From positions 7,882,001 through 7,946,000 of the forward strand of contig NZ_FNSM01000001.1 of assembly GCF_900105415.1 (NCBI RefSeq): DNA of 64,000 nt. The letters are read 5' to 3'. Shown piece by piece: positions 1-64,000 of the stretch. The translations under genes and the position numbers were made by a program. The stretch's first letter is position 1, and each line of letters begins with the position of its first letter. The notes under the pieces were generated by a model. The model worked only from the letters and a program-made list of their open reading frames with translations, did not search any database and was not told where the DNA came from. The stretch is from Streptomyces sp. TLI_105. Its GTDB lineage: Bacteria; Actinomycetota; Actinomycetes; Streptomycetales; Streptomycetaceae.

Positions 1-282
1 GTCCCGCAGCGAGGTGAGGACCGGGCCGGCCGCGACCAGCAGGCAGTCCTCGCCCGCGACGGCAGAGAGCTCGGCGAGTCGAGGGCCGAGGACGAAGCGG
101 CCCCGCAGGTCCCTGGCGACCATGCGGTGGCGTTCGAGCGCGGTGGCGAGCCGGTGGGTCGTGGGCCGCGCCAGGCCGGTGGCGGCGACCAGCTCGGCCA
201 GAGTGGCCGGACCCGACGCCAGCGCACCGAGGATCACCGCGGCCTTGTCGAGGACACCAACACCACTGGAAATATCGGACAT
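1..282 (-). CDS. ndgR: IclR-family regulator, NdgR-like (5' part only)
   Basis: Only the first 94 codons are in the window; the gene runs off the left edge. The ATG is the reverse complement of 280-282. The segment is the IclR winged helix-turn-helix (LVAATGLARPTTHRLATAL) followed by GRFVLGPRLAEL, and closely resembles Streptomyces NdgR, a regulator of amino-acid (leucine, methionine) metabolism and quorum-related genes. In most streptomycetes ndgR lies divergent from leuCD; here no leuC follows, so this may be a paralogue or a rearranged locus. The ligand-binding domain is outside the window. Family call is firm, the ndgR name less so. Confidence 0.75.
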   Translation of the reverse strand, partial: MSDISSGVGVLDKAAVILGALASGPATLAELVAATGLARPTTHRLATALERHRMVARDLRGRFVLGPRLAELSAVAGEDCLLVAAGPVLTSLRD

Positions 283-838
283 GTTCACGAAAAGGGGTAC
301 TCCAGTCTCGTCCGCGAGCCATGCACCGCGGAGACCTCGCCCAGGGAAGGGCAGGGGTGGTCAGCGGGAAAGGGCCGAAGAGGTCGGCCGGTACACCGCG
401 GTGGTCACGAGACGAGTACGGGGAAAGCCCGGCGTGGACAGAGCGTGGGCGAAAGACAGCACAGAGAGCACCGTGTCTCCTCATCTTTTCCCGCGCCACG
501 TTGGCGCGGGCCGGAGTTGGCACTGATCCCGACGGCGCGGCGCGAACGTCGAGCGCCGAGTCGACCGGGGAGTTGCCGGGGCTTCGTAGGGCCGGTCCCT
601 CCACCCCTCTGGATGATTCGCGAGGAACCATACAAGACTCCCGGGGCGACCTGCCAACGGCTTTCCGGCCATGCGGGGCGAAGGTCCTCCACCCGAGGTC
701 CGCGATCGCCCTCGGGTCGTGTCGCTGCCGCGGCGGTCGCGCGGCAACCCACAGGATGGACGGGCGGTCACAGGGTTGGTGTGGCGCTCGCCGGTGGCCG
801 AGCCCGTCGGCAGGACCGGTCCGCGAGCTTTGGAGAAG
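283..838. other. 556-bp non-coding stretch
   Basis: No reading frame here has convincing Streptomyces codon bias or a recognisable domain. It should hold the promoter of the leftward NdgR-like gene and the leader of the DUF2071 gene. I see no tRNA, CRISPR or clear terminator. The absence of leuC at this position is notable. Confidence 0.5.
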
Positions 839-1558
839 GTGTTGACGAGGACGCCGCCCCGAGGAGTCCCCGGGTCCGTCGCCTTCCCGTTGCTGAGCGT
901 GCGGTGGGAGCGGCTCACGATGGTGCACTGGAGGTACGAGGCCGAGGTCGTTCAGCGCCTGCTGCCCAGGGGGTTGCTCGTGGATCGGTTCGAGGACCGG
1001 GCCTGGGTCAGTCTGACGCCGTTCATGATGTCGTCCGTCCGCGGCCTGGGGGTCGTGCCGCTGCCTCCCGCCGCCTTTCCCGAGACGAACCTGCGGACGT
1101 ACGTACGGCTACCGGACGGACGCAGAGGGCTGTGGTTCTTCTCCCTCGACGTCACCGCGCCCTACCTGCTGGCCGGGCGGGCGCTCGGGGTGCGCTACCG
1201 GTCGGCGGACCTGACGGTGCGTGAGCGCGGCGCCGACACGTTCTACGGCGGGCGGCGCCGGGGCGCGGAGGGCGTCGGATATCGGCTGGGGGTCCGTGCG
1301 GGCGCGCCGGTCGAGGAGAAGTCGCCCCTCGACGAGTGGCTCACGTCGAGGTGGGTCGCCTTCTCTCGGCGTGCGGGCCTCCTGTGGCTCACCCCGGTGG
1401 ACCATGAGCCCTGGGCGCTGAGGCGGGGGACGGTCAGGGAGTTGGAGCAGACGCTCACCCGGAGCGCGGGTCTTCCCGATCCGGAACCCTCGCCGCTGGT
1501 GCACGTGTCCCCGGGGGTCGGTCCCGTTCGCCTCGGTCCTCCTCGTCCGGTGCTCTGA
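839..1558 (+). CDS. DUF2071 (YqjF-like) protein
   Basis: About 239 aa. The family signature is visible: RWERLTMVHWRYEAEVVQRL near the start, then a LLPRGLLVDRFEDRAW segment and PFMMSSVRGLG. DUF2071 proteins (YqjF in Bacillus) are soluble, of unknown function, with an acetoacetate-decarboxylase-like fold. GTG 839 and TTG 842 are adjacent candidate starts; the GGAG at 832-835 is 3 and 6 nt away respectively, so TTG 842 may be the true start. The open frame extends further upstream but that part looks non-coding. It ends 9 nt before the end of the convergent srsC gene. Function unknown. Confidence 0.75.
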   Translation: MLTRTPPRGVPGSVAFPLLSVRWERLTMVHWRYEAEVVQRLLPRGLLVDRFEDRAWVSLTPFMMSSVRGLGVVPLPPAAFPETNLRTYVRLPDGRRGLWFFSLDVTAPYLLAGRALGVRYRSADLTVRERGADTFYGGRRRGAEGVGYRLGVRAGAPVEEKSPLDEWLTSRWVAFSRRAGLLWLTPVDHEPWALRRGTVRELEQTLTRSAGLPDPEPSPLVHVSPGVGPVRLGPPRPVL

Positions 1559-1567
1559 CGGTGACGG

Positions 1568-2599
1568 TCAGGCGAGCAGGTTCACGGCGCTCTGGAACAG
1601 GCCGGGGAACCGGGCGGCCGTCGGCATGATCAGGGGGGCCAGTGGTGGCTGGTTCCGGACCCAGAGCAGGGACCTCGTCAGGAGGCGGTAGCTGCGGGAC
1701 AGACGCCACCAGGCCTGTTCGTACGCCTGCGGGCGGCCCTCGCGGAGGCAGCGTACGAGGGTGTCCGCCGCCGTCAGGGCGAGGGTGAGGCCCTCGCCGG
1801 TCAGCGCGTCGACGTACCCGGCGGCGTCGCCGACGAACAGCACTCGGCCGGCCACCCGGGAACGGGCCTGCTGGCGGAGCGGGCCGGCGCCCCTGACCGG
1901 TGTCCTGCCGCCCGTGCGCAGACGGGCGGCCAAGCGGGGGAAGCGCATCAGCTGGTCGTCGAAGGGCAGTTGGCGTGAGGTGAGGATGGCGACGCCGACC
2001 TGCCGCGGTCCGAGCGGAGTGACGTACGCCTCGCAGTCGGCGGACCAGTGCACCTCGACCAGGTCGGTCCACGGCTCGACGGCGTAGTGGCGCCGCAGTC
2101 CGTACCGGGGCGTGTGTCGTCGGCCGGCGGCCGGCCGTACGGTCAGGCCGAGCGCGCGCCGGGTGGGGGAGTGCAGTCCGTCGGCCGCCACGAGATAGCG
2201 GGCGGTGATCCCGTCGGCGGTCACGTACGCGTCGGACTGGGTCACCTGGCGGATGCGGTGCGGGACGACCGGAACACCCAGCTGGGCGGCCCGGGCGGCG
2301 AGCGCCTCGTGCAGCACGGTCCGGCGTACGCCGAGACCGGACCCGGTGCGGAACCGGGCTTCGGCGCTTCGGTCGCCGACGGCGTCGACATAGCGGATGC
2401 CTCGAAGGCGTGGGCCGGGCACATGCACGTCGAGGGCTCTCAAGGCGTGCACCGCCGAGGGCATCAACCCCTCTCCGCAGGCCTTGTCGATCGGCGCCGG
2501 CCGTGGCTCGGCGACCATGACGTCGAAGCCTCGTCGCGCTCCGTGGATCGCGGTGGCCAGGCCCGCCGGGCCGCCGCCGACGACGAGGAGGTCGATCAT
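1568..2599 (-). CDS. srsC: FAD-dependent flavoprotein hydroxylase of the phenolic-lipid operon
   Basis: 343 aa with an N-terminal Rossmann FAD motif (LLVVGGGPAGLATAIHGARR), a mid-protein YLVAADGLHSPTRR motif, and the C-terminal VLFVGDAAGYVDALTGEG (GD) motif of the geranylgeranyl-reductase/aromatic-hydroxylase flavoproteins. Its position as third gene after a type III PKS and an ICMT-like methyltransferase matches the Streptomyces griseus srsABC operon, where SrsC hydroxylates methylated alkylresorcinol to a methoxyhydroquinone that oxidises to a benzoquinone. The ATG overlaps the srsB stop by 4 nt, so the two are translationally coupled. Symbol rests on domain content and gene order. Confidence 0.85.
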   Translation of the reverse strand: MIDLLVVGGGPAGLATAIHGARRGFDVMVAEPRPAPIDKACGEGLMPSAVHALRALDVHVPGPRLRGIRYVDAVGDRSAEARFRTGSGLGVRRTVLHEALAARAAQLGVPVVPHRIRQVTQSDAYVTADGITARYLVAADGLHSPTRRALGLTVRPAAGRRHTPRYGLRRHYAVEPWTDLVEVHWSADCEAYVTPLGPRQVGVAILTSRQLPFDDQLMRFPRLAARLRTGGRTPVRGAGPLRQQARSRVAGRVLFVGDAAGYVDALTGEGLTLALTAADTLVRCLREGRPQAYEQAWWRLSRSYRLLTRSLLWVRNQPPLAPLIMPTAARFPGLFQSAVNLLA

Positions 2600-3138
2600 G
2601 ACGCGGCACCGGTGGGGGAGAGGGCGTGCGAAGGCGCCAGCGCGGTGTTCTCGCAGCGGATACGGACGGTGAGCAGGGCCGCGTTCAGGAGCGAGAAGCC
2701 CAGGGCGGTCAGCCAGGCGGTGTGCACCAGGGGCAGGGCCGCGCCCTCGACGACGACCGCGACGTAGTTGGGGTGCCGGAAGTGGCGGTAGGGGCCGGAG
2801 GCGACGAGCGGGAGGTCGGGGACGATCAGCACCCGGGTGTGCCAGCGGGGCCCGAGCGTGCCGATGCACCACCATCGCAGGGCTTGGGCGGCCAGCGTGA
2901 GGGCGAGGGCGGGCCCGCCGAGCAGCGGCACGAAGGGCCGGTCGGCCGCCCAGGGCTCGACGAGGCAGCCGAGGAGGAGCGCCGCGTGCAGGACGACCAT
3001 GACCGGGTAGTGCCCGGCGCCGTACTCGCGGGCGCCTCGGGCCCGGCTCCAGGCGCCGTTGCGTCGCGCCACGGCGAGTTCCGCGAAGCGTTCGGCGACG
3101 ACCAGCAGGACCAACACGGTGTACAGCGTCAGGGCCAC
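2596..3138 (-). CDS. srsB: Isoprenylcysteine carboxyl methyltransferase-like phenolic-lipid O-methyltransferase
   Basis: 180 aa, mostly hydrophobic with four or five membrane segments, ending with the ICMT SAM-binding signature GPYRHFRHPNYVAVVVE. In the S. griseus srs operon the homologue methylates alkylresorcinols made by SrsA. The GTG start lies 7 nt after the srsA stop, with a GAGGG ribosome-binding sequence inside the srsA 3' end; its stop overlaps the srsC start. A membrane location fits a long-chain lipid substrate. The ICMT fold is certain; the substrate is inferred from the operon. Confidence 0.85.
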   Translation of the reverse strand: MALTLYTVLVLLVVAERFAELAVARRNGAWSRARGAREYGAGHYPVMVVLHAALLLGCLVEPWAADRPFVPLLGGPALALTLAAQALRWWCIGTLGPRWHTRVLIVPDLPLVASGPYRHFRHPNYVAVVVEGAALPLVHTAWLTALGFSLLNAALLTVRIRCENTALAPSHALSPTGAAS

Positions 3139-3145
3139 GACACCC

Positions 3146-4261
3146 TCACCAGGCCAGGAGGACGAGTTCGGACGAGAAGCCGGGCCCGAAGGCGAGCATC
3201 AGGCCGATCGTTCCGGGCGGCGGCCGGTCGGTCTGGGTGTCCTTCAGGATCTGCAGCACCGAAGCGGAGGACAGGTTGCCGTGAGCGGCCAGGGCGCGGC
3301 GGCTCGCCGCGAGGGCCGAGTCCGGCAGGCCGAGCTCCTCGGCGAGCGCGTCCAGGATCTTCGGGCCGCCGGGGTGGCAGATCCATGCCCCCACGTCCCC
3401 GGGCTTGAGGTCGTGCACGGCGAGGAAGGACTCGACCTCCTCGGTCACGTGCAGCCTGACGAGTCCGGGGAGTTCCGGCCCGAGGACCATGCGGAAGCCC
3501 CAGTCGCCGACGTCCCACCCCAACAGGTGCTCGGTCCCGGGGTACAGGCGGCTGCGTGCCGCCACGACGCTCGGCACGGAGGACCCGGACGGGCCTGACG
3601 TCGTACGTACGGAGGACCCGGAGGGGCCTGATGTCGTACGTGAGGACGCGGGGGAGCGCTCACTGCCGACGGCCACGAGCGCGGCGGCTCCGTCCCCGAA
3701 CAGACCGCCCGCCACCAGGTTCGCCATCGACATGTCGGCGCGCTGCAAGGTGAGCGAGCACAGTTCGGTGGAGAGGAGGAGCGCGGTGCTGCCCGGCCGG
3801 CCGTCGAGGAAGTCGTGGACGCGGGCCAGGCCGGCGGCGCCCGCGGAGCACCCGAGCCCGAACAGGGGCGTGCGCCTGACGTCGGGCCGCAGGCCGATCC
3901 GCGCGGCGAGGCGGGCCTCCAGGGAAGGCGTCGCGATGCCGGTCACGGTCGTCGAGACGACCAGGTCGACGTCCTCCGGGCGTACGTCGGCGTCGTGGAG
4001 GGCCCGCTCGACGGCTTCGGCGCCCAGCGCGGTGGCCAGTTCGACGAAGAGACGGTTGGTCTCGCCGAAAGTGCCGAGATCACGGTAACGGTCGAGGGGC
4101 AGGGCGAGATGACGGCTCTCCACGCCGGCCGCTGCGTGCAGCCGGCGCACGAGGCCCCTGTCGGATCCGGGCGGCAGGCCGGAGACGAGGTCTTCGGTGA
4201 TCTCGTGCTGCATGTAGCGGTGCGGCGGGAAAGCCGTGCTCACCGCGAGGACGCGGGTCAT
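3146..4261 (-). CDS. srsA: Type III polyketide synthase, alkylresorcinol synthase-like
   Basis: 371 aa of the chalcone synthase family. The Cys-His-Asn triad is intact: Cys138 in GLGCSAGAAG, His296 in WICHPGGPKI and Asn329 in AAHGNLSS; GFG-type C-terminal loop residues are also present (AFGPGFSSELVLL). With srsB and srsC downstream it most likely extends a fatty-acyl starter with malonyl-CoA units to an alkylresorcinol, a membrane phenolic lipid. An 11-residue segment is tandemly duplicated around residues 208-229 (see the repeat entry). The ATG has no well-spaced ribosome-binding site and a TATGTT lies about 10 nt upstream, so the message may be leaderless. Confidence 0.9.
   Translation of the reverse strand: MTRVLAVSTAFPPHRYMQHEITEDLVSGLPPGSDRGLVRRLHAAAGVESRHLALPLDRYRDLGTFGETNRLFVELATALGAEAVERALHDADVRPEDVDLVVSTTVTGIATPSLEARLAARIGLRPDVRRTPLFGLGCSAGAAGLARVHDFLDGRPGSTALLLSTELCSLTLQRADMSMANLVAGGLFGDGAAALVAVGSERSPASSRTTSGPSGSSVRTTSGPSGSSVPSVVAARSRLYPGTEHLLGWDVGDWGFRMVLGPELPGLVRLHVTEEVESFLAVHDLKPGDVGAWICHPGGPKILDALAEELGLPDSALAASRRALAAHGNLSSASVLQILKDTQTDRPPPGTIGLMLAFGPGFSSELVLLAW
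3578..3643 (-). repeat. Tandem 33-bp in-frame duplication inside srsA
   Basis: Two 33-bp units, 3578-3610 and 3611-3643, differ at about three positions and encode RTTSGPSGSSV twice in a row. They add a Ser/Gly/Thr-rich loop between the thiolase-like core and the RLYPGTEHLLGWDVG segment, where type III PKSs normally have a short connection. Seen directly; effect on activity unknown. Confidence 0.85.
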
Positions 4262-4339
4262 TGCTCCAACATAGGGACGGTGAGGCCTCGACACCCTCAA
4301 CCCGGAGGTCATGGGCGCGCCGTCGCCTAGCGTGGTGCG
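4262..4339. promoter_or_regulatory. Divergent promoter region srsA / UbiA gene
   Basis: 78 bp separate two divergent start codons. TAGCGT at 4328-4333 ends 6 nt before the GTG at 4340, the spacing of a -10 box for a leaderless transcript. On the other strand TATGTT lies about 10 nt before the srsA ATG. Shared control of the phenolic-lipid and prenyltransferase genes is likely. Assigned by eye. Confidence 0.45.
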
Positions 4340-5251
4340 GTGCGCCCCACCACGGACGAAGGAACCCACCGCCTCGCCACCCCGGCCGTTCCCGGCTCGA
4401 CGGAACGCCCGGTCGTCGTCGGTCTGCTGAAGGCGAGTCACCCGATGCCGGCGGCGGCGGTGACGGTCCTCGCGGCGCTGCTGGCCGCTGCGTCCGGGCT
4501 GGACTTCGCCCCGGCGGCCGGGGCGGTCGCCGCGGTCGCCGCGGGGCAGTTGTCGATCGGCTGGTGCAACGACCGGCTGGACCTACGGCGTGACCGGGCC
4601 GCCGGACGCCGTGACAAGCCCCTGGCCACGGGGGCCGCACGGCCGGGCACGGTGGGCACGGCGGCCTTTCTGGCCCTGCTGGTCTGCGTCCCGCTGTCGC
4701 TCGGCTGCGGGCTCCTGGCCGGCGCGGTGCACCTCGGCTGCGTCGCCGCCGGCTGGACGTACAACCTGTGGCTCAAACGGACGGTCCTCTCCTGGCTGCC
4801 GTACGCCGTCGCCTTCGGACTGCTGCCCGCGTTCCTGACACTGGCCCTTCCGGGCCGCCCGTGGCCACCCCTGTGGTTGACCGCCGCGGCGGCGCTCCTG
4901 GGGACCGGTGCCCACTTCGCCAACGTCCTGCCCGACATCGAGGACGACCTCGCGGGCGGCGTGCGTGGGCTCCCCCAGAGAGTGGGCCGGCGCGGCTCCG
5001 TGGCGTCGGCCGCGGTCCTGGCGCTGGCTTCCTGCGTGATGCTGACGGCAGGTCCGACGGGCCGGGTGTCCCCGGCCGGGGTGGGCCTGATCGGCGTGAC
5101 CCTCGCGCTCTGCCTCGTGGCGGTGGCCGGGCCGCCTGCTCCGATGCGCGGACGCGTGCCCTTCGTCGCCGTGCTGGCCATGGCCGGCCTCGACGCCGTG
5201 CTCCTGGTGCTGGCCGGAAGCGCGCCGCCCGCCGGCCAGGGCTGGCCGTGA
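4340..5251 (+). CDS. UbiA-family membrane prenyltransferase
   Basis: 303 aa with about eight membrane helices. The first Asp-rich motif of the UbiA superfamily is at residues 77-85 (NDRLDLRRD); the second is DIEDD near residue 195. These bind Mg-prenyl-diphosphate. UbiA proteins transfer prenyl groups to aromatic or quinone acceptors in the membrane. Its divergent placement next to the srs operon suggests it acts on, or with, the phenolic lipid or quinone product; this is inference. The GTG start follows a TAGCGT element by 6 nt, suggesting a leaderless message. Confidence 0.85.
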   Translation: MRPTTDEGTHRLATPAVPGSTERPVVVGLLKASHPMPAAAVTVLAALLAAASGLDFAPAAGAVAAVAAGQLSIGWCNDRLDLRRDRAAGRRDKPLATGAARPGTVGTAAFLALLVCVPLSLGCGLLAGAVHLGCVAAGWTYNLWLKRTVLSWLPYAVAFGLLPAFLTLALPGRPWPPLWLTAAAALLGTGAHFANVLPDIEDDLAGGVRGLPQRVGRRGSVASAAVLALASCVMLTAGPTGRVSPAGVGLIGVTLALCLVAVAGPPAPMRGRVPFVAVLAMAGLDAVLLVLAGSAPPAGQGWP

Positions 5252-5304
5252 CCGACGGGCGGCCGGCGCGCACGGTGGACGCGGGCGACCGGCTCACCGC
5301 GAGC

Positions 5305-5799
5305 TCAGAGACTGGTGAGGATCTGCGGTGAGAGCACCTTGATCATGGTGTTGGTCCAGCGCATCTGCCGCAGCGTCCGCGGGTGGCAGTCGGAGGACAG
5401 GGCCAGGAGCGGGTCCTGCTTCGTTGCCTGGGCGTACTGGGCGAGCATTTCCCAGTACAGGGAGTTCTCGGCCGCCGCCAGGTGGAGGGAGCGCAGGTCG
5501 CGCAGGAGGAGAAGACCGGGCTCCGGTCGACGCCCCAGCCATTCGGCGGTCTTGTCCCGCACCGTGGAGAGCGGGCCCTCGCCCGGCTTCTCCTCCGCGC
5601 CGCCCCTCAGGTCGAGTCCGTAGGCCCGGGCCGCGTCCGCGATGCGGTCGGCGTGCTCGTCGGACCAGCGGGCGAGATCGGTGGCGACGTGGTGGATCTC
5701 GTGCTCCGTGCGGTGGCGGTCCGCGACGGCCACGAGTTCCTTCTCCAGGTGGCGTTCGCCGTGATGGAGCGCGCGCAGGGTGAGGGTGGTGCCGCTCAT
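5305..5799 (-). CDS. Small helical protein coupled to the molybdoenzyme
   Basis: 164 aa, almost entirely predicted helical, rich in His/Glu/Arg (LHHGERHLEKELVAVADRHR, HEIHHVATDLARWSDEHADR, LLLLRDLRSLHLAAAENSLY). I do not recognise a named family; the pattern recalls four-helix ferritin-like or DUF892-type proteins. Its ATG overlaps the stop of the molybdopterin oxidoreductase by 4 nt, so it is translated with it and may be a dedicated partner or chaperone. A hemerythrin gene lies just upstream in the same direction. Confidence 0.6.
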   Translation of the reverse strand: MSGTTLTLRALHHGERHLEKELVAVADRHRTEHEIHHVATDLARWSDEHADRIADAARAYGLDLRGGAEEKPGEGPLSTVRDKTAEWLGRRPEPGLLLLRDLRSLHLAAAENSLYWEMLAQYAQATKQDPLLALSSDCHPRTLRQMRWTNTMIKVLSPQILTSL

Positions 5800-8252
5800 G
5801 GCCGTTCCTCCGTCGCGTAGGCCCGCGGTCCTCCCTCGGTGGCCGGAACGCCGTCCGGCGCGGACGGCGCGGAGGCGGTGTTGGTCGGGGCGGGAGCCGG
5901 TGTGCCGTCACCTCGTGCGACGCGTTCGACGCGGGCCGCAGCCGTCTTGAACAGGGGCTGTTTGGAGGCCGGGTCCCAGTCGGTGATCGTCGTCTCGTTG
6001 GCGGCCCGGCCTTCCGCAGGCGAGGCGGGGCCATGGCCTCCGGGGGTGTCCCAGTAGCCGTAGTGGAAGGGCACGAAGACGAGCCCGTCGCGGATGTCGG
6101 TGATCCGGACGCGGGCCCGCAGCGACCCCCGCGCCGTGGAGATCCGGGCGAGGTCCCCCTCCTGGAGGTCCCGCGCGGCGGCCTCGGCGGGGCTCAGCTC
6201 CGCCCACACCTCCGGGGCCGCGGCGTTGAGCTGCGGCACCCGGCCGGTCTTGGTGCGGGTGTGGAAGTGGTAGAGGGTGCGGCCGGTGGTCAGCTGGAGG
6301 GGGTACTCCTCGCTGGTGTCCTCGTGCGGCGGGAGGTACTCGGCGGCCTTGATGACCGCCTTGCCGTCGGGGTTGAGGGACCGGTACTCGACCACCTCGA
6401 CGGACGCGCCGGTGACCAGGTCCTTGCCGTAGCTCTCGCAGACGTCGGGACGCGCCCAGCCGATGCCCTCGGTGTAGAGGCGCTCGGTGCCGTCGGGAGC
6501 GTCCTCGTGACAGGGCCACTGGATGCCGCTGCCGCCCCGCAGCTTCTCGTACGTCAGTCCCGTGTAGTCGCACGGCCGGCCGGCGCTGCAGCGTTTCCAC
6601 GCCTCGAACGCCTCCTCGGGCGTGCTCCACTTGATCAACGGGCCGTCGTCGCGGTCGCGGAAGTCCATGCGCCGTGCGTAGTCCAGGAAGATGTCCAGGT
6701 CGGGGCGGCTCGTCCCGGGCGGCTCCACCGCCTTCTCGGAGAGGTGGACGGTGCGGTCGGCGTTGGTGAACGTGCCGGTCTTCTCGCCCCACGTCGCGGC
6801 CGGCAGGACCACGTCGGCCAGCTGCGCGGTCTCGGTGAGGAAGAGGTCCTGGACGACGGTGAAGAGACGCTCCTGCCCGAGGATGCCGCGGATGCGGGCG
6901 AGCTCCGGCAGGGACACGGCCGGATTGGTGCCGCTGATCCACAGCATGCGCACCGACCCCTGTTCGGCGTAGCGGAAGATCTGCATCGCCGGGGTCGGCG
7001 GGGCGTAGTGGGGGATGGCCGACGGGTCGACGTTCCAGACGCGGGCCAGGTCGGCGACGTGCTGGTCGTTCTGCCAGTTGCGGAAGCCCGGCAGGTCGCC
7101 GTCGGCGCCGGTCTCGCGGGTGTTCTGGGCCGTCGGCTGGCCGTTCATCTGCAGGACGCCGCAGCCCGGCCGTCCCAGCATCCCGCGGATCAGGTGCAGG
7201 TTGTTGACCTGGACGGCGGCCGCCGTGGCCTGGTGCGACTGGTAGACGCCTTGCAGCACCGTGGACAGGAGCCGCTCGGCGCCGCCCAGCAGCTCCGCGG
7301 CCCGGCCGATGGCCGTGGCGGGCACGTCGCAGATGTTCGCGGCCCAGGCGGGAGTGCACTCCGCGACCTGCTTGCGGAGTTCCTCGAAGCCCACCGTGTG
7401 CGACTCCACGAAGTCGTGGTCGATCCGGTCGTTCCGGATGACCTCGTGCAGGAGCGCGTCGAGCAGGGCGACGTTGGTTCCGAGGCGGGGCGCCAGGTGG
7501 ACGTCGGCGCGCCGGGCCACCACGGTGGGGCGGGGGTCCACGCACAGCAGCCGCGGCGGGGCCTCGCCTTCCAGCCGGTCCAGCATCCGCATCCACAGCA
7601 CCGGCTGCGTCTCTGCCACGTTGTGGCCGAACAGGGCGAGAGTGTCCGCGTGGTCGACATCCGTGTACGAGCCGGGCTGGCCGTCGCAGCCGAACGACTC
7701 CTTCAGCGCCTCGGCCGCGGTGGCGGTGCACAGACGGGTGTTGCCGTCGAGGTGGTTGGTGCCGATCCCGGCGCGGGCCAGAACGGCCAGGGTGTAGTAC
7801 TCCTCCAGGAACAGCTGCCCGGTGGTGTAGAACCCGATCGCTCCCGGCCCGTGGGCGGAGAGGAGCTCGCGGGAGCGGTCCACCACGCGGCCCATGGCCG
7901 TGTCCCAGTCGCACTCGACCAGGCGGCCGCCCTCCCGGACCAAGGGGCTGCGCAGGCGGTCGGCGGAGTGGTTGGCCTGCCAGCCGAAGAGGTCCTTCGG
8001 CCCCAGCCGGCCCCGGTTCACCCGGTCCACCGCACGCCCCCGGACACCGACGATGCGGCCGTCCCGCACCGCGATGTCCATCGCGTCCCCGTCCGAATGC
8101 AGCACCGACGCGGACTGCACCCACTGCTGGACATCGGCCGCTGTGACACCGTCGGCGAGGTGCGTGTCCACCCGGACCGGCCATGTCTCGCCGGCGCCGT
8201 AGGCGGTTCGTCCACCCCAGGGCCGTGCGATGCGGTCGCTCGGAGATTCCAT
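5796..8252 (-). CDS. Molybdopterin (bis-MGD) oxidoreductase without N-terminal Fe-S cysteines
   Basis: 818 aa of the formate dehydrogenase/assimilatory nitrate reductase family: Molybdopterin domain from about residue 95, MopB binding domain from about 680 (EYPLQLTTGRTLYHFHTRTK). Cys175 in NTRLCTATAA matches the Mo-ligand cysteine of the NasA/Fdh branch. The four cysteines that normally bind a [4Fe-4S] cluster are absent: the first region reads WVQSASVLHSDGDA (45-58) and the fourth site GRLGPKD instead of GRLCPKG. ATG 8252 is preceded by GGAGGT at 6 nt spacing. It is followed by a translationally coupled helical protein. Substrate unknown. Confidence 0.85.
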   Translation of the reverse strand: MESPSDRIARPWGGRTAYGAGETWPVRVDTHLADGVTAADVQQWVQSASVLHSDGDAMDIAVRDGRIVGVRGRAVDRVNRGRLGPKDLFGWQANHSADRLRSPLVREGGRLVECDWDTAMGRVVDRSRELLSAHGPGAIGFYTTGQLFLEEYYTLAVLARAGIGTNHLDGNTRLCTATAAEALKESFGCDGQPGSYTDVDHADTLALFGHNVAETQPVLWMRMLDRLEGEAPPRLLCVDPRPTVVARRADVHLAPRLGTNVALLDALLHEVIRNDRIDHDFVESHTVGFEELRKQVAECTPAWAANICDVPATAIGRAAELLGGAERLLSTVLQGVYQSHQATAAAVQVNNLHLIRGMLGRPGCGVLQMNGQPTAQNTRETGADGDLPGFRNWQNDQHVADLARVWNVDPSAIPHYAPPTPAMQIFRYAEQGSVRMLWISGTNPAVSLPELARIRGILGQERLFTVVQDLFLTETAQLADVVLPAATWGEKTGTFTNADRTVHLSEKAVEPPGTSRPDLDIFLDYARRMDFRDRDDGPLIKWSTPEEAFEAWKRCSAGRPCDYTGLTYEKLRGGSGIQWPCHEDAPDGTERLYTEGIGWARPDVCESYGKDLVTGASVEVVEYRSLNPDGKAVIKAAEYLPPHEDTSEEYPLQLTTGRTLYHFHTRTKTGRVPQLNAAAPEVWAELSPAEAAARDLQEGDLARISTARGSLRARVRITDIRDGLVFVPFHYGYWDTPGGHGPASPAEGRAANETTITDWDPASKQPLFKTAAARVERVARGDGTPAPAPTNTASAPSAPDGVPATEGGPRAYATEERP

Positions 8253-8575
8253 CCGGCACCTCCGCCTTTCCCTTTCGCCTTTCGGTGGCGTGCGTCTACC
8301 CCTGGATCCTCCGGCCAAGCGACGCCCGAAACCCCCGCGGCGTCCGCCCGAGGCCCCCGCAGCGCCCGCCCGAGACGGCCATCCGCGCCCGGCCCCGTCG
8401 GCCCACTCGGGCGGATGCCGGCCTGTCCGCCGACGGCACGGACCACGTGCTGTCACGGACACCCGACACGGAGGCTGCCGCACGCACGGAGGCTGCCGCA
8501 TGCACGGAGGCTGCCGCCGCCGTCAAGGCGACGACAGCCCGCCGGTGCGGTCCGCGGGACCGGGGCGCGGGCGCC
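8253..8575. other. 323-bp intergenic region with short tandem repeat
   Basis: Between hemerythrin and molybdoenzyme genes, both leftward. It contains GGAGG 6 nt before the molybdoenzyme start and an 18-bp triple repeat (8468-8521). No coding frame is supported. A promoter for the molybdoenzyme unit is expected here but I cannot place it. Confidence 0.4.
8468..8521. repeat. 18-bp tandem repeat, three copies
   Basis: The unit acggaggctgccgcacgc occurs at 8468-8485 and recurs at 8486-8503 (one mismatch) and 8504-8521 (two mismatches). There are no spacers, so this is not a CRISPR array. It lies in the leader of the molybdoenzyme gene. Confidence 0.85.
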
Positions 8576-9136
8576 TCAGTCCTTGCCGCGCCCGGTCATG
8601 GCATCCCGCAGCCGGTCGACGAGGCCCATGCCGGGGGCGAGGAGCTTGTTGGCCGGGGGCGTGTCGGGAGCGGAGGGGTGGGGACGGGTCGGCGCCATCT
8701 TCTTGGCCTGCCGCACCTTGTCCCCCAATTTATTCAGCATGTCGGCAGAACACGCCTCGCGGAGCCGGGGGAAAAGGTTGTTCTCCTCGTCGGCGACATG
8801 GGAACGGATTTCGTTCATGAGCCGCATCATCAGTTCGTCGAACCGCGGATCATCGGCGGCGCAGCCCTCCAGTTCCTTCATCGTGCGCTCGGCCTCGGCG
8901 TGCTCCCGGAGTTCCTGGTCGGCCAGCGCGTCGCCCTGGGGGACGTGTTCCCGGACCGCCGGGTAGAGGTAGGACTCTTCCGCGACCGAATGCCGCACCA
9001 GCTCCATGGTGGCCTGATCCGCGTAGTTCTTCTTGCGCGGGTCCCCGGAAGGAAGTCCCTGGATCTTGGCGAACAGCTCCTCCACTTCCTGGTGATCGGC
9101 GGTGAGCTCGGCGATGACATCGCCACCGTGTCCCAT
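8576..9136 (-). CDS. Hemerythrin HHE domain protein
   Basis: 186 aa. Residues 1-130 form a hemerythrin-like four-helix bundle with the expected diiron ligands: ADHQEVEELF near 13, RHSVAEESYLYP near 49, LREHAEAERTMKEL near 78 and HVADEENNLFPRL near 112. The C-terminal 50 residues are Pro/Arg/Lys-rich and probably disordered. Such proteins sense or buffer O2, NO or iron. ATG 9136 has an AGGAGAGGG ribosome-binding site. It lies upstream of the molybdoenzyme pair in the same orientation, so a shared redox-stress role is plausible. Confidence 0.85.
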   Translation of the reverse strand: MGHGGDVIAELTADHQEVEELFAKIQGLPSGDPRKKNYADQATMELVRHSVAEESYLYPAVREHVPQGDALADQELREHAEAERTMKELEGCAADDPRFDELMMRLMNEIRSHVADEENNLFPRLREACSADMLNKLGDKVRQAKKMAPTRPHPSAPDTPPANKLLAPGMGLVDRLRDAMTGRGKD

Positions 9137-9326
9137 GTCCCTCTCCTTTTCTGTTCTCCGGTGTGGACTTCCAATGAAGCGCGAGGGGAGGGGAAAAGGT
9201 CGTAATTCCCGGGCCGTCAGCGTGTCGCCGTTCCGTGCCGCGTGACCTGCGTCATTTCGGATGTGCAGGGTGCCGGTTATCGTGCTGGGGTTTTCGCCCG
9301 CCCCTTCTCCGTACGGACGGTCAGCC

Positions 9327-9845
9327 GTGCCCGCAGACGACTTTCTCTCCCCCATCGTGGCGGCGACGACGCAGTGGCTCGTCCAGGCCTACCCGCCTGC
9401 CCGCGGCGCGTTGCAGCGCGGTCTCGCGGAGGCCCAGGCCCGCCAGGCCGTGACGGTGGCGGCACTGCTGCGTTACCCCACGGAGCTGGACGCTGAACTC
9501 GTGGTCTTCTCGGGGCCGGGAGGCGCGTCCCGTCTCGACTGGATCACCGGCGCGGATGCCGCTGCGCCGGAGGACGCCGAAGCGTGGCGCTCCTGGGTCG
9601 ACGAGGTCGTGACCAGCTGGGCCGCCTGCCTCCTGGGCTCCCCGGCCCTGGCCTCCCTCGCAGCCGAAGCGGTGGTCGCGGCGCGCGGCGACACCGCCCC
9701 GGTGGCCTTCCGTCGCCTGACCGACCCGACGGAGGAGGACCACCGGTCGGCGGCCCTCCTGCGCCACCCCGACGTCCTGGCGCCGATAGCCGATCTCCAC
9801 GGGGCGGAACTCCGGGACCACCTCCAGGCGGCCCTGCCGACGTGA
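9327..9845 (+). CDS. Hypothetical protein, 172 aa
   Basis: Good codon bias and a plausible soluble Ala/Leu-rich protein (FLSPIVAATTQWLVQAYPPA, DWITGADAAAPEDAEAWRSW, AVVAARGDTAPVAFRRLTDP). I do not recognise the family. GTG 9327 was chosen because the open frame upstream of it (to 9261) reads unlike protein; the ribosome-binding site is weak. Transcribed away from the hemerythrin gene. Confidence 0.5.
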   Translation: MPADDFLSPIVAATTQWLVQAYPPARGALQRGLAEAQARQAVTVAALLRYPTELDAELVVFSGPGGASRLDWITGADAAAPEDAEAWRSWVDEVVTSWAACLLGSPALASLAAEAVVAARGDTAPVAFRRLTDPTEEDHRSAALLRHPDVLAPIADLHGAELRDHLQAALPT

Positions 9846-9945
9846 CCGCCGGGAAGCTCCGGAGCCGCGTCCCCGCGGCATCGGATCGTTCCCGCACGAC
9901 GGACGAGCGGCACATCCTGGAGCAGGAGGTGCCGCTCCGGGGCGG

Positions 9946-10340
9946 CTACCGCTTGTGCCCGTGCCGCACGTCCAGGCAGAGCGCCCAGACGTCGGAGTAG
10001 CCGCCCTGGGAAGGCGACCCCCGCTGTGGGTGGCTGCCGTCCAGTACGACGGGTCGGCGCCCCCGTCGCCGACCGGGGTGCCGGCGGCGTCGCTCGGGAA
10101 GCTGCCGTTGAGGTGGGGGCCGCCCGAGGTCGCTTTGCTGAAGTCGGTCGTGGTCACGTTGCCGCCGCTGATCGCGGCGCCCCCGCTGACCAGCTGCCCT
10201 TCCCCACGGGAGCAGCCGACCGTCGCCGTCTGTCCCGTGGAGGCCGTGTTCGGGCCGCTGACCTCGGTGAAGTGCACCGCCGTGGAGACGTGCTCGAGGT
10301 CGATGCCGTCCGTGCTGCAGATCGCGTACGCGTAGGTCAT
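9946..10340 (-). pseudogene. Frameshifted, 5'-truncated secreted-protein gene
   Basis: From the ATG at 10340 the frame reads MTYAYAICSTDGIDLEHVST then SGGAAISGGNVTTTDFSK and SYWTAATHSGG, the pattern of small Streptomyces secreted proteins of unknown role. Adding one base in the G5 run near 10020 restores the ending SQGGYSDVWALCLDVRHGHK and a stop at 9946-9948. The signal peptide that should precede MTYAY is missing, because the upstream DNA belongs to an opposite-strand relic. A sequencing error in the homopolymer could explain the frameshift but not the missing 5' end. Confidence 0.6.
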
Positions 10341-10394
10341 GTTGTCCGCGCCGCGTTCACCGGACCGTTCTCCGCCGAAGGAGCGCTCGCCCCG

Positions 10395-10628
10395 TCCCTC
10401 TGCGGCGTACGACTCGACGGCCGGTTCACCGTGCGGGACACCGTCGGACCCGTCGTGCTGTGCGACGGCAGCTCGATCTCCGGCCCCGTCACCCCGGGGG
10501 CCAACGTGGGTGGCACCGGCCCGAGCGGCATCACCGTCGAGGGGCCCCTGAGGTGCGAGGACAACACCCCCACCCCGGATCTGCGGGGACTCGTCGTAGG
10601 CGGTCCCCGCTACGGCCGGTGCCGCTGA
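10395..10628 (+). pseudogene. C-terminal relic of a secreted beta-repeat protein
   Basis: This frame ends in a typical Streptomyces secreted-protein C-terminus: GRFTVRDTVGPVVLCDGSSI, SGITVEGPLRCEDNTPTP, then GGPRYGRC and stop. Such VxGPVxLxxN-type repeats form the tail of larger extracellular proteins. No signal peptide or upstream domain precedes it and it abuts the truncated gene on the other strand, so it looks like a fragment. Confidence 0.45.
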
Positions 10629-10769
10629 CACGGGCGGTACGGCCTCGATGAGTGGTGTGGCGGGCCCCGAGCCCGAGTCCGCGGCCCGCAACGGCACATC
10701 GCGACCCCTAGTCAGCCCCGGGAGTTCGGTGGGACTGTCGCGCCGATGGGCGTACGCCGACGCGCGGTT

Positions 10770-12008
10770 TCACCCGCCTGGCCGGGCGGTCGAAGGCCAC
10801 GGGCCCCGGAAGGCGTCGCCTTCCCCCTGGTGGTGGGTGTGCCCGGGGAGTGCGCCGTCACAGGCGGCGGGGTCGCAGGGGGTGGCCCGGGGCCGCAGGG
10901 GGACGCCGTGGGTGCGCAGCACCTCGCGGACGTCCAGGATCACCGGGAAGACCTCGTGGTTGCGGTCCTCGCCCTGCTCGTCCCACGCCCTCTGTTCCGC
11001 TTCGACGGCCATCCGGTCCTCTGCGAAGACACGCTCGGTGAAACGGCGGATGAACGGCCAGGCCACATGAAGGGCGGCGGGAATCCCGGGCTTCTCGATC
11101 ATGAGCAGGCCATAGGCACGGCACGTACGCTGCTCGGCGTCCTCGGGCACGTACGCTGCCCAGAGCCGGAGGGCCGGGTGGTCGGCGCTCTCCGGAACCA
11201 GGTCGAGCGTCTGGTACGGGTACTCCGTGCGGATGGTCATGACATCGCTGGAGGCCGAGCCGCCGATGCCCTCACCGGCCAGCAGGCCGGCGCTGCGGTT
11301 CCGCTTCCCTCCGGTGTGCGTGAACAGGTACCGGGCTTCCACCGTCCGCCCGTCGGTCCGGTGGTTCAGGAGCTCCGGGTGCAGCTTGCCCACGACGCCA
11401 CGGTGGAGGAACTGGTGGTTCATGTCGAGCAGGTTCTCGTGCATGAAGGAGTAGTGGCAGCGTACGGTCCGGGAGAAGGTCATGGTCCGGTACTTCGGTG
11501 AACCGTGTGCCGGCAGCTCCGGCAACGCGGTCTCCGCCGCCTTCTCCGGGTCCCCGGGGAAGACGAAGACCAGGCCGTACGCCTCGCGAACGGCGTAGCC
11601 ACGCACTCCGCGCGGCGGCCGGCTGTCTCCTTTGGAGAGGTAGGGGATCTGGGAGATGCGGCCGTCACCGCGGTAGGCCCAGGCGTGGTAGCAGCAGCGG
11701 AGCGTCTCGCCCTCCACCACGCCCATGCTCAGAGGGACCTGTCGGTGTGCGCACCGGTCCTCCAGGGCGTGTACGGCGCCGCTCTCACCGCGGTAGAGCG
11801 CGATGCGCTCACCGGCGAACGCGGTCGCGTACGCCCGCCCCCGGCGCACCTTCCTCGACAGCGCGACCGGGTACCAGTAGTCCGGGTTCACGCCCACGCG
11901 CCGTAGGTCGGGAAGGCCCGCGGACCGCGGCGTCGTGCGCCAGGAGCGCTGGACACCGTCGCCGCTGGGGACGGGCGGCGTGGTGCCGCCAGGCTGCGTC
12001 TCGGCCAT
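10770..12008 (-). CDS. Rieske non-heme iron oxygenase (alpha subunit type)
   Basis: 412 aa. The Rieske [2Fe-2S] motif is CAHRQVPLSMG...RCCYH (CxH-16-CxxH) around residues 94-116, followed by a catalytic domain with the 2-His-carboxylate region NLLDMNHQFLHRG near 200. The protein resembles vanillate O-demethylase/pheophorbide oxygenase-type single-component terminal oxygenases, which hydroxylate or demethylate aromatic or other substrates using an external reductase. No reductase or ferredoxin gene is adjacent. ATG 12008 has an AGGGAG sequence 7 nt upstream. It lies 2 kb from the biosynthetic cluster on the opposite strand, so involvement there is possible but unproven. Confidence 0.85.
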   Translation of the reverse strand: MAETQPGGTTPPVPSGDGVQRSWRTTPRSAGLPDLRRVGVNPDYWYPVALSRKVRRGRAYATAFAGERIALYRGESGAVHALEDRCAHRQVPLSMGVVEGETLRCCYHAWAYRGDGRISQIPYLSKGDSRPPRGVRGYAVREAYGLVFVFPGDPEKAAETALPELPAHGSPKYRTMTFSRTVRCHYSFMHENLLDMNHQFLHRGVVGKLHPELLNHRTDGRTVEARYLFTHTGGKRNRSAGLLAGEGIGGSASSDVMTIRTEYPYQTLDLVPESADHPALRLWAAYVPEDAEQRTCRAYGLLMIEKPGIPAALHVAWPFIRRFTERVFAEDRMAVEAEQRAWDEQGEDRNHEVFPVILDVREVLRTHGVPLRPRATPCDPAACDGALPGHTHHQGEGDAFRGPWPSTARPGG

Positions 12009-12208
12009 ACGCACTCCCTTTGTTCCGTCAGGTGGGACATCGGGCACGCGGGACTCCAGCGCGCATGGTCCGGTCGAGCCGGCCTGCACCGGCCCGCCGA
12101 GCGACAGACGAGGTCCCGGCACCGTCCATCCTGGCCTCCCGCCCTCGGCGACGCCTCGAGGGAGGGTCCGCGCGGGTGACCGTCGCCGGTCCTCGTCGAG
12201 TCGCCGGG

Positions 12209-12631
12209 TCACTTCGAGCGGAACAGCGACAGGGCTTCCTCAGGGTTCCCGGGTCCCGCCGGCGGCAGCGCTTCCTCGCCGCTCCGCGGGACGGTGGTGC
12301 CGTCGAGCGCGACCGGGCCCCTCCGCGGATGACGAGGCTCAGCCCCGTCCCGTCCGACGGGTCGAGGCCGGCGACCACCGTGTCCTCGGCCGGCTCGGCG
12401 CCGAACGGCTCGCACTCCGAGCGCGGCGTAGGCCGAGAGACGCAGCAGGCGGCGCCGGAGCGGCGAGCCGCTGTCGAAACGGACCTCGCCGTCGACCGCC
12501 TTGCGCAGCGCCCGTTCCAGTTCGCCGACATCGAGGGCCTGACGGGCCCGTGGGACCCCGCGATCTCCGGGCGGGTCCTGGTCGGAATCCCGCGCGTCGT
12601 CCGACGTGGTGTCTTCGTCGGCGGCTCTCAT
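12209..12631 (-). pseudogene. Degraded gene with an FAD-oxidase-like N-terminus
   Basis: The ATG at 12631 leads into GELERALRKAVDGEVRFDSG, which resembles the N-terminus of FAD-linked oxidases (D-lactate dehydrogenase type). Coherent sequence then jumps frame (AEDTVVAGLDPSDGTGLSLV in a second frame) and returns to end in GTTVPRSGEEALPPAGPGNP and a stop. At least two frameshifts and loss of most of the gene are needed to explain this. The family assignment of the later part is unknown. Confidence 0.3.
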
Positions 12632-12900
12632 TTCTCCCTGTGCGGGTGCGAGCCGACAGGGCGCGCCCCGTACACGCGGAAGCGCTCGGCGTCGGCCATC
12701 TCCATCAGCGGCCCGACCGAAGCCCTGGAGGTCCCGCGTCTGGCCGCGATCCCGCGCCACACGGCGGCGACCCTGCGCAAGGGAGCACCGACCCTGGCCG
12801 CGGACACCGGGAGGCGATGAGGGCCATGCGGCGCGGACTTCGCGACCGCTCTGTGGAGGCGCCGGTAGAGTGTCGGGCGGACAAGAGAAGAGATCCTCCG

Positions 12901-13527
12901 ATGGACTCCCGCGTATCCCGCGTATCCCGCGTATCCCGCACATCCCGCATACGGACCAAGCTGGCGAAGGCGCCCTACCAAGCGCAGCGCAGCCACTCGA
13001 TGGGTGCCGAGCGCCACTTGTTCCGCCTCGGCCCGCGAGTCGGTCCCGCCCGGGTGGACGCCTTCGAGCACGAACGCCACATCGCCTTGCCGGTGGCCTA
13101 CCGAGAGTTCCTCGTCGAACTCGGCGGCAGCGGCGCCGGCCCCTTCTACGGCCTGCTGCCCCTGGAGGACTGCAGGCTGTTCACCATGGATCGACAGCCC
13201 TCCGACGGCAGTCCGAGGGGGTTCCACCACGTGGACCACCCGGACGCGCTGCGAGGAGACCGGTTCCTCCACATCGTCGAGATGGGCTGCACCGACCTGT
13301 GTCTCATCGGCGTGACCGGACCCCTCACCGGCCGCGTCGTCACCGGCAACGCGGACGGCTTCTGGCACCCGAACGTCTCCTCGGCCCAGGACTTCCTGAG
13401 CTGGTACGAACGCTGGCTCGACCACATGCGGGACGGCAAGGACAACCCCGCGCTGGGCCTCACCTCCCCACCGACGGTCGCGAGCGCTTCGTGGGGTCCG
13501 AGGGCCACGGCCCCGAGAGCGCGCTGA
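12901..13527 (+). CDS. SMI1/KNR4 family protein
   Basis: 208 aa. The SMI1/KNR4 fold is visible in FEHERHIALPVAYREFLVEL, GSGAGPFYGLLPLED and the closing SSAQDFLSWYERWLDHM. Bacterial members are often immunity proteins to contact-dependent or polymorphic toxins, but also occur alone; no toxin gene is adjacent. The N-terminus carries a short repeat (VSRVSRVSRTSR) from 9-bp tandem DNA repeats at 12909-12940. ATG 12901 follows an AAGAGAAGAGA stretch, with TAGAGT near 12866 as a possible -10. The last 25 residues are low complexity. Confidence 0.8.
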   Translation: MDSRVSRVSRVSRTSRIRTKLAKAPYQAQRSHSMGAERHLFRLGPRVGPARVDAFEHERHIALPVAYREFLVELGGSGAGPFYGLLPLEDCRLFTMDRQPSDGSPRGFHHVDHPDALRGDRFLHIVEMGCTDLCLIGVTGPLTGRVVTGNADGFWHPNVSSAQDFLSWYERWLDHMRDGKDNPALGLTSPPTVASASWGPRATAPRAR

Positions 13528-14076
13528 CGGACGCCGCGGAGGGCCGGTGCCATCGAGGAGTGGGGAGGGGTGTCGGCGGCAGCGCCGGCCGCAGGGGCGC
13601 TGAGGACGCCGAGGAGCGAAGGGGAACGTACGCTCGGCCTCCGCTGGAGGGTGCTGAGGGGACGTCTCCTTGGTGTCACCGAGTCCCGGCGCGACCCGAG
13701 GCCGTTCATGGGCGCCGCACCGTGATCACCTCTGCCGAACCCTGCCGGGAGAAGGCGGTCAACCGGGTCGCCGTGCGGACCGGAGGCCGACGTCTCGAGG
13801 ACCCCGGTCACCCACCCTTCACTTTCGGCCCCTTGGGGAAGGGGCCCGGCACCGCCTTCCGCGGTAGGGACGCCTCCGGTAACGCCCCCCGCCCCGAAGC
13901 GGAAGCGGAACCTTCGCAGGGGCTCTGACCTGCTGGAGCACGCGCCATCACGTCGCGTTCACAGAGATCATCCGATTCTCCACAACTCCCATTGTGGCAA
14001 CACCTGTTCGCAGGTAGAGTCCCCGTTCGTCGGGCACGGACAGGCGCTTTCAAGCTTATTTGGGGCGATCAAGTCG
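13528..14076. other. 549-bp intergenic region before the biosynthetic cluster
   Basis: No supported gene. A perfect 8-bp hairpin (GGCCCCTT, loop GGGG, AAGGGGCC) lies at 13827-13846 and could terminate upstream transcription. The last 150 bp before 14077 are locally AT-richer (ctccacaactcccattgtgg, aagcttatttgg), as expected of the promoter of the first cluster unit. Confidence 0.45.
13827..13846. terminator. Candidate stem-loop terminator
   Basis: Perfect 8-bp inverted repeat with a 4-nt loop and no U-tract, as is common in Streptomyces. It lies between the SMI1/KNR4 gene and the biosynthetic cluster. Confidence 0.4.
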
Positions 14077-15627
14077 ATGCAGTGCGAGACCCTTGGAACC
14101 ACCCCGGACCTCATCGAGGCCTTCACGGAAGCCGCTCTTCGCGACCCGGAGCGCGCGGCACTCGTCCATGAAGGGCGGGTCGTGACGTACCGCCGGCTGC
14201 ACGAGCTCGTGAACGGCCTCGCGGGGCGGCTCGGGCCGCGGCACGGAGCCATCGCCGTGCCGGCGACGCACACCCCGGAAACCGTTGTCGCGCTGCTCGC
14301 CGTACTGGCGGCCGGAGGCGTCTACTGTCCCGTCGATCCGGCCTTTCCGCCGGCGCGGCAGCAGGACATGGCGTCCGCGGCCGACTGCCGCGCGGTCATC
14401 GACACCGACGCGGCTCCCACCCCCCGACTCGGCCTGCCGGTCATCCGATTAGGCCAGGAGGAGACGGGGCGGGTCACGGCGGCGACCACCGGTGGCCTCG
14501 GGCGGGACATGAGCCCCGAAGCGCCGGCGTACATCCTCTTCACCTCGGGCTCCACCGGCCGACCCAAGCCGGTGGTGACACCGCGCCGGGCCATTTCGGT
14601 CTCCGTGCGCTCGCTCCGTGACCTCTTCTCCCTCACGGAGGAGGACCGGGTGCTCCAGTTCGCCTCGCTCAACTGGGACACCTCACTGGAGGAGATCCTC
14701 CCGACACTGACCGCCGGAGCCACCCTGGTGTTCGACCGCGAGGCGCACTCGGGATCCTTCCCGCGGTTCCTGCGGATGGTCGAGCGCGAACGCGTCAGTG
14801 TCCTCGACCTGCCCACGGCCTTCTGGCACGAGCTCGTGCTCCACCTCGCCGAGGAGGGGACGGCACTTCCGGACTGCGTCCGACTGATGGTGATCGGCGG
14901 GGAGGCCGTCAGCCCCGCCCGACTGGCCGACTGGAGCCGCCTCGACACGGCTCGCATCCGCCTCGTCAACACCTACGGATGCACCGAGACCACCCTGATC
15001 ACCCACGCCGTCGATCTGCACGGACCCGGCGCCCCGGTCCCGGGCTGGGACTGGGCGAGCGGTACCAGGGCGCCGATCGGCCGGCCCCTGGCCCACGTCG
15101 TGGAGGACATCGGAGAGCAGGACGAACTGTTGATCGGCGGCCCGGCGGTGGCCCTCGGCTATCTGGGCATGACCCGGGCCACCGAGGAGGCGTACGCGGT
15201 CGTGGGCGGCGAACGCCGGTTCCGCACCGGAGACCGGGTCGGCAGGACGCCGGACGGCCTCCTCACCCACGAGGGCAGGCTGAACGACGAGATCAAGATC
15301 CGGGGCATCCGTGTCGATCCGGCCGAGGTGGAGGCGCACCTCGCCGGCCACCCGGCGGTGAACGCGGTGGCCGTCACCGGAGCCGTCAGCGTCGGCCGCG
15401 CCGCACTCGTCGCCTATGTGGTGCCCAGGCCGGACACCGAAACGCGGCACCTCGACGGCGATCTGCGGGCCTACCTGCGCGAGCGGGTGCCCGCCCATCT
15501 CGTGCCGAGCCGGATCACCGTCGTCCCGCACCTCGTGCTGACCACGAGCGGCAAGGTCGACAGGAGAGCCTCGCACCACCGTTACGCAACCGTGAACAGG
15601 TCAAAGGAGACCGTTGATGAGCGTTGA
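14077..15627 (+). CDS. Stand-alone NRPS-type adenylation enzyme
   Basis: 516 aa, a complete amino-acid adenylation domain without condensation or carrier domains. Core motifs: A3 LFTSGSTGRPKP, A4 region NWDTSLEEIL (keeps the Asp that pairs with an alpha-amino group), A5 NTYGCTETTL, A7 FRTGDRVGR, A8 GRLNDEIKIRGIRVDPAEVE and A10 TSGKVDRR. It should activate an amino acid as aminoacyl-AMP and load the carrier protein encoded immediately downstream, whose start overlaps its stop. First gene of the cluster; ATG chosen as first in-frame start after the AT-richer promoter region. Substrate not predictable by eye. Confidence 0.9.
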   Translation: MQCETLGTTPDLIEAFTEAALRDPERAALVHEGRVVTYRRLHELVNGLAGRLGPRHGAIAVPATHTPETVVALLAVLAAGGVYCPVDPAFPPARQQDMASAADCRAVIDTDAAPTPRLGLPVIRLGQEETGRVTAATTGGLGRDMSPEAPAYILFTSGSTGRPKPVVTPRRAISVSVRSLRDLFSLTEEDRVLQFASLNWDTSLEEILPTLTAGATLVFDREAHSGSFPRFLRMVERERVSVLDLPTAFWHELVLHLAEEGTALPDCVRLMVIGGEAVSPARLADWSRLDTARIRLVNTYGCTETTLITHAVDLHGPGAPVPGWDWASGTRAPIGRPLAHVVEDIGEQDELLIGGPAVALGYLGMTRATEEAYAVVGGERRFRTGDRVGRTPDGLLTHEGRLNDEIKIRGIRVDPAEVEAHLAGHPAVNAVAVTGAVSVGRAALVAYVVPRPDTETRHLDGDLRAYLRERVPAHLVPSRITVVPHLVLTTSGKVDRRASHHRYATVNRSKETVDER

Positions 15628-15895
15628 CACCACCGCCTCAGCCGCCGGGGACTCGCCCGCCGGCTCCCCTGCCGGTGCCGACACCGAGGGCGTGGTGGCG
15701 ATGTTCCGGCGCGTTCTGGAGACCGAGGACGTCTCGGCGGACTCCGACTTCTTCCTCCTCGGCGGCGACTCGCTGGTCGCGACCCGGGTGCTCAGCGCCA
15801 TCGCCCGCTCCTACGGGGTGGAGCTGACCTTCGAGGACTTCCTCGGTGCTCCGACCCCCGAACAGCTCGCCGAGAAGATCACGGACGCCCGGTGA
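15617..15895 (+). CDS. Free-standing peptidyl/acyl carrier protein
   Basis: 92 aa. A phosphopantetheine-attachment motif FFLLGGDSLVATRV places the carrier Ser at residue 52, followed by the helix III region FEDFLGAPTPEQLAEKI. The first 20 residues are a Ser/Ala/Gly/Pro-rich extension. ATG 15617 follows AAGGAGA at 6 nt and overlaps the adenylation gene; the stop overlaps the next start (GTGA). It should carry the amino acid activated by the upstream enzyme, which then meets the downstream flavoenzyme or ligases. Confidence 0.9.
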   Translation: MSVDTTASAAGDSPAGSPAGADTEGVVAMFRRVLETEDVSADSDFFLLGGDSLVATRVLSAIARSYGVELTFEDFLGAPTPEQLAEKITDAR

Positions 15896-17268
15896 CCGCG
15901 CGCGACGGGGCCCCGGCCGACGGCGCTCCCAGACGTTCCGGAGGCGTCACCAGCGCCGTGGTGGTCGGAGCCGGGTTCGCCGGACTGACGGCCGCGACCG
16001 AACTCGCCGCCGCCGGGATCGACGTGACCGTACTGGAAGCACGCGACCGGGTGGGCGGTCGGGCCCGTGGACTTCAGGTCTCCGACGGGGGGTGGGTGGA
16101 CGCGGGCGCCGCCTACCTGGGGGACCGGCACACGGAGCTCCACTCCCTGATGGCCGAGCTGGACCTCAAGACGACGCCCACCGTCATGCGGGGAGCCAGC
16201 CGCTTCGCCCTCGGGACCGAGGAGACCACCCGGGACGGCCGGTTTCCGCCGCTCGACGCCGTGGCCCTCGGCGACCTCTTCGAGAGGCTCGACGAACTCA
16301 CCGCGACCGTCCGCCCCGATGCCCCGTGGCTCACGCCGGGCGCCGAGGAGCTGGACGCCCTGACCGCCGAGGCATGGGCCGAACAGCACCTCACGCACCC
16401 GGACGCCCGGCTCTTCTTCCCGCTCTTCCTGGGCGAGATGATGGCGGCCGACCCGGCCAGGGTGTCCGTCCTGCACGTGGCCTTCTACCTGCGGTCGGGC
16501 GGTGGACTGCGCTACCTGAACGCCTTCGAGGGCGGCGCCCAGCAGGACCGGATCGACGGGGGCGCCCACCAGGTGTGCGAGCGGCTGGCCGCTCGGCTGG
16601 GGGCCAGGGTGCGGCTCGGGGAGCCGGTCCACGCCGTGCACCAGGACGACGAGGGGGTCACCGTCCGCAGCCCGACGGGGGAGTACCGGGCCGACGTCGC
16701 GGTCATGGCCCTGCCGCCCCTGCCGGCCGACGCCGTCGACCACCGGCCCGAGCCGCCGGCACGCCGGGCGAGTGACCGCACCGCGCGGGGCTGCGCGGTC
16801 AAGGTGCACCTGGTGTACCCGGCACCGGTCTGGCGGGACCACGGTCTGTCGGGGTGGTCGGTGAACGCCGAGGGACCGCTGTTGTCCACCGTGGACGACT
16901 CGCCGGCGGGAGCGGGAGTCGGCGTCCTCACCGGCTTCGTCACGGGCGCCGAGGCCCATCGCTTCGCGGCGCTCGATCCACGGGAGCAGCGCTCGGCGGC
17001 GTTCGAGCAGGCGGCCCGACTGTTCCCGATGCTTCCCGAACCCGTGGGCTTCCACGTGACCGACTGGGTCAACGAGGTGTACAGCAAGGGCTGTTACGCC
17101 GCTCTCTTCGGGCCCGGCGACTGGGTGCGGCACGGCCCGGGTCTTACGGCACCCCACCTGCGGGTGCACTGGGCCGGAACGGAGACCAGCACCGAGTTCT
17201 TCGGACTGATGGAGGGGGCGATCCGTTCCGGCCGCCGGGTGGCAGCGGAGGTCCTCGCCCGCCGGTAG
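15892..17268 (+). CDS. Flavin-containing amine oxidase
   Basis: 458 aa of the monoamine oxidase/L-amino-acid oxidase superfamily: Rossmann motif VVVGAGFAGLTAATELAAAG followed by LEARDRVGGRA, and the C-terminal FAD motif HWAGTETSTEFFGLMEGAI. It oxidises a C-N bond of an amine or amino acid, perhaps tethered to the adjacent carrier protein. GTG 15892 overlaps the carrier protein stop. A hairpin follows the stop, so this is probably the last gene of the first unit. Substrate unknown. Confidence 0.88.
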   Translation: MTARDGAPADGAPRRSGGVTSAVVVGAGFAGLTAATELAAAGIDVTVLEARDRVGGRARGLQVSDGGWVDAGAAYLGDRHTELHSLMAELDLKTTPTVMRGASRFALGTEETTRDGRFPPLDAVALGDLFERLDELTATVRPDAPWLTPGAEELDALTAEAWAEQHLTHPDARLFFPLFLGEMMAADPARVSVLHVAFYLRSGGGLRYLNAFEGGAQQDRIDGGAHQVCERLAARLGARVRLGEPVHAVHQDDEGVTVRSPTGEYRADVAVMALPPLPADAVDHRPEPPARRASDRTARGCAVKVHLVYPAPVWRDHGLSGWSVNAEGPLLSTVDDSPAGAGVGVLTGFVTGAEAHRFAALDPREQRSAAFEQAARLFPMLPEPVGFHVTDWVNEVYSKGCYAALFGPGDWVRHGPGLTAPHLRVHWAGTETSTEFFGLMEGAIRSGRRVAAEVLARR

Positions 17269-17271
17269 GGC

Positions 17272-17310
17272 CGCGGTACGGGCCGCGCTACGGCCGTGGA
17301 CCGTACCGCG
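17272..17310 (+). terminator. Nested stem-loop after the amine oxidase gene
   Basis: CGCGGTAC (17272-17279) pairs with GTACCGCG (17303-17310), enclosing an inner GGCCG/CGGCC hairpin (17281-17295). It starts 4 nt after the stop and separates the two transcription units of the cluster. The rest of the gap to 17672 has no supported gene and should contain the promoter of the second unit. Confidence 0.5.
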
Positions 17311-17672
17311 CGCCGGTGAACCGCTCGCCCCGTCCGCCTCCGCCCTTCCGGCAACCGCCTGCCAGGAACCCGTTCCGCCGGCGCCCGTCACCCCTGCCGG
17401 GTCCCGGCCCCGCATGCACGCGTCCTCCGAGCCGCCGCCGGTCGCCCCCTGCCGGTGGTCGCGCCGTCGCCGCCCGGATCCGCCGACCTCCTTCCCACGA
17501 GCCGATCGCAATGCGTCACGACGCGCCCGCGCTCAGGCCGTGCGCCGCACCCCACGACCGCACGGAAAGACAGCCGAACCACAAGTTCCGCCGAGAACAG
17601 CAAGCCTTCGAACAGTCGCCGGGCCCCGGCCCCACCAGGATCCGTCCCGGCGACGCCCGACGGGAGACCCTC

Positions 17673-19379
17673 ATGAGCGACCACACGTCCATCGCCCCTC
17701 TCGCCGCCAGACAGGGGTTGATGACCGAGCCCACGCTCGGAGCCGGCAACTTCCTCGACCACGCCATCGCCGTCAACCCGAACCGCGCGGTCCCGTACGC
17801 CTACACCCACCGCGTCGACCACCGGGGCGCGGTCGAACTGCGGGGTCACAGCCTGCTCGACATCGCCGCCCTGCGCGACCACTACGCCAAGTGGTACTGG
17901 GCCAACGGCGTCCGGCCCGGCGACCCGGTCGGCGTGGTGGTCCGTGAAGGCCTGGAGCCCCTGCTCCACTTCCTCGCGCTCGCCGCGCTGGGAGCCGTCC
18001 CCGCCCTCGTCAACGACGCCATGCCGCACGAGGTGATGGTGCGCTACCTGAACCACGTGGGCGTCGTGGGAGTGGTCGCGGACGACCCCACGCGTCTGGC
18101 CGCCGCCTACCGCGAGACCCCTCACCGCCGTCCCCGCTTCATCGCCATGGCCGCCGAACTCCAGGCCTTCGACGCCGCGTCCGCGGAGCTGCCCGAGGTC
18201 TACCCGTACCGGCACGCCGCCGACGACGTGGTCGCGCTCATCCACTCCTCCGGGACCACCGGGACGCCGAAGTCCACCAAGCTGGCACACCGCCAGTTCT
18301 GGGACGGCAAGCAGCCGCGCATGGTGCGCTTCCCCGCCGAGAACGACGACCGGCTGATGTCGCTGATGCCGCACACCCACGCGGGCGGACTCAGCTACTT
18401 CCTCACCGCCACCCTGCTCGGCCTGCCGACCGTGGTCATGTCCGACTGGCGGCGTACGGTCGTCGAGCCGGTGATGGAGGCTTTCCAGCCCACCATGGTC
18501 GCCTCCTTCCCCCGCACCTTCGTGGAACTGGCCACCGGCGAACTCCCGGTCAAGGGCGCGGCGAAGGTGCACTCCTGGTTCAACACCGGCGACAGCGCCC
18601 ACTACGGGCACATCCGTCGGCTGGTGCAGCTCGGCGAGCGGCCCGCCGGCCTCGTCAGGCCCTGGCTGCTGCCCAGGGAGAAGGAGGAGCAGCCGCCCCT
18701 GCCCGGCTCGCAGTTCATCGACGGTCTGGGCTCGTCCGAGATGGGCATGGCGCTGTTCGGGCAGATGACCACGCCGGAGAGCGGGCGCGACGACCGCTGT
18801 GTCGGCAAACCCCTGGAGGTGGTGGAGAAGGCCGCGGTGCTCGACGAGGACGGCGAGGAGGTCCCCGACGGCACGGTGGGGCTGCTGGGTGTGATCACGC
18901 CTTCCCGCACCCCCGGATACTGGAACGACGACAGGCTCACCAGCACGTTCGAACGGAACGGCTACTGGCTCACCGGCGACGTGGCCAGGCGTGACGCCGA
19001 GGGACGGTTCTACCACCTCGACCGTACGGTGGACGTCATCGACACCGCGGACGGTCCGGCGTACAGCCTGCCGATCGAGGAGGTACTGCTCGCCGACTGC
19101 GCCACGCTGGTGCAGGACTGCTCGGTGATCGGCGTTCCCGCCGGACCCGGACGAGGTCAACTCCCGCTCGCAGTCGTCCGGTTGCAGGCGGAAGCCGCCG
19201 CGAGCACCGCGGAGGAGGTCCAGGAGGCGGCCAACAAGGCCCTGGTCGCCGCCGGGCTGACGCCGCTGGCCGCGGTGAGCATCGCGCGCACACCGGAGGA
19301 CTTCCCGCTCGGCCCCACCGGAAAGGTGCTCAAGCGAGAGCTCCGGACCCGTTTCGCCACCCTGCTGTCCGGCCGTTAG
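17673..19379 (+). CDS. AMP-dependent acyl ligase (acyl-CoA synthetase family)
   Basis: 568 aa ANL-superfamily enzyme. P-loop-like motif ALIHSSGTTGTPKSTKLAH, a LMPHTHAGGLSYF segment, an SSEMG motif in place of the usual YGxTE (DGLGSSEMGMALFG), YWLTGDVARRDAEGRFY, and the C-terminal GPTGKVLKREL lysine motif. It differs clearly from the cluster's other three adenylating enzymes. It should activate a carboxylic acid for transfer to CoA, a carrier protein or an amine. ATG 17673 is preceded by CGGGAG. First gene of the second unit; 11 nt separate it from the aminomutase gene. Confidence 0.85.
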   Translation: MSDHTSIAPLAARQGLMTEPTLGAGNFLDHAIAVNPNRAVPYAYTHRVDHRGAVELRGHSLLDIAALRDHYAKWYWANGVRPGDPVGVVVREGLEPLLHFLALAALGAVPALVNDAMPHEVMVRYLNHVGVVGVVADDPTRLAAAYRETPHRRPRFIAMAAELQAFDAASAELPEVYPYRHAADDVVALIHSSGTTGTPKSTKLAHRQFWDGKQPRMVRFPAENDDRLMSLMPHTHAGGLSYFLTATLLGLPTVVMSDWRRTVVEPVMEAFQPTMVASFPRTFVELATGELPVKGAAKVHSWFNTGDSAHYGHIRRLVQLGERPAGLVRPWLLPREKEEQPPLPGSQFIDGLGSSEMGMALFGQMTTPESGRDDRCVGKPLEVVEKAAVLDEDGEEVPDGTVGLLGVITPSRTPGYWNDDRLTSTFERNGYWLTGDVARRDAEGRFYHLDRTVDVIDTADGPAYSLPIEEVLLADCATLVQDCSVIGVPAGPGRGQLPLAVVRLQAEAAASTAEEVQEAANKALVAAGLTPLAAVSIARTPEDFPLGPTGKVLKRELRTRFATLLSGR

Positions 19380-19390
19380 GCGGGCCCCGG

Positions 19391-20821
19391 ATGATCCCGC
19401 AGCCGTACCAGTACGCGCGGACCCCGCTGACCGAGCCGGACTGGCGACGGCTGCCGGGCTGGCGCCGTGTCACGGAACGCGAATGGCGCGACGCCCAGTG
19501 GCAGAGGGCCCACTGCGTGAAGAACCTGCGCCAGCTCAAGGCCGTCGTCGGTGACCTGCTCACCGACGACTTCTGCGGCGATCTCGCCGCCGACCAGGCG
19601 GAGTTCGCCACTATGGCGATGCTGATCACCCCGCAGATGCTCAACACCATGGCACCCCGGGCCGCCGTGGAACCGGCAGCGTTCACCGAGGCGTTCCTCG
19701 CCGACCCGGTCCGCCGGTACATGCTGCCGGTACGCTCGGACCGGCACCCGCGGTGGCCGAGCCACCCGAAGGCGGGACGGGACTCGCTGCACGAGGCCGA
19801 CATGTGGGTGGTGGAGGGCCTCACCCACCGCTATCCCAACAAGGTTCTGGCCGAGCTGGTCGCCACCTGCCCGCAGTACTGCGGGCACTGCACCAGGATG
19901 GACCTCGTCGGCACCTCCACCCCCCAGATCACCAAGGCCAGGCTCGCGCTCCGCCCGCGGGACCGGCAGGAGCAGATGCTGGACTACCTCAAGCGGACCC
20001 CCACCGTGCGCGACGTGGTGGTGTCCGGCGGAGACGTCGCCAACGTGCCCTGGCCCCAGCTGGAGGCGTTCCTCATGCGACTCCTCGACCTGGGATCGGT
20101 CCGTGACATCCGCCTGGCCAGCAAGGCCGTGGTCGGCCTGCCCCAGCACTGGCTCCAGCCCGAGGTCGTCGAAGGTGTGGGGCGGGTCGCCTCGGTCGCC
20201 GCCCGACGGGCGGTCAACCTCGCGGTGCACACCCACGCCAACCACGCGCAGTCCGTCACCCCACTGGTCGCCGAGGCCGCCCGGGCCCTCCTCGACGCGG
20301 GCGTCCGGGACGTCCGCAACCAGGGGGTGCTGATGCGCGGGGTCAACGCCACCCCCGAGGACCTGCTGGACCTCTGCTTCGCGCTCCAGGGCGAAGCGGG
20401 CATCCTCCCGTACTACTTCTACCTCTGCGACGTGATACCCCACGCCGAGCACTGGCGGACCCCCCTCCACCAGGCCCAGCGGCTCCAGGAGGCGATCATG
20501 GGATACCTCCCCGGCTACGCCACCCCGCGGATCGTGTGCGACGTACCGCACGTCGGCAAGCGCTGGGTGCACCAGGCCGTCGCCTACGAGCGCGAACGCG
20601 GCATCTCGTACTGGACGAAGAACTACCGGACCGAGCTCGAAGTCCGGCAGTCGCCCGACGCGGGCCTCGAAGACGCGCTGGCCCGGCGCCACCCGTACTA
20701 CGACCCGCTGGACACCCTTCCCGAATCCGGCCGTCGCTGGTGGGCGGAGCGAGCCCCTGCCCAGGACGGACGGACCGGCGCCCCGCACCCCCGACCCACC
20801 GCACCGGAGGTCACCCCGTGA
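19391..20821 (+). CDS. KamA-family radical SAM aminomutase (lysine 2,3-aminomutase-like)
   Basis: 476 aa. The radical-SAM cysteines Cys160, Cys164 and Cys167 are in CPQYCGHCTRMD (CX3CX2C). Compared from memory with clostridial lysine 2,3-aminomutase: Arg169 (carboxylate binding, CTR), Asp347 (LCDVIPHAEHWRTP) and Asp384 (VCDVPHVGK), the pair binding the lysine side-chain amine, are all kept with the same 37-residue spacing. Lys390 is the expected PLP lysine, though the loop is DVPHVGK rather than DAPGGGGK, one residue shorter. The likely reaction is an alpha to beta amino shift of lysine or a similar basic amino acid. The N-terminal 100 residues match family length. Confidence 0.88.
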   Translation: MIPQPYQYARTPLTEPDWRRLPGWRRVTEREWRDAQWQRAHCVKNLRQLKAVVGDLLTDDFCGDLAADQAEFATMAMLITPQMLNTMAPRAAVEPAAFTEAFLADPVRRYMLPVRSDRHPRWPSHPKAGRDSLHEADMWVVEGLTHRYPNKVLAELVATCPQYCGHCTRMDLVGTSTPQITKARLALRPRDRQEQMLDYLKRTPTVRDVVVSGGDVANVPWPQLEAFLMRLLDLGSVRDIRLASKAVVGLPQHWLQPEVVEGVGRVASVAARRAVNLAVHTHANHAQSVTPLVAEAARALLDAGVRDVRNQGVLMRGVNATPEDLLDLCFALQGEAGILPYYFYLCDVIPHAEHWRTPLHQAQRLQEAIMGYLPGYATPRIVCDVPHVGKRWVHQAVAYERERGISYWTKNYRTELEVRQSPDAGLEDALARRHPYYDPLDTLPESGRRWWAERAPAQDGRTGAPHPRPTAPEVTP

Positions 20822-21861
20822 GCCCCTCCCCAGACCGCCCCGCCACCGGCCCGCTGCGCCGGTTGTGCTGGATCTTCCCCGACCGGGAATCGACCCGGAC
20901 GGCCGAGATGTGGCACGCCATGTTCTGGGACCTCTACGCCGAGGCCGCCGAGGACCTGGGCATGAGCTGGACCCGGCATTCCCCCGACGCGGTGACGGTG
21001 GACTGCACGGAACCCGGACGCCCCCGGGTCTACGTGGACGACGAGCCCGTCACACCCCGTGACACCCTCTTCATCACCGCGCTCTACTCGCTGCCGTACC
21101 AGCAGATGGACATCTTCAACCAGTACGCCCTGTGCTCGGTGCTGCAACAGGCCGGCTTCTACCTGCCCTTCCCTCCCGAGGCCTCGCTGATCGGCAACGA
21201 CAAGCTCGCCACCCTGCTCCACCTCGGCGGTTCCCCGGTCCCCCCGATCCCGACCGTCCGCATCGGCACGGGGCGCGACGTGAGCAGGCACCTGTACGAG
21301 GTGGCCCTCGGGAACATGACGTACCCGGCCATCGTCAAGCCGGCCGGCTGGTGCGGCGGCGGCGGCATCAACCTGGCGCGGAGCGCGGGGGACATCCGGG
21401 GCCTGGCCAGCCTCGCGCAGGGCGGCGACACCACGCTCGTGGTCCAGCCGTACCTCGGCGACGGCACGGTCGACCACCGGGTGTACGTGATCGACGGCGA
21501 GCCCCACACGGTCCTGAAGCGGACCCCGCAACCCGGCTCGGCGGTCGCCAACATGAGCCACGGCGGCACCATGGAGTTCACCCCGGTGCCCGAGGAACTG
21601 GCCAAGGCCACCGCCTACTTCGCCGAACGGCTGCCCATCCCGTTCTTCTGCCTCGACTTCCTCCACGACGGACAGCGGTTCTGGTTCTCCGAGCTGGAGC
21701 CCGACGGCGTCATACCCCGCGTCCCCGGAGATCCGGACGGGACGGTCCAACGGGACATCACCCGGGCCCGCTTCGCCGCCTACCGGGACGCCCACGCCAG
21801 GCACCTCGCCGACGCCGACGGCGGAGCGTCCCCGTTCACCTCACCGAAGGAAACGAGTTGA
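20818..21861 (+). CDS. ATP-grasp ligase
   Basis: 347 aa. ATP-grasp features: a GNDKLATLLHLGG segment, the ATP lysine in YPAIVKPAGWCGGGGINLA, LVVQPYLGDGTVDHRVYVID, and the metal-binding end FFCLDFLHDGQRFWFSELEP. ATP-grasp enzymes join a carboxylate (as acyl phosphate) to an amine, so this is a good candidate for amide-bond formation in a cluster without condensation domains. GTG 20818 overlaps the aminomutase stop and its own stop overlaps the next start, so it is tightly coupled. It might ligate the beta-amino acid made by its neighbour; this is inference. Confidence 0.85.
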   Translation: MSPSPDRPATGPLRRLCWIFPDRESTRTAEMWHAMFWDLYAEAAEDLGMSWTRHSPDAVTVDCTEPGRPRVYVDDEPVTPRDTLFITALYSLPYQQMDIFNQYALCSVLQQAGFYLPFPPEASLIGNDKLATLLHLGGSPVPPIPTVRIGTGRDVSRHLYEVALGNMTYPAIVKPAGWCGGGGINLARSAGDIRGLASLAQGGDTTLVVQPYLGDGTVDHRVYVIDGEPHTVLKRTPQPGSAVANMSHGGTMEFTPVPEELAKATAYFAERLPIPFFCLDFLHDGQRFWFSELEPDGVIPRVPGDPDGTVQRDITRARFAAYRDAHARHLADADGGASPFTSPKETS

Positions 21862-23084
21862 CCACGATGTTCTCGCTCACCCCGGAGGCGGCCGAGCCGC
21901 GGCTGCCGGTCGCCCGCAGGACACTGGAACGCCTGCGGCAGGTGCCGGAACTGGCCTCGCGCTACCGCGACTCCGAGGACATCCGTACCCTCGACGGCAT
22001 CGCCGCGCTCCCGCCGCTGCTCAAGGACGACCTCAACGTCGCCCTCGCGCACCTGCAACCGCGCGCCGAGCACGGCGCCACCTGGCTCTTCCAGAGCGGC
22101 GGCAGCACCGGCGCGCCCAAACTGGGTCACGCGCCCACCGGCTTCTACATGTCCGGGGTGCACGCCCACTGGCAGCCACTGGACCGCGAGGACGTCTTCG
22201 TCAACGCCTGGGGTGCCGGCCGCATGTGGGGCGCGCACTTCCTGGTCGCCGCCCTGGCCGACCTCTCCGGCTGCCAGGTGATCGCGCTGGGCTCGGTCGC
22301 CAAGGACGAGTACGCCGAGTGGCTGGCCTTCTTCGCGGCACGCAAGGTGACGGCGATCGGCGGCACCCCGAGCGTGCTGAGGCTCTGGTTCGCCCACGCC
22401 CGAGCCACCGGCCTGGAACTGCCGGACCTGCGCAAGGTGCTCTGGCTCGGCGAGGCGTGGCAGCCGCAGCTGGAGGAGGACATGGCCGCGGTCGCGCCGG
22501 CGGCCCGGCGCTGGGGCATGTTCGGAAGCACCGAGACCTGGGTGGTCGGGACCAACACGCCCCACTGCCCCGCGGACACGTTCCACACCCTGCCCGACCA
22601 ACTGGTCCACGTGGGCGAGGACCAGCTCCTGGACTTCACCACTCTCAACCCTGAGATGCTCAACCCGGTACTGCGCTACCGCACCGGGGACGCGGGACGC
22701 CTGGTGACGTGCCCGTGCGGCCGGCCCGGGCGGGCCATGCAGGTGCTCGGCCGCCGCGACAGCGTGGTCCAGGTCCGGGGCCTGGGCCTGCACGTCGACG
22801 AGGTGATCACGCGGGTGGAGCGGGAGGCGGGTGTCTCGCGCGCCCAGGTGGTGATCTCCGAGACCGGCGGGCGCGCCGGATCCGTGGAGGTGCTGCTGCT
22901 CACCGCCCCGGGCGCGACCGTGGACGCCGAACGGCTCCGCAAGGAACTCCTGACCGAGACCTTCACCCTGAGCACCGCCTTCCAGCACGATCCGGAGAAC
23001 TTCCGCGTGCGCCCCGTCGCGGACCTGGTCAGCAACGACCGGACCGGCAAGACCTCCGGCCTCGTGGTGCTGGAGGAGCGGTGA
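21858..23084 (+). CDS. PaaK-like adenylate-forming enzyme (first copy)
   Basis: 408 aa resembling phenylacetate-CoA ligase (coenzyme F390 synthetase family): TWLFQSGGSTGAPKLGHAP, WGMFGSTETWVVGTNTP, RYRTGDAGRLVTCPCGRPGR with the zinc-type CPCG element, then GRRDSVVQVRGLGLHVDEV and a C-terminal DRTGKTSGLVVL. TTG 21858 is chosen because GAAGGA lies 6 nt upstream and its last base begins the previous stop; ATG 21867 is the alternative. It should activate a carboxylate as an adenylate. Paired with a second PaaK-like gene at 25278. Confidence 0.82.
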   Translation: MTTMFSLTPEAAEPRLPVARRTLERLRQVPELASRYRDSEDIRTLDGIAALPPLLKDDLNVALAHLQPRAEHGATWLFQSGGSTGAPKLGHAPTGFYMSGVHAHWQPLDREDVFVNAWGAGRMWGAHFLVAALADLSGCQVIALGSVAKDEYAEWLAFFAARKVTAIGGTPSVLRLWFAHARATGLELPDLRKVLWLGEAWQPQLEEDMAAVAPAARRWGMFGSTETWVVGTNTPHCPADTFHTLPDQLVHVGEDQLLDFTTLNPEMLNPVLRYRTGDAGRLVTCPCGRPGRAMQVLGRRDSVVQVRGLGLHVDEVITRVEREAGVSRAQVVISETGGRAGSVEVLLLTAPGATVDAERLRKELLTETFTLSTAFQHDPENFRVRPVADLVSNDRTGKTSGLVVLEER

Positions 23085-24382
23085 AGCTCTCGCGGCCGGT
23101 GTCCCTGGGCTCCGAGTTCAACCGTTTCTGGATCGGCCAGTCGGTGAGCACCGTCGGTGACCGCATCACCGTCTTCGTGGTGCCGACCGTGATGATCTTC
23201 GCCCTGGACGCCTCCGCGTTCCAGGTGGGCATCGTGGCCATGGCGCAGTACCTGGGCATACCCCTCCTCGGTCCGCTGGCCGGAGTCCTGGTGGACCGGT
23301 GGGACAACCGCCGCACCCTGCTCGTCTGCGACCTCGCCCGGCTGGCGGCGGTGGCCGTCATCCCCCTGGCGTACTGGCAGGGCTGGCTCTCCACCCCCCT
23401 GCTGTTCGCCTGCGTCGCGGTGATCAGCGGCGCCACGATCTTCTTCACCGTCGGCTACCTGGTCGCCGTCCCCGCCGTGGTGCCGAAGGACGGCCTGGTA
23501 CGCGCCTACTCCCGGCTGGAAGGCAGCCGCTCGGTCTCCGAGGTCTCCGGCCCGTCCCTGGCCGCCGGCCTCTACAGCGCCCTGGGCGTCGCCGCCCTGC
23601 TCGTCGACGCCGCCAGCTACCTGATCTCCGCCCTGTGCATCCGCTCCATGCGGCCCTGGGGCGAGCGGACCGCCGCCGAGGGATCGGTGTGGCAGCGGCT
23701 GACGGCGGGCTTCCGACTGAACTGGTCCGACCCGGTGCTGCGCCGGGTGGTGGTGGCGGCCGTGACGCTCAACTGCGGCGGCCCCGTCTTCGTCACCGTG
23801 CTCCCGATCCTCGCCTATCAGGGACTCGGCGTCTCCGTCGGGGTCTTCGGCGCCGCCATGTCCGTGGCAGCGGTGGGCGCCCTGGCCGGAGCGGCCCTCG
23901 CGCCGAAGGCCGGTGAACGGCTGGGGACGGGACGGATGCTGGCCTGGGCGCTGCTCCTGCACTGCCTGGTGGGCCTCGGCGTGCTCGCGGCACCCGCCCT
24001 CCCGGCCGGCGCCGTGATCGCCGTGACCATGGGCTGCTACGGCTTCTTCATGTCCTTCATCAACGTGAGCAGCGCGCCCATCCGGCAGTCCCGGATGCCC
24101 GCACGGAACCAAGGGGTGATGCACGCGGCCTTCCGCACCGCGACCTGGGGTGTGATCCCTCTGGCCGCCTTGGCCGGAGGCCTGGCGGTCAGCCTGCTCA
24201 CCGGCCCGCTCGGCATACTGGACGCGGCCCGGGTCACCATGGCCGGGGGCACGCTGCTCGCGGCCTGCTCCTTCCTGCCGGCGCTGCGGATCCAGCGCCT
24301 GCTGGACGAGGCCGAACGGCGACGGACGCCGGAGGCGGACGGCGGGAACGCCGAACCGGCTCTGGCCGAGGGCACCTCGTGA
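23081..24382 (+). CDS. MFS transporter (putative product exporter)
   Basis: 433 aa with about twelve membrane helices, an N-terminal FWIGQSVSTVGDRITVFVVP helix and the loop 2-3 signature PLAGVLVDRWDNRRTLL. It resembles the enterobactin-exporter/MFS_3 group used in natural-product clusters. GTG 23081 overlaps the upstream stop; its stop overlaps the SDR start by 4 nt. Likely efflux of, or self-resistance to, the cluster product. Confidence 0.87.
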   Translation: MKLSRPVSLGSEFNRFWIGQSVSTVGDRITVFVVPTVMIFALDASAFQVGIVAMAQYLGIPLLGPLAGVLVDRWDNRRTLLVCDLARLAAVAVIPLAYWQGWLSTPLLFACVAVISGATIFFTVGYLVAVPAVVPKDGLVRAYSRLEGSRSVSEVSGPSLAAGLYSALGVAALLVDAASYLISALCIRSMRPWGERTAAEGSVWQRLTAGFRLNWSDPVLRRVVVAAVTLNCGGPVFVTVLPILAYQGLGVSVGVFGAAMSVAAVGALAGAALAPKAGERLGTGRMLAWALLLHCLVGLGVLAAPALPAGAVIAVTMGCYGFFMSFINVSSAPIRQSRMPARNQGVMHAAFRTATWGVIPLAALAGGLAVSLLTGPLGILDAARVTMAGGTLLAACSFLPALRIQRLLDEAERRRTPEADGGNAEPALAEGTS

Positions 24383-25278
24383 CCGCGGCGGACCGCGAAC
24401 CTCAGGTCGTGCTGATCACCGGAACGTCCTCGGGCATCGGCAAGGCCACGGCGATCGCCGCGGCACGGGCCGGCTTCGCCACGGTCGCCACCCTGCGCGA
24501 GCCCGGCCGTGCCGGGGCCCTGCGGGAGGAGGCCGACCGGGCCGGCGTCCCCCTGGACATCCGCAGACTGGACGTCACCGACCCCGACTCCGTCGCCCGC
24601 TGCGTCGACGGCGTGCACCAGGCGTACGGACGACTGGACGCCGTGGTCAACAACGCCGGCATCTCCAACTTCGACCCGACCCTGGAGATGTCCACCACGG
24701 AAGCACTGCGGGCCAACCTGGAGGTGAACTTCTTCGGGGTGGTCGAGGTGAGCCGGGCCGCGATGCCGCTGCTCCGGGCCGCCCAGGGGCGCCTTGTCAC
24801 CATCGGCAGCGTCCACGGAGTCGTCGGGCAGCCCTTCAACGAGGCCTACTGCGCGGCCAAGTTCGCCGTCGAAGGGTTCATGGAGAGCCTGGCCCCGGTG
24901 GCGGAGGCGCACGGGGTGAAGGTGTCCGTCGTGGTCCCCGGTTTCGTCAGGGACACCTCGTTCGGGATCTTCCCCGACATCAACCGCAAGACCATCGAGG
25001 CCGCCTCCGGTCCCTACGGCCCGACCTTCGCCGACTACGTCGACTGGGTCGTCCACCACGGATGGGAGGGCGCCGGGCAGGACGCGTCCGAGGTGGCGGA
25101 GGTCGTGGTGCGGACGCTGCGGGCCGAGCGACCGGCCTTCCGCGTTCCCACCCATCCCTGGGCGGCCGCCTACCTGGAGAACAAGCTGACCGACCGTGAC
25201 GGCTCCGTCGTGCAGGAACTCGCACGTACGTGGATCGGGCGCCGGCAGGAATCCGACGACACAGAGCAGGAGAGGTAG
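24379..25278 (+). CDS. Short-chain dehydrogenase/reductase
   Basis: 299 aa classical SDR: cofactor motif TGTSSGIG, NNAGISNFDPTLEM, and the catalytic Ser-Tyr-Lys in IGSVHGVVG and EAYCAAKFAVEGF; the glycine pattern and TLREPGR suggest NADP(H). It would reduce or oxidise a carbonyl/alcohol in the pathway. GTG start overlaps the MFS stop; the stop TAG shares its last base with the next GTG. Substrate unknown. Confidence 0.88.
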   Translation: MTAADREPQVVLITGTSSGIGKATAIAAARAGFATVATLREPGRAGALREEADRAGVPLDIRRLDVTDPDSVARCVDGVHQAYGRLDAVVNNAGISNFDPTLEMSTTEALRANLEVNFFGVVEVSRAAMPLLRAAQGRLVTIGSVHGVVGQPFNEAYCAAKFAVEGFMESLAPVAEAHGVKVSVVVPGFVRDTSFGIFPDINRKTIEAASGPYGPTFADYVDWVVHHGWEGAGQDASEVAEVVVRTLRAERPAFRVPTHPWAAAYLENKLTDRDGSVVQELARTWIGRRQESDDTEQER

Positions 25279-26534
25279 TGCCCGCCAAATCCCTTCAAGA
25301 ACTGGTCGACTTCGTCCGCACCCACTCACCCTTCTACGCGGAGGCGTACCGGGACGTGCCACGGACGGTCTCGCACCTCACCCAGCTTCCCGTCATCGAC
25401 CACGCGGAGTTCTGGGCGGCGAACACCTGGCCCGACAACCGGGTGCTGACCGGCCCACTGACCGACGCCGGGGTCTACAGGACCGGCGGCACCACCGGCG
25501 TGCCCAAGCTGTCCGTCTGGTCGCGGTCGGAGCACGCCGACTCGGTCACCGCGTTCGGCGCCGGCATCGTGCGGGCCGGGCTGAAGCCGGGGCACCGGGT
25601 GGCCAACCTCTTCTGGGCCGGCGAACTGTACGGCGGGATGCTCTACATCGAACACGCCCTGCACGCGGCCCCCGTGGAGAACGTCCGCCTGCCCGTCGGT
25701 GCCGGCGCCCCCAACGAATTCGTCGCCGACCTGATCGACGACTTCGGTGTGAACGTCCTCGCCGGCGTCCCGATGAAGCTGGCCGCCGTGGCGGAATGCC
25801 TCGTCCGGCGAGGCCGGACCGCCGACTCGGTGGAACTGCTGCTCTTCGGCGGCGACCTGCTCTTCACCGATCTGCGTCCCATCCTGCTGCGGGCCTTCCC
25901 CAAGGCGGCCATCGCCTCGGTCGGTTACGCCTCCATCGACGCGGGGCTCGTCGGGCGTCCCGTACCCGGGGAGGACGTACGGGTGCACGAGGCGTTCCCG
26001 CACCGGACGGTGGTGGAACTCGTGGACGACGTCACCGACGAGCCGATCACCACACCGGGGGTGCCGGGCCGCGTCATGGTCACCAACCTGTTCCGCACCC
26101 TCATGCCGGTCATCAGGTTTCCGACGGGCGACCGCGGTGAGTGGGTCGACCCGCAGTGCCGACAGTTCCGTCTCCTGGGCCGGTCCATGGAGGGCGGACG
26201 GGTCGGCACGGTCTCGATGCCGATCGAGGACGTCCGCGCGGTGCTCGTGGAGGCGGACCCGGACCGGTACATCGCCGGCATGCAGATGGTGCAGCGCCGC
26301 TGGGACGGACGGGACGGTCTGATCCTGCGCCTGGGGTACGTCGAAGAGCCCCCGGCGGACCTGAGCAGCCGGCTCGTCGAGGCGGTCTACGCGGCCCGGC
26401 CGCTCTTCCCCGCGGAGGTCGCGGACGGCGCCATCCACGAGCTGGGCATCGAGTGGGTGCCGCGCTCCGAGCTGGTCACCAACCCTCGGACGGGCAAGCT
26501 CAGGCAGGTGGTGGACGAGCGCCCGGCCGACTGA
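25278..26534 (+). CDS. PaaK-like adenylate-forming enzyme (second copy)
   Basis: 418 aa. Motifs: VYRTGGTTGVPKLSVWSR (P-loop-like), ANLFWAGELYGGMLYIEH, ELLLFGGDLLFTDLRP, RFPTGDRGEWVD, and C-terminal VTNPRTGKLRQVV. It is a divergent relative of the gene at 21858, without the CPCG zinc element. GTG 25278 is preceded by GGAGAGG. As last gene of the unit it may activate a second acid building block or act as a transferase-like partner. It ends at 26534; no hairpin is obvious. Confidence 0.8.
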   Translation: MPAKSLQELVDFVRTHSPFYAEAYRDVPRTVSHLTQLPVIDHAEFWAANTWPDNRVLTGPLTDAGVYRTGGTTGVPKLSVWSRSEHADSVTAFGAGIVRAGLKPGHRVANLFWAGELYGGMLYIEHALHAAPVENVRLPVGAGAPNEFVADLIDDFGVNVLAGVPMKLAAVAECLVRRGRTADSVELLLFGGDLLFTDLRPILLRAFPKAAIASVGYASIDAGLVGRPVPGEDVRVHEAFPHRTVVELVDDVTDEPITTPGVPGRVMVTNLFRTLMPVIRFPTGDRGEWVDPQCRQFRLLGRSMEGGRVGTVSMPIEDVRAVLVEADPDRYIAGMQMVQRRWDGRDGLILRLGYVEEPPADLSSRLVEAVYAARPLFPAEVADGAIHELGIEWVPRSELVTNPRTGKLRQVVDERPAD

Positions 26535-26698
26535 CCGGGCGGGCGCTCGGCGACCGCACACGAGGCACGCGGGTGCCGGGCGGCCTGGCGAGCGAGGTGG
26601 TGCCGCCGGCGGTCACCCCGGCCCCGAGCTCCCCACCGCCGGCGGCGGTCGTACGTCCCACGGTCCGCCGACGGCGTCCGCCCGGCGCCGCCCGCTCG

Positions 26699-27142
26699 TC
26701 ACCCGCGCTGTGGCTGCGCCCTGCCGGCGAGCATCACGCTCTGTCCGCGGAACTCCGCCACGACCGTCCCGTCCGCCCGGCGGACCGTCACGTCGTAGAT
26801 CCCGTTGCGGCCCGAGCGCGTCCGCTCCACGGCCTCGGCGAGCAGTTCGTCGTCCACCGCGGCCGGCAGCAGGAAGGTGACCTGCGCGGACTGCGCCACG
26901 GTGACAGGCCCGTAGCCGTTGCAGGCGTAGGCGAACGCCGCGTCGGCGAAGAGGAAGAGGAAACCTCCGTGAGCCATGCCATGGCCGTTCACCATGTCCT
27001 CGCCCACCCGCATGCGCATCAACGCCCGGCCCGGTGCGACCTCCTCCAGGGCGATGCCCAGGGTCCGACACGTGCGGTCCCGCTCGTACAGCTCAGCGAT
27101 CCCGGCCGGTGCGTCATCCGGCACGCCGGTGTACAGGCCCAC
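26699..27142 (-). CDS. PaaI-type hot-dog thioesterase
   Basis: 147 aa single hot-dog domain with the family motif GHGMAHGGFLFLFADAAFAY and RMRVGEDMVNGHG. In phenylacetate degradation PaaI hydrolyses misrouted acyl-CoA thioesters. The GTG at 27142 has GGAGGG 8 nt upstream; a longer upstream frame lacks family similarity. It is convergent with the biosynthetic cluster, which has two PaaK-like genes but no thioesterase of its own, so a hydrolytic or editing role there is possible. Confidence 0.85.
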   Translation of the reverse strand: MGLYTGVPDDAPAGIAELYERDRTCRTLGIALEEVAPGRALMRMRVGEDMVNGHGMAHGGFLFLFADAAFAYACNGYGPVTVAQSAQVTFLLPAAVDDELLAEAVERTRSGRNGIYDVTVRRADGTVVAEFRGQSVMLAGRAQPQRG

Positions 27143-27350
27143 GACTGCGTCCCTCCCTCGTGACCGGACCGGACGGGCCCGATGGCTACGCGTCCGCATT
27201 AGACCGACCAAGCCCGACGGCTGTCAACGACGGGAAGCGGCGGGTCCGATGGGGCGACGCGCGCGGTTTCGGCGAGCAGGGGAGGTGGGGCGGCCCGGAA
27301 GGTGCTGGAGCTGCTTCGGACAGGTCTCCTGGGTCCACCTGGCCGCCCGG

Positions 27351-27944
27351 TCAGCGGCGGGGAGCGAGGAAGCCGTCGACGACCCGGCGCACCTTGTCCG
27401 AGACCTCATGGTCGCCCAGGCGCAGCGCGGTGTTTGCGGCCATGAGGACCGCGTCGAGCTGGAAGGCCGCCAGTTCGGCGTCCAGTTCGGCGTTCTCGCC
27501 CGCGTCGGCGGTCCGGCGCAGTTCACCGGTGAGGAGGTCGATCCAGTCCTGGTGGTGGTCGACCAGGGCGTCCCGTACAGGGCCGGGGCGGCTGTCGAAG
27601 TCGGCGAGGTTCGCCGCCCAGAAGCAGCCGCCGGGGAACAGCGGCGTCTCGGCGTAGGAGATCCAGCCCTCCACGAGGGCCCGCAGCCGGGCGGCGCCGC
27701 GCGGAGCCGCCGAGGCGGGCTCCACGACCGCGCCCAGAAACGCCTCGCGGGCGGAGGAGGCGGCGGCGAGCTGGAGTCGTTCCTTCGTCTTGAACAGGGT
27801 CGCGACGCCGCTCTTGCTGAGTCCGAGGTCGGTGGCCAGTCGGCCGATGCTGAGCCCGTTCAGTCCCTCCACCGATGCGACGTCGACGGCGTGGCGGGCG
27901 ATCGCGCGCCGGGTGCGTGCGCCGCGCAGCAGGCGTTGGTCGCG
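27351..27944 (-). pseudogene. TetR-family regulator lacking its 5' end
   Basis: The frame reads RDQRLLRGARTRRAIARHAV then GLNGLSIGRLATDLGLSKSG (HTH), and ends in the usual helical ligand-binding domain (ETPLFPGGCFWAANLADFDS; DKVRRVVDGFLAPRR). No ATG, GTG or TTG precedes the HTH in frame; the first start is GTG 27872, which would remove helix 1. At the expected 5' end the sequence becomes the opposite-strand SGNH hydrolase fragment. The gene therefore seems to have lost its start by deletion, though translation from an unusual start cannot be excluded. Confidence 0.65.
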
Positions 27945-28420
27945 TCCACCCCGGCCTGGCCCATCTGAACACCGCGGAGCGCGGTGCGACGGCCGCCCGC
28001 ACCCTGGCGGAACAGGCGGACCGAATGGCCGCGTTCGGCCCCGACCTGGTCCACATCTCCTGCGGGGCCAATGACCTGTGGCGCACCCAGGCCGACTTCC
28101 CCGCCCTGGAACGGACGCTGCGCCGCCTGTTCGCGCTCGCGGCCGACACCGGCGCGCAGCTGACCACTTTCACCCTCGGCAGGGCCTTCGTGGTCCCGGA
28201 CTTCCCCGACTGGTCCGACAGGGTGCACACCCTGAACGCCCTCACCCGCCACCTCGCCCGCGACCACGACGCCCTGCTCGTCGACATGTGGGACCACCCG
28301 GTCAACTCGCGCCCGGACCTGCTGAGTCGGGACCGCATCCACTTCGCGGCCGCCGGCCAGGCGGTGATGGCATGCGAAGTCCCCAGGGGACTGGCGGGGC
28401 TGCTGGGCGACCGGACCTGA
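27944..28420 (+). pseudogene. SGNH/GDSL hydrolase lacking its N-terminal block
   Basis: The frame carries HPGLAHLNTAERGATAARTL, the block III motif HISCGANDLWR, TTFTLGRAFVVPDFPDW and the catalytic Asp-His block SRDRIHFAAAGQAVM. The N-terminal GDSL block with the nucleophilic serine, normally about 45 residues earlier, is absent; upstream bases belong to the antisense TetR fragment. The catalytic serine is missing, so the product should be inactive. Confidence 0.7.
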
Positions 28421-28475
28421 GCGAAGCCGTCGCGACCGCAACCGACCGCCACCGAGCGAGTGAAGGGATCACCCC

Positions 28476-29921
28476 TTGTCCACCGTCGACGAGTCCGCCT
28501 CCCGGCGGACCGCCTTACTGTCACCCCCGGCGGCCCTGTCCTGGGGGCCCGTCACGATCGTGCTGATCGGCGCGTTCATGGCGATCCTCGACTCTTTCAT
28601 CGTCATCGTCGCCGGCCCGGCGATCCAGGCCGACCTCGGCGCCTCCGACGCGGAGTTGCAGTGGATCCTGGCCGGCTACCAGCTCGCCCACGCGGTGTTC
28701 CTCATCACCGGAGGCCGCCTCGGTGATCTCTACGGTCGCAGGCGGGCCTTCATCGGAGGCATGGCCGTCTTCACGCTCGCCTCGGTCGCCTGCGCCGTCG
28801 CCCAGACCCCCACCGGCCTGATCGTGGCGCGGCTCGTCGAAGGGCTGGGCGCCGCCCTGATGCTGCCCCAGGTCTACGCCCTCATCACCGTGCTGGTCCC
28901 CGAGCGGGAGCGGCATCGTGCCTTCAGCGCCCTGGGGGTCGTCATGGGACTGGCCACCGTCGGCGGTCTGCTCGTCGGCGCCGATCTGCTCGGCTCCGGC
29001 TGGCGGCCCGTGTTCTGGATCAACATCCCCGTCGGCATCGTCGCCGTCCTCCTCGCGGCCCGATACGTGCCGGAGTCCCGGGCGCCACACGGGCGCCGGC
29101 TCGACCTCCCGGGGGTCGCCGTACTCAGCGTGACGCTGTTCCTGCTGGCCTTCCCCCTCATCCAGGGGCGGCACGCGGGATGGCCGTGGTGGACCTGGTC
29201 CTGCCTGGCCGCGAGCCTGCTCGGCTTCGCCCTCTTCATCGCCCTCGAACGCAGAACCGCGAGCCTCGGCGGGGACCCCCTGGTGCGGATGTCGCTCTTC
29301 CGGACGCGCTCCTTCTCGGTGGGCATCCTCCTCGTCCTCGCCACCTACACCGTCATCACCTCCTACCACCTCGTCCTGTCGATCGCCCTCCAGGACGGAC
29401 TGGGCATGTCGGCTCTCGGGGCGGGACTGGTCTACACCCCGGCGGCGGTGACCTTCTTCCTCTTCAGCCTGATCGCCGGACGGCTGGTGCCCCGATACGG
29501 CCGCCGCGTCCTGGCCGCCGGGGCGATCGTGCTCGCCCTCGGCTACGCGTCCACCGCCGTGGTCCTGACCTGCGGCCTTCCGTTCCGCCCGGCGGTCGTC
29601 ATCCCGACCCTGATGGTGCAGAGCGCTGGAGGAGGCCTCCTCATCACTCCCTCGCTGGGCGCCGTGCTCGCCCGGATCGGACCTGCCGACGCCGGCATCG
29701 CCTCCGGGGTGCTCTCGACCGCCCAGCAGGTCGGCGCGGCACTCGGCGTCGCGATCATCGGGGTGGTGTTCTTCCACTCCTTCGCCCCCGCGGGCGGCCG
29801 GAGCGCGGCAGCACACGCCTTGGCCGTGTCCTCCGTCGCCACCCTCGTCACCGCGCTCGTGGCCGCCGCCCTGATCCGGCTGCTGCCCGACGACCGCCAT
29901 TCCGTTGCCGACCGGGCATGA
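28476..29921 (+). CDS. DHA2-type MFS drug exporter (EmrB/QacA family)
   Basis: 481 aa with 13-14 membrane helices. Signatures: GAFMAILDSFIVIVAGPAIQ in helix 1, QWILAGYQLAHAVFLITGGR, and the motif GGRLGDLYGRRRAF. The family exports cationic drugs or antibiotics by proton antiport. TTG 28476 is chosen, with GAAGG 9 nt upstream. The truncated TetR gene just upstream on the other strand may once have controlled it. Confidence 0.88.
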   Translation: MSTVDESASRRTALLSPPAALSWGPVTIVLIGAFMAILDSFIVIVAGPAIQADLGASDAELQWILAGYQLAHAVFLITGGRLGDLYGRRRAFIGGMAVFTLASVACAVAQTPTGLIVARLVEGLGAALMLPQVYALITVLVPERERHRAFSALGVVMGLATVGGLLVGADLLGSGWRPVFWINIPVGIVAVLLAARYVPESRAPHGRRLDLPGVAVLSVTLFLLAFPLIQGRHAGWPWWTWSCLAASLLGFALFIALERRTASLGGDPLVRMSLFRTRSFSVGILLVLATYTVITSYHLVLSIALQDGLGMSALGAGLVYTPAAVTFFLFSLIAGRLVPRYGRRVLAAGAIVLALGYASTAVVLTCGLPFRPAVVIPTLMVQSAGGGLLITPSLGAVLARIGPADAGIASGVLSTAQQVGAALGVAIIGVVFFHSFAPAGGRSAAAHALAVSSVATLVTALVAAALIRLLPDDRHSVADRA

Positions 29922-29974
29922 GACGTATCCGGCCGTGTCACGAAGGCCACCGAAACCACGAACGGACTCACCGA

Positions 29975-30667
29975 ATGGAACCTTCTTCCCTGCTTCGTCA
30001 CCTGCGCCGTGAACTGGATGCGTTCCGGGACTGCCTCGACGGCGACCCGGCCACACCCATCAGGCACTGCGGCGACTGGACCCTGCTCGACCTGGCAGAG
30101 CACCTGGGCGGGTCGAACCTTCGGGCCGCCGCAGCCGTCACCGAGCAGCGCGGCGACCACGTACCGGCCCCGGCACCGCGCGAGCGAGCCGCCCTCGTAC
30201 GGTGGTTCGACGACGCCTCGCAGGCGCTGTACACGGCGCTCGACACCGATCCGTCCGCGCCCGCCCGGACGTTCCACCCTCCGCACACCGTCGGGTTCTG
30301 GCAGCGGCGCCGTTGCGTGGAGGCGCTCGTCCATCGCTGGGACGCCGAACACGCCCTGGGCGTCACCCGGCCGCTGGACGCCGTGCTCGCGGGCGAGGCG
30401 GTCGCGGAAGTCTTCGACACGACGGCACCGAGGCAGATCGCTCGCGGTCGAGTGCAGCCGCCTCGGGCCGCCCTTCGGCTGGAGGCCACCGATACGGGTA
30501 CGTCGTGGACCTACGGCCCCGGCGCTCCCGTAGCCGTACCGACCGCGCCCGCGGAAAGCTTGCTGCTTCTGCTGTGGGGGCGGATACCACTCGACGGCGG
30601 AGCATGGTCCTGGGGCGGTGACGAGCAAGCCGGCCGTCGGATCCTGGAGGGCCCCTTGACCCCCTGA
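29975..30667 (+). CDS. Mycothiol-dependent maleylpyruvate isomerase-like (DinB superfamily) protein
   Basis: 230 aa. The N-terminal domain shows CGDWTLLDLAEHLGGSNLRA and VEALVHRWDAEHALG, with histidines typical of the DinB/MDMPI metal-binding bundle; the C-terminal part (GTSWTYGPGAPVAVPTAPA) matches the small SCP2-like MDMPI C-terminal domain. These proteins are thought to use mycothiol as cofactor in actinobacteria; the substrate is unknown. It starts 53 nt after the MFS gene, so a joint transcript is possible. Confidence 0.8.
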   Translation: MEPSSLLRHLRRELDAFRDCLDGDPATPIRHCGDWTLLDLAEHLGGSNLRAAAAVTEQRGDHVPAPAPRERAALVRWFDDASQALYTALDTDPSAPARTFHPPHTVGFWQRRRCVEALVHRWDAEHALGVTRPLDAVLAGEAVAEVFDTTAPRQIARGRVQPPRAALRLEATDTGTSWTYGPGAPVAVPTAPAESLLLLLWGRIPLDGGAWSWGGDEQAGRRILEGPLTP

Positions 30668-30740
30668 TCTCGACGGAGGCTTGTGCGGCGCGGGCCTTGG
30701 CGGGGCGGCCGAGCAACGGGGCGCCCTTCGGCCCGCGGCT

Positions 30741-31148
30741 TCACCGTGCCGCGGAATCGTCCCGGTCGAACACGCCGCGGTTCCGGACGATCTCGGCCTG
30801 GTGGTCCTGCACCCAGTGCACGACGTGTGCGATGGTGTCGCTCAGTGACCGGCCCAAGGGCGTGAGCTCGTACTCGACCCGAGGCGGTACTTCGGCGTAA
30901 GCCGTCCGCAGTACCAGGCCGTCACGGGTCAGCAGCCGCAGCGTCTGGCTCAGCATGCGCTGGGACACCCCGGCGATCCGACCGTGAAGCGTCGTGAAGC
31001 GCAGCGGCCCGTCGGCGAGATGGGTGATGACCAGGACGGTCCACTTGTCCCCGACACGGGCAAGCACATCACGCACGAGCTCGATGGTCGACACGCACTC
31101 GGGACTCACGCCCGCGGCCTCCGCCTGCGCACCTGGTGTGGATCCCAT
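30741..31148 (-). CDS. HxlR-family transcriptional regulator
   Basis: 135 aa winged-helix protein: LARVGDKWTVLVITHLADGP, then FTTLHGRIAGVSQRMLSQTL and the wing YEVPPRVEYELTPLG-type segment (here AEVPPRVEYELTPLGRSL). HxlR proteins sense reactive electrophiles or small molecules and usually control the divergent gene. Here that is the SRPBCC gene, with an inverted repeat between them. ATG 31148 has AAGGGA upstream. Confidence 0.88.
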   Translation of the reverse strand: MGSTPGAQAEAAGVSPECVSTIELVRDVLARVGDKWTVLVITHLADGPLRFTTLHGRIAGVSQRMLSQTLRLLTRDGLVLRTAYAEVPPRVEYELTPLGRSLSDTIAHVVHWVQDHQAEIVRNRGVFDRDDSAAR

Positions 31149-31225
31149 GGGCCTGTTCCCTTCGAGTGCGTAGCTGACTTCGAAGTGCGTGAGGGCAAGG
31201 TCTTGATCACAGTGTCCGCGCCCCC

Positions 31226-31244
31226 GTTACATACGGATGGTAAC
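31226..31244. promoter_or_regulatory. Candidate HxlR operator
   Basis: GTTAC-N9-GTAAC is a perfect 5-bp inverted repeat in an AT-richer patch between the divergent HxlR and SRPBCC genes, about 45 bp before the SRPBCC start. Assigned by position and symmetry only. Confidence 0.4.
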
Positions 31245-31288
31245 CAGGGACGTCCACCCTGGCCCGCCTCTGTGTCTGTGAGGGAAAC

Positions 31289-31819
31289 ATGTCTCTGGAA
31301 CCCGCCACACCGGCTTCGACCGTTGACGGGAGCGTCGATGGCGCGGCCTCGAAGGTGCGGCACGACACCTTCACCGTGGAACGGCACTTGGCCGCGGCCC
31401 CCGGCACGGTCTTCGGGGCTTTCGCCGACACCCCGGTGCGGCGCCGGTGGTTCGCGTTGCCGGGCCGGAAGGTGTCCTACGACCACGACTTCACGGTGAA
31501 CGGCGGTGAGACCGCATCGAGTGTCTTCACGATCGCGGGCTCTGCGCCGGAAAGGCTCGCATACGCTTCCCGGTACCTCGACATCGTGCCGGCCTCGAGA
31601 ATCGTCTACACGTACACGTCCCGCGTGGACGACGTCCCGCGATGGGCCTCGCTGGTGACCGTCGAACTGCATCCGGTGGACGGCGGCACCCACCTGCGGT
31701 GGACCGAGCAAGCGGCCTTCCTGACCCCGTCCGCACAGCCGGAGCACGACCTTCCCCATCTGCGCGGCGCCACCCGCCTGCGGTTGAACGGTCTGCCGGC
31801 AGCGTTGCAGCCGAGGTGA
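31289..31819 (+). CDS. SRPBCC (AHSA1-like START fold) protein
   Basis: 176 aa. The Aha1/SRPBCC pattern is clear: DTFTVERHLAAAPGTVFGAF, RRRWFALPG, ERLAYASRYLDIVPASRIVY and a final GGTHLRWTEQAAFL. Such single-domain proteins bind hydrophobic ligands and are often regulated by an adjacent ArsR or HxlR repressor, as here. ATG 31289 is chosen from the conserved frame; TGAGGGAAAC upstream may serve ribosome binding. Confidence 0.85.
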   Translation: MSLEPATPASTVDGSVDGAASKVRHDTFTVERHLAAAPGTVFGAFADTPVRRRWFALPGRKVSYDHDFTVNGGETASSVFTIAGSAPERLAYASRYLDIVPASRIVYTYTSRVDDVPRWASLVTVELHPVDGGTHLRWTEQAAFLTPSAQPEHDLPHLRGATRLRLNGLPAALQPR

Positions 31820-31957
31820 CGACCGCTTCGGGAGTCCCGTCGCCCAGCGCCAGGCAGCGAAGCGCAGCGGCCTGCCGATCACGGGCCTTTGGGCTCCTGC
31901 ACCGGCCGCCGCTGCGCGGTGACCCCGGGAGTCGGGCCGCGTACGACTGTGACCGTG

Positions 31958-32045
31958 GTCGAGGACGACATCACCCTCACCGGTGGTGTCGCCCCGGCCC
32001 GCGCCTCCGCGGAGGAGCTGCTGCCGCACGTCCTGGACCAGCGAC
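31958..32045 (+). pseudogene. Relic of a zinc-type alcohol dehydrogenase C-terminus
   Basis: About 29 residues (DDITLTGGVAPARASAEELL then PHVLDQR) match the substrate-domain tail of medium-chain alcohol dehydrogenases, where TxTGGxAPxRAxxEELLPxVL is typical. Nothing before or after belongs to the family. It lies just left of the IS630 insertion. Confidence 0.35.
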
Positions 32046-32188
32046 CGGAGGCACTGGCCAGACGGACGCGCGCGACTCCTCGGTGCCGGTCCCGTCCAGC
32101 ACGGGCTGCCAGGGCGGCGGCACGGTCGGCCCGCCGGAGGAATTCCAGGTCAACAGGCCAGTAATGGGGCGGTAGCTGGTCCTCCTTA

Positions 32189-33045
32189 CTGATCTTTTCG
32201 TTAGTTCTGTGGGGTTGGTGGGTGGATGGTGAGGCCGGTGTGGGTGAGGAAGGACCAGGGCAGCTGGGGGTTGTCGTTGTTGGGGTGGATGCCCTGTTCG
32301 GTGGCGCAGGCGATGTCGGCGAGGTGGTCGGCGGCGTGGTAGCCGAGCGCCGCGGCCATCGAGGCGCGTTTCCGCTTCAGCCGGTGCCGCAGGAGCGGGG
32401 TGCGGCCGCGGGGCGCGTAGGTGCGGCGGACCTGCGGCAGCAGCGACACTCCTGACTCGCCGGGGAAGACGATCCAGGCACGTGTGTTCACCGCCCCTTT
32501 TTGATCCGCGGCCACTCGTGCGCGATCCAGCGGGCGATCTCGGACTCGTCCCGCTCCACCGCCCGCCGCTCGGGCCGCTGCAGACTCCACCCGAGCCGGC
32601 CGGTCAGCAACCGCCACACCGACGCCCGTGACAGGGCTACTCCGGTCGCCCGCTCGACGACCAGGCCGACCCGTTCCAGCGTCCACAGGTCGGCCTCGAA
32701 ACCATGGGCTCGGGCGCCTTGTTCCAGCGCAGCCCGGATCGCCTCGCCCTGGGCATCGTCCAGTTTGGGCGGGCGACCGGTGGCCGGACGCCGGCGCAAG
32801 GCATCGGCGCCGCCCTCCTCCCAGACCCGTTTCCACCGCCGCGCACTCTCCTCGCTGACGCCCAGCATCCGTGCGATCTCGGCACCCGAACGCCCCTGAC
32901 CGAACAACTCGGCCGCCCGCACACGCCGGGCCTCGGCCAACTGCGGCCGCGTCAAAGGAGGAACAACGGACGAAGGCTTGAAGGACACCGCCTCAGGGTC
33001 CCACCTACGAGGCCGCCGCTCCCACGGAACTAACGAAAAGATCAG
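32189..33045 (-). mobile_element. IS630-family element, internally deleted
   Basis: Perfect 19-bp terminal inverted repeats: CTGATCTTTTCGTTAGTTC at 32189-32207 and its complement at 33027-33045. Each end is flanked by TA (32187-32188 and 33046-33047), the target duplication of the IS630/Tc1 group. The 857-bp element is shorter than the roughly 1.1 kb usual for such elements. The transposase is split over two frames and lacks the centre of its catalytic domain, so it is probably non-autonomous. Confidence 0.85.
32201..32988 (-). pseudogene. IS630-type transposase OrfA/OrfB remnant
   Basis: OrfA runs from GTG 32988 to 32488: a helix-turn-helix region (GRSGAEIARMLGVSEESARR; ALRRRPATGRPPKLDD) and a winged-helix part ending WPRIKKGR-stop. 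OrfB continues in the -1 frame from CAAAAAGGGG, a plausible slippage site: NTRAWIVFPGESGVSLLPQV to a C-terminal WSFLTHTGLTIHPP. The first catalytic Asp is changed (PGESG for the usual DESG). The segment bearing the second Asp and the Glu is deleted between ALGY and HAADHLADIACATEQG. Activity in cis is not expected. Confidence 0.75.
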
Positions 33046-33079
33046 TAGTGGTCGAGTTAGTAAGTCCTTCGGGGGTTGA

Positions 33080-33750
33080 TCACGTTGCCCGTCCGACAGA
33101 GGATTCTTCCTGGTGATCGGCGGTGTGCCGGTCGAGCCTGGTCGGTAGATCGTCCAGGTCGGAGGTGGTGAACTTCCACTGGAACGGCTGTGCTGTGGCG
33201 TTGTAGCGGTCTTCGAAGGCTCGGAGCCGGTCCCTGACCTGAGCGAGGTCGGTGAAGTCGTTAGTCGGGGTCGGTGATGAAGATCCAGGAGCGGTGCCGC
33301 CAGGGCTTGAGCGCGTCGTCGGCCAGCCAGCGGCGCACGGGGGGGCGCCGACACGAACGCGGCGATGCCCCGCCGGGTGGCCTCATAGGCCAGTTCCGGG
33401 CATGACCAGCGCGACAGCAGCACTCCGCTCTCGGCGGCCAGCCGGCAGGCCGGCGCCTTGACCTCGGCAACCTGCAGCGGCGTGAACACCGGCGGGCGGC
33501 CGCAGCGTTGACGGCCTTTGAGCCCGGGCAAGCCCTGTTCGGCGAACCGGCCACGCCAGCGGCGCACGGTGTCCAGGTGCAGACCCGTCTCCTGGGCGAC
33601 ACGCGCCTTGGAGCGTCCGCGCGCGGCGTGCAGCACCACCTGTGCACGCACCCGCAGCCGGTGCTCGGTCTTGCGGCCGTAGGCCATCGCCTTCAGCAGC
33701 GCGCGTTCGGCGGCACTCGGGGCTGTCGGGCAGGCAGTGCTGAGGGGCAT
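33080..33750 (-). pseudogene. Second, different IS630-type transposase remnant
   Basis: From ATG 33750: an HTH domain (AYGRKTEHRLRVRAQVVLHA; RVAQETGLHLDTVRRWRGRF) and GRPPVFTPLQVAEVKAPACR. A frameshift in a G7 run near 33344-33350 precedes VRRWLADDALKPWRHRSWIF. The frame then jumps after ITDPD straight to the family's C-terminus (DFTDLAQVRDRLRAFEDRYN; FQWKFTTSDLDDLPTRLDRH). About 150-200 residues with the DDE triad are gone. It abuts the previous element. Confidence 0.75.
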
Positions 33751-33870
33751 GGCGGGCGAGCCGATCGGCCGAAGTGGATCACTGGCAAGCCGCAGCCTTC
33801 CCCGCCCGCCGTGGCAGTGGAGCCCACGCATCGCGGCGGTCAGCAGGCGCCCGAGCTTGGACTGACCAGA

Positions 33871-34596
33871 TCACTCCGTCACGGGCAGGCACTCGGCGAG
33901 CAGGTCGACGACGTCGCGCCAGGCTCGCTGCGCGTGCCGTGGGTGGTAGCCGACGCCGGGGACCGTGGGGTGGTCGACCGGCGGGTGGTGGAAGGCGTGC
34001 AAGGCGCCGCCATAGACCGCGAGGCGCCAGTCGACGCCCGCGGCCTGCATCTCGGCGGTGAACGCGGCCCGCTGCGCAGGCGGCATGATCGGGTCTTCCG
34101 ACCCGACCCCCGCCCACACCGGGCAGCGAATGCGCGCCGCCTCGCCCGGTCGGCCCGTGGTCAGTGCGTTGACCGTCCCGATCGCGCGCAGGCTGACGCC
34201 GTCGCGCCCGAGTTCCAGCCCGACGGCGCCCCCGGTGCCGTAGCCGACGGCGGCGATCCGGTCGGGGTCGGTCCGGGGCTCGGTGCGCAACTCGTCGAGT
34301 GCCGCGTGGCCGATGCGCCGCATCCGGTCGGGGTCGGCGAGCAGCGGCATGCAACGGGCCAGCATCTCCTCGGGGTCGCCCAAATAGCGCCCGCCGTGAA
34401 GGTCGAAGGCCAGCGCTACGTATCCCAGCTCGGCGAGAGCATCGGCCCGGCGGCGCTCGACGTCGCTGAGCCCCATGCCCTCTGGCCCGAGCAGCACCGC
34501 GGGCCGGCGGTCGACACCGGCCGGGAGCGCGAGGTGCCCGATCATCGTCAGACCGTCGGCCGGGTACTCGACCGTGCGCGTGGTAATCGTCGTCAT
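33871..34596 (-). CDS. Dienelactone hydrolase-family alpha/beta hydrolase
   Basis: 241 aa. DLH fold markers: ALPAGVDRRPAVLLGPEGMG, LGYVALAFDLHGGRY, and the late Asp and His in GVGSEDPIMPPAQR and YGGALHAFHHPPVDHP. The nucleophile elbow reads VGYGTGGAVGLELG, so Gly stands where dienelactone hydrolases have Cys (GYCFGG). Activity through the usual Cys-His-Asp triad is doubtful, or another residue serves. The ATG at 34596 lacks a strong ribosome-binding site. No operon partner. Confidence 0.82.
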   Translation of the reverse strand: MTTITTRTVEYPADGLTMIGHLALPAGVDRRPAVLLGPEGMGLSDVERRRADALAELGYVALAFDLHGGRYLGDPEEMLARCMPLLADPDRMRRIGHAALDELRTEPRTDPDRIAAVGYGTGGAVGLELGRDGVSLRAIGTVNALTTGRPGEAARIRCPVWAGVGSEDPIMPPAQRAAFTAEMQAAGVDWRLAVYGGALHAFHHPPVDHPTVPGVGYHPRHAQRAWRDVVDLLAECLPVTE

Positions 34597-34921
34597 GAGA
34601 CCGGACCGTAGTGATCGTCGAGTCCGGCCGGGTCGGGGTTCGCCGCCGGCAGAACAGTGCGGTGCCCCTCTGAAATGCGGCGATGGCCCACAAGATCCGT
34701 CACAACCCCCGTTCCCACGGCAGCACCTGCCCCGACACCAAGCACGACACAGGTTCCGGAGCCAATCCCCGAAGGATTTACGGGGCCGACCACTTAGCGT
34801 GCGCTCTGATCGGTCCCCCATCTCACGTCCGCCCCCGCGGTCGCCTGGACCGACCCCCATTGCCGCTAACGAAGGAGGAAGTCCCCTGCATGAACCCTTT
34901 ACCCCCTGGCGCAGACGCGCC
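34597..34921. other. 325-bp region with a strong orphan ribosome-binding site
   Basis: No supported gene. GAAGGAGGAA at 34871-34880 is a near-perfect Shine-Dalgarno. The ATG at 34890 downstream of it opens only 13 codons before a stop, whereas the frame of the following hypothetical gene could use CTG 34886. This suggests an early frameshift in the next gene or a short leader peptide. Confidence 0.4.
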
Positions 34922-35215
34922 GTGTGGGTGACCGGCGGCGGGACGGTGCACATCGCCGCATGGGCACACCTCACGGCGGGCCGGACCGAGCTCGCCGCCG
35001 GCCTGTCGTCGGCCGAGGCGGCTCGCGCCGCGCCCGCGGGTGAGCACCTCACCGAGACCGCGGCCCGCACCCTCCACGACGCGGCGCTCGCCGCGATGGG
35101 CCGGACCAGGGAAGCCGAGGAGGGCTTCGCCACGGTCGCGGCGCTCGCCTCACTGCTGCCTTGTCCGGTCGGGCGGTGGCGGATCCAACAGGCGGCCGGG
35201 GCGGTCGACGTCTGA
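34922..35215 (+). CDS. Small hypothetical protein
   Basis: 97 aa from GTG 34922: WVTGGGTVHIAAWAHLTAGR, GLSSAEAARAAPAGEHLTET, TREAEEGFATVAALASLLPC. Ala-rich helical, no family recognised. The strong ribosome-binding site upstream (34871-34880) fits a start near 34886 (CTG, same frame) better than 34922. The only ATG there is out of frame, so the gene may be frameshifted at its start. Confidence 0.4.
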   Translation: MWVTGGGTVHIAAWAHLTAGRTELAAGLSSAEAARAAPAGEHLTETAARTLHDAALAAMGRTREAEEGFATVAALASLLPCPVGRWRIQQAAGAVDV

Positions 35216-35436
35216 CGGCCCTTCGCCCCAACGCGGGGGTGCCGGGCCGTCCACAGGGCGACAGGGTTCCAGCGTGGCGGCGTTCTTGCCTCGCCGTGCT
35301 CGCAGACGTCCGCGTCCGGCACCAGGGAGCGAGCCGCTCGCCACCGATGGACTTGAACGCTCGTCGACTTGGGCCCTCGTGACCTGCCCGGACTTCAGGA
35401 GCGGACCGGGGGGCGTACCGTCGCCGGCAGCGACAC

Positions 35437-35706
35437 GTGGGGGCGTCAACCGCGAAGGGGGCGCTCACGACTGTGGCGCCGGTCAGGCGCGGTGGTGCGG
35501 GGTCGGACAACGCGCTGACCACGCGCGGCGACGACGGCCCCCGTCCACGCCTGCGTCTCGATCTCGCGCCGTGTGAAGCGGAGGTCTTGGTGGGGCTCGT
35601 GGGATGCCATATGCCCGACGGGACCGCCGAGTTACGCGATACGGTGGGAACCCGGTACGGCCGGGCGCGAGGAGGGGGACGGAGATGTTGGAGCAGGCCC
35701 TGGTAG
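35437..35706 (+). CDS. Possible small protein upstream of the NACHT genes
   Basis: 89 aa from GTG 35437. The middle (RPRLRLDLAPCEAEVLVGLV, MPDGTAELRDTVGTRYGR) reads like protein with normal codon bias; the ends are low complexity. Its 3' end overlaps the next start by 22 nt, as in a coupled operon. No family recognised; may be spurious. Confidence 0.35.
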   Translation: MGASTAKGALTTVAPVRRGGAGSDNALTTRGDDGPRPRLRLDLAPCEAEVLVGLVGCHMPDGTAELRDTVGTRYGRARGGGRRCWSRPW

Positions 35707-36170
35707 CGCTTGCCGGTATGGGCGGGGCCGCAGTGGTGCAGGCCGCGGGTACGGATGCGTGGACGGGGCTGCGGCAGGCGCTGGCGCAATGGTTCGGGCG
35801 CGGTGACGAGCAGAGTCAGCGGGCCGAACTGGAGCGGCTGGACCGTACCGCCGCGGAGCTCGCGGTCGCGCGGGAGGACGGCGAGGCGACCGCGGAACGT
35901 GCGCGTGTCGGGCACGAAGCGGTGTGGCGGTCCCGCATCGAGGAGCTGCTCGCGGGGCTGCGGGAAGACGAACGGGACGGTGCGGCAGAAGCGCTGCGCG
36001 GGCTGCTCCGGCACCACGCTCCGCCCGGCCCGGTGACGACGGGCGCGGGCGGGATCGCGGTACAGGGCGACGTCCGGATCCACGCCGACCGGGGATCGAT
36101 CGCGGCCGGCGTCGTGAACGGGGATGTGAACCTCTCCGTCCCTCCGGCGCCGGATCCGACCCAGGGCTGA
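35685..36170 (+). CDS. Small partner protein of the NACHT NTPase
   Basis: 161 aa. Residues 1-35 are an Ala/Gly-rich helix (LEQALVALAGMGGAAVVQAA). A charged helical, possibly coiled-coil, section follows (QRAELERLDRTAAELAVARE; RIEELLAGLREDERDGAAEA). The C-terminal segment GIAVQGDVRIHADRGSIAAG and VVNGDVNLSV looks like a short beta repeat. The motif IHADRGS recurs at the start of the next protein, suggesting the two interact or share a fold. ATG 35685 is preceded by GGACGGAG. No known domain; function inferred only from pairing with the NACHT gene. Confidence 0.65.
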   Translation: MLEQALVALAGMGGAAVVQAAGTDAWTGLRQALAQWFGRGDEQSQRAELERLDRTAAELAVAREDGEATAERARVGHEAVWRSRIEELLAGLREDERDGAAEALRGLLRHHAPPGPVTTGAGGIAVQGDVRIHADRGSIAAGVVNGDVNLSVPPAPDPTQG

Positions 36171-36292
36171 ACGGACCGGCACCAGCTGGCACAAGCCCAC
36201 CGCGCACCGCCGAGGCCGGCATCGACGGCGACCCCGGTGACGGCGACGACCATGTCGGCGGTGACGGCGAGGCGGGCCCCCACCTGGGCGTC

Positions 36293-39200
36293 ATGATCCA
36301 CGCCGACCGCGGAAGCGTGGCCTTCCACCATGCCGAGCAGGTCCATTTCCACGTCCCGCAGGCGGACGGGGAGGGACCTGCGCTGGTGGTGCACGCGTAC
36401 CAGACCGGCGAGATGGTCTACCCGCAGCAGTCCCCGCCACCACGCTGGGAACGGGCCAAGTCCGCACTCGCCTTCCTCATGGGCGTCGCGCTCGCCATCG
36501 GCCTGGCCGGGGACGGTGCGCTGCTGGGCTCGGAGACCACGGACCGGTGGGTCGCTGCGGCATGTCTCGTTCTGGGCGCCGCGGTCGGGGTCATCCTCGG
36601 GCGGGCACGCTCCCGGCGCCGGCCCCAGCAGCCTCCGTCGGACCAAGCGCTGCGCCAGGCGGCCTCGTCGCTGGCGCGGACCCTCGCCGAGCAGTACGCA
36701 CGGGAGGAGGCCGCCATCCGCGTGCACGACCCCGGTCCGCTGCCGGTGCGCTGGACGGCGGCCCCGCGCGGCATCGGCGACCACGCGGTGAACCTCGCGG
36801 GCACCGGCGAGGAGGTGCCCCGGCTCGACGGCTCCTTCTCCCACATCGTCCGGACATACGAGAGCCTGCCGCACGGCCGCCTCGTGATCCTCGGCGAAGC
36901 CGGCGCCGGAAAGTCGGTGCTGGTCCTCCACCTGGCCGCAGGGCTGCTGGCACGGCGCAAGACCGGCGATCCGGTGCCCGTCGTGTTCCCGGTCTCGTCA
37001 TGGGACCCCGGAGAGGGGACGCCTCTGTGGTGGTGGGCGGCCGGGTGGCTGGCCCAGACGCACTCCTGGGTCCTGGCGGACGACGGCTCCACCGCCTCCG
37101 CGCGTGCCATCGCTCACGGCCTCATCACGTCCGGGCGCATCCTGCCCGTTCTGGACGGCTTCGACGAACTCCCCGACGCCACACGTTCCAAGGCCCTCGC
37201 CCAGCTGTGCAGAAGCCTGCTTCCCGCCGGCCGCTTCGTCCTCACCAGCCGCACCGCCGAGTTCACCCATGCGGTGAACGCCGGCGAACTGCGGATCCCC
37301 AAGACGGCGGCCGTCCAGCTCCAGCCGCTGGGACTGGCCGAGCTGCGCGCCTACCTGCCGCGCACCAGCCGGGAGCGGGACGACTCCACGACGAAGTGGG
37401 ACCGCGTCCTGGAGCGGCTGGCCGCCGTCGCCACGCCCCCCGACCCGGACTCCGGCGACCCGGACTCACGCGCTCCCGATTCCGAAGGCCCCGACTCCGA
37501 CGATCCCGCGGCGCGGCGTCTGCGCGAGGTTCTGCGCACTCCGCTCATGGTCTCCCTGGCCCGAGCCGTCTACAGCGACACCACCGCGCGCCCCGACGAC
37601 CTCCTGGAACAACGCGACCTCACCACCCGGGAGGCGGTGGAACGGCATCTGCTGAACGCTTTCGTCGATGCCGCCTACCAGGCGGACCCGGCCGCGGTTC
37701 CGGGCCGGCACGACCGCGTGACACCGAGTCGCGCCCGCCGGTACCTGGCCCGTCTCGCCCGAGGCCCCGGGCAGGACATCGCCTGGTGGCGCCTCGAAGA
37801 ACAGGTGCCGTGGACGTTCCGTGCCCTGCTGGTCTCCCTCCCCCTGGGACTGCTCCTCGCGGCGGCGGTCGCCGCCACCGCCCTGCCCGCGCCGGGGGAG
37901 CCGGCCGTCCCGGGCCTCGGACTCCGCGCGGGCCTTCTCACGCTGGTCGCGGCCCTGTGCGCCGGGATGCTCGACTGGATCGGCGAGCACGGAAGCGTCG
38001 CCCGTCCCCCGCAGCGGCTCCACTCGCCCCGCCGTGAGGTGCTCGACTCCCTGCGGGAGCGGCCGGTGGGAGCCGTACTCTCCGTGGTGATCCCGGTGGC
38101 TGGACTCGCCGTGTGGATCCGGGCCGTGGCATCCGGCAACGGCGTCGCCATCCTCTTCGCCTCCTTCCTGCTGCTCATGCCGCTCACAGCGGTCTCACGG
38201 ACACTCGTCGTCGTCCGCCGGCCTGCCGACCTGCAGGCGAGCGACCCCGCCACCCTGCTGCGCCAGGACCGCCGCACCACGCTGGTCCTCGCTCCCTTCA
38301 CCTTCCCCCACACGCGGAGCATGCTGTCCGCGCAGAAGGCGCTGCCCGTCCCGGTGATCGTCACCATCCTGTTCTGGGGCCTGGGGCGCGGAGCGGACGC
38401 CGTCACCCCCTGGCGCTGGGCCGCCGTGTGCGGCGCGCTGGCCGTGTGGTGGTGTCTGTGGAGCTTCGCCATGTCCGCGTGGGGCCGCTTCACGCTGGCA
38501 CGCTGGTGGCTCGCCTCGACCGGACGCCTGCCCCGGCAGCTCACCGAGTTCCTCGCGGACGCGCACCGCCGCGGAGTGCTGCGGCAGACCGGGGGCGTCT
38601 ACCGGTTCCGGCACATCGAACTGCAGCGCAGCCTGGCAGCGGGGCCCGAGCCCCAAGACGCGGAAGGCCGTACGGGCCGGGCGCGGCGTCTGGGAACCGG
38701 CGCGCTGTCCGCGTCGGTGGGCGCGACCACCGTGGTCCTCCTGGTCGGCTCGGTCTTCTCGGCCCCCGGTGCGATGGGACCGCTCCGCACCCTCGCCCCG
38801 GCCTGCGAGCTGCTTCCGCTCCCGTCCGTACGCCCCCTCATGGAGCATCCGGGGAGGGGCTTCGGCGGGCAGCCGCCCGTCGACATCTTCTCCGACGCCC
38901 GGCACTTCCTCGAGGACGGCTTCCACCAGCCGAAGACCGCCGACGACCGCCGTGCCCGTGCGCGCACCTCCTGCGTGATGACGGAGCAGTCCGCGCTGCG
39001 GCCCGACACGCAGGTCATGTTGACCGTGGCCCTCGCCGCCGGAGCGGGGATGACCGACAGCGCCGAGCGCGCGCAGTACGAGGTGGAGCACCCCGGGCTG
39101 TTGGACGCCCGGGTACGGAGTTCGGGCACCGACTGGTCTCTGGCCGCCGGTACGGAGTGGGCGTCGTCCCCCGATCCCCGGTCGAGCCGCGCCGATGAGG

Positions 39201-39775
39201 ACGTCCCCGTCGGCTGGGCCCGTGGCCGCATGGGGAACGCGCTGGTGGCCGTGGACGTGGCGCTGGAGTTCGGCACCGAGGGACAGGCCCGAGAGGCCGC
39301 GGAGACGCTCGTACGACAGGTCCTCGACCGCATCCGCCGCACCTATGGTCTCCACGCGGGGCCGGTCCCCGAGGGGACGCCCCTCACGCGTGTCCCGGAC
39401 AGCCGGATCTCCGACGCATCGCGCTTCGGGGTCTTCGACAGGAAACGGACGGGCCGGCTCGCCGGCGCCGTGTGGGAGGAGGGCGATCCCGCCCGCGTCG
39501 TGGCGCTCGACGCACTGGTGGGGGTGCGAGTGCCGCGCGAGGCGCGGTGCTCCACCGGGGACGGAGACAGCGGACAGGAGACGGGCACGGGTGCCGTTAC
39601 AGGCCAATGGCTCGCCTGCACGGTGAGCCAGGGCCCTGCGGCCGGGCTTCCGCATGGACCTCGAGTTCGCCGCCTGCGGCGCCTCCTGCTCGGCTTCCGA
39701 ACGACGGGCCTTCACGGACCGGCGCCCGGGCAAACCCGTGGCCGACTGGGACCACCACGGCACGGTCGCCCATGA
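36293..39775 (+). CDS. Membrane-associated NACHT-type NTPase (frameshifted near 3' end)
   Basis: Up to 1,160 aa in this frame. Order: MIHADRGSVAFHHAEQ (shared with the upstream protein), two membrane helices at about 57-75 and 86-104, Walker A GEAGAGKS at 201-208, Walker B ILPVLDGFDEL at 283-293, an arginine-containing sensor region FVLTSRTAEF, then further membrane helices around 515-560, 590-640 and 690-740, and a C-terminal extracytoplasmic-type domain. NACHT/STAND proteins are signalling or immune NTPases. Around 39640 the sequence continues coherently in another frame to 39956, so the last 40 residues here are aberrant. ATG 36293 is the first in-frame start; an upstream non-ATG start is possible. 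Confidence 0.75.
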   Translation: MIHADRGSVAFHHAEQVHFHVPQADGEGPALVVHAYQTGEMVYPQQSPPPRWERAKSALAFLMGVALAIGLAGDGALLGSETTDRWVAAACLVLGAAVGVILGRARSRRRPQQPPSDQALRQAASSLARTLAEQYAREEAAIRVHDPGPLPVRWTAAPRGIGDHAVNLAGTGEEVPRLDGSFSHIVRTYESLPHGRLVILGEAGAGKSVLVLHLAAGLLARRKTGDPVPVVFPVSSWDPGEGTPLWWWAAGWLAQTHSWVLADDGSTASARAIAHGLITSGRILPVLDGFDELPDATRSKALAQLCRSLLPAGRFVLTSRTAEFTHAVNAGELRIPKTAAVQLQPLGLAELRAYLPRTSRERDDSTTKWDRVLERLAAVATPPDPDSGDPDSRAPDSEGPDSDDPAARRLREVLRTPLMVSLARAVYSDTTARPDDLLEQRDLTTREAVERHLLNAFVDAAYQADPAAVPGRHDRVTPSRARRYLARLARGPGQDIAWWRLEEQVPWTFRALLVSLPLGLLLAAAVAATALPAPGEPAVPGLGLRAGLLTLVAALCAGMLDWIGEHGSVARPPQRLHSPRREVLDSLRERPVGAVLSVVIPVAGLAVWIRAVASGNGVAILFASFLLLMPLTAVSRTLVVVRRPADLQASDPATLLRQDRRTTLVLAPFTFPHTRSMLSAQKALPVPVIVTILFWGLGRGADAVTPWRWAAVCGALAVWWCLWSFAMSAWGRFTLARWWLASTGRLPRQLTEFLADAHRRGVLRQTGGVYRFRHIELQRSLAAGPEPQDAEGRTGRARRLGTGALSASVGATTVVLLVGSVFSAPGAMGPLRTLAPACELLPLPSVRPLMEHPGRGFGGQPPVDIFSDARHFLEDGFHQPKTADDRRARARTSCVMTEQSALRPDTQVMLTVALAAGAGMTDSAERAQYEVEHPGLLDARVRSSGTDWSLAAGTEWASSPDPRSSRADEDVPVGWARGRMGNALVAVDVALEFGTEGQAREAAETLVRQVLDRIRRTYGLHAGPVPEGTPLTRVPDSRISDASRFGVFDRKRTGRLAGAVWEEGDPARVVALDALVGVRVPREARCSTGDGDSGQETGTGAVTGQWLACTVSQGPAAGLPHGPRVRRLRRLLLGFRTTGLHGPAPGQTRGRLGPPRHGRP

Positions 39776-39956
39776 CCGTTCCCCCGGCTCCGGCTACCTC
39801 TACCGGTCCGTCAAGGCGACCTATCACCAGGGGAAGGACGAACCCGTGCCGCTCGAGGTCCTCCTCTGGCTGCACGTCAGCTCCTCACCCACGTACCCGG
39901 ATCTCGCCGACAAGATCCTCAATGACGTCTGGACGCAGTCGGCGCCCGGCCAGTGA
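39654..39956 (+). pseudogene. Detached C-terminal end of the NACHT NTPase
   Basis: This frame gives MDLEFAACGASCSASERRAF, GYLYRSVKATYHQGKDEPVP, LLWLHVSSSPTYPDLADKIL and ends NDVWTQSAPGQ. It follows logically from the NACHT gene's GQWLACTVSQGP segment if one base is gained or lost near 39635-39650. Normal codon bias continues in this frame while the NACHT frame turns Arg/Pro-rich. Either a real frameshift mutation or a sequencing error. Confidence 0.6.
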
Positions 39957-40228
39957 GGTGCGATGACAGTCTCGCCCGAGCGGCCTCGCCATCGCCCGCT
40001 GGTCGGCCTCCCTCCTCCAGAAGAGCCCAACCGCCTTGGGGAGCAGCCGCAAGAGAGGTTCTTCGTCTGCTGGTGCTACGGACGGGACACCTTTCCGACC
40101 GGCAAGAAGGGCCGTCTGGGGCGTGAACCGAGGGGCGGTGGACCGCGTACGGTCCGGACCTTGGTGAGGGCTGGTGCTGTGGGCGGGTGCGGGGTGCGGC
40201 ACATGAGGACGCGCACGGCCGTGGGCCC

Positions 40229-40762
40229 GTGAGGAGCGAGACCCTCGCCCAGCTGATGGTCCCCGAGGAGGCGACGTACCAGATCGAGTACGACACGACG
40301 CGGGCGCCCGGCACCGGGATCGCGCCGGGGACCGAGCAGCGGACGGCCTGGACGTTCCGCTCCAAGGCCCCGAAGGGGCGTCGCCTTCGACGGCTGCGCG
40401 AAGACGTGCCCGCACGTGGTGGACTGCGCCGTGCCCCCGTCATCCTGACCGGATTCGACGTCCCCCTGAGCCCTCTCAACCAGGCAGCGGCAGGGCGTGA
40501 GTTCACCTTCACCACCGCCCGAGCGAACGGCTACGCGGGCGTGCCGGACGTCGCCGGCGCCTCCGTCGCCGTCTCCTACGGCGACGGCACGACCTGGCAG
40601 AACGCCGAGGCGCGGCTCGGCGACGGCGGCCGCCACGCCGTGACGGTGCGGCACCCGGCCCTGGCGCGGACCAACGGGTTCGTGACGCTGCGCGTCGAGG
40701 TGTGGGACGCGGACGGCAACCGGACCACGCAGACGATCAAGCGGGCCTACGGCCTGCGCTGA
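40229..40762 (+). pseudogene. C-terminal relic of a secreted subtilase (S8) protein
   Basis: Begins TYQIEYDTTRAPGTGIAPGT then QRTAWTFRSKAPKG, and ends SVAVSYGDGTTWQNAEARLG, FVTLRVEVWDADGNRTTQTI, RAYGLR-stop, a C-terminal arrangement typical of Streptomyces S8 peptidases. Between about 40375 and 40440 the proper reading (FDGCAKTCPHVVDCAVPP) is in another frame, so two compensating frameshifts flank it. No protease domain precedes it. Confidence 0.6.
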
Positions 40763-41020
40763 TCCGAGGAGGCGGCGACTGCCCGACCGTCCGCGGACGG
40801 CTTCCGGCCCCGGAGCGGTCGACGCCTCCCGGCCCGCGCGTCCCGCACGGCGCATCCCACTGAGAGCCCCGGCCGGGGCTCTCGCCCCGCTGCTCGCGGT
40901 GGACGGCCGGCCGGGTGAGGGGCCGCTCGGGCGGCTCCGGCTCGCGGGCGCGGCGGCGGCGACGTAGACCTGAAGGAGGACCGTGCGTCCTCAGCGCGGC
41001 ATGGACAGGAGGTACCCCCG

Positions 41021-43120
41021 GTGGGTGACGCCGACACCGACGGCCGTACCGAGGGCTCGGACTCGGCCGTGCTGGAGGCCCTGTTCACACAGTCACCGCT
41101 GGGCCTCTTCCTCTTCGACGAGCAGCTGCGCGTACGCCGGTACAACGCCACGCCCCGGGGCCTGCGCGGCATCGCGGCCGATCAGGTGATCGGACGGACG
41201 TTCGGTGAGGTCGGCACGGGCTTCGACACGGCGGGGCTCGCCGTTCTCGCCGGGGAGACCCTGCGCACGGGCCGCTCGGTGCTCCGCCACCTCGTGAAGG
41301 GCAGGCCGACCGGCCTGCCGGAGCAGGAGACGACGATCTCCGTCTCCCTGTTCCGCGTGGACGAGGCCGCCGACGGGCGACCCGGGGTGGTCATGGCGGT
41401 CGAGGACGTCACCGAGCGCGAGGCGGCCCGGGCGCGCCTCGACCTGCTCCACGAGGCGCACCGTCGCGTCGGCACGACGCTCGACGCCACGACCACCGCC
41501 CGCGAACTCGCGGACGTGCTCGTGCCGGCCCTCGCCGACGCGGTGACCGTGCACATCCTGGACGCGGTGCTCCGCGGCGAGCAGCGGCGCCCCGGCCCGG
41601 TGGACCCCGGCCGGCCCCTGCGGAGAGCGGCCTTCCTGGCCGGGCCGGGAGCCCGTGCCGAGGAGAGGGACGCGGTCCTCGAGACGCTTCCCTTCGCCAC
41701 TCCGTTCACCCGGACCCTCGAGGACGGCACGCCGCGCCTGCTGGCCCGGCTGGACGACACGGGCACCTGGCCCCCCGAGGAGTCCGAGCACGCGCGGGCC
41801 CTCGCCGCCGCCGGGGTGCACTCACTGATGACCGTCCCCCTCGCCGTACCCGAGGGCGTCCTCGGTGTGCTCACGCTCTACCGCTGCGAGCGGTCCGTGC
41901 CGTACACGCGACAGGACCTCGACCTCGCGGCGCAGGTCGCCTCCCGGGCCGCGCTGGGCATCGACCACGCCTCCAGCTACACCCGGGAGCGGAACACCGC
42001 GACCGCCCTCCAGCGGCATCTGCTGCCGAGCCGTACCCCGCGGCTGACGACGGTCGAGACGGCTCACCTGTACCTGCCCGTGACGGCCGGCGGGGACTGG
42101 TTCGACGTGATCGAACTGTCCGGAGCCCGGGTGGGCCTCGTCGTCGGAGACGTCGTCGGACACGGCATCGAGGCCGCGGCCACCATGGGCCGGCTCCGCA
42201 CCGCGCTGCGCACGCTGGCCGACCTCGACCTGGAGCCGGACGAGGTGCTGACGCACCTCGACGAGATCGCCGCCCGGCTGGCCAGGGAGAGTGCCGACGA
42301 CACGGGGGACGGGAACGACGTCGACGGCACCGGCGCGGCGGTGGCCACCTGCGCGTACGCGGTCTACGACCCGGCGACGCGTCGGCTCTCCCTCGCCTCG
42401 GCGGGCCACCCCACCCCCCTGCTCGTCTCGCCGGCGGGGGAGCCCATCGAGGCGGAGGCCGGTGTCGGCGCCCCGCTCGGCACCGCCCACGGCGCATACG
42501 AGACGACCACGGTCGACCTCGACGACGGCGCGGTCCTCTGCCTGTACACCGACGGACTGCTCGCGGGCCGCGACGACGCTCCCCACACGCTTCGACGGGT
42601 GCTGGCACACCAGGACCGCTCGCTGTCCGAAACGGTCGACGCGATCGCCTACGCCCTGGCCGACGAGCACGCCGAGGACGACGCCGTCCTGCTGCTCGCC
42701 CGCACCCACGGGCTGTCCGAAGACCAGGTCGCCCATTGGGACCTGCCGGCCGACCCCTCGGTGGTCTCCACCGCCCGGGCCCTCACCGAACGGCAGCTGG
42801 CCGCCTGGGGTCTGGAGGGGGTGGCGTTCGAGACCGAGCTGATCGTCAGTGAACTGGTCACCAACGCCATCCGCTACGGACAGGGACCGGTGCAGCTCCG
42901 GCTCATCCGCGACCGGTACCTGACGTGCGAGGTCACCGACGGCAGCAGCACCTCACCGCACATGCGCCGCGCCCGCGACACCGACGAGGGAGGGCGCGGT
43001 CTGTACCTCGTGATGAGCCTGAGCGACCGCTGGGGCACGCGCCACGCGGCCCGGGGCAAGACGGTCTGGTCGCAGCAGGCTCTTTCCGGTGGTCCGACCG
43101 CACCCGATACGCGGCGTTGA
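41021..43120 (+). CDS. PAS-GAF-PP2C (SpoIIE)-HATPase phosphatase/anti-sigma regulator
   Basis: 699 aa. PAS domain at about 15-125 (GLFLFDEQLRVRRYNATPRG), GAF at about 135-320, SpoIIE-type PP2C phosphatase at about 340-555 (AGGDWFDVIELSG, VVGDVVGHGIEAAATMG, LCLYTDGLLAGRDD), and a C-terminal HATPase_c like RsbW/SpoIIAB (LIVSELVTNAIRYG, DEGGRGLYLVMSLSDRWGTR). Such proteins dephosphorylate anti-sigma antagonists and bind or phosphorylate partners, controlling alternative sigma factors. GTG 41021 has AGGAGGT 7 nt upstream. No sigma factor or antagonist gene is nearby. Confidence 0.92.
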   Translation: MGDADTDGRTEGSDSAVLEALFTQSPLGLFLFDEQLRVRRYNATPRGLRGIAADQVIGRTFGEVGTGFDTAGLAVLAGETLRTGRSVLRHLVKGRPTGLPEQETTISVSLFRVDEAADGRPGVVMAVEDVTEREAARARLDLLHEAHRRVGTTLDATTTARELADVLVPALADAVTVHILDAVLRGEQRRPGPVDPGRPLRRAAFLAGPGARAEERDAVLETLPFATPFTRTLEDGTPRLLARLDDTGTWPPEESEHARALAAAGVHSLMTVPLAVPEGVLGVLTLYRCERSVPYTRQDLDLAAQVASRAALGIDHASSYTRERNTATALQRHLLPSRTPRLTTVETAHLYLPVTAGGDWFDVIELSGARVGLVVGDVVGHGIEAAATMGRLRTALRTLADLDLEPDEVLTHLDEIAARLARESADDTGDGNDVDGTGAAVATCAYAVYDPATRRLSLASAGHPTPLLVSPAGEPIEAEAGVGAPLGTAHGAYETTTVDLDDGAVLCLYTDGLLAGRDDAPHTLRRVLAHQDRSLSETVDAIAYALADEHAEDDAVLLLARTHGLSEDQVAHWDLPADPSVVSTARALTERQLAAWGLEGVAFETELIVSELVTNAIRYGQGPVQLRLIRDRYLTCEVTDGSSTSPHMRRARDTDEGGRGLYLVMSLSDRWGTRHAARGKTVWSQQALSGGPTAPDTRR

Positions 43121-43198
43121 AGCGGTGATGCTCAGATGGATCCGTACGCCATCGGCTCGCGGAAACGGAGCGTCAGCATGAGCATCCTGCCCTCCTAG

Positions 43199-43260
43199 GA
43201 GGGCACGACCGACATCGAGGACGCCGACCGCGGCTTCGTCGGCGCGCTCACGCCCGGCGT
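43199..43260 (+). pseudogene. Relic of an alkyl sulfatase N-terminus
   Basis: About 20 residues, TTDIEDADRGFVGALTPGVV, match the start of SDS-type alkyl/aryl sulfatases (usually followed by RxxDGRVVWD). The match stops where the haloperoxidase relic begins; the two share bases at the joint (ggcgtggttcgg), suggesting a microhomology deletion. Confidence 0.4.
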
Positions 43261-43510
43261 GGTTCGGCACCGACCGGATCACCTGGACGGCGACCACCCA
43301 GGACCCCAACGCTCTCGGCGTCACCCGTACCTTCACCTCCCTCTCCGCGGCGGCGAACGAGGACGCCGTCGGCCGGGGCCGGCTCGGCGTCCACTATCGC
43401 TGGGACGGCACCGACGGCGTCAGCGCCGGCGGCAACGCCGCCGCGCACGGGGTGGCGAACAAGCTCAAGCCGAACACGGCTGCGAACTGGACGGCGTACG
43501 AGACCCTGCA
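43259..43510 (+). pseudogene. 3' half of a vanadium-dependent haloperoxidase gene
   Basis: Reads WFGTDRITWTATTQDPNALG, TRTFTSLSAAANEDAVGRGR, LGVHYRWDGTDG and AAAHGVANKL. This is the C-terminal part of the PAP2-type vanadium haloperoxidase family, with the active-site histidine in the GVHYRWD segment. No start codon or N-terminal half precedes it. The matching N-terminal half lies at 52779-53356, also on the plus strand. Confidence 0.65.
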
Positions 43511-43600
43511 CAACCTCGCCGGCTGCCAGGAGGCCGGCAAGCGCCTCGTCGCCGAACACCGCGGCCGCCATCGCGGACGACGGACTGCCGCCCACCTCCG

Positions 43601-43789
43601 AAGCGCCGCGGATCTCGAACAGCCCGTCCTGCACCGGCAACTCACCAGCGACACCAGCCACGACGCCGCCCTGCAGCTGACCGACGGCACGCTGACCGAC
43701 GGCGCCTACCGCTGGCGCATCCGCGTGAAGGACGGGGACACGGCCTCCGCGTGGACGGCCTGGTGCTCGTTCACGGTCAGGCGCCACTG
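43601..43789 (+). pseudogene. Relic of a secreted DNRLRE/LamG-type protein
   Basis: Residues LTDGAYRWRIRVKDGDTASA and WTAWCSFTV match the repeating domain of large Streptomyces secreted proteins (usually YRWRVRVKDGxxTSAWSxWCxFTV). It is fused in frame to the haloperoxidase relic without any sensible linker, so this region is a mosaic of at least three broken genes. Confidence 0.45.
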
Positions 43790-43806
43790 ACCGAACCGCC
43801 GACCGG

Positions 43807-43845
43807 CCGGTGCCCCGGAGCGCTCCCCGCGCTCCGGGGCACCGG
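43807..43845. terminator. Strong bidirectional stem-loop terminator
   Basis: A perfect 17-bp inverted repeat (CCGGTGCCCCGGAGCGC, 5-nt loop, exact complement) lies between plus-strand relics and the 3' end of the minus-strand mannosyltransferase gene. Confidence 0.75.
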
Positions 43846-43962
43846 CGCGCCCGGTCGCCGGTGCCGGGCCGGGACGAGTCCAGGAAGCGAGGGCCACCGG
43901 CACCGTGGGACATGGTGCCGGTCGCGGGCCCGATGCCGACGCACGTGGCGTGCACCTGGTGG

Positions 43963-45429
43963 TCAGGGGCGGAACCGCTGCTGCGACGGTGGCGGAGCGG
44001 GAGGCGAAGCGGGCGCGGAGGTGTCGTCGGGCGACTGCGGCCGGGCGGTGGGGTCCCTCCGCGTCCCCGTAGACCGTCCGACGCTCCGTCGCCGTGTCCA
44101 CCACGACGCGCAGACCACGCACCCCGCCGCCCCGTACGCGGCGGTCACCCCCACGACGCCGGTGACCGGGCCGGCGAGGTACGCCACCGCGCCGGCCAGG
44201 GCGACGCCGAGCCACTCCCAGCGACCGTCCAGGGCGACGAGGGCGATGAGCAGCAGGGCGTACCAGGAGTAGCCGGGGGTCAGCAGGAGGAAGGTCGTGC
44301 CCGTGGTCGACAGCGCGCCGCGCCAGGGACGTTCGGGGTCGCCACGCCACCACACCGCCGCCGACACCGCCGCGATGCCCAGCAGGGCCGCGGGCAGCGC
44401 CCACGTGTCGGGCAGCACGAGCCGCAGCAGGGCGTAGCGGCCGCCCGCGCCCGCGTCGTCGTAGCCCTCCTCCCGGGCGTATCCGCTCAGGTAGCCCAGG
44501 ACCGAACCGTCGGAGAGGAGGACGTAGGGCAGGTACGTCAGCGCCACCGTCACCGCGGCCGGCAGCGCCACGGCCGCGACCGTACGGGGCCGTCGGATTC
44601 CGGACAGCGCACCGGGCAGGAGCACGGCGGGCAGCAGCTTCGCGGCGACGGCCAGACCGAGCAGCACCCCGCCCGTGACGTGGCGGCGGCGTGCCACCAG
44701 AGCGAGCGCGCCGACCGACAGGAGCACGGCCAGGACGTCGACGTGGGCGTTGTCGACCGCCTCGACGGGGACCGCCGGGCACCACGCCCACAAGGCGGCC
44801 CGGCGCGGATCCCCTCGTCGGCGCAGAACGCCGAGCAGGAGGCCGCTGACGGCCAGGGCGAGAAACGCCGAGCCCGCCTGGAGCCCCTTGTGGCGGACGC
44901 CTTCCGGTGACAGGGCGTGGACGAGGAGGAACCAGCCCTCGGCCACCGGAGGGTAGATCGTGTGTACGGCGGGCCGATTGATCCGGGTGCACCGGCCGTC
45001 GCCGTCGATCGGCGCGAGGGCGGCGCCCTCCCGCCCGCAGGCCGCAGCGCGGGGGAAGAGCCAGTCGTCCCGGAGCCCGGCGAGCGCCGGGTCGGCGGGC
45101 GCGTGGTCGTACGGCGAGATGCCGGATGCCTGGACCCGGCCGTCCCACGCGTACCGGTAGGAGTCCGTGCTCGTCCGCGGGGGCGCCACCAAGCCCGTCG
45201 CCGTCACCGCGACCGCCCCGGCGAGGACGAGCGGGACGACGTGCCGGCGGGGGACATGACGCAGGGCGACCGCGGCCGCCGCGAACACCGCCCACGCACC
45301 CGCGTACCCGACCAGGAAGCCGGTCCCGTGCGCGCCCGCGCGGAGCAGGAGGGCCAGCGATGCGGTCAGGAGCGACAGCAGGAGCACGGTGACGACGACG
45401 GGAGGCGGGAGACGGCGATCGCGGGTCAT
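43963..45429 (-). CDS. GT87/DUF2029-like polytopic glycosyltransferase
   Basis: 488 aa with about 11-12 membrane helices. An extracytoplasmic loop near residues 85-170 holds STDSYRYAWDGRVQASGISP and RINRPAVHTIYPPVAEGWFL, as in polyprenyl-phosphate-mannose dependent mannosyltransferases of the GT-C type; the YRY(A)WDGR motif is characteristic. The last 45 residues are a disordered Arg/Ser/Pro tail. It likely adds mannose to a cell-envelope glycan outside the membrane. The GT2, DUF2064 and epimerase genes to the right fit one surface-sugar pathway. ATG 45429. Confidence 0.8.
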   Translation of the reverse strand: MTRDRRLPPPVVVTVLLLSLLTASLALLLRAGAHGTGFLVGYAGAWAVFAAAAVALRHVPRRHVVPLVLAGAVAVTATGLVAPPRTSTDSYRYAWDGRVQASGISPYDHAPADPALAGLRDDWLFPRAAACGREGAALAPIDGDGRCTRINRPAVHTIYPPVAEGWFLLVHALSPEGVRHKGLQAGSAFLALAVSGLLLGVLRRRGDPRRAALWAWCPAVPVEAVDNAHVDVLAVLLSVGALALVARRRHVTGGVLLGLAVAAKLLPAVLLPGALSGIRRPRTVAAVALPAAVTVALTYLPYVLLSDGSVLGYLSGYAREEGYDDAGAGGRYALLRLVLPDTWALPAALLGIAAVSAAVWWRGDPERPWRGALSTTGTTFLLLTPGYSWYALLLIALVALDGRWEWLGVALAGAVAYLAGPVTGVVGVTAAYGAAGCVVCASWWTRRRSVGRSTGTRRDPTARPQSPDDTSAPASPPAPPPSQQRFRP

Positions 45430-45533
45430 GGGCGCAGACTGGCAGCGCGCACGACAGAGGCGGAGGCGACCCGGCGGGGCGTTCGGGTTTCGTAAGGTGT
45501 CGGACCGCCCGCGTCGCCGCTCGCGGCGGTGTC

Positions 45534-46718
45534 ATGGACGACATGACGTTCCGCATGCCGAGGCCGCCGCGCCTCGCGTTCCGGCCCCCGGCCGTCCGGC
45601 CTCCCGCGTTCACCGGGCGCCTTCACGATGCCAGAACCGCGACGGCCGTCGGCCGTTGGCTCGGCGTGGCCTTCGCCGTCTGCTTCCTGACCGGCCTCGT
45701 CAGCCACTACCTCCAGCAGCCGCCCGACTGGCTCGCCGACCGGCTGCCCGCCCGGCCGGTGTGGGGCTACGCACTCAGCCAGGGCCTGCACGTCGCCACC
45801 GGACTCGCGGCGATCGTGCTCCTGCTGGTCAAACTGTGGGCGGTGTACCCCCGGTTGTTCGTGTGGCCGCCGGTCCGGTCCGTGCGACACGCGCTGGAAC
45901 GGCTGTCCGTCGCGGTCCTCGTGGCCGCGGCCGTCTTCGAGGTGCTGACGGGACTGCTCAACATCGTCGAGTGGTACCCGTGGCCCTTCTCCTTCGTCCC
46001 CGTCCACTTCGCCGTCGCCTGGGTGGCGACCGGCTCGATCCTGCTGCACATCGCCGTCAAGGCACCCGACATCAGGGACCACTGGGGCCGACGCTCGGCG
46101 GGGACCCGAACCCTGCCGGCCCAGGACGCCGTCGACCGACGCTCGCTGCTCCTCGCCACGGGCGCTGCCGTCGGCGTGGTGACGCTGGCGACCGTCGGCC
46201 AGTCCTTCACCCCCTTGAAGGCGTTCGACCTGCTCGCACCCCGGCACCCCGACCACGGCCCGCAGGGACTGCCCGTGAACCGGACCGCCGCCGCGGCCGG
46301 AGTGACGGCACGCGCTCTGGCGGGCTGGCGTCTGGACGTCGCGGGACCCCGCCCGTACGTCCTCACTCTCGACGCCCTGAGATCGATGCCCCCGGCCGGA
46401 GCCCGGCTGCCGATCGCCTGTGTCGAAGGCTGGAGCGTCGGCGCCGACTGGGGCGGGGTACGCCTCCGGGACCTGATCGAGCGGGCCGGCGGACGGCCGG
46501 GCCGGGACGCCGTGCGGGTGACGTCGCTGGAGGTGAACGGGGCCTACCGGGTGATGGAGATGGGCGCGGAGTACGCGGACGATCCGCTCACCCTCCTGGC
46601 CCTGAGCCTCAACGGGCAGCCGCTTTCGCTCGATCACGGCTTCCCGGCGCGGATCATCGCCCCCGGCCGGCCCGGGGTCCTGCAGACGAAGTGGGTACAC
46701 AGGCTGGAGGTGCTGTGA
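45534..46718 (+). CDS. Membrane b561-type and sulfite-oxidase-fold molybdopterin protein
   Basis: 394 aa. Four membrane helices in residues 38-190 with paired histidines (LSHYLQQ-type, SQGLHVATGLAAIVLLLVK, FVPVHFAVAWVATGSILLHI) suggest haem b binding. The C-terminal 150 residues are a sulfite-oxidase-like Mo-cofactor domain; the ligand Cys is in LPIACVEGWSVGADWGGVRL. It probably passes electrons between a periplasmic substrate and the membrane. ATG 45534 or 45543 are both possible. Its stop overlaps the next start. Confidence 0.83.
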   Translation: MDDMTFRMPRPPRLAFRPPAVRPPAFTGRLHDARTATAVGRWLGVAFAVCFLTGLVSHYLQQPPDWLADRLPARPVWGYALSQGLHVATGLAAIVLLLVKLWAVYPRLFVWPPVRSVRHALERLSVAVLVAAAVFEVLTGLLNIVEWYPWPFSFVPVHFAVAWVATGSILLHIAVKAPDIRDHWGRRSAGTRTLPAQDAVDRRSLLLATGAAVGVVTLATVGQSFTPLKAFDLLAPRHPDHGPQGLPVNRTAAAAGVTARALAGWRLDVAGPRPYVLTLDALRSMPPAGARLPIACVEGWSVGADWGGVRLRDLIERAGGRPGRDAVRVTSLEVNGAYRVMEMGAEYADDPLTLLALSLNGQPLSLDHGFPARIIAPGRPGVLQTKWVHRLEVL

Positions 46719-47137
46719 GGACGGTGAGCGTGCTGCGGTACGGACTCGGGGCGCTGGGTGTCGCCCTCGTGGGGCTCGGAGCGTGGCTGGTGGTGGCCGA
46801 GCCGGATCCGCTCGGTGTGCTCGTGTGGCTGGCGGGTGCGCTCGTCCTGCACGACGGGATCCTCGCCCCCCTCGTCCTGGCCGTGGGGCTGCTGCTCGTG
46901 GGACGGCGCCGACGGGGCCTGCTGCGCGGGGCGCTGCTGGTCGCGGGGAGCGTGGTGCTGGTGACGCTCCCCCTCCTCGTACGGCCGGGAGCGCCGCCCA
47001 ATCCCTCGGCGCTGCCCCTCCCGTACGGGCGGAACCTCGCGATCGTACTGGTGGCCGTGACCGTGGTGACGGGGGTGCGGGTCGCCGTACAGCGGTGGCG
47101 GGAGCGCCGTCAGGCCCGGGCGGCGGCGGACGACTGA
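46715..47137 (+). CDS. Small integral membrane protein
   Basis: 140 aa with four predicted helices (LRYGLGALGVALVGLGAWLV, VWLAGALVLHDGILAPLVLA, GALLVAGSVVLVTLPLLV, NLAIVLVAVTVVTGVRVAV). GTG 46715 overlaps the upstream stop, so it is translationally coupled to the Mo-protein and may be its membrane partner. No named family recognised. Its 3' end overlaps the convergent methyltransferase by 28 nt. Confidence 0.75.
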   Translation: MRTVSVLRYGLGALGVALVGLGAWLVVAEPDPLGVLVWLAGALVLHDGILAPLVLAVGLLLVGRRRRGLLRGALLVAGSVVLVTLPLLVRPGAPPNPSALPLPYGRNLAIVLVAVTVVTGVRVAVQRWRERRQARAAADD

Positions 47138-47775
47138 GGGACGAGCGACAGGAACGCACGCCCCTCCAGGGTCCATTGTTCGGAGACGTCCCAGCCGGCG
47201 CGTCGCGCGTGCGCGGCCAAGGCGCGGGTGCCGGCCCGGGCCCAGGGGAACGGCGCACCGCGTCCGCCCCTGCCGTCCTCGACGCGTACCTCGCAGCACT
47301 CGTCGACGTCCACGGGCGCGCATTCCGTGAGGAGGCGCCCGGAAGGCGACACGACCTGGCGGAGCCGGCGCAGCAGGACGGTCGGGTCGCCGCCGATCCC
47401 TATGTTGCCGTCGATCAGCAGCGCCGTGTCCCAGCGCCCCTCGGCGGGCAGCGGTTCGAAGACCGAGCGGCACAGGGCCGGCCCGCCCAGCCGCAGAGTG
47501 CGGGCGACGGCCTCGGGGCTGATGTCGATCCCCAGGGCGGGCCGGCCCTCGGCGGACAGTGCGGCGACGAGCCGGCCCGGTCCGCAGCCGATGTCGAGGA
47601 CGGTGCCCCGGCAGTGGTCGAGTACGGAGCGGTCGGCGCTGTCGGGTGCCATGCACCAGCGCTCGATCTCCAGGGGCAGGAGCCAGCCGTCGTGTCGGCG
47701 CAGGAAGAGCGGGCCCCTGCCGGTGCGCAGGGCGCAGTCGTACGGGTCGGACCGCCAGGCCGTGGCCGTGCTCAA
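47110..47775 (-). CDS. Class I SAM-dependent methyltransferase
   Basis: 221 aa. SAM motif I is VLDIGCGPGRLVAALSAEGR, motif II GIDISPEAV and motif IV WDTALLIDGNIGIGGDP. The N-terminus (SDPYDCALRTGRGPLFLRRH) is conserved in this subfamily. TTG 47775 overlaps the stop of the DUF2064 gene (TTGA), giving a coupled GT2-DUF2064-methyltransferase operon. Substrate unknown; a sugar or glycolipid is plausible from context. Confidence 0.83.
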   Translation of the reverse strand: MSTATAWRSDPYDCALRTGRGPLFLRRHDGWLLPLEIERWCMAPDSADRSVLDHCRGTVLDIGCGPGRLVAALSAEGRPALGIDISPEAVARTLRLGGPALCRSVFEPLPAEGRWDTALLIDGNIGIGGDPTVLLRRLRQVVSPSGRLLTECAPVDVDECCEVRVEDGRGGRGAPFPWARAGTRALAAHARRAGWDVSEQWTLEGRAFLSLVPQSSAAARA

Positions 47776-48404
47776 CGGCCCGCTCCCGTGGTCGTGGCGG
47801 TCAGCTCGGCGTACCGGGCGGCGAAGCGGGTCCCGGGCGCGGCGGCCGCCACCTGCCGGGCGTCCGATGCGGTGTCCACGTCCCGCAGGACGGGCAGCTC
47901 TCCGACGCGCAGCCCGGCCGCCCGCAGCCGGGCGTGCTGGACGGCGCCGGTGTCGGGTGTGGACATCGGAACGCCGAGAAGGAGGGAAGGGGCGGGACGG
48001 GCGAGGCCGAGGGCCCAGAAGCCCCCGTCGACGGCCGATCCGAACCAGGCGTCGTACGCGTCCCAGCGCAGGGCGGGGGCCAGGAGCTCCGGTGTCACGT
48101 GCGGGGTGTCCATGCCGATGAGCAGGGCCGGCCCCGGGCAGCCGGCGAACGCGGCGGCCAGGCGCACGTCGAGCCCTCCGCTTGCCTGGGGGACGACCTC
48201 GAAGCCCGGCGGCAGCCACGGACCCGGCCGCCCGTCGAGCACGAGGACGTGCCGGTCGGCGGAGACGCGCGCCACAGCCGAGAGCGTGTCGGCGAGGGCG
48301 GCCTCGGCGAGCGCGGCCGCCTCCTCGGGGGTGAACGGGGGAGTGAGCCGCGTCTTCACGCGGCCGGGCCGGGGCTCCTTGGCGATGACGAGGAGGGTGG
48401 TCAC
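47772..48404 (-). CDS. DUF2064 (TIGR04282-like) nucleotidyl/glycosyltransferase
   Basis: 210 aa, GT-A-like fold: LLVIAKEPRPGRVKTRLTPP (nucleotide binding), GPALLIGMDTPHVTPELLAP, FGSAVDGGFWALGL and a DVDT motif near the end. DUF2064 proteins are annotated as glycosyltransferases or molybdopterin-guanylyltransferase-like enzymes; exact function is unproven. GTG 48404 overlaps the GT2 stop and its stop overlaps the methyltransferase start. Confidence 0.85.
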   Translation of the reverse strand: MTTLLVIAKEPRPGRVKTRLTPPFTPEEAAALAEAALADTLSAVARVSADRHVLVLDGRPGPWLPPGFEVVPQASGGLDVRLAAAFAGCPGPALLIGMDTPHVTPELLAPALRWDAYDAWFGSAVDGGFWALGLARPAPSLLLGVPMSTPDTGAVQHARLRAAGLRVGELPVLRDVDTASDARQVAAAAPGTRFAARYAELTATTTGAGR

Positions 48405-49079
48405 GGGCGGCCACCGCCCGCCGGCGCCGGTTCGTCGAGCACCTTGCGCATGTCGTGGACCGCCTGCCAGGTGCCCTTCCAGGTACCCGTGACCTTGGAC
48501 CGGCCGGTCCGGGGCAGGTACGGGACGTCGACCTCGCGCACCCGCCAGCCGGCGTCGGCCGCCCGTACGACCATCTGCAGCGGGTAGCCGCTGCGCCGGT
48601 CGTCGAGACCGAGGCCGAGCAGCGCCTCGCGGCGGGCTGCCCGCATGGGGCCGAGGTCGCGCAGCCGCAGCCCGGTGCGCCGGCGCAGCAGCCAGGACAG
48701 GGCGAGGTTCCCGGCCCGGGCGTGGACCGGCCACGCGCCGCGCTCGGTGGGGCGCCTGCGGCCCAGCAGAAGATCGGCGGAGCCGTCGGCCACCGCACCG
48801 ACGAGGCCGGGCAGCAAGCCGGGGTCAAGGGATGCGTCACAGTCGCAGAAGCAGACGAACTCGGCTTCGGAGGCGAGCAGTCCGGCGTGGCAGGCGGCGC
48901 CGAAGCCGCGCCGGGGCTCGTGCACGACGGTGGCGCCGAGCGCGGCGGCGAGGGTCGCCGATCCGTCGGAGGAGCCGTTGTCGACGACGACGGCCCGCCA
49001 TCCGGCCGGAACGCGGGCCAGGACCCAGGGCAGGGCATCCGCCTCGTCGAGGCAGGGAAGGACGACATCTACGGTCATG
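48401..49079 (-). CDS. Family 2 glycosyltransferase (dolichyl/polyprenyl-phosphate mannose synthase-like)
   Basis: 225 aa. GT-A signature VDVVLPCLDEADALPWVLAR, VVVDNGSSDGSATLAAALGA, the DXD-type FCDCDASLDPG, and the acceptor region DLGPMRAARREALLGLGLDD. No C-terminal membrane domain. It probably transfers a sugar from a nucleotide donor to a polyprenyl phosphate, which could feed the GT87-like enzyme at 43963. ATG 49079 is taken; GTG 49088 is an alternative. First gene of its operon. Confidence 0.85.
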
Positions 49080-49211
49080 GGTGTCACATGCCTCACCGTA
49101 GGAACCGCAGGGCCTCCGAGGGGCGCTTCACTCCTTACGAAACGCGGACGTCCTCCGTCGTACGCCCAGGTGGCCGTGACCGCCCGGCGGGCGGATGCGA
49201 CGCTGTGCGGC

Positions 49212-49943
49212 ATGAGTGAGCACAGCGCCCCGCCGCCCCCGGCCCGGATCCTGGTGGTGGACGACGATCCGACCGTGGCCGAGGTGGTGACCGGATACCT
49301 CGACAGGTCCGGCTTCGCCGTGGAGCACGCGGCCGACGGTCCCGACGCCCTGCTGCGGGCCGGGGCGCGGCGGCCGGACCTCGTCGTGCTCGACCTGATG
49401 CTGCCCGGTCTGGACGGTCTGGAGGTGTGCCGGCGACTCCGGGAGACCGGGGCCGTGCCGGTGATCATGCTCACCGCACGGGGCGACGAGGAGGACCGGA
49501 TCACGGGCCTGGAGGTGGGCGCCGACGACTACGTCACGAAGCCGTTCAGCCCGCGCGAGCTCGTGCTGCGCGTCGAGTCCGTACTCCGCCGCAGCCGAGC
49601 GGCCACCGGTCCGACGGCACCGCGGACGGTCCTGCGCGCCGCCGGTCTCGCCGTCGACCCGGTCACCCGGAGGGCCACGCGTGGGGGTCGTGAACTGGCC
49701 CTCACCTTGCGCGAGTTCGACCTCCTGGCGCATTTCCTGGAGCACCCCGGCAAGGCGCACGCCAGGGAGGAGCTGATGAAGCAGGTGTGGGGTTGGGACT
49801 TCGGTGACCTGTCCACGGTCACGGTCCACGTCCGGCGGCTGCGCGCCAAGATCGAGGACGACCCGGCGCAGCCCCGGCTCATCCAGACCGTATGGGGCGT
49901 CGGATACCGCTTCGAGCCCCGGCAGGGCGGGGGAGCGGCATGA
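49212..49943 (+). CDS. OmpR/PhoB-type response regulator
   Basis: 243 aa. Receiver domain with acidic pocket VVDDDPT, phospho-acceptor Asp61 (LVVLDLMLPG), Thr in IMLTARG and Lys in YVTKPFSPREL, then a winged-helix effector domain (ALTLREFDLLAHFLEHPGK; VTVHVRRLRAKIEDDP; GVGYRFEP). ATG 49212; a leaderless or short-leader start is likely. Its stop overlaps the histidine kinase start. It may control the divergent sugar operon. Confidence 0.93.
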   Translation: MSEHSAPPPPARILVVDDDPTVAEVVTGYLDRSGFAVEHAADGPDALLRAGARRPDLVVLDLMLPGLDGLEVCRRLRETGAVPVIMLTARGDEEDRITGLEVGADDYVTKPFSPRELVLRVESVLRRSRAATGPTAPRTVLRAAGLAVDPVTRRATRGGRELALTLREFDLLAHFLEHPGKAHAREELMKQVWGWDFGDLSTVTVHVRRLRAKIEDDPAQPRLIQTVWGVGYRFEPRQGGGAA

Positions 49944-51049
49944 AGGACGTTCTGCTGATCGCCGGATTCGCCCTGGCGGGAGCCGTCTGCGCCGGTCTCG
50001 CCGGGGCGCTCGTCCTCCGTCTCGTACGACATCGTTCGGTCGCGGTCTCCCTGACGGTGGTGGCGGCCGTCACGGTGACGGCGATGCTCGCCGGGACGCT
50101 CGCGGTCGCGCAGGCCATGTTCCTGTCCGCGCACGACCTGTGGGTGGTGACCGTCGTCGTCGCGATGGCGGCCCTCGTCTCGCTCGGCACCGCCCTGGTC
50201 CTGGGCCGCTGGGTGGTGGCCCGCAGCCGGGCACTCGCCCGCGCGGCGCGCGACTTCGGCGACGGCGGCAGCTTCTCCGCCCCCGACGGCGCCGCCACCG
50301 CCGAACTCGCCGCGCTCAGCCGTGAACTGGCGGTCACCAGCGCCAAGCTCGACGTGTCCCGGCGCCGTGAGCGTGCCCTGGAGACGTCCCGCCGGGAACT
50401 CGTCGCCTGGATCTCCCACGATCTGCGCACTCCGCTTGCGGGGCTGCGGGCCATGGCGGAGGCCCTGGAGGACGGCATGGCCGCCGACCCCGCCCGCTAT
50501 CACCGACAGATGCGCACCGAGGTCGAGCGCCTGACCGCCATGGTCACCGACCTCTTCGAACTCTCCCGCATCCACGCCGGCGCCCTGACCCTCAGCCCGA
50601 GCCGCATGTCCGTGTACGACCTGGTCGACGACGCCCTGAGCGGCGCCGACCCGGTCGCGCGCGAACACGGCGTGCGCCTGGTGGGGGAGGAGGTCGCGGC
50701 GATCCCCGTCGAGGTGGACGGCAGGGAGATGGCCCGGGTCCTGGCGAACCTCCTCGTCAACGCCATCCGCCACACGCCGGCCGACGGCACCGTGGCAGTG
50801 GCGGCCGAACGCCGAGAGGACGCCGTCGTCCTGTCCGTCACCGACGGCTGCGGCGGCATCCCCGACAAGGACCTCACCCGCGTCTTCGACACCGGCTGGC
50901 GCGGCACCGAGGCCCGCACCCCGCCGGCCGGCGCCGGCCTCGGCCTCGCCATCGTCCGCGGCATCGTCGAGGCCCACGCCGGCCGCGCCGAGGTCCGCAA
51001 CGTCCCCGGAGGCTGCCGCTTCGAGGTCACCCTGCCGGCGGCGGGCTGA
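49940..51049 (+). CDS. Membrane sensor histidine kinase
   Basis: 369 aa. Helices at 5-27, 35-60 and 68-92, with almost no extracellular domain, so it probably senses within or near the membrane. Then a HAMP-like linker, HisKA with His160 in VAWISHDLRTPLAG, and HATPase_c (VLANLLVNAIRHT, VTDGCGGIPD, GAGLGLAIVRGI). It forms a pair with the upstream response regulator, with a 4-nt overlap. Confidence 0.92.
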   Translation: MKDVLLIAGFALAGAVCAGLAGALVLRLVRHRSVAVSLTVVAAVTVTAMLAGTLAVAQAMFLSAHDLWVVTVVVAMAALVSLGTALVLGRWVVARSRALARAARDFGDGGSFSAPDGAATAELAALSRELAVTSAKLDVSRRRERALETSRRELVAWISHDLRTPLAGLRAMAEALEDGMAADPARYHRQMRTEVERLTAMVTDLFELSRIHAGALTLSPSRMSVYDLVDDALSGADPVAREHGVRLVGEEVAAIPVEVDGREMARVLANLLVNAIRHTPADGTVAVAAERREDAVVLSVTDGCGGIPDKDLTRVFDTGWRGTEARTPPAGAGLGLAIVRGIVEAHAGRAEVRNVPGGCRFEVTLPAAG

Positions 51050-51055
51050 CCCCGA

Positions 51056-52117
51056 TCACCCCAAGGCCGCCGGGGCCCGTTGTTCGGCACGGGCGAACTC
51101 CGTCATGCCCTCGGCGAAGCCGACCGCGGGCCGCCAGCCCAGGTCCTTCCGCAGCAGGGCGGAGTCGGCGGTGACGTGCCGGACGTCGCCCAGCCGGTAC
51201 TCGCCCGTGACCACGGGCTCGGGACCCCCACACGCCCGGGCCAGGGCGGTAGCCATCTCGCCGACGGTGTGCGGTTCGCCGCTGCCGGTGTTGTACGCGG
51301 TGAGCGCGCCGACCGGCAGCCCGTCCCCGGCCTCCAGCGCGACCAGGTTGGCCGCCGCCACGTCCCGTACGTGCACGAAGTCCCGCCGCTGACCCCCGTC
51401 CTCGAACACCCGGGGCGCCTCGCCCCGGGCGAGGGCCGAGCGGAAGAGGGAGGCCACGCCGGCGTACGGGGTGTCGCGGGGCATCCCGGGCCCGTACACG
51501 TTGTGGTAGCGCAGCGAGACCGCCGTGCCCCCCACCGCACGAGCCCATGCGGCCGCCAGGTGCTCCTGGGCGAGCTTCGTCGTGGCGTACACGTTCCGGG
51601 GGTCCGCGGGCGCGTCCTCGCCGACCAGACCCGGGGCGAGTTCCGCGTCGCAGACGGGGCAGCGCGGCTCGAAGCGGCCCGAGGCGAGGTCCTCGGGGTG
51701 GCGGGCGCCGGGCCGTACGGCGCCGTGCGCGGGGCACTCGTACCGCCCTTCCCCGTACACGACCATCGATCCGGCGAGGACGAGTCGCCGTACGCCGAGG
51801 TCCGCCATGGCGGTGAGCAGGACGGCCGTGCCGAGGTCGTTGCAGCCCACGTACTCCGGGGCGTCGGCGAAGTCCTTGCCGAGACCGACCATGGCGGCCT
51901 GGTGGCACACCGCGTCGACACCGTGCAGGGCGGCGCCGACCGCCCGGGGATCCCGGACGTCCGCATGGAGGAACTCGACGGCCGCGACCTCGGGCGTCAC
52001 GTGGTGTGCGCCGGGCAGCAGGGCGTCGAGAACCACCGGCTCGTGCCCGGCCCTCATGAGGGCATTGACGATGTGTGAGCCGATGAATCCGGCTCCTCCC
52101 GTGACAAGTACACGCAT
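51056..52117 (-). CDS. NAD-dependent sugar epimerase/dehydratase with zinc-ribbon-like insert
   Basis: 353 aa extended SDR: MRVLVTGGAGFIGSHIVNAL, catalytic Tyr-Lys in NVYATTKLAQEHLAAAW, and VSLRYHNVYGPGMPRDTPYA. Between the core strands an insert of about 55 residues has Cys in YECPAHG and RCPVCDAEL, resembling a zinc knuckle; this insert is seen in an actinobacterial subgroup. It probably modifies a nucleotide sugar for the surface glycan made by neighbouring glycosyltransferases. ATG 52117. Convergent with the kinase gene, 6 nt apart. Confidence 0.87.
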   Translation of the reverse strand: MRVLVTGGAGFIGSHIVNALMRAGHEPVVLDALLPGAHHVTPEVAAVEFLHADVRDPRAVGAALHGVDAVCHQAAMVGLGKDFADAPEYVGCNDLGTAVLLTAMADLGVRRLVLAGSMVVYGEGRYECPAHGAVRPGARHPEDLASGRFEPRCPVCDAELAPGLVGEDAPADPRNVYATTKLAQEHLAAAWARAVGGTAVSLRYHNVYGPGMPRDTPYAGVASLFRSALARGEAPRVFEDGGQRRDFVHVRDVAAANLVALEAGDGLPVGALTAYNTGSGEPHTVGEMATALARACGGPEPVVTGEYRLGDVRHVTADSALLRKDLGWRPAVGFAEGMTEFARAEQRAPAALG

Positions 52118-52778
52118 GGGGGTGACGCTACGGACCGCCGCCGCGTCCAGGAGGTGCCCGCGCCCGGCCGTAAGACTTCCGTCATCCCAGTGGGGCATTC
52201 CCGTTCCGGCCATGTACGCATGCGGGTCGGCCGTTCCGCGCCGCATCGTGCGGGTGCGAGGCCGCCGTCAGGCGAGGCTCCCGCCGCCCCGTGACCCCCG
52301 TCCTGTGAGGTTCCTGTCGGGAATCCGGGCGCTGTCCCGGTCGAGTCACCGGAAAGCGGCGAACCGACGGGAGCACCTCAGGAAGCACCGCATCGTCGCC
52401 CTCGGCGCCGGGTGTGCCGGGAAGCCGAAGCACCTGGGCGGCAAGGCCGCACGGATCAAGGGCGGCATCCTCGGGATGTCGCTGTGGACCACCTCGCACC
52501 CGACCTTCGGCCTGCCCAGGCGCCGGCACCGCCTCACCGCCGCGACGGGCCCGTCCGCCGAGAAGGCGGCCGCGCAGAATGCGCCCGCCGAGAGCGCGGT
52601 CGTGTAGCCGCCGGGGACGGTCTCCCTGGACGGCATCACCACGGACCGCTTCGACACCGGCCGGTTCGAGGCCAACCGGTTCGAGGCCGACCGCCCGCGA
52701 ACGCCGCGATCTACGATGCCGAGAGCTCCTACTTTCGACCTGCTCGACGCCACCGTCGTCAACAAGATGGTCACGTAG
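52118..52778. other. 661-bp degenerate region
   Basis: No intact gene. One plus frame (about 52400-52607) ends in PKHLGGKAARIKGGILGMSL and NAPAESAVV but has no recognisable domain. Further on, pieces in different frames (NAAIYDAESSY near 52705, LLDATVVNKM near 52745) resemble the N-terminal part of the haloperoxidase that continues at 52779. Stops and frame changes mark it as decayed. Confidence 0.45.
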
Positions 52779-53356
52779 ATGACGGACCCCCGGAACGGCG
52801 ACGGGTCGGACGACGACCGCGTTCACATGGGCGACAACGCGCCGGGGGCCTGGCGGCCGACGAGCTACCCGGACATGCAGGATCCCCACTGCACCCAGGC
52901 GAGCCAGGCCGTCACGCCGTACTGGGGACGGGGCAAGCCCTTCGCCCCCACCTCCGGATCGCAGTTCCGGCCGCCCACATCCGGCTTGTACGGCACGTAC
53001 GAGCAGCTCCTGGCCGGCGACGCGTGCAAGGCGCAGGTGGAGGCCGCCCGGTCGGCCGGCTCCTCCAGGCCACCCGCGAGATCGCCACCACGTGCGGGCT
53101 GACCACGTACGAGAACGCGAAGCTGTTCGCCCTCGTGGCCATCACGATGGCCGATGCCGGCATCGGCCATCGTGACATGAAGTACCTCGTGCCCATCGAC
53201 CTGTGGCGCCCCGTCTCCGTCATCCGGGAAAGCGGGCTCCACCCGGAGCGGAAGCCGCTCCTGAAGAACCCGGCCGGCGTCAACCTCACGCTCTGCTTCA
53301 CCCTCGGCGACAAGATCACCCACCACGTCTGCACCACCAAGCTGCGCACGCTCTGA
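52779..53356 (+). pseudogene. 5' half of a vanadium-dependent haloperoxidase gene
   Basis: One frame gives RNGDGSDDDRVHMGDNAPGA, TPYWGRGKPFAPTSGSQFRP and SGLYGTYEQLL. After an internal deletion and frame change a second gives ATREIATTCGLTTYENAKLF, ALVAITMADAGIG and YLVPIDLWRPVSVIRESGLH, ending KNPAGVN. These are consecutive parts of the vanadium haloperoxidase family up to just before the active-site SGHA motif. The remaining C-terminal part is at 43259-43510. A short unrelated tail to 53356 follows. Confidence 0.65.
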
Positions 53357-53479
53357 GCGGGCGGGCACGTCCTGGCCCGATGACGTAAGCCTTTCGTCAT
53401 CGGGCCCTGGCTGTCCGGCGAGCGTTCGATCACCTTGAATGGCGACGAAGGTGAACAGCAGACACGGAGGAGGGGCGTC

Positions 53480-64000: not shown

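Follow-up and report, generated by a model that had tools for sequence, protein, structure and literature searches.

Ten clustered genes of Streptomyces sp. TLI_105 raise the question of what could be made by a set that combines a KamA-family enzyme, an ATP-grasp ligase and four adenylating enzymes, and of how the bonds of its product might be formed. The genes are ten co-directional ORFs spanning positions 14077–26534 of the 64,000-nucleotide stretch of DNA analysed here (the window). The data presented below describe a set of genes conserved among actinomycetes. Its enzymes appear to convert lysine to β-lysine and then to build an N–N bond on it from nitrite, probably in the course of making a small natural product.

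Organization and conservation of the cluster

The domain types assigned to the ten genes in a preliminary description were confirmed by profile searches, with PaaK-like ligase 2 just under the Pfam AMP-binding cut-off. The genes, and a neighbouring eleventh, are as follows.

14077–15627 (+), NRPS-type stand-alone A domain (AMP-binding, 202 bits)
15695–15895 (+), stand-alone peptidyl carrier protein with GGDS serine (PP-binding, 59 bits)
15892–17268 (+), flavin amine oxidase of the monoamine oxidase/putrescine oxidase type (Amino_oxidase, 235 bits)
17673–19379 (+), ANL-superfamily enzyme of the CreM/AvaA6/Tri17 group, here named AvaA6L (NCBIfam AvaA6, Tri17 structures, tree)
19391–20821 (+), KamA-family radical SAM enzyme, motif CPQYCGHC (TIGR03820, 163 bits, below cut-off)
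20818–21861 (+), RimK/glutathione-synthetase-like ATP-grasp ligase (GSH-S_ATP, 34 bits)
21867–23084 (+), PaaK-like AMP-forming ligase 1 (AMP-binding, 52 bits)
23081–24382 (+), predicted MFS exporter (MFS_1, 101 bits)
24379–25278 (+), short-chain dehydrogenase/reductase, SDR (adh_short, 163 bits)
25278–26534 (+), PaaK-like AMP-forming ligase 2 (AMP-binding, 28.1 bits, just below the cut-off of 29.9)
26699–27142 (–), 4HBT hotdog thioesterase (4HBT, 40 bits)

The genes are tightly packed, as had been noted, but the statement that most overlap by 4 nt was too strong: such overlaps occur at four of the nine junctions, with a 1-nt overlap at one and gaps of 5, 11, 67 and 404 nt at the others. Two units had been proposed, and these do meet at the 404-bp gap; in rearranged relatives, however, the break falls instead between the KamA and ATP-grasp genes. 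The cluster is therefore divided here into module I (A domain, carrier protein, amine oxidase, AvaA6L and KamA) and module II (from the ATP-grasp gene onward: ATP-grasp, the two PaaK ligases, SDR, thioesterase and MFS). Neither a condensation nor a ketosynthase domain was detected by profile searches of the ten proteins, in agreement with the preliminary description; its further claim that a thioesterase was lacking does not hold for the neighbourhood, since the 4HBT gene, although on the opposite strand in the window, is conserved with the cluster.

All ten genes were found in the same order and on the same strand in 33 of 50 homologous loci, with a few matches clipped at locus ends. Other genes of the window, the 4HBT gene excepted, gave scattered matches of 27–47% identity in at most six loci each, which argues that the ten-gene set is not a chance assembly. 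The 4HBT gene was present in 35 of the 50 loci, PaaK-like ligase 1 and the MFS gene in 48 each, the SDR gene in 47 and PaaK-like ligase 2 in 41. Three further loci (L051–L053) were left out of this count; their ATP-grasp proteins match at 43–47%, and they otherwise contain only A-domain matches of 26% and 31% and one PaaK match of 36%. Separate inheritance of the two proposed units would have counted against the preliminary description, but where a locus lacked KamA or AvaA6L, both were encoded elsewhere in the genome (10 of 10 genomes tested). The dependence is one-way, since module I occurs without an ATP-grasp relative in three genomes (all three of the module-I-only genomes tested). Where module II sits elsewhere, the genes for the A domain, the carrier protein and the oxidase still have that of AvaA6L close by.

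With a criterion of at least 70% identity over the full length, AvaA6L was found in 37 of 200 sampled Streptomycetaceae genomes (that of TLI_105 included) and in three of 394 genomes from a class-wide draw, all three Streptomyces. It is thus common among relatives in the family and patchy elsewhere. The earlier view that the genes form one conserved cluster for a biosynthesis in which a β-amino acid takes part is supported, and no characterised counterpart or product was found in the published literature searched.

AvaA6L groups by sequence with nitrite-using enzymes

The enzyme encoded at 17673–19379 had been described as an acyl ligase, a label under which the key enzyme of the cluster was missed. 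It is a full-length homologue within the CreM/AvaA6/Tri17 group, and its best NCBIfam match is AvaA6, the 3-aminoavenalumate diazotase equivalog (356 bits, under the cut-off of 975). Judged by sequence, AvaA6L is a relative of AvaA6 rather than AvaA6 itself, and the gap between these values means that its substrate, and even its reaction, may differ. Among PDB chains the best matches were 9xb8 (298 bits, labelled 'Fatty-acid-CoA ligase FadD') and 8ztz (285 bits, 'Putative AMP-binding enzyme'), followed by 9bq0 and 8tf7 (265 bits), which are structures of Tri17 (PMC11705231); the first chain beyond these four scored 76 bits.

In a tree of 39 rows, the window AvaA6L and 15 orthologues form a single clade (support 100/100). 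Six cre-like rows are its sister group (96/89), and the two together make up a clade of 22 rows. All of these lie within a group of 33 rows that stands apart from six ligases of the TLI_105 genome. The rows include no characterised enzyme, and the link to Tri17 comes from the PDB scores. The loci of the six sister rows encode CreE in all cases and CreD in five, and a 52%-identical relative of AvaA6L adjoins CreD and CreE. The motif GDxxHxxHI was found in 37 of 46 AvaA6L orthologues, 14 of 17 CreM-like proteins and none of six outgroup proteins; as a family signature it is only a hint, since two of the six outgroup ORFs lack the P-loop.

On this basis it is proposed that AvaA6L would join nitrite to an amine nitrogen in an ATP-dependent reaction. 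For the CreM-type enzymes described in a review (PMC11705231), the natural substrates are arylamines or a hydrazone. In vitro, Tri17 also takes pyrrolidines and piperidines (PMC11705231), which makes an aliphatic ring nitrogen a plausible acceptor.

Sources of nitrite

Putative nitrite-supply genes recur in some clusters of this family, being situated within the cluster in nine of the 50 loci. One locus (L111) contains CreE and CreD, as does one of the three module-I-only loci (L153). Three (L014, L021 and L022) contain a NasC-type nitrate reductase, a NirB-like protein and a NarK-type transporter, and five (L016, L018, L032, L034 and L049) a NarK-type transporter alone. Adjoining L024, L025 and L027 is a nitrate-reductase-like gene, which was annotated in L027 alone and was not counted as a cluster member. 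That some homologous clusters include genes for nitrate reductase or for nitrate/nitrite transport suggests that secondary metabolism is linked directly to nitrogen assimilation.

These calls are to be read with some caution. All of the CreD, NasC, NirB-like and NarK calls in homologous clusters were under the NCBIfam cut-offs, and CreE of these clusters matched no NCBIfam model; its name was assigned from the type of protein (Pfam NAD_binding_9) that adjoins an above-cut-off nitrosuccinate lyase in L104. The CreD scores were 612 bits in L111 and 580 bits in L153. A lyase of the TLI_105 genome scored 561 bits (cut-off 650) and was read as PcaB, since the sizes of its neighbouring genes, the feature considered, fit a pca operon; the nitrosuccinate pathway was thus rejected for this genome. 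A CreD score near 600 is therefore not decisive in itself, and the calls in L111 and L153 rest on the adjacent CreE-type flavoprotein.

No nitrite-source gene was found in the window cluster. CreE and CreD were not detected there, nor in 49 of the 50 loci as fetched, and CreE, CreD, NasC, NirB-like and NarK were all undetected within the cluster in 41 of the 50 (tblastn, E values up to 1e–15). Such absence is not diagnostic, since 72 of 134 ava-like clusters also lack nitrite genes (PMC10777205). A further point against nitrite use is that CreE and CreD were both missing from the stretch fetched for eight of 17 CreM-like loci. Elsewhere in the TLI_105 genome, no convincing CreE or CreD was found, and two nitrate reductase candidates (828 and 761 bits) were both under the cut-off of 1100. 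The window gene at 5796–8171 was considered as a nitrite source and rejected: it is nearest to formate dehydrogenase alpha (452 bits, cut-off 666; NasC, 406 bits), and across the loci it gave only 34–36% matches to molybdopterin enzymes, in six loci.

KamA and the proposed loading and oxidation of its product

That KamA is a genuine lysine 2,3-aminomutase making β-lysine is probable, given the copies beside lysine-fermentation genes and those found elsewhere in genomes whose cluster has none, both described below. It scored 163 bits against TIGR03820 (cut-off 525) and 147 bits against structure 2a5h. The pattern C,C,C,R,D,D,K, which we take to comprise the radical SAM CxxxCxxC, the substrate-binding Asp pair and Arg, and the Lys for PLP, was present in 43 of 43 aligned rows; six of the seven positions lie within the 2a5h alignment, and the lysine, just past its printed end, was placed by eye. 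Copies beside lysine-fermentation genes are 66–70% identical to the window KamA. In one such locus (L149) a 67%-identical KamA, which also scores just 163 bits against TIGR03820, adjoins KDD, KamE, KamD and KAL, all four above their cut-offs, and relatives of these four were found in all seven loci fetched (L146–L152). Eleven loci, in ten genomes, lack kamA. All ten genomes encode KamA elsewhere. In seven, its gene adjoins one for L-erythro-3,5-diaminohexanoate dehydrogenase, and in three it lies with module I at a different site; the copies beside lysine-fermentation genes may serve the clusters that have no kamA of their own.

The specificity positions of the A domain, for which we assume GrsA numbering, were read by hand and then by aligning 46 A domains, and are D-T-E-D-V-G-T-L-I. 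Thirty of the 46 (the window included) have the identical code and 16 differ at one or two positions. Its two acidic residues would suit a basic amino acid, and the A domain is proposed to load β-lysine; no experimentally tested domain with this code was found in the published literature searched. The GGDS motif was present in all 41 carrier proteins called in the family. The best PDB matches of the amine oxidase were monoamine oxidases (271–208 bits), and 45 of 46 homologues have a GCY motif, which we take to be like the sequence flanking the Cys to which FAD is bound in MAO; a motif count for the second position of the MAO cage gave no match among the 46 and was dropped. In module II, the ATP-grasp protein gave weak profile matches (at most 29 bits) to RimK-like and other ATP-grasp structures, and PaaK-like ligase 2 scored 38 bits against the phenylacetate-CoA ligase 2y4o.

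Proposed pathway and alternatives

The grouping of AvaA6L and the recurrence of in-cluster nitrite genes in some relatives indicate that the central chemistry is probably N–N formation or diazotisation on a β-lysine-derived substrate. The earlier proposal that bond formation must rely on the ATP-grasp or adenylating enzymes is not supported, as it takes all four adenylating enzymes, AvaA6L included, for acyl activators. We consider it rather likely that the cluster makes a small metabolite with a lysine-derived core that carries, or passes through, an N–N bond made from nitrite. With the family groupings, gene conservation, co-clustered nitrite genes of some relatives and context of KamA as observed, we infer the substrate of the A domain, the site of oxidation, the atom receiving nitrite, the order of steps and the product along the following lines. 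KamA would convert L-lysine to β-lysine, and the A domain would attach this to the carrier protein. There, one of the amines of the bound residue would be oxidised by the MAO-type flavoenzyme; were it the terminal one, the 3-amine could close a five-membered cyclic imine. AvaA6L would use ATP to activate nitrite and transfer it to a substrate nitrogen, giving an N-nitroso, diazo or derived heterocyclic group. The ligases, ATP-grasp, SDR and thioesterase of module II would couple or tailor this unit, and the MFS protein would export the product. The nitrite used in TLI_105 would be either environmental or produced from nitrate by enzymes encoded outside the cluster.

Enzymes related to AvaA6L do not always leave an N–N bond behind, since AvaA6 and CmaA6 use diazotisation for nitrogen removal in the biosynthesis of avenalumic and p-coumaric acids (PMC10777205). 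That AvaA6L serves this purpose only, its best NCBIfam match being AvaA6, seems unlikely: the SDR, the sole reductase-type gene of the set, sits in module II, the ATP-grasp of which is absent from three module-I genomes, and loss of an aliphatic diazonium would seem a wasteful route from lysine. It is likewise improbable that AvaA6L no longer uses nitrite and is an ordinary acyl activator in a cluster yielding a β-lysine amide. Its family is part of the acyl-ligase superfamily, its best PDB match is labelled a ligase of that kind, and most loci have no in-cluster nitrite-supply gene, although many ava-like clusters lack such genes too. Against this reading stand the three forms taken by in-cluster nitrite supply (CreE/CreD, NasC/NarK-type and NarK-type alone) and the CreE and, mostly, CreD genes of the sister clade and the 52%-identical relative.

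AvaA6L might instead diazotise an aromatic amine provided by way of the PaaK-like ligases of module II, with β-lysine as an amide partner only. PaaK ligases often use aromatic acids, which counts in favour of this. So does the fact that most characterised diazotases act on arylamines (review, PMC11705231). Nevertheless, this is quite improbable, given that all three module-I-only genomes, searched for ATP-grasp relatives and found to have none, encode AvaA6L with module I, and that AvaA6L keeps its place beside the other module I genes where module II is located elsewhere.

A more specific form of the preferred reading, N–N formation on a lysine-derived core, is possible and is put forward tentatively. 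A CreM-type enzyme might act on an aliphatic, carrier-bound, β-lysine-derived nitrogen, either the free amine or an oxidase-made cyclic imine or enamine, to give an N-nitroso, diazo or N–N heterocyclic warhead, with different lineages fuelling the reaction through CreE/CreD, an in-cluster nitrate reductase or imported nitrate/nitrite. If true, a natural substrate that is aliphatic and carrier-bound would widen enzymatic N–N chemistry. The compound may be reactive, so that ordinary isolation could miss it.

Comparison with known systems

The lysine-fermentation operon (kdd, kamD, kamE and kal) is catabolic and has only kamA in common with the window cluster. In streptothricin and viomycin biosynthesis, a KamA-family enzyme makes β-lysine; the present cluster differs in that its ten proteins include no condensation domain and do include an N–N-type enzyme and an amine oxidase. 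Negamycin, from Kitasatospora purpeofusca, shares β-lysine, N–N chemistry and an ATP-grasp ligase (PMC12154649), and K. purpeofusca NRRL B-1817 carries the cluster (L035). Negamycin is nevertheless not supported as the product: as described in PMC12154649, its pathway involves the heme enzyme NegJ, N-methylation and lysine hydroxylation, whereas the ten genes here are otherwise assigned, and the ten-gene set is found in several genera besides Kitasatospora. The azaserine cluster also combines N–N chemistry with NRPS parts, but its N–N bond derives from hydrazinoacetic acid synthesis (PMC10445470), for which the conserved set has no genes.

There is also a likeness to the cremeomycin (cre), avenalumic acid (ava), p-coumaric acid (cma) and triacsin (tri) systems, whose N–N enzymes CreM, AvaA6, CmaA6 and Tri17 are homologous to AvaA6L; in L111 and L153, AvaA6L also has CreE/CreD-type genes alongside it. 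The conserved set differs from these systems in lacking aromatic-amine genes, a polyketide synthase and a hydrazine synthetase, and has instead a lysine-type A domain, a carrier protein and an MAO-type oxidase.

Gene content and conservation

The preliminary description had placed ten genes at 14077-26534 of the window, part of a genome of 8.88 Mb, and this was borne out by composition-based gene calling, Pfam and NCBIfam, with all ten on one strand. They encode, in order, an A-domain protein, a carrier protein, an amine oxidase, an acyl ligase (AvaA6L, 17673-19379), KamA, ATP-grasp, PaaK1, MFS, SDR and PaaK2 proteins, and their junctions comprise four 4-nt overlaps, one 1-nt overlap and gaps of 5, 11, 67 and 404 nt. 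Directly after the set, and in two upstream places, lie:

26699-27142, minus strand: 4HBT thioesterase gene (directly after the ten genes)
10770-12008, minus strand: Rieske oxygenase gene with a VanA_C domain, unmatched in homologous loci
478-619, minus strand: SAM riboswitch (66.9 bits)

Homologous loci were found by scanning genome contigs with an alignment of the window ATP-grasp protein and 16 of the 120 proteins among the matches listed. This yielded 53 loci, of which three (L051-L053; 43-47% identical in ATP-grasp, with little else) were left out, so that 50 were counted.

Presence of cluster genes in the 50 loci (counted by tblastn at 44% identity or more; some matches are cut at locus ends)
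ATP-grasp: 50 (by selection)
PaaK1: 48
MFS: 48
SDR: 47
AvaA6L: 44
A domain, carrier protein, amine oxidase: 43 each
PaaK2: 41
KamA: 39
4HBT: 35

It is apparent that the cluster is real and conserved: the full ten-gene set occurs on one strand and in identical order in 33 of the 50 loci, and contig ends explain some of the missing genes (e.g. L039 and L040). The cluster of Streptomyces litmocidini is the nearest to that of the window among the loci compared (91-97% per protein). The remaining window genes gave scattered matches of 27-47%, in at most six loci per gene. Full-length AvaA6L at 70% identity or more was found in 37 of 200 genomes drawn from the family of the window (its own included) and in 3 of 394 drawn class-wide, all three from its genus. 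One family of SARP-type regulators (BTAD/NB-ARC; the annotation comes from L050 alone, at 3449-5245) is represented in 21 of the 53 loci; no member was noted adjoining the window cluster.

AvaA6L as a candidate N-N bond-forming enzyme

AvaA6L (568 aa) matched the NCBIfam model for the 3-aminoavenalumate diazotase AvaA6 along almost all of its length, scoring 356 bits against a cut-off of 975. Its top four PDB sequences scored 298, 285, 265 and 265 bits, and the next 76. PMC11705231 identifies the two 265-bit chains, 9bq0 and 8tf7, as Tri17, which uses nitrite in triacsin biosynthesis. Of the two best, 9xb8 bears the label 'Fatty-acid-CoA ligase FadD' and 8ztz the label 'Putative AMP-binding enzyme'.

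In a 39-row tree, with rows from Streptomycetaceae, Streptosporangiaceae, Micromonosporaceae, Catenulisporaceae and Nocardioidaceae, the window protein and 15 orthologues formed one clade (100/100), the sister of which was six cre-like enzymes (96/89). These 16 rows and 17 CreM-like rows made up a 33-row group (97/98), apart from which fell six ligases of the window genome. Characterised enzymes were not among the rows, several outgroup branches are long, and the midpoint root serves for drawing only. Within the fetched stretches of the 17 CreM-like loci, CreE was found in all six of L092-L097 and CreD in five of them; L104 and L108 carry both and L102 CreD only, and both are missing from eight of the 17. 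A relative of AvaA6L at 52% identity adjoins CreD and CreE (L160). Some of the facts pull in opposite directions: the in vitro range of Tri17 favours an N-N bond-forming role, whereas the FadD label and the eight loci without CreE and CreD speak against it.

Two modules and the proposed source of beta-lysine

Two rearranged blocks were seen in L031, L033, L041, L044, L045 and L048, one holding the A domain, carrier protein, oxidase and AvaA6L and the other ATP-grasp onward; KamA joins the former in L031, L045 and L048. The former block with KamA (module I) is present in three genomes of the window's family (G034, G052 and G142; loci L109, L110 and L111), in which no ATP-grasp relative was found save one 26-bit match, the second module being judged by ATP-grasp alone. 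Module II without module I enzymes was not seen in the tested genomes, where KamA and AvaA6L were sought. Type I polyketide synthase genes follow module I in G052 (L110/L115), and its product might serve there as a starter.

KamA scored 147 bits against lysine 2,3-aminomutase 2a5h. All 43 rows retain three Cys, one Arg, two Asp and one Lys, the last of which was placed by eye just past the printed 2a5h alignment; their roles are presumed from the lysine 2,3-aminomutase literature. The 11 loci without KamA represent ten genomes, L042 and L044 belonging by title to a single strain; L040, which lacks AvaA6L and spans 3 kb as a contig, was left out of the search elsewhere in the genome. All ten encode KamA elsewhere (best match 66-82% identical), and AvaA6L was likewise found in all ten (73-82%). 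A gene for KDD, of lysine fermentation, adjoins this KamA in seven genomes; relatives of KamD, KamE and KAL, of the same pathway, are also beside it in the six of these that were fetched at length. All four exceed the NCBIfam cut-offs in L149, and KamD, KamE and KAL relatives likewise occur at L151, where the L029 genome has a second copy of KamA. In the remaining three, KamA lies with module I at a separate place (L154-L156). We infer a requirement for beta-lysine, which kamA-less clusters would meet by borrowing the catabolic copy.

Reading by hand in GrsA numbering gave the A-domain code D-T-E-D-V-G-T-L-I, which is identical in 30 of 46 sequences; the other 16 depart from it by one or two residues. 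Among the six kamA-less clusters with an A domain it is unchanged in L033, L041 and L054 and one residue off in L036, L044 and L050. Its two acidic residues would fit a basic amino-acid substrate; a literature search turned up no tested domain sharing this code.

Nitrite supply

Nitrite-supply genes were found within 9 of the 50 loci and one of the three module-I-only loci. In the latter, L111, the AvaA6L and A-domain genes flank those for a CreE-type flavoprotein and for a CreD-type lyase that scored 612 bits (cut-off 650). In L153, a longer fetch of L033, genes for CreE and then CreD (580 bits) come next after an uninterrupted row of A-domain, carrier-protein, oxidase and AvaA6L genes. L014, L021 and L022 carry a NasC-type nitrate reductase (743 bits in L014; cut-off 1100), a NirB-like reductase and a NarK-family transporter (285 bits; cut-off 312). 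A NarK-type gene alone, 77-81% identical to that of L014, is present in L016, L018, L032, L034 and L049. The window genome has no convincing CreE or CreD; its nitrate reductase candidates, at 828 and 761 bits, are both below cut-off, the former being 66% identical to L014 NasC. According to PMC10777205, 72 of 134 ava-like clusters likewise lack these nitrite genes.

Two Hamadaea clusters carry instead, beside AvaA6L, a DUF3050/haem-oxygenase-like protein (assigned by Pfam in L054 alone; its L044 counterpart is 82% identical), which could be an N-oxygenase or provide an alternative nitrite route:

L044, 15357, minus strand
L054, 9150-9932

A long molybdopterin oxidoreductase, probably an assimilatory nitrate reductase, lies downstream of PaaK2 in three Kitasatospora loci (L024, L025 and L027); the L027 version is fused with a CysJ-like reductase.

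Proposed chemistry and comparison with known systems

Lysine would be converted to beta-lysine and attached to the carrier protein. Oxidation of the MAO type, in the simplest case at the terminal amine, would then form a five-membered cyclic imine, AvaA6L would transfer nitrite to nitrogen, and module II would activate and join a further unit. The ring nitrogen is a plausible acceptor because Tri17 takes pyrrolidines and piperidines in vitro (PMC11705231). Alternatively, nitrosation may precede oxidation, or N-N formation may be followed by ring closure to a pyrazolone-like heterocycle.

An MDMPI_N (mycothiol-dependent isomerase-like) gene, unmatched in the window, accompanies module I in all three module-I-only loci and in L155:

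L109, 15788-16378
L110, 12110-12739
L111, from 19421
L155, 13919-14518

It is seemingly fused to SDR, inside the SDR reading frame, in L041, L045 and L157. Such a protein would suit a reactive electrophile and may handle a reactive intermediate.

The cluster is probably uncharacterised: a lysine aminomutase joined with CreM-type chemistry was not found in titles and abstract openings of the open-access literature, which mostly excludes subscription journals. What is new is the proposed combination of a CreM-type enzyme with carrier-bound beta-lysine, together with nitrite sources that differ between lineages. A KamA 65% identical to that of the window is encoded on Streptomyces sp. SAT1 plasmid unnamed3 (NZ_CP016083.1:732108-757257), with a lysine N6-monooxygenase, a methyltransferase, PGM1-type and ATP-grasp ligases and a cupin plus methionyl-tRNA-synthetase-like protein. 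We read this set as negamycin-like and take the last protein to be of the hydrazine synthetase type. The set would use a different N-N route from that of negamycin itself, for which PMC12154649 describes a NegJ route.
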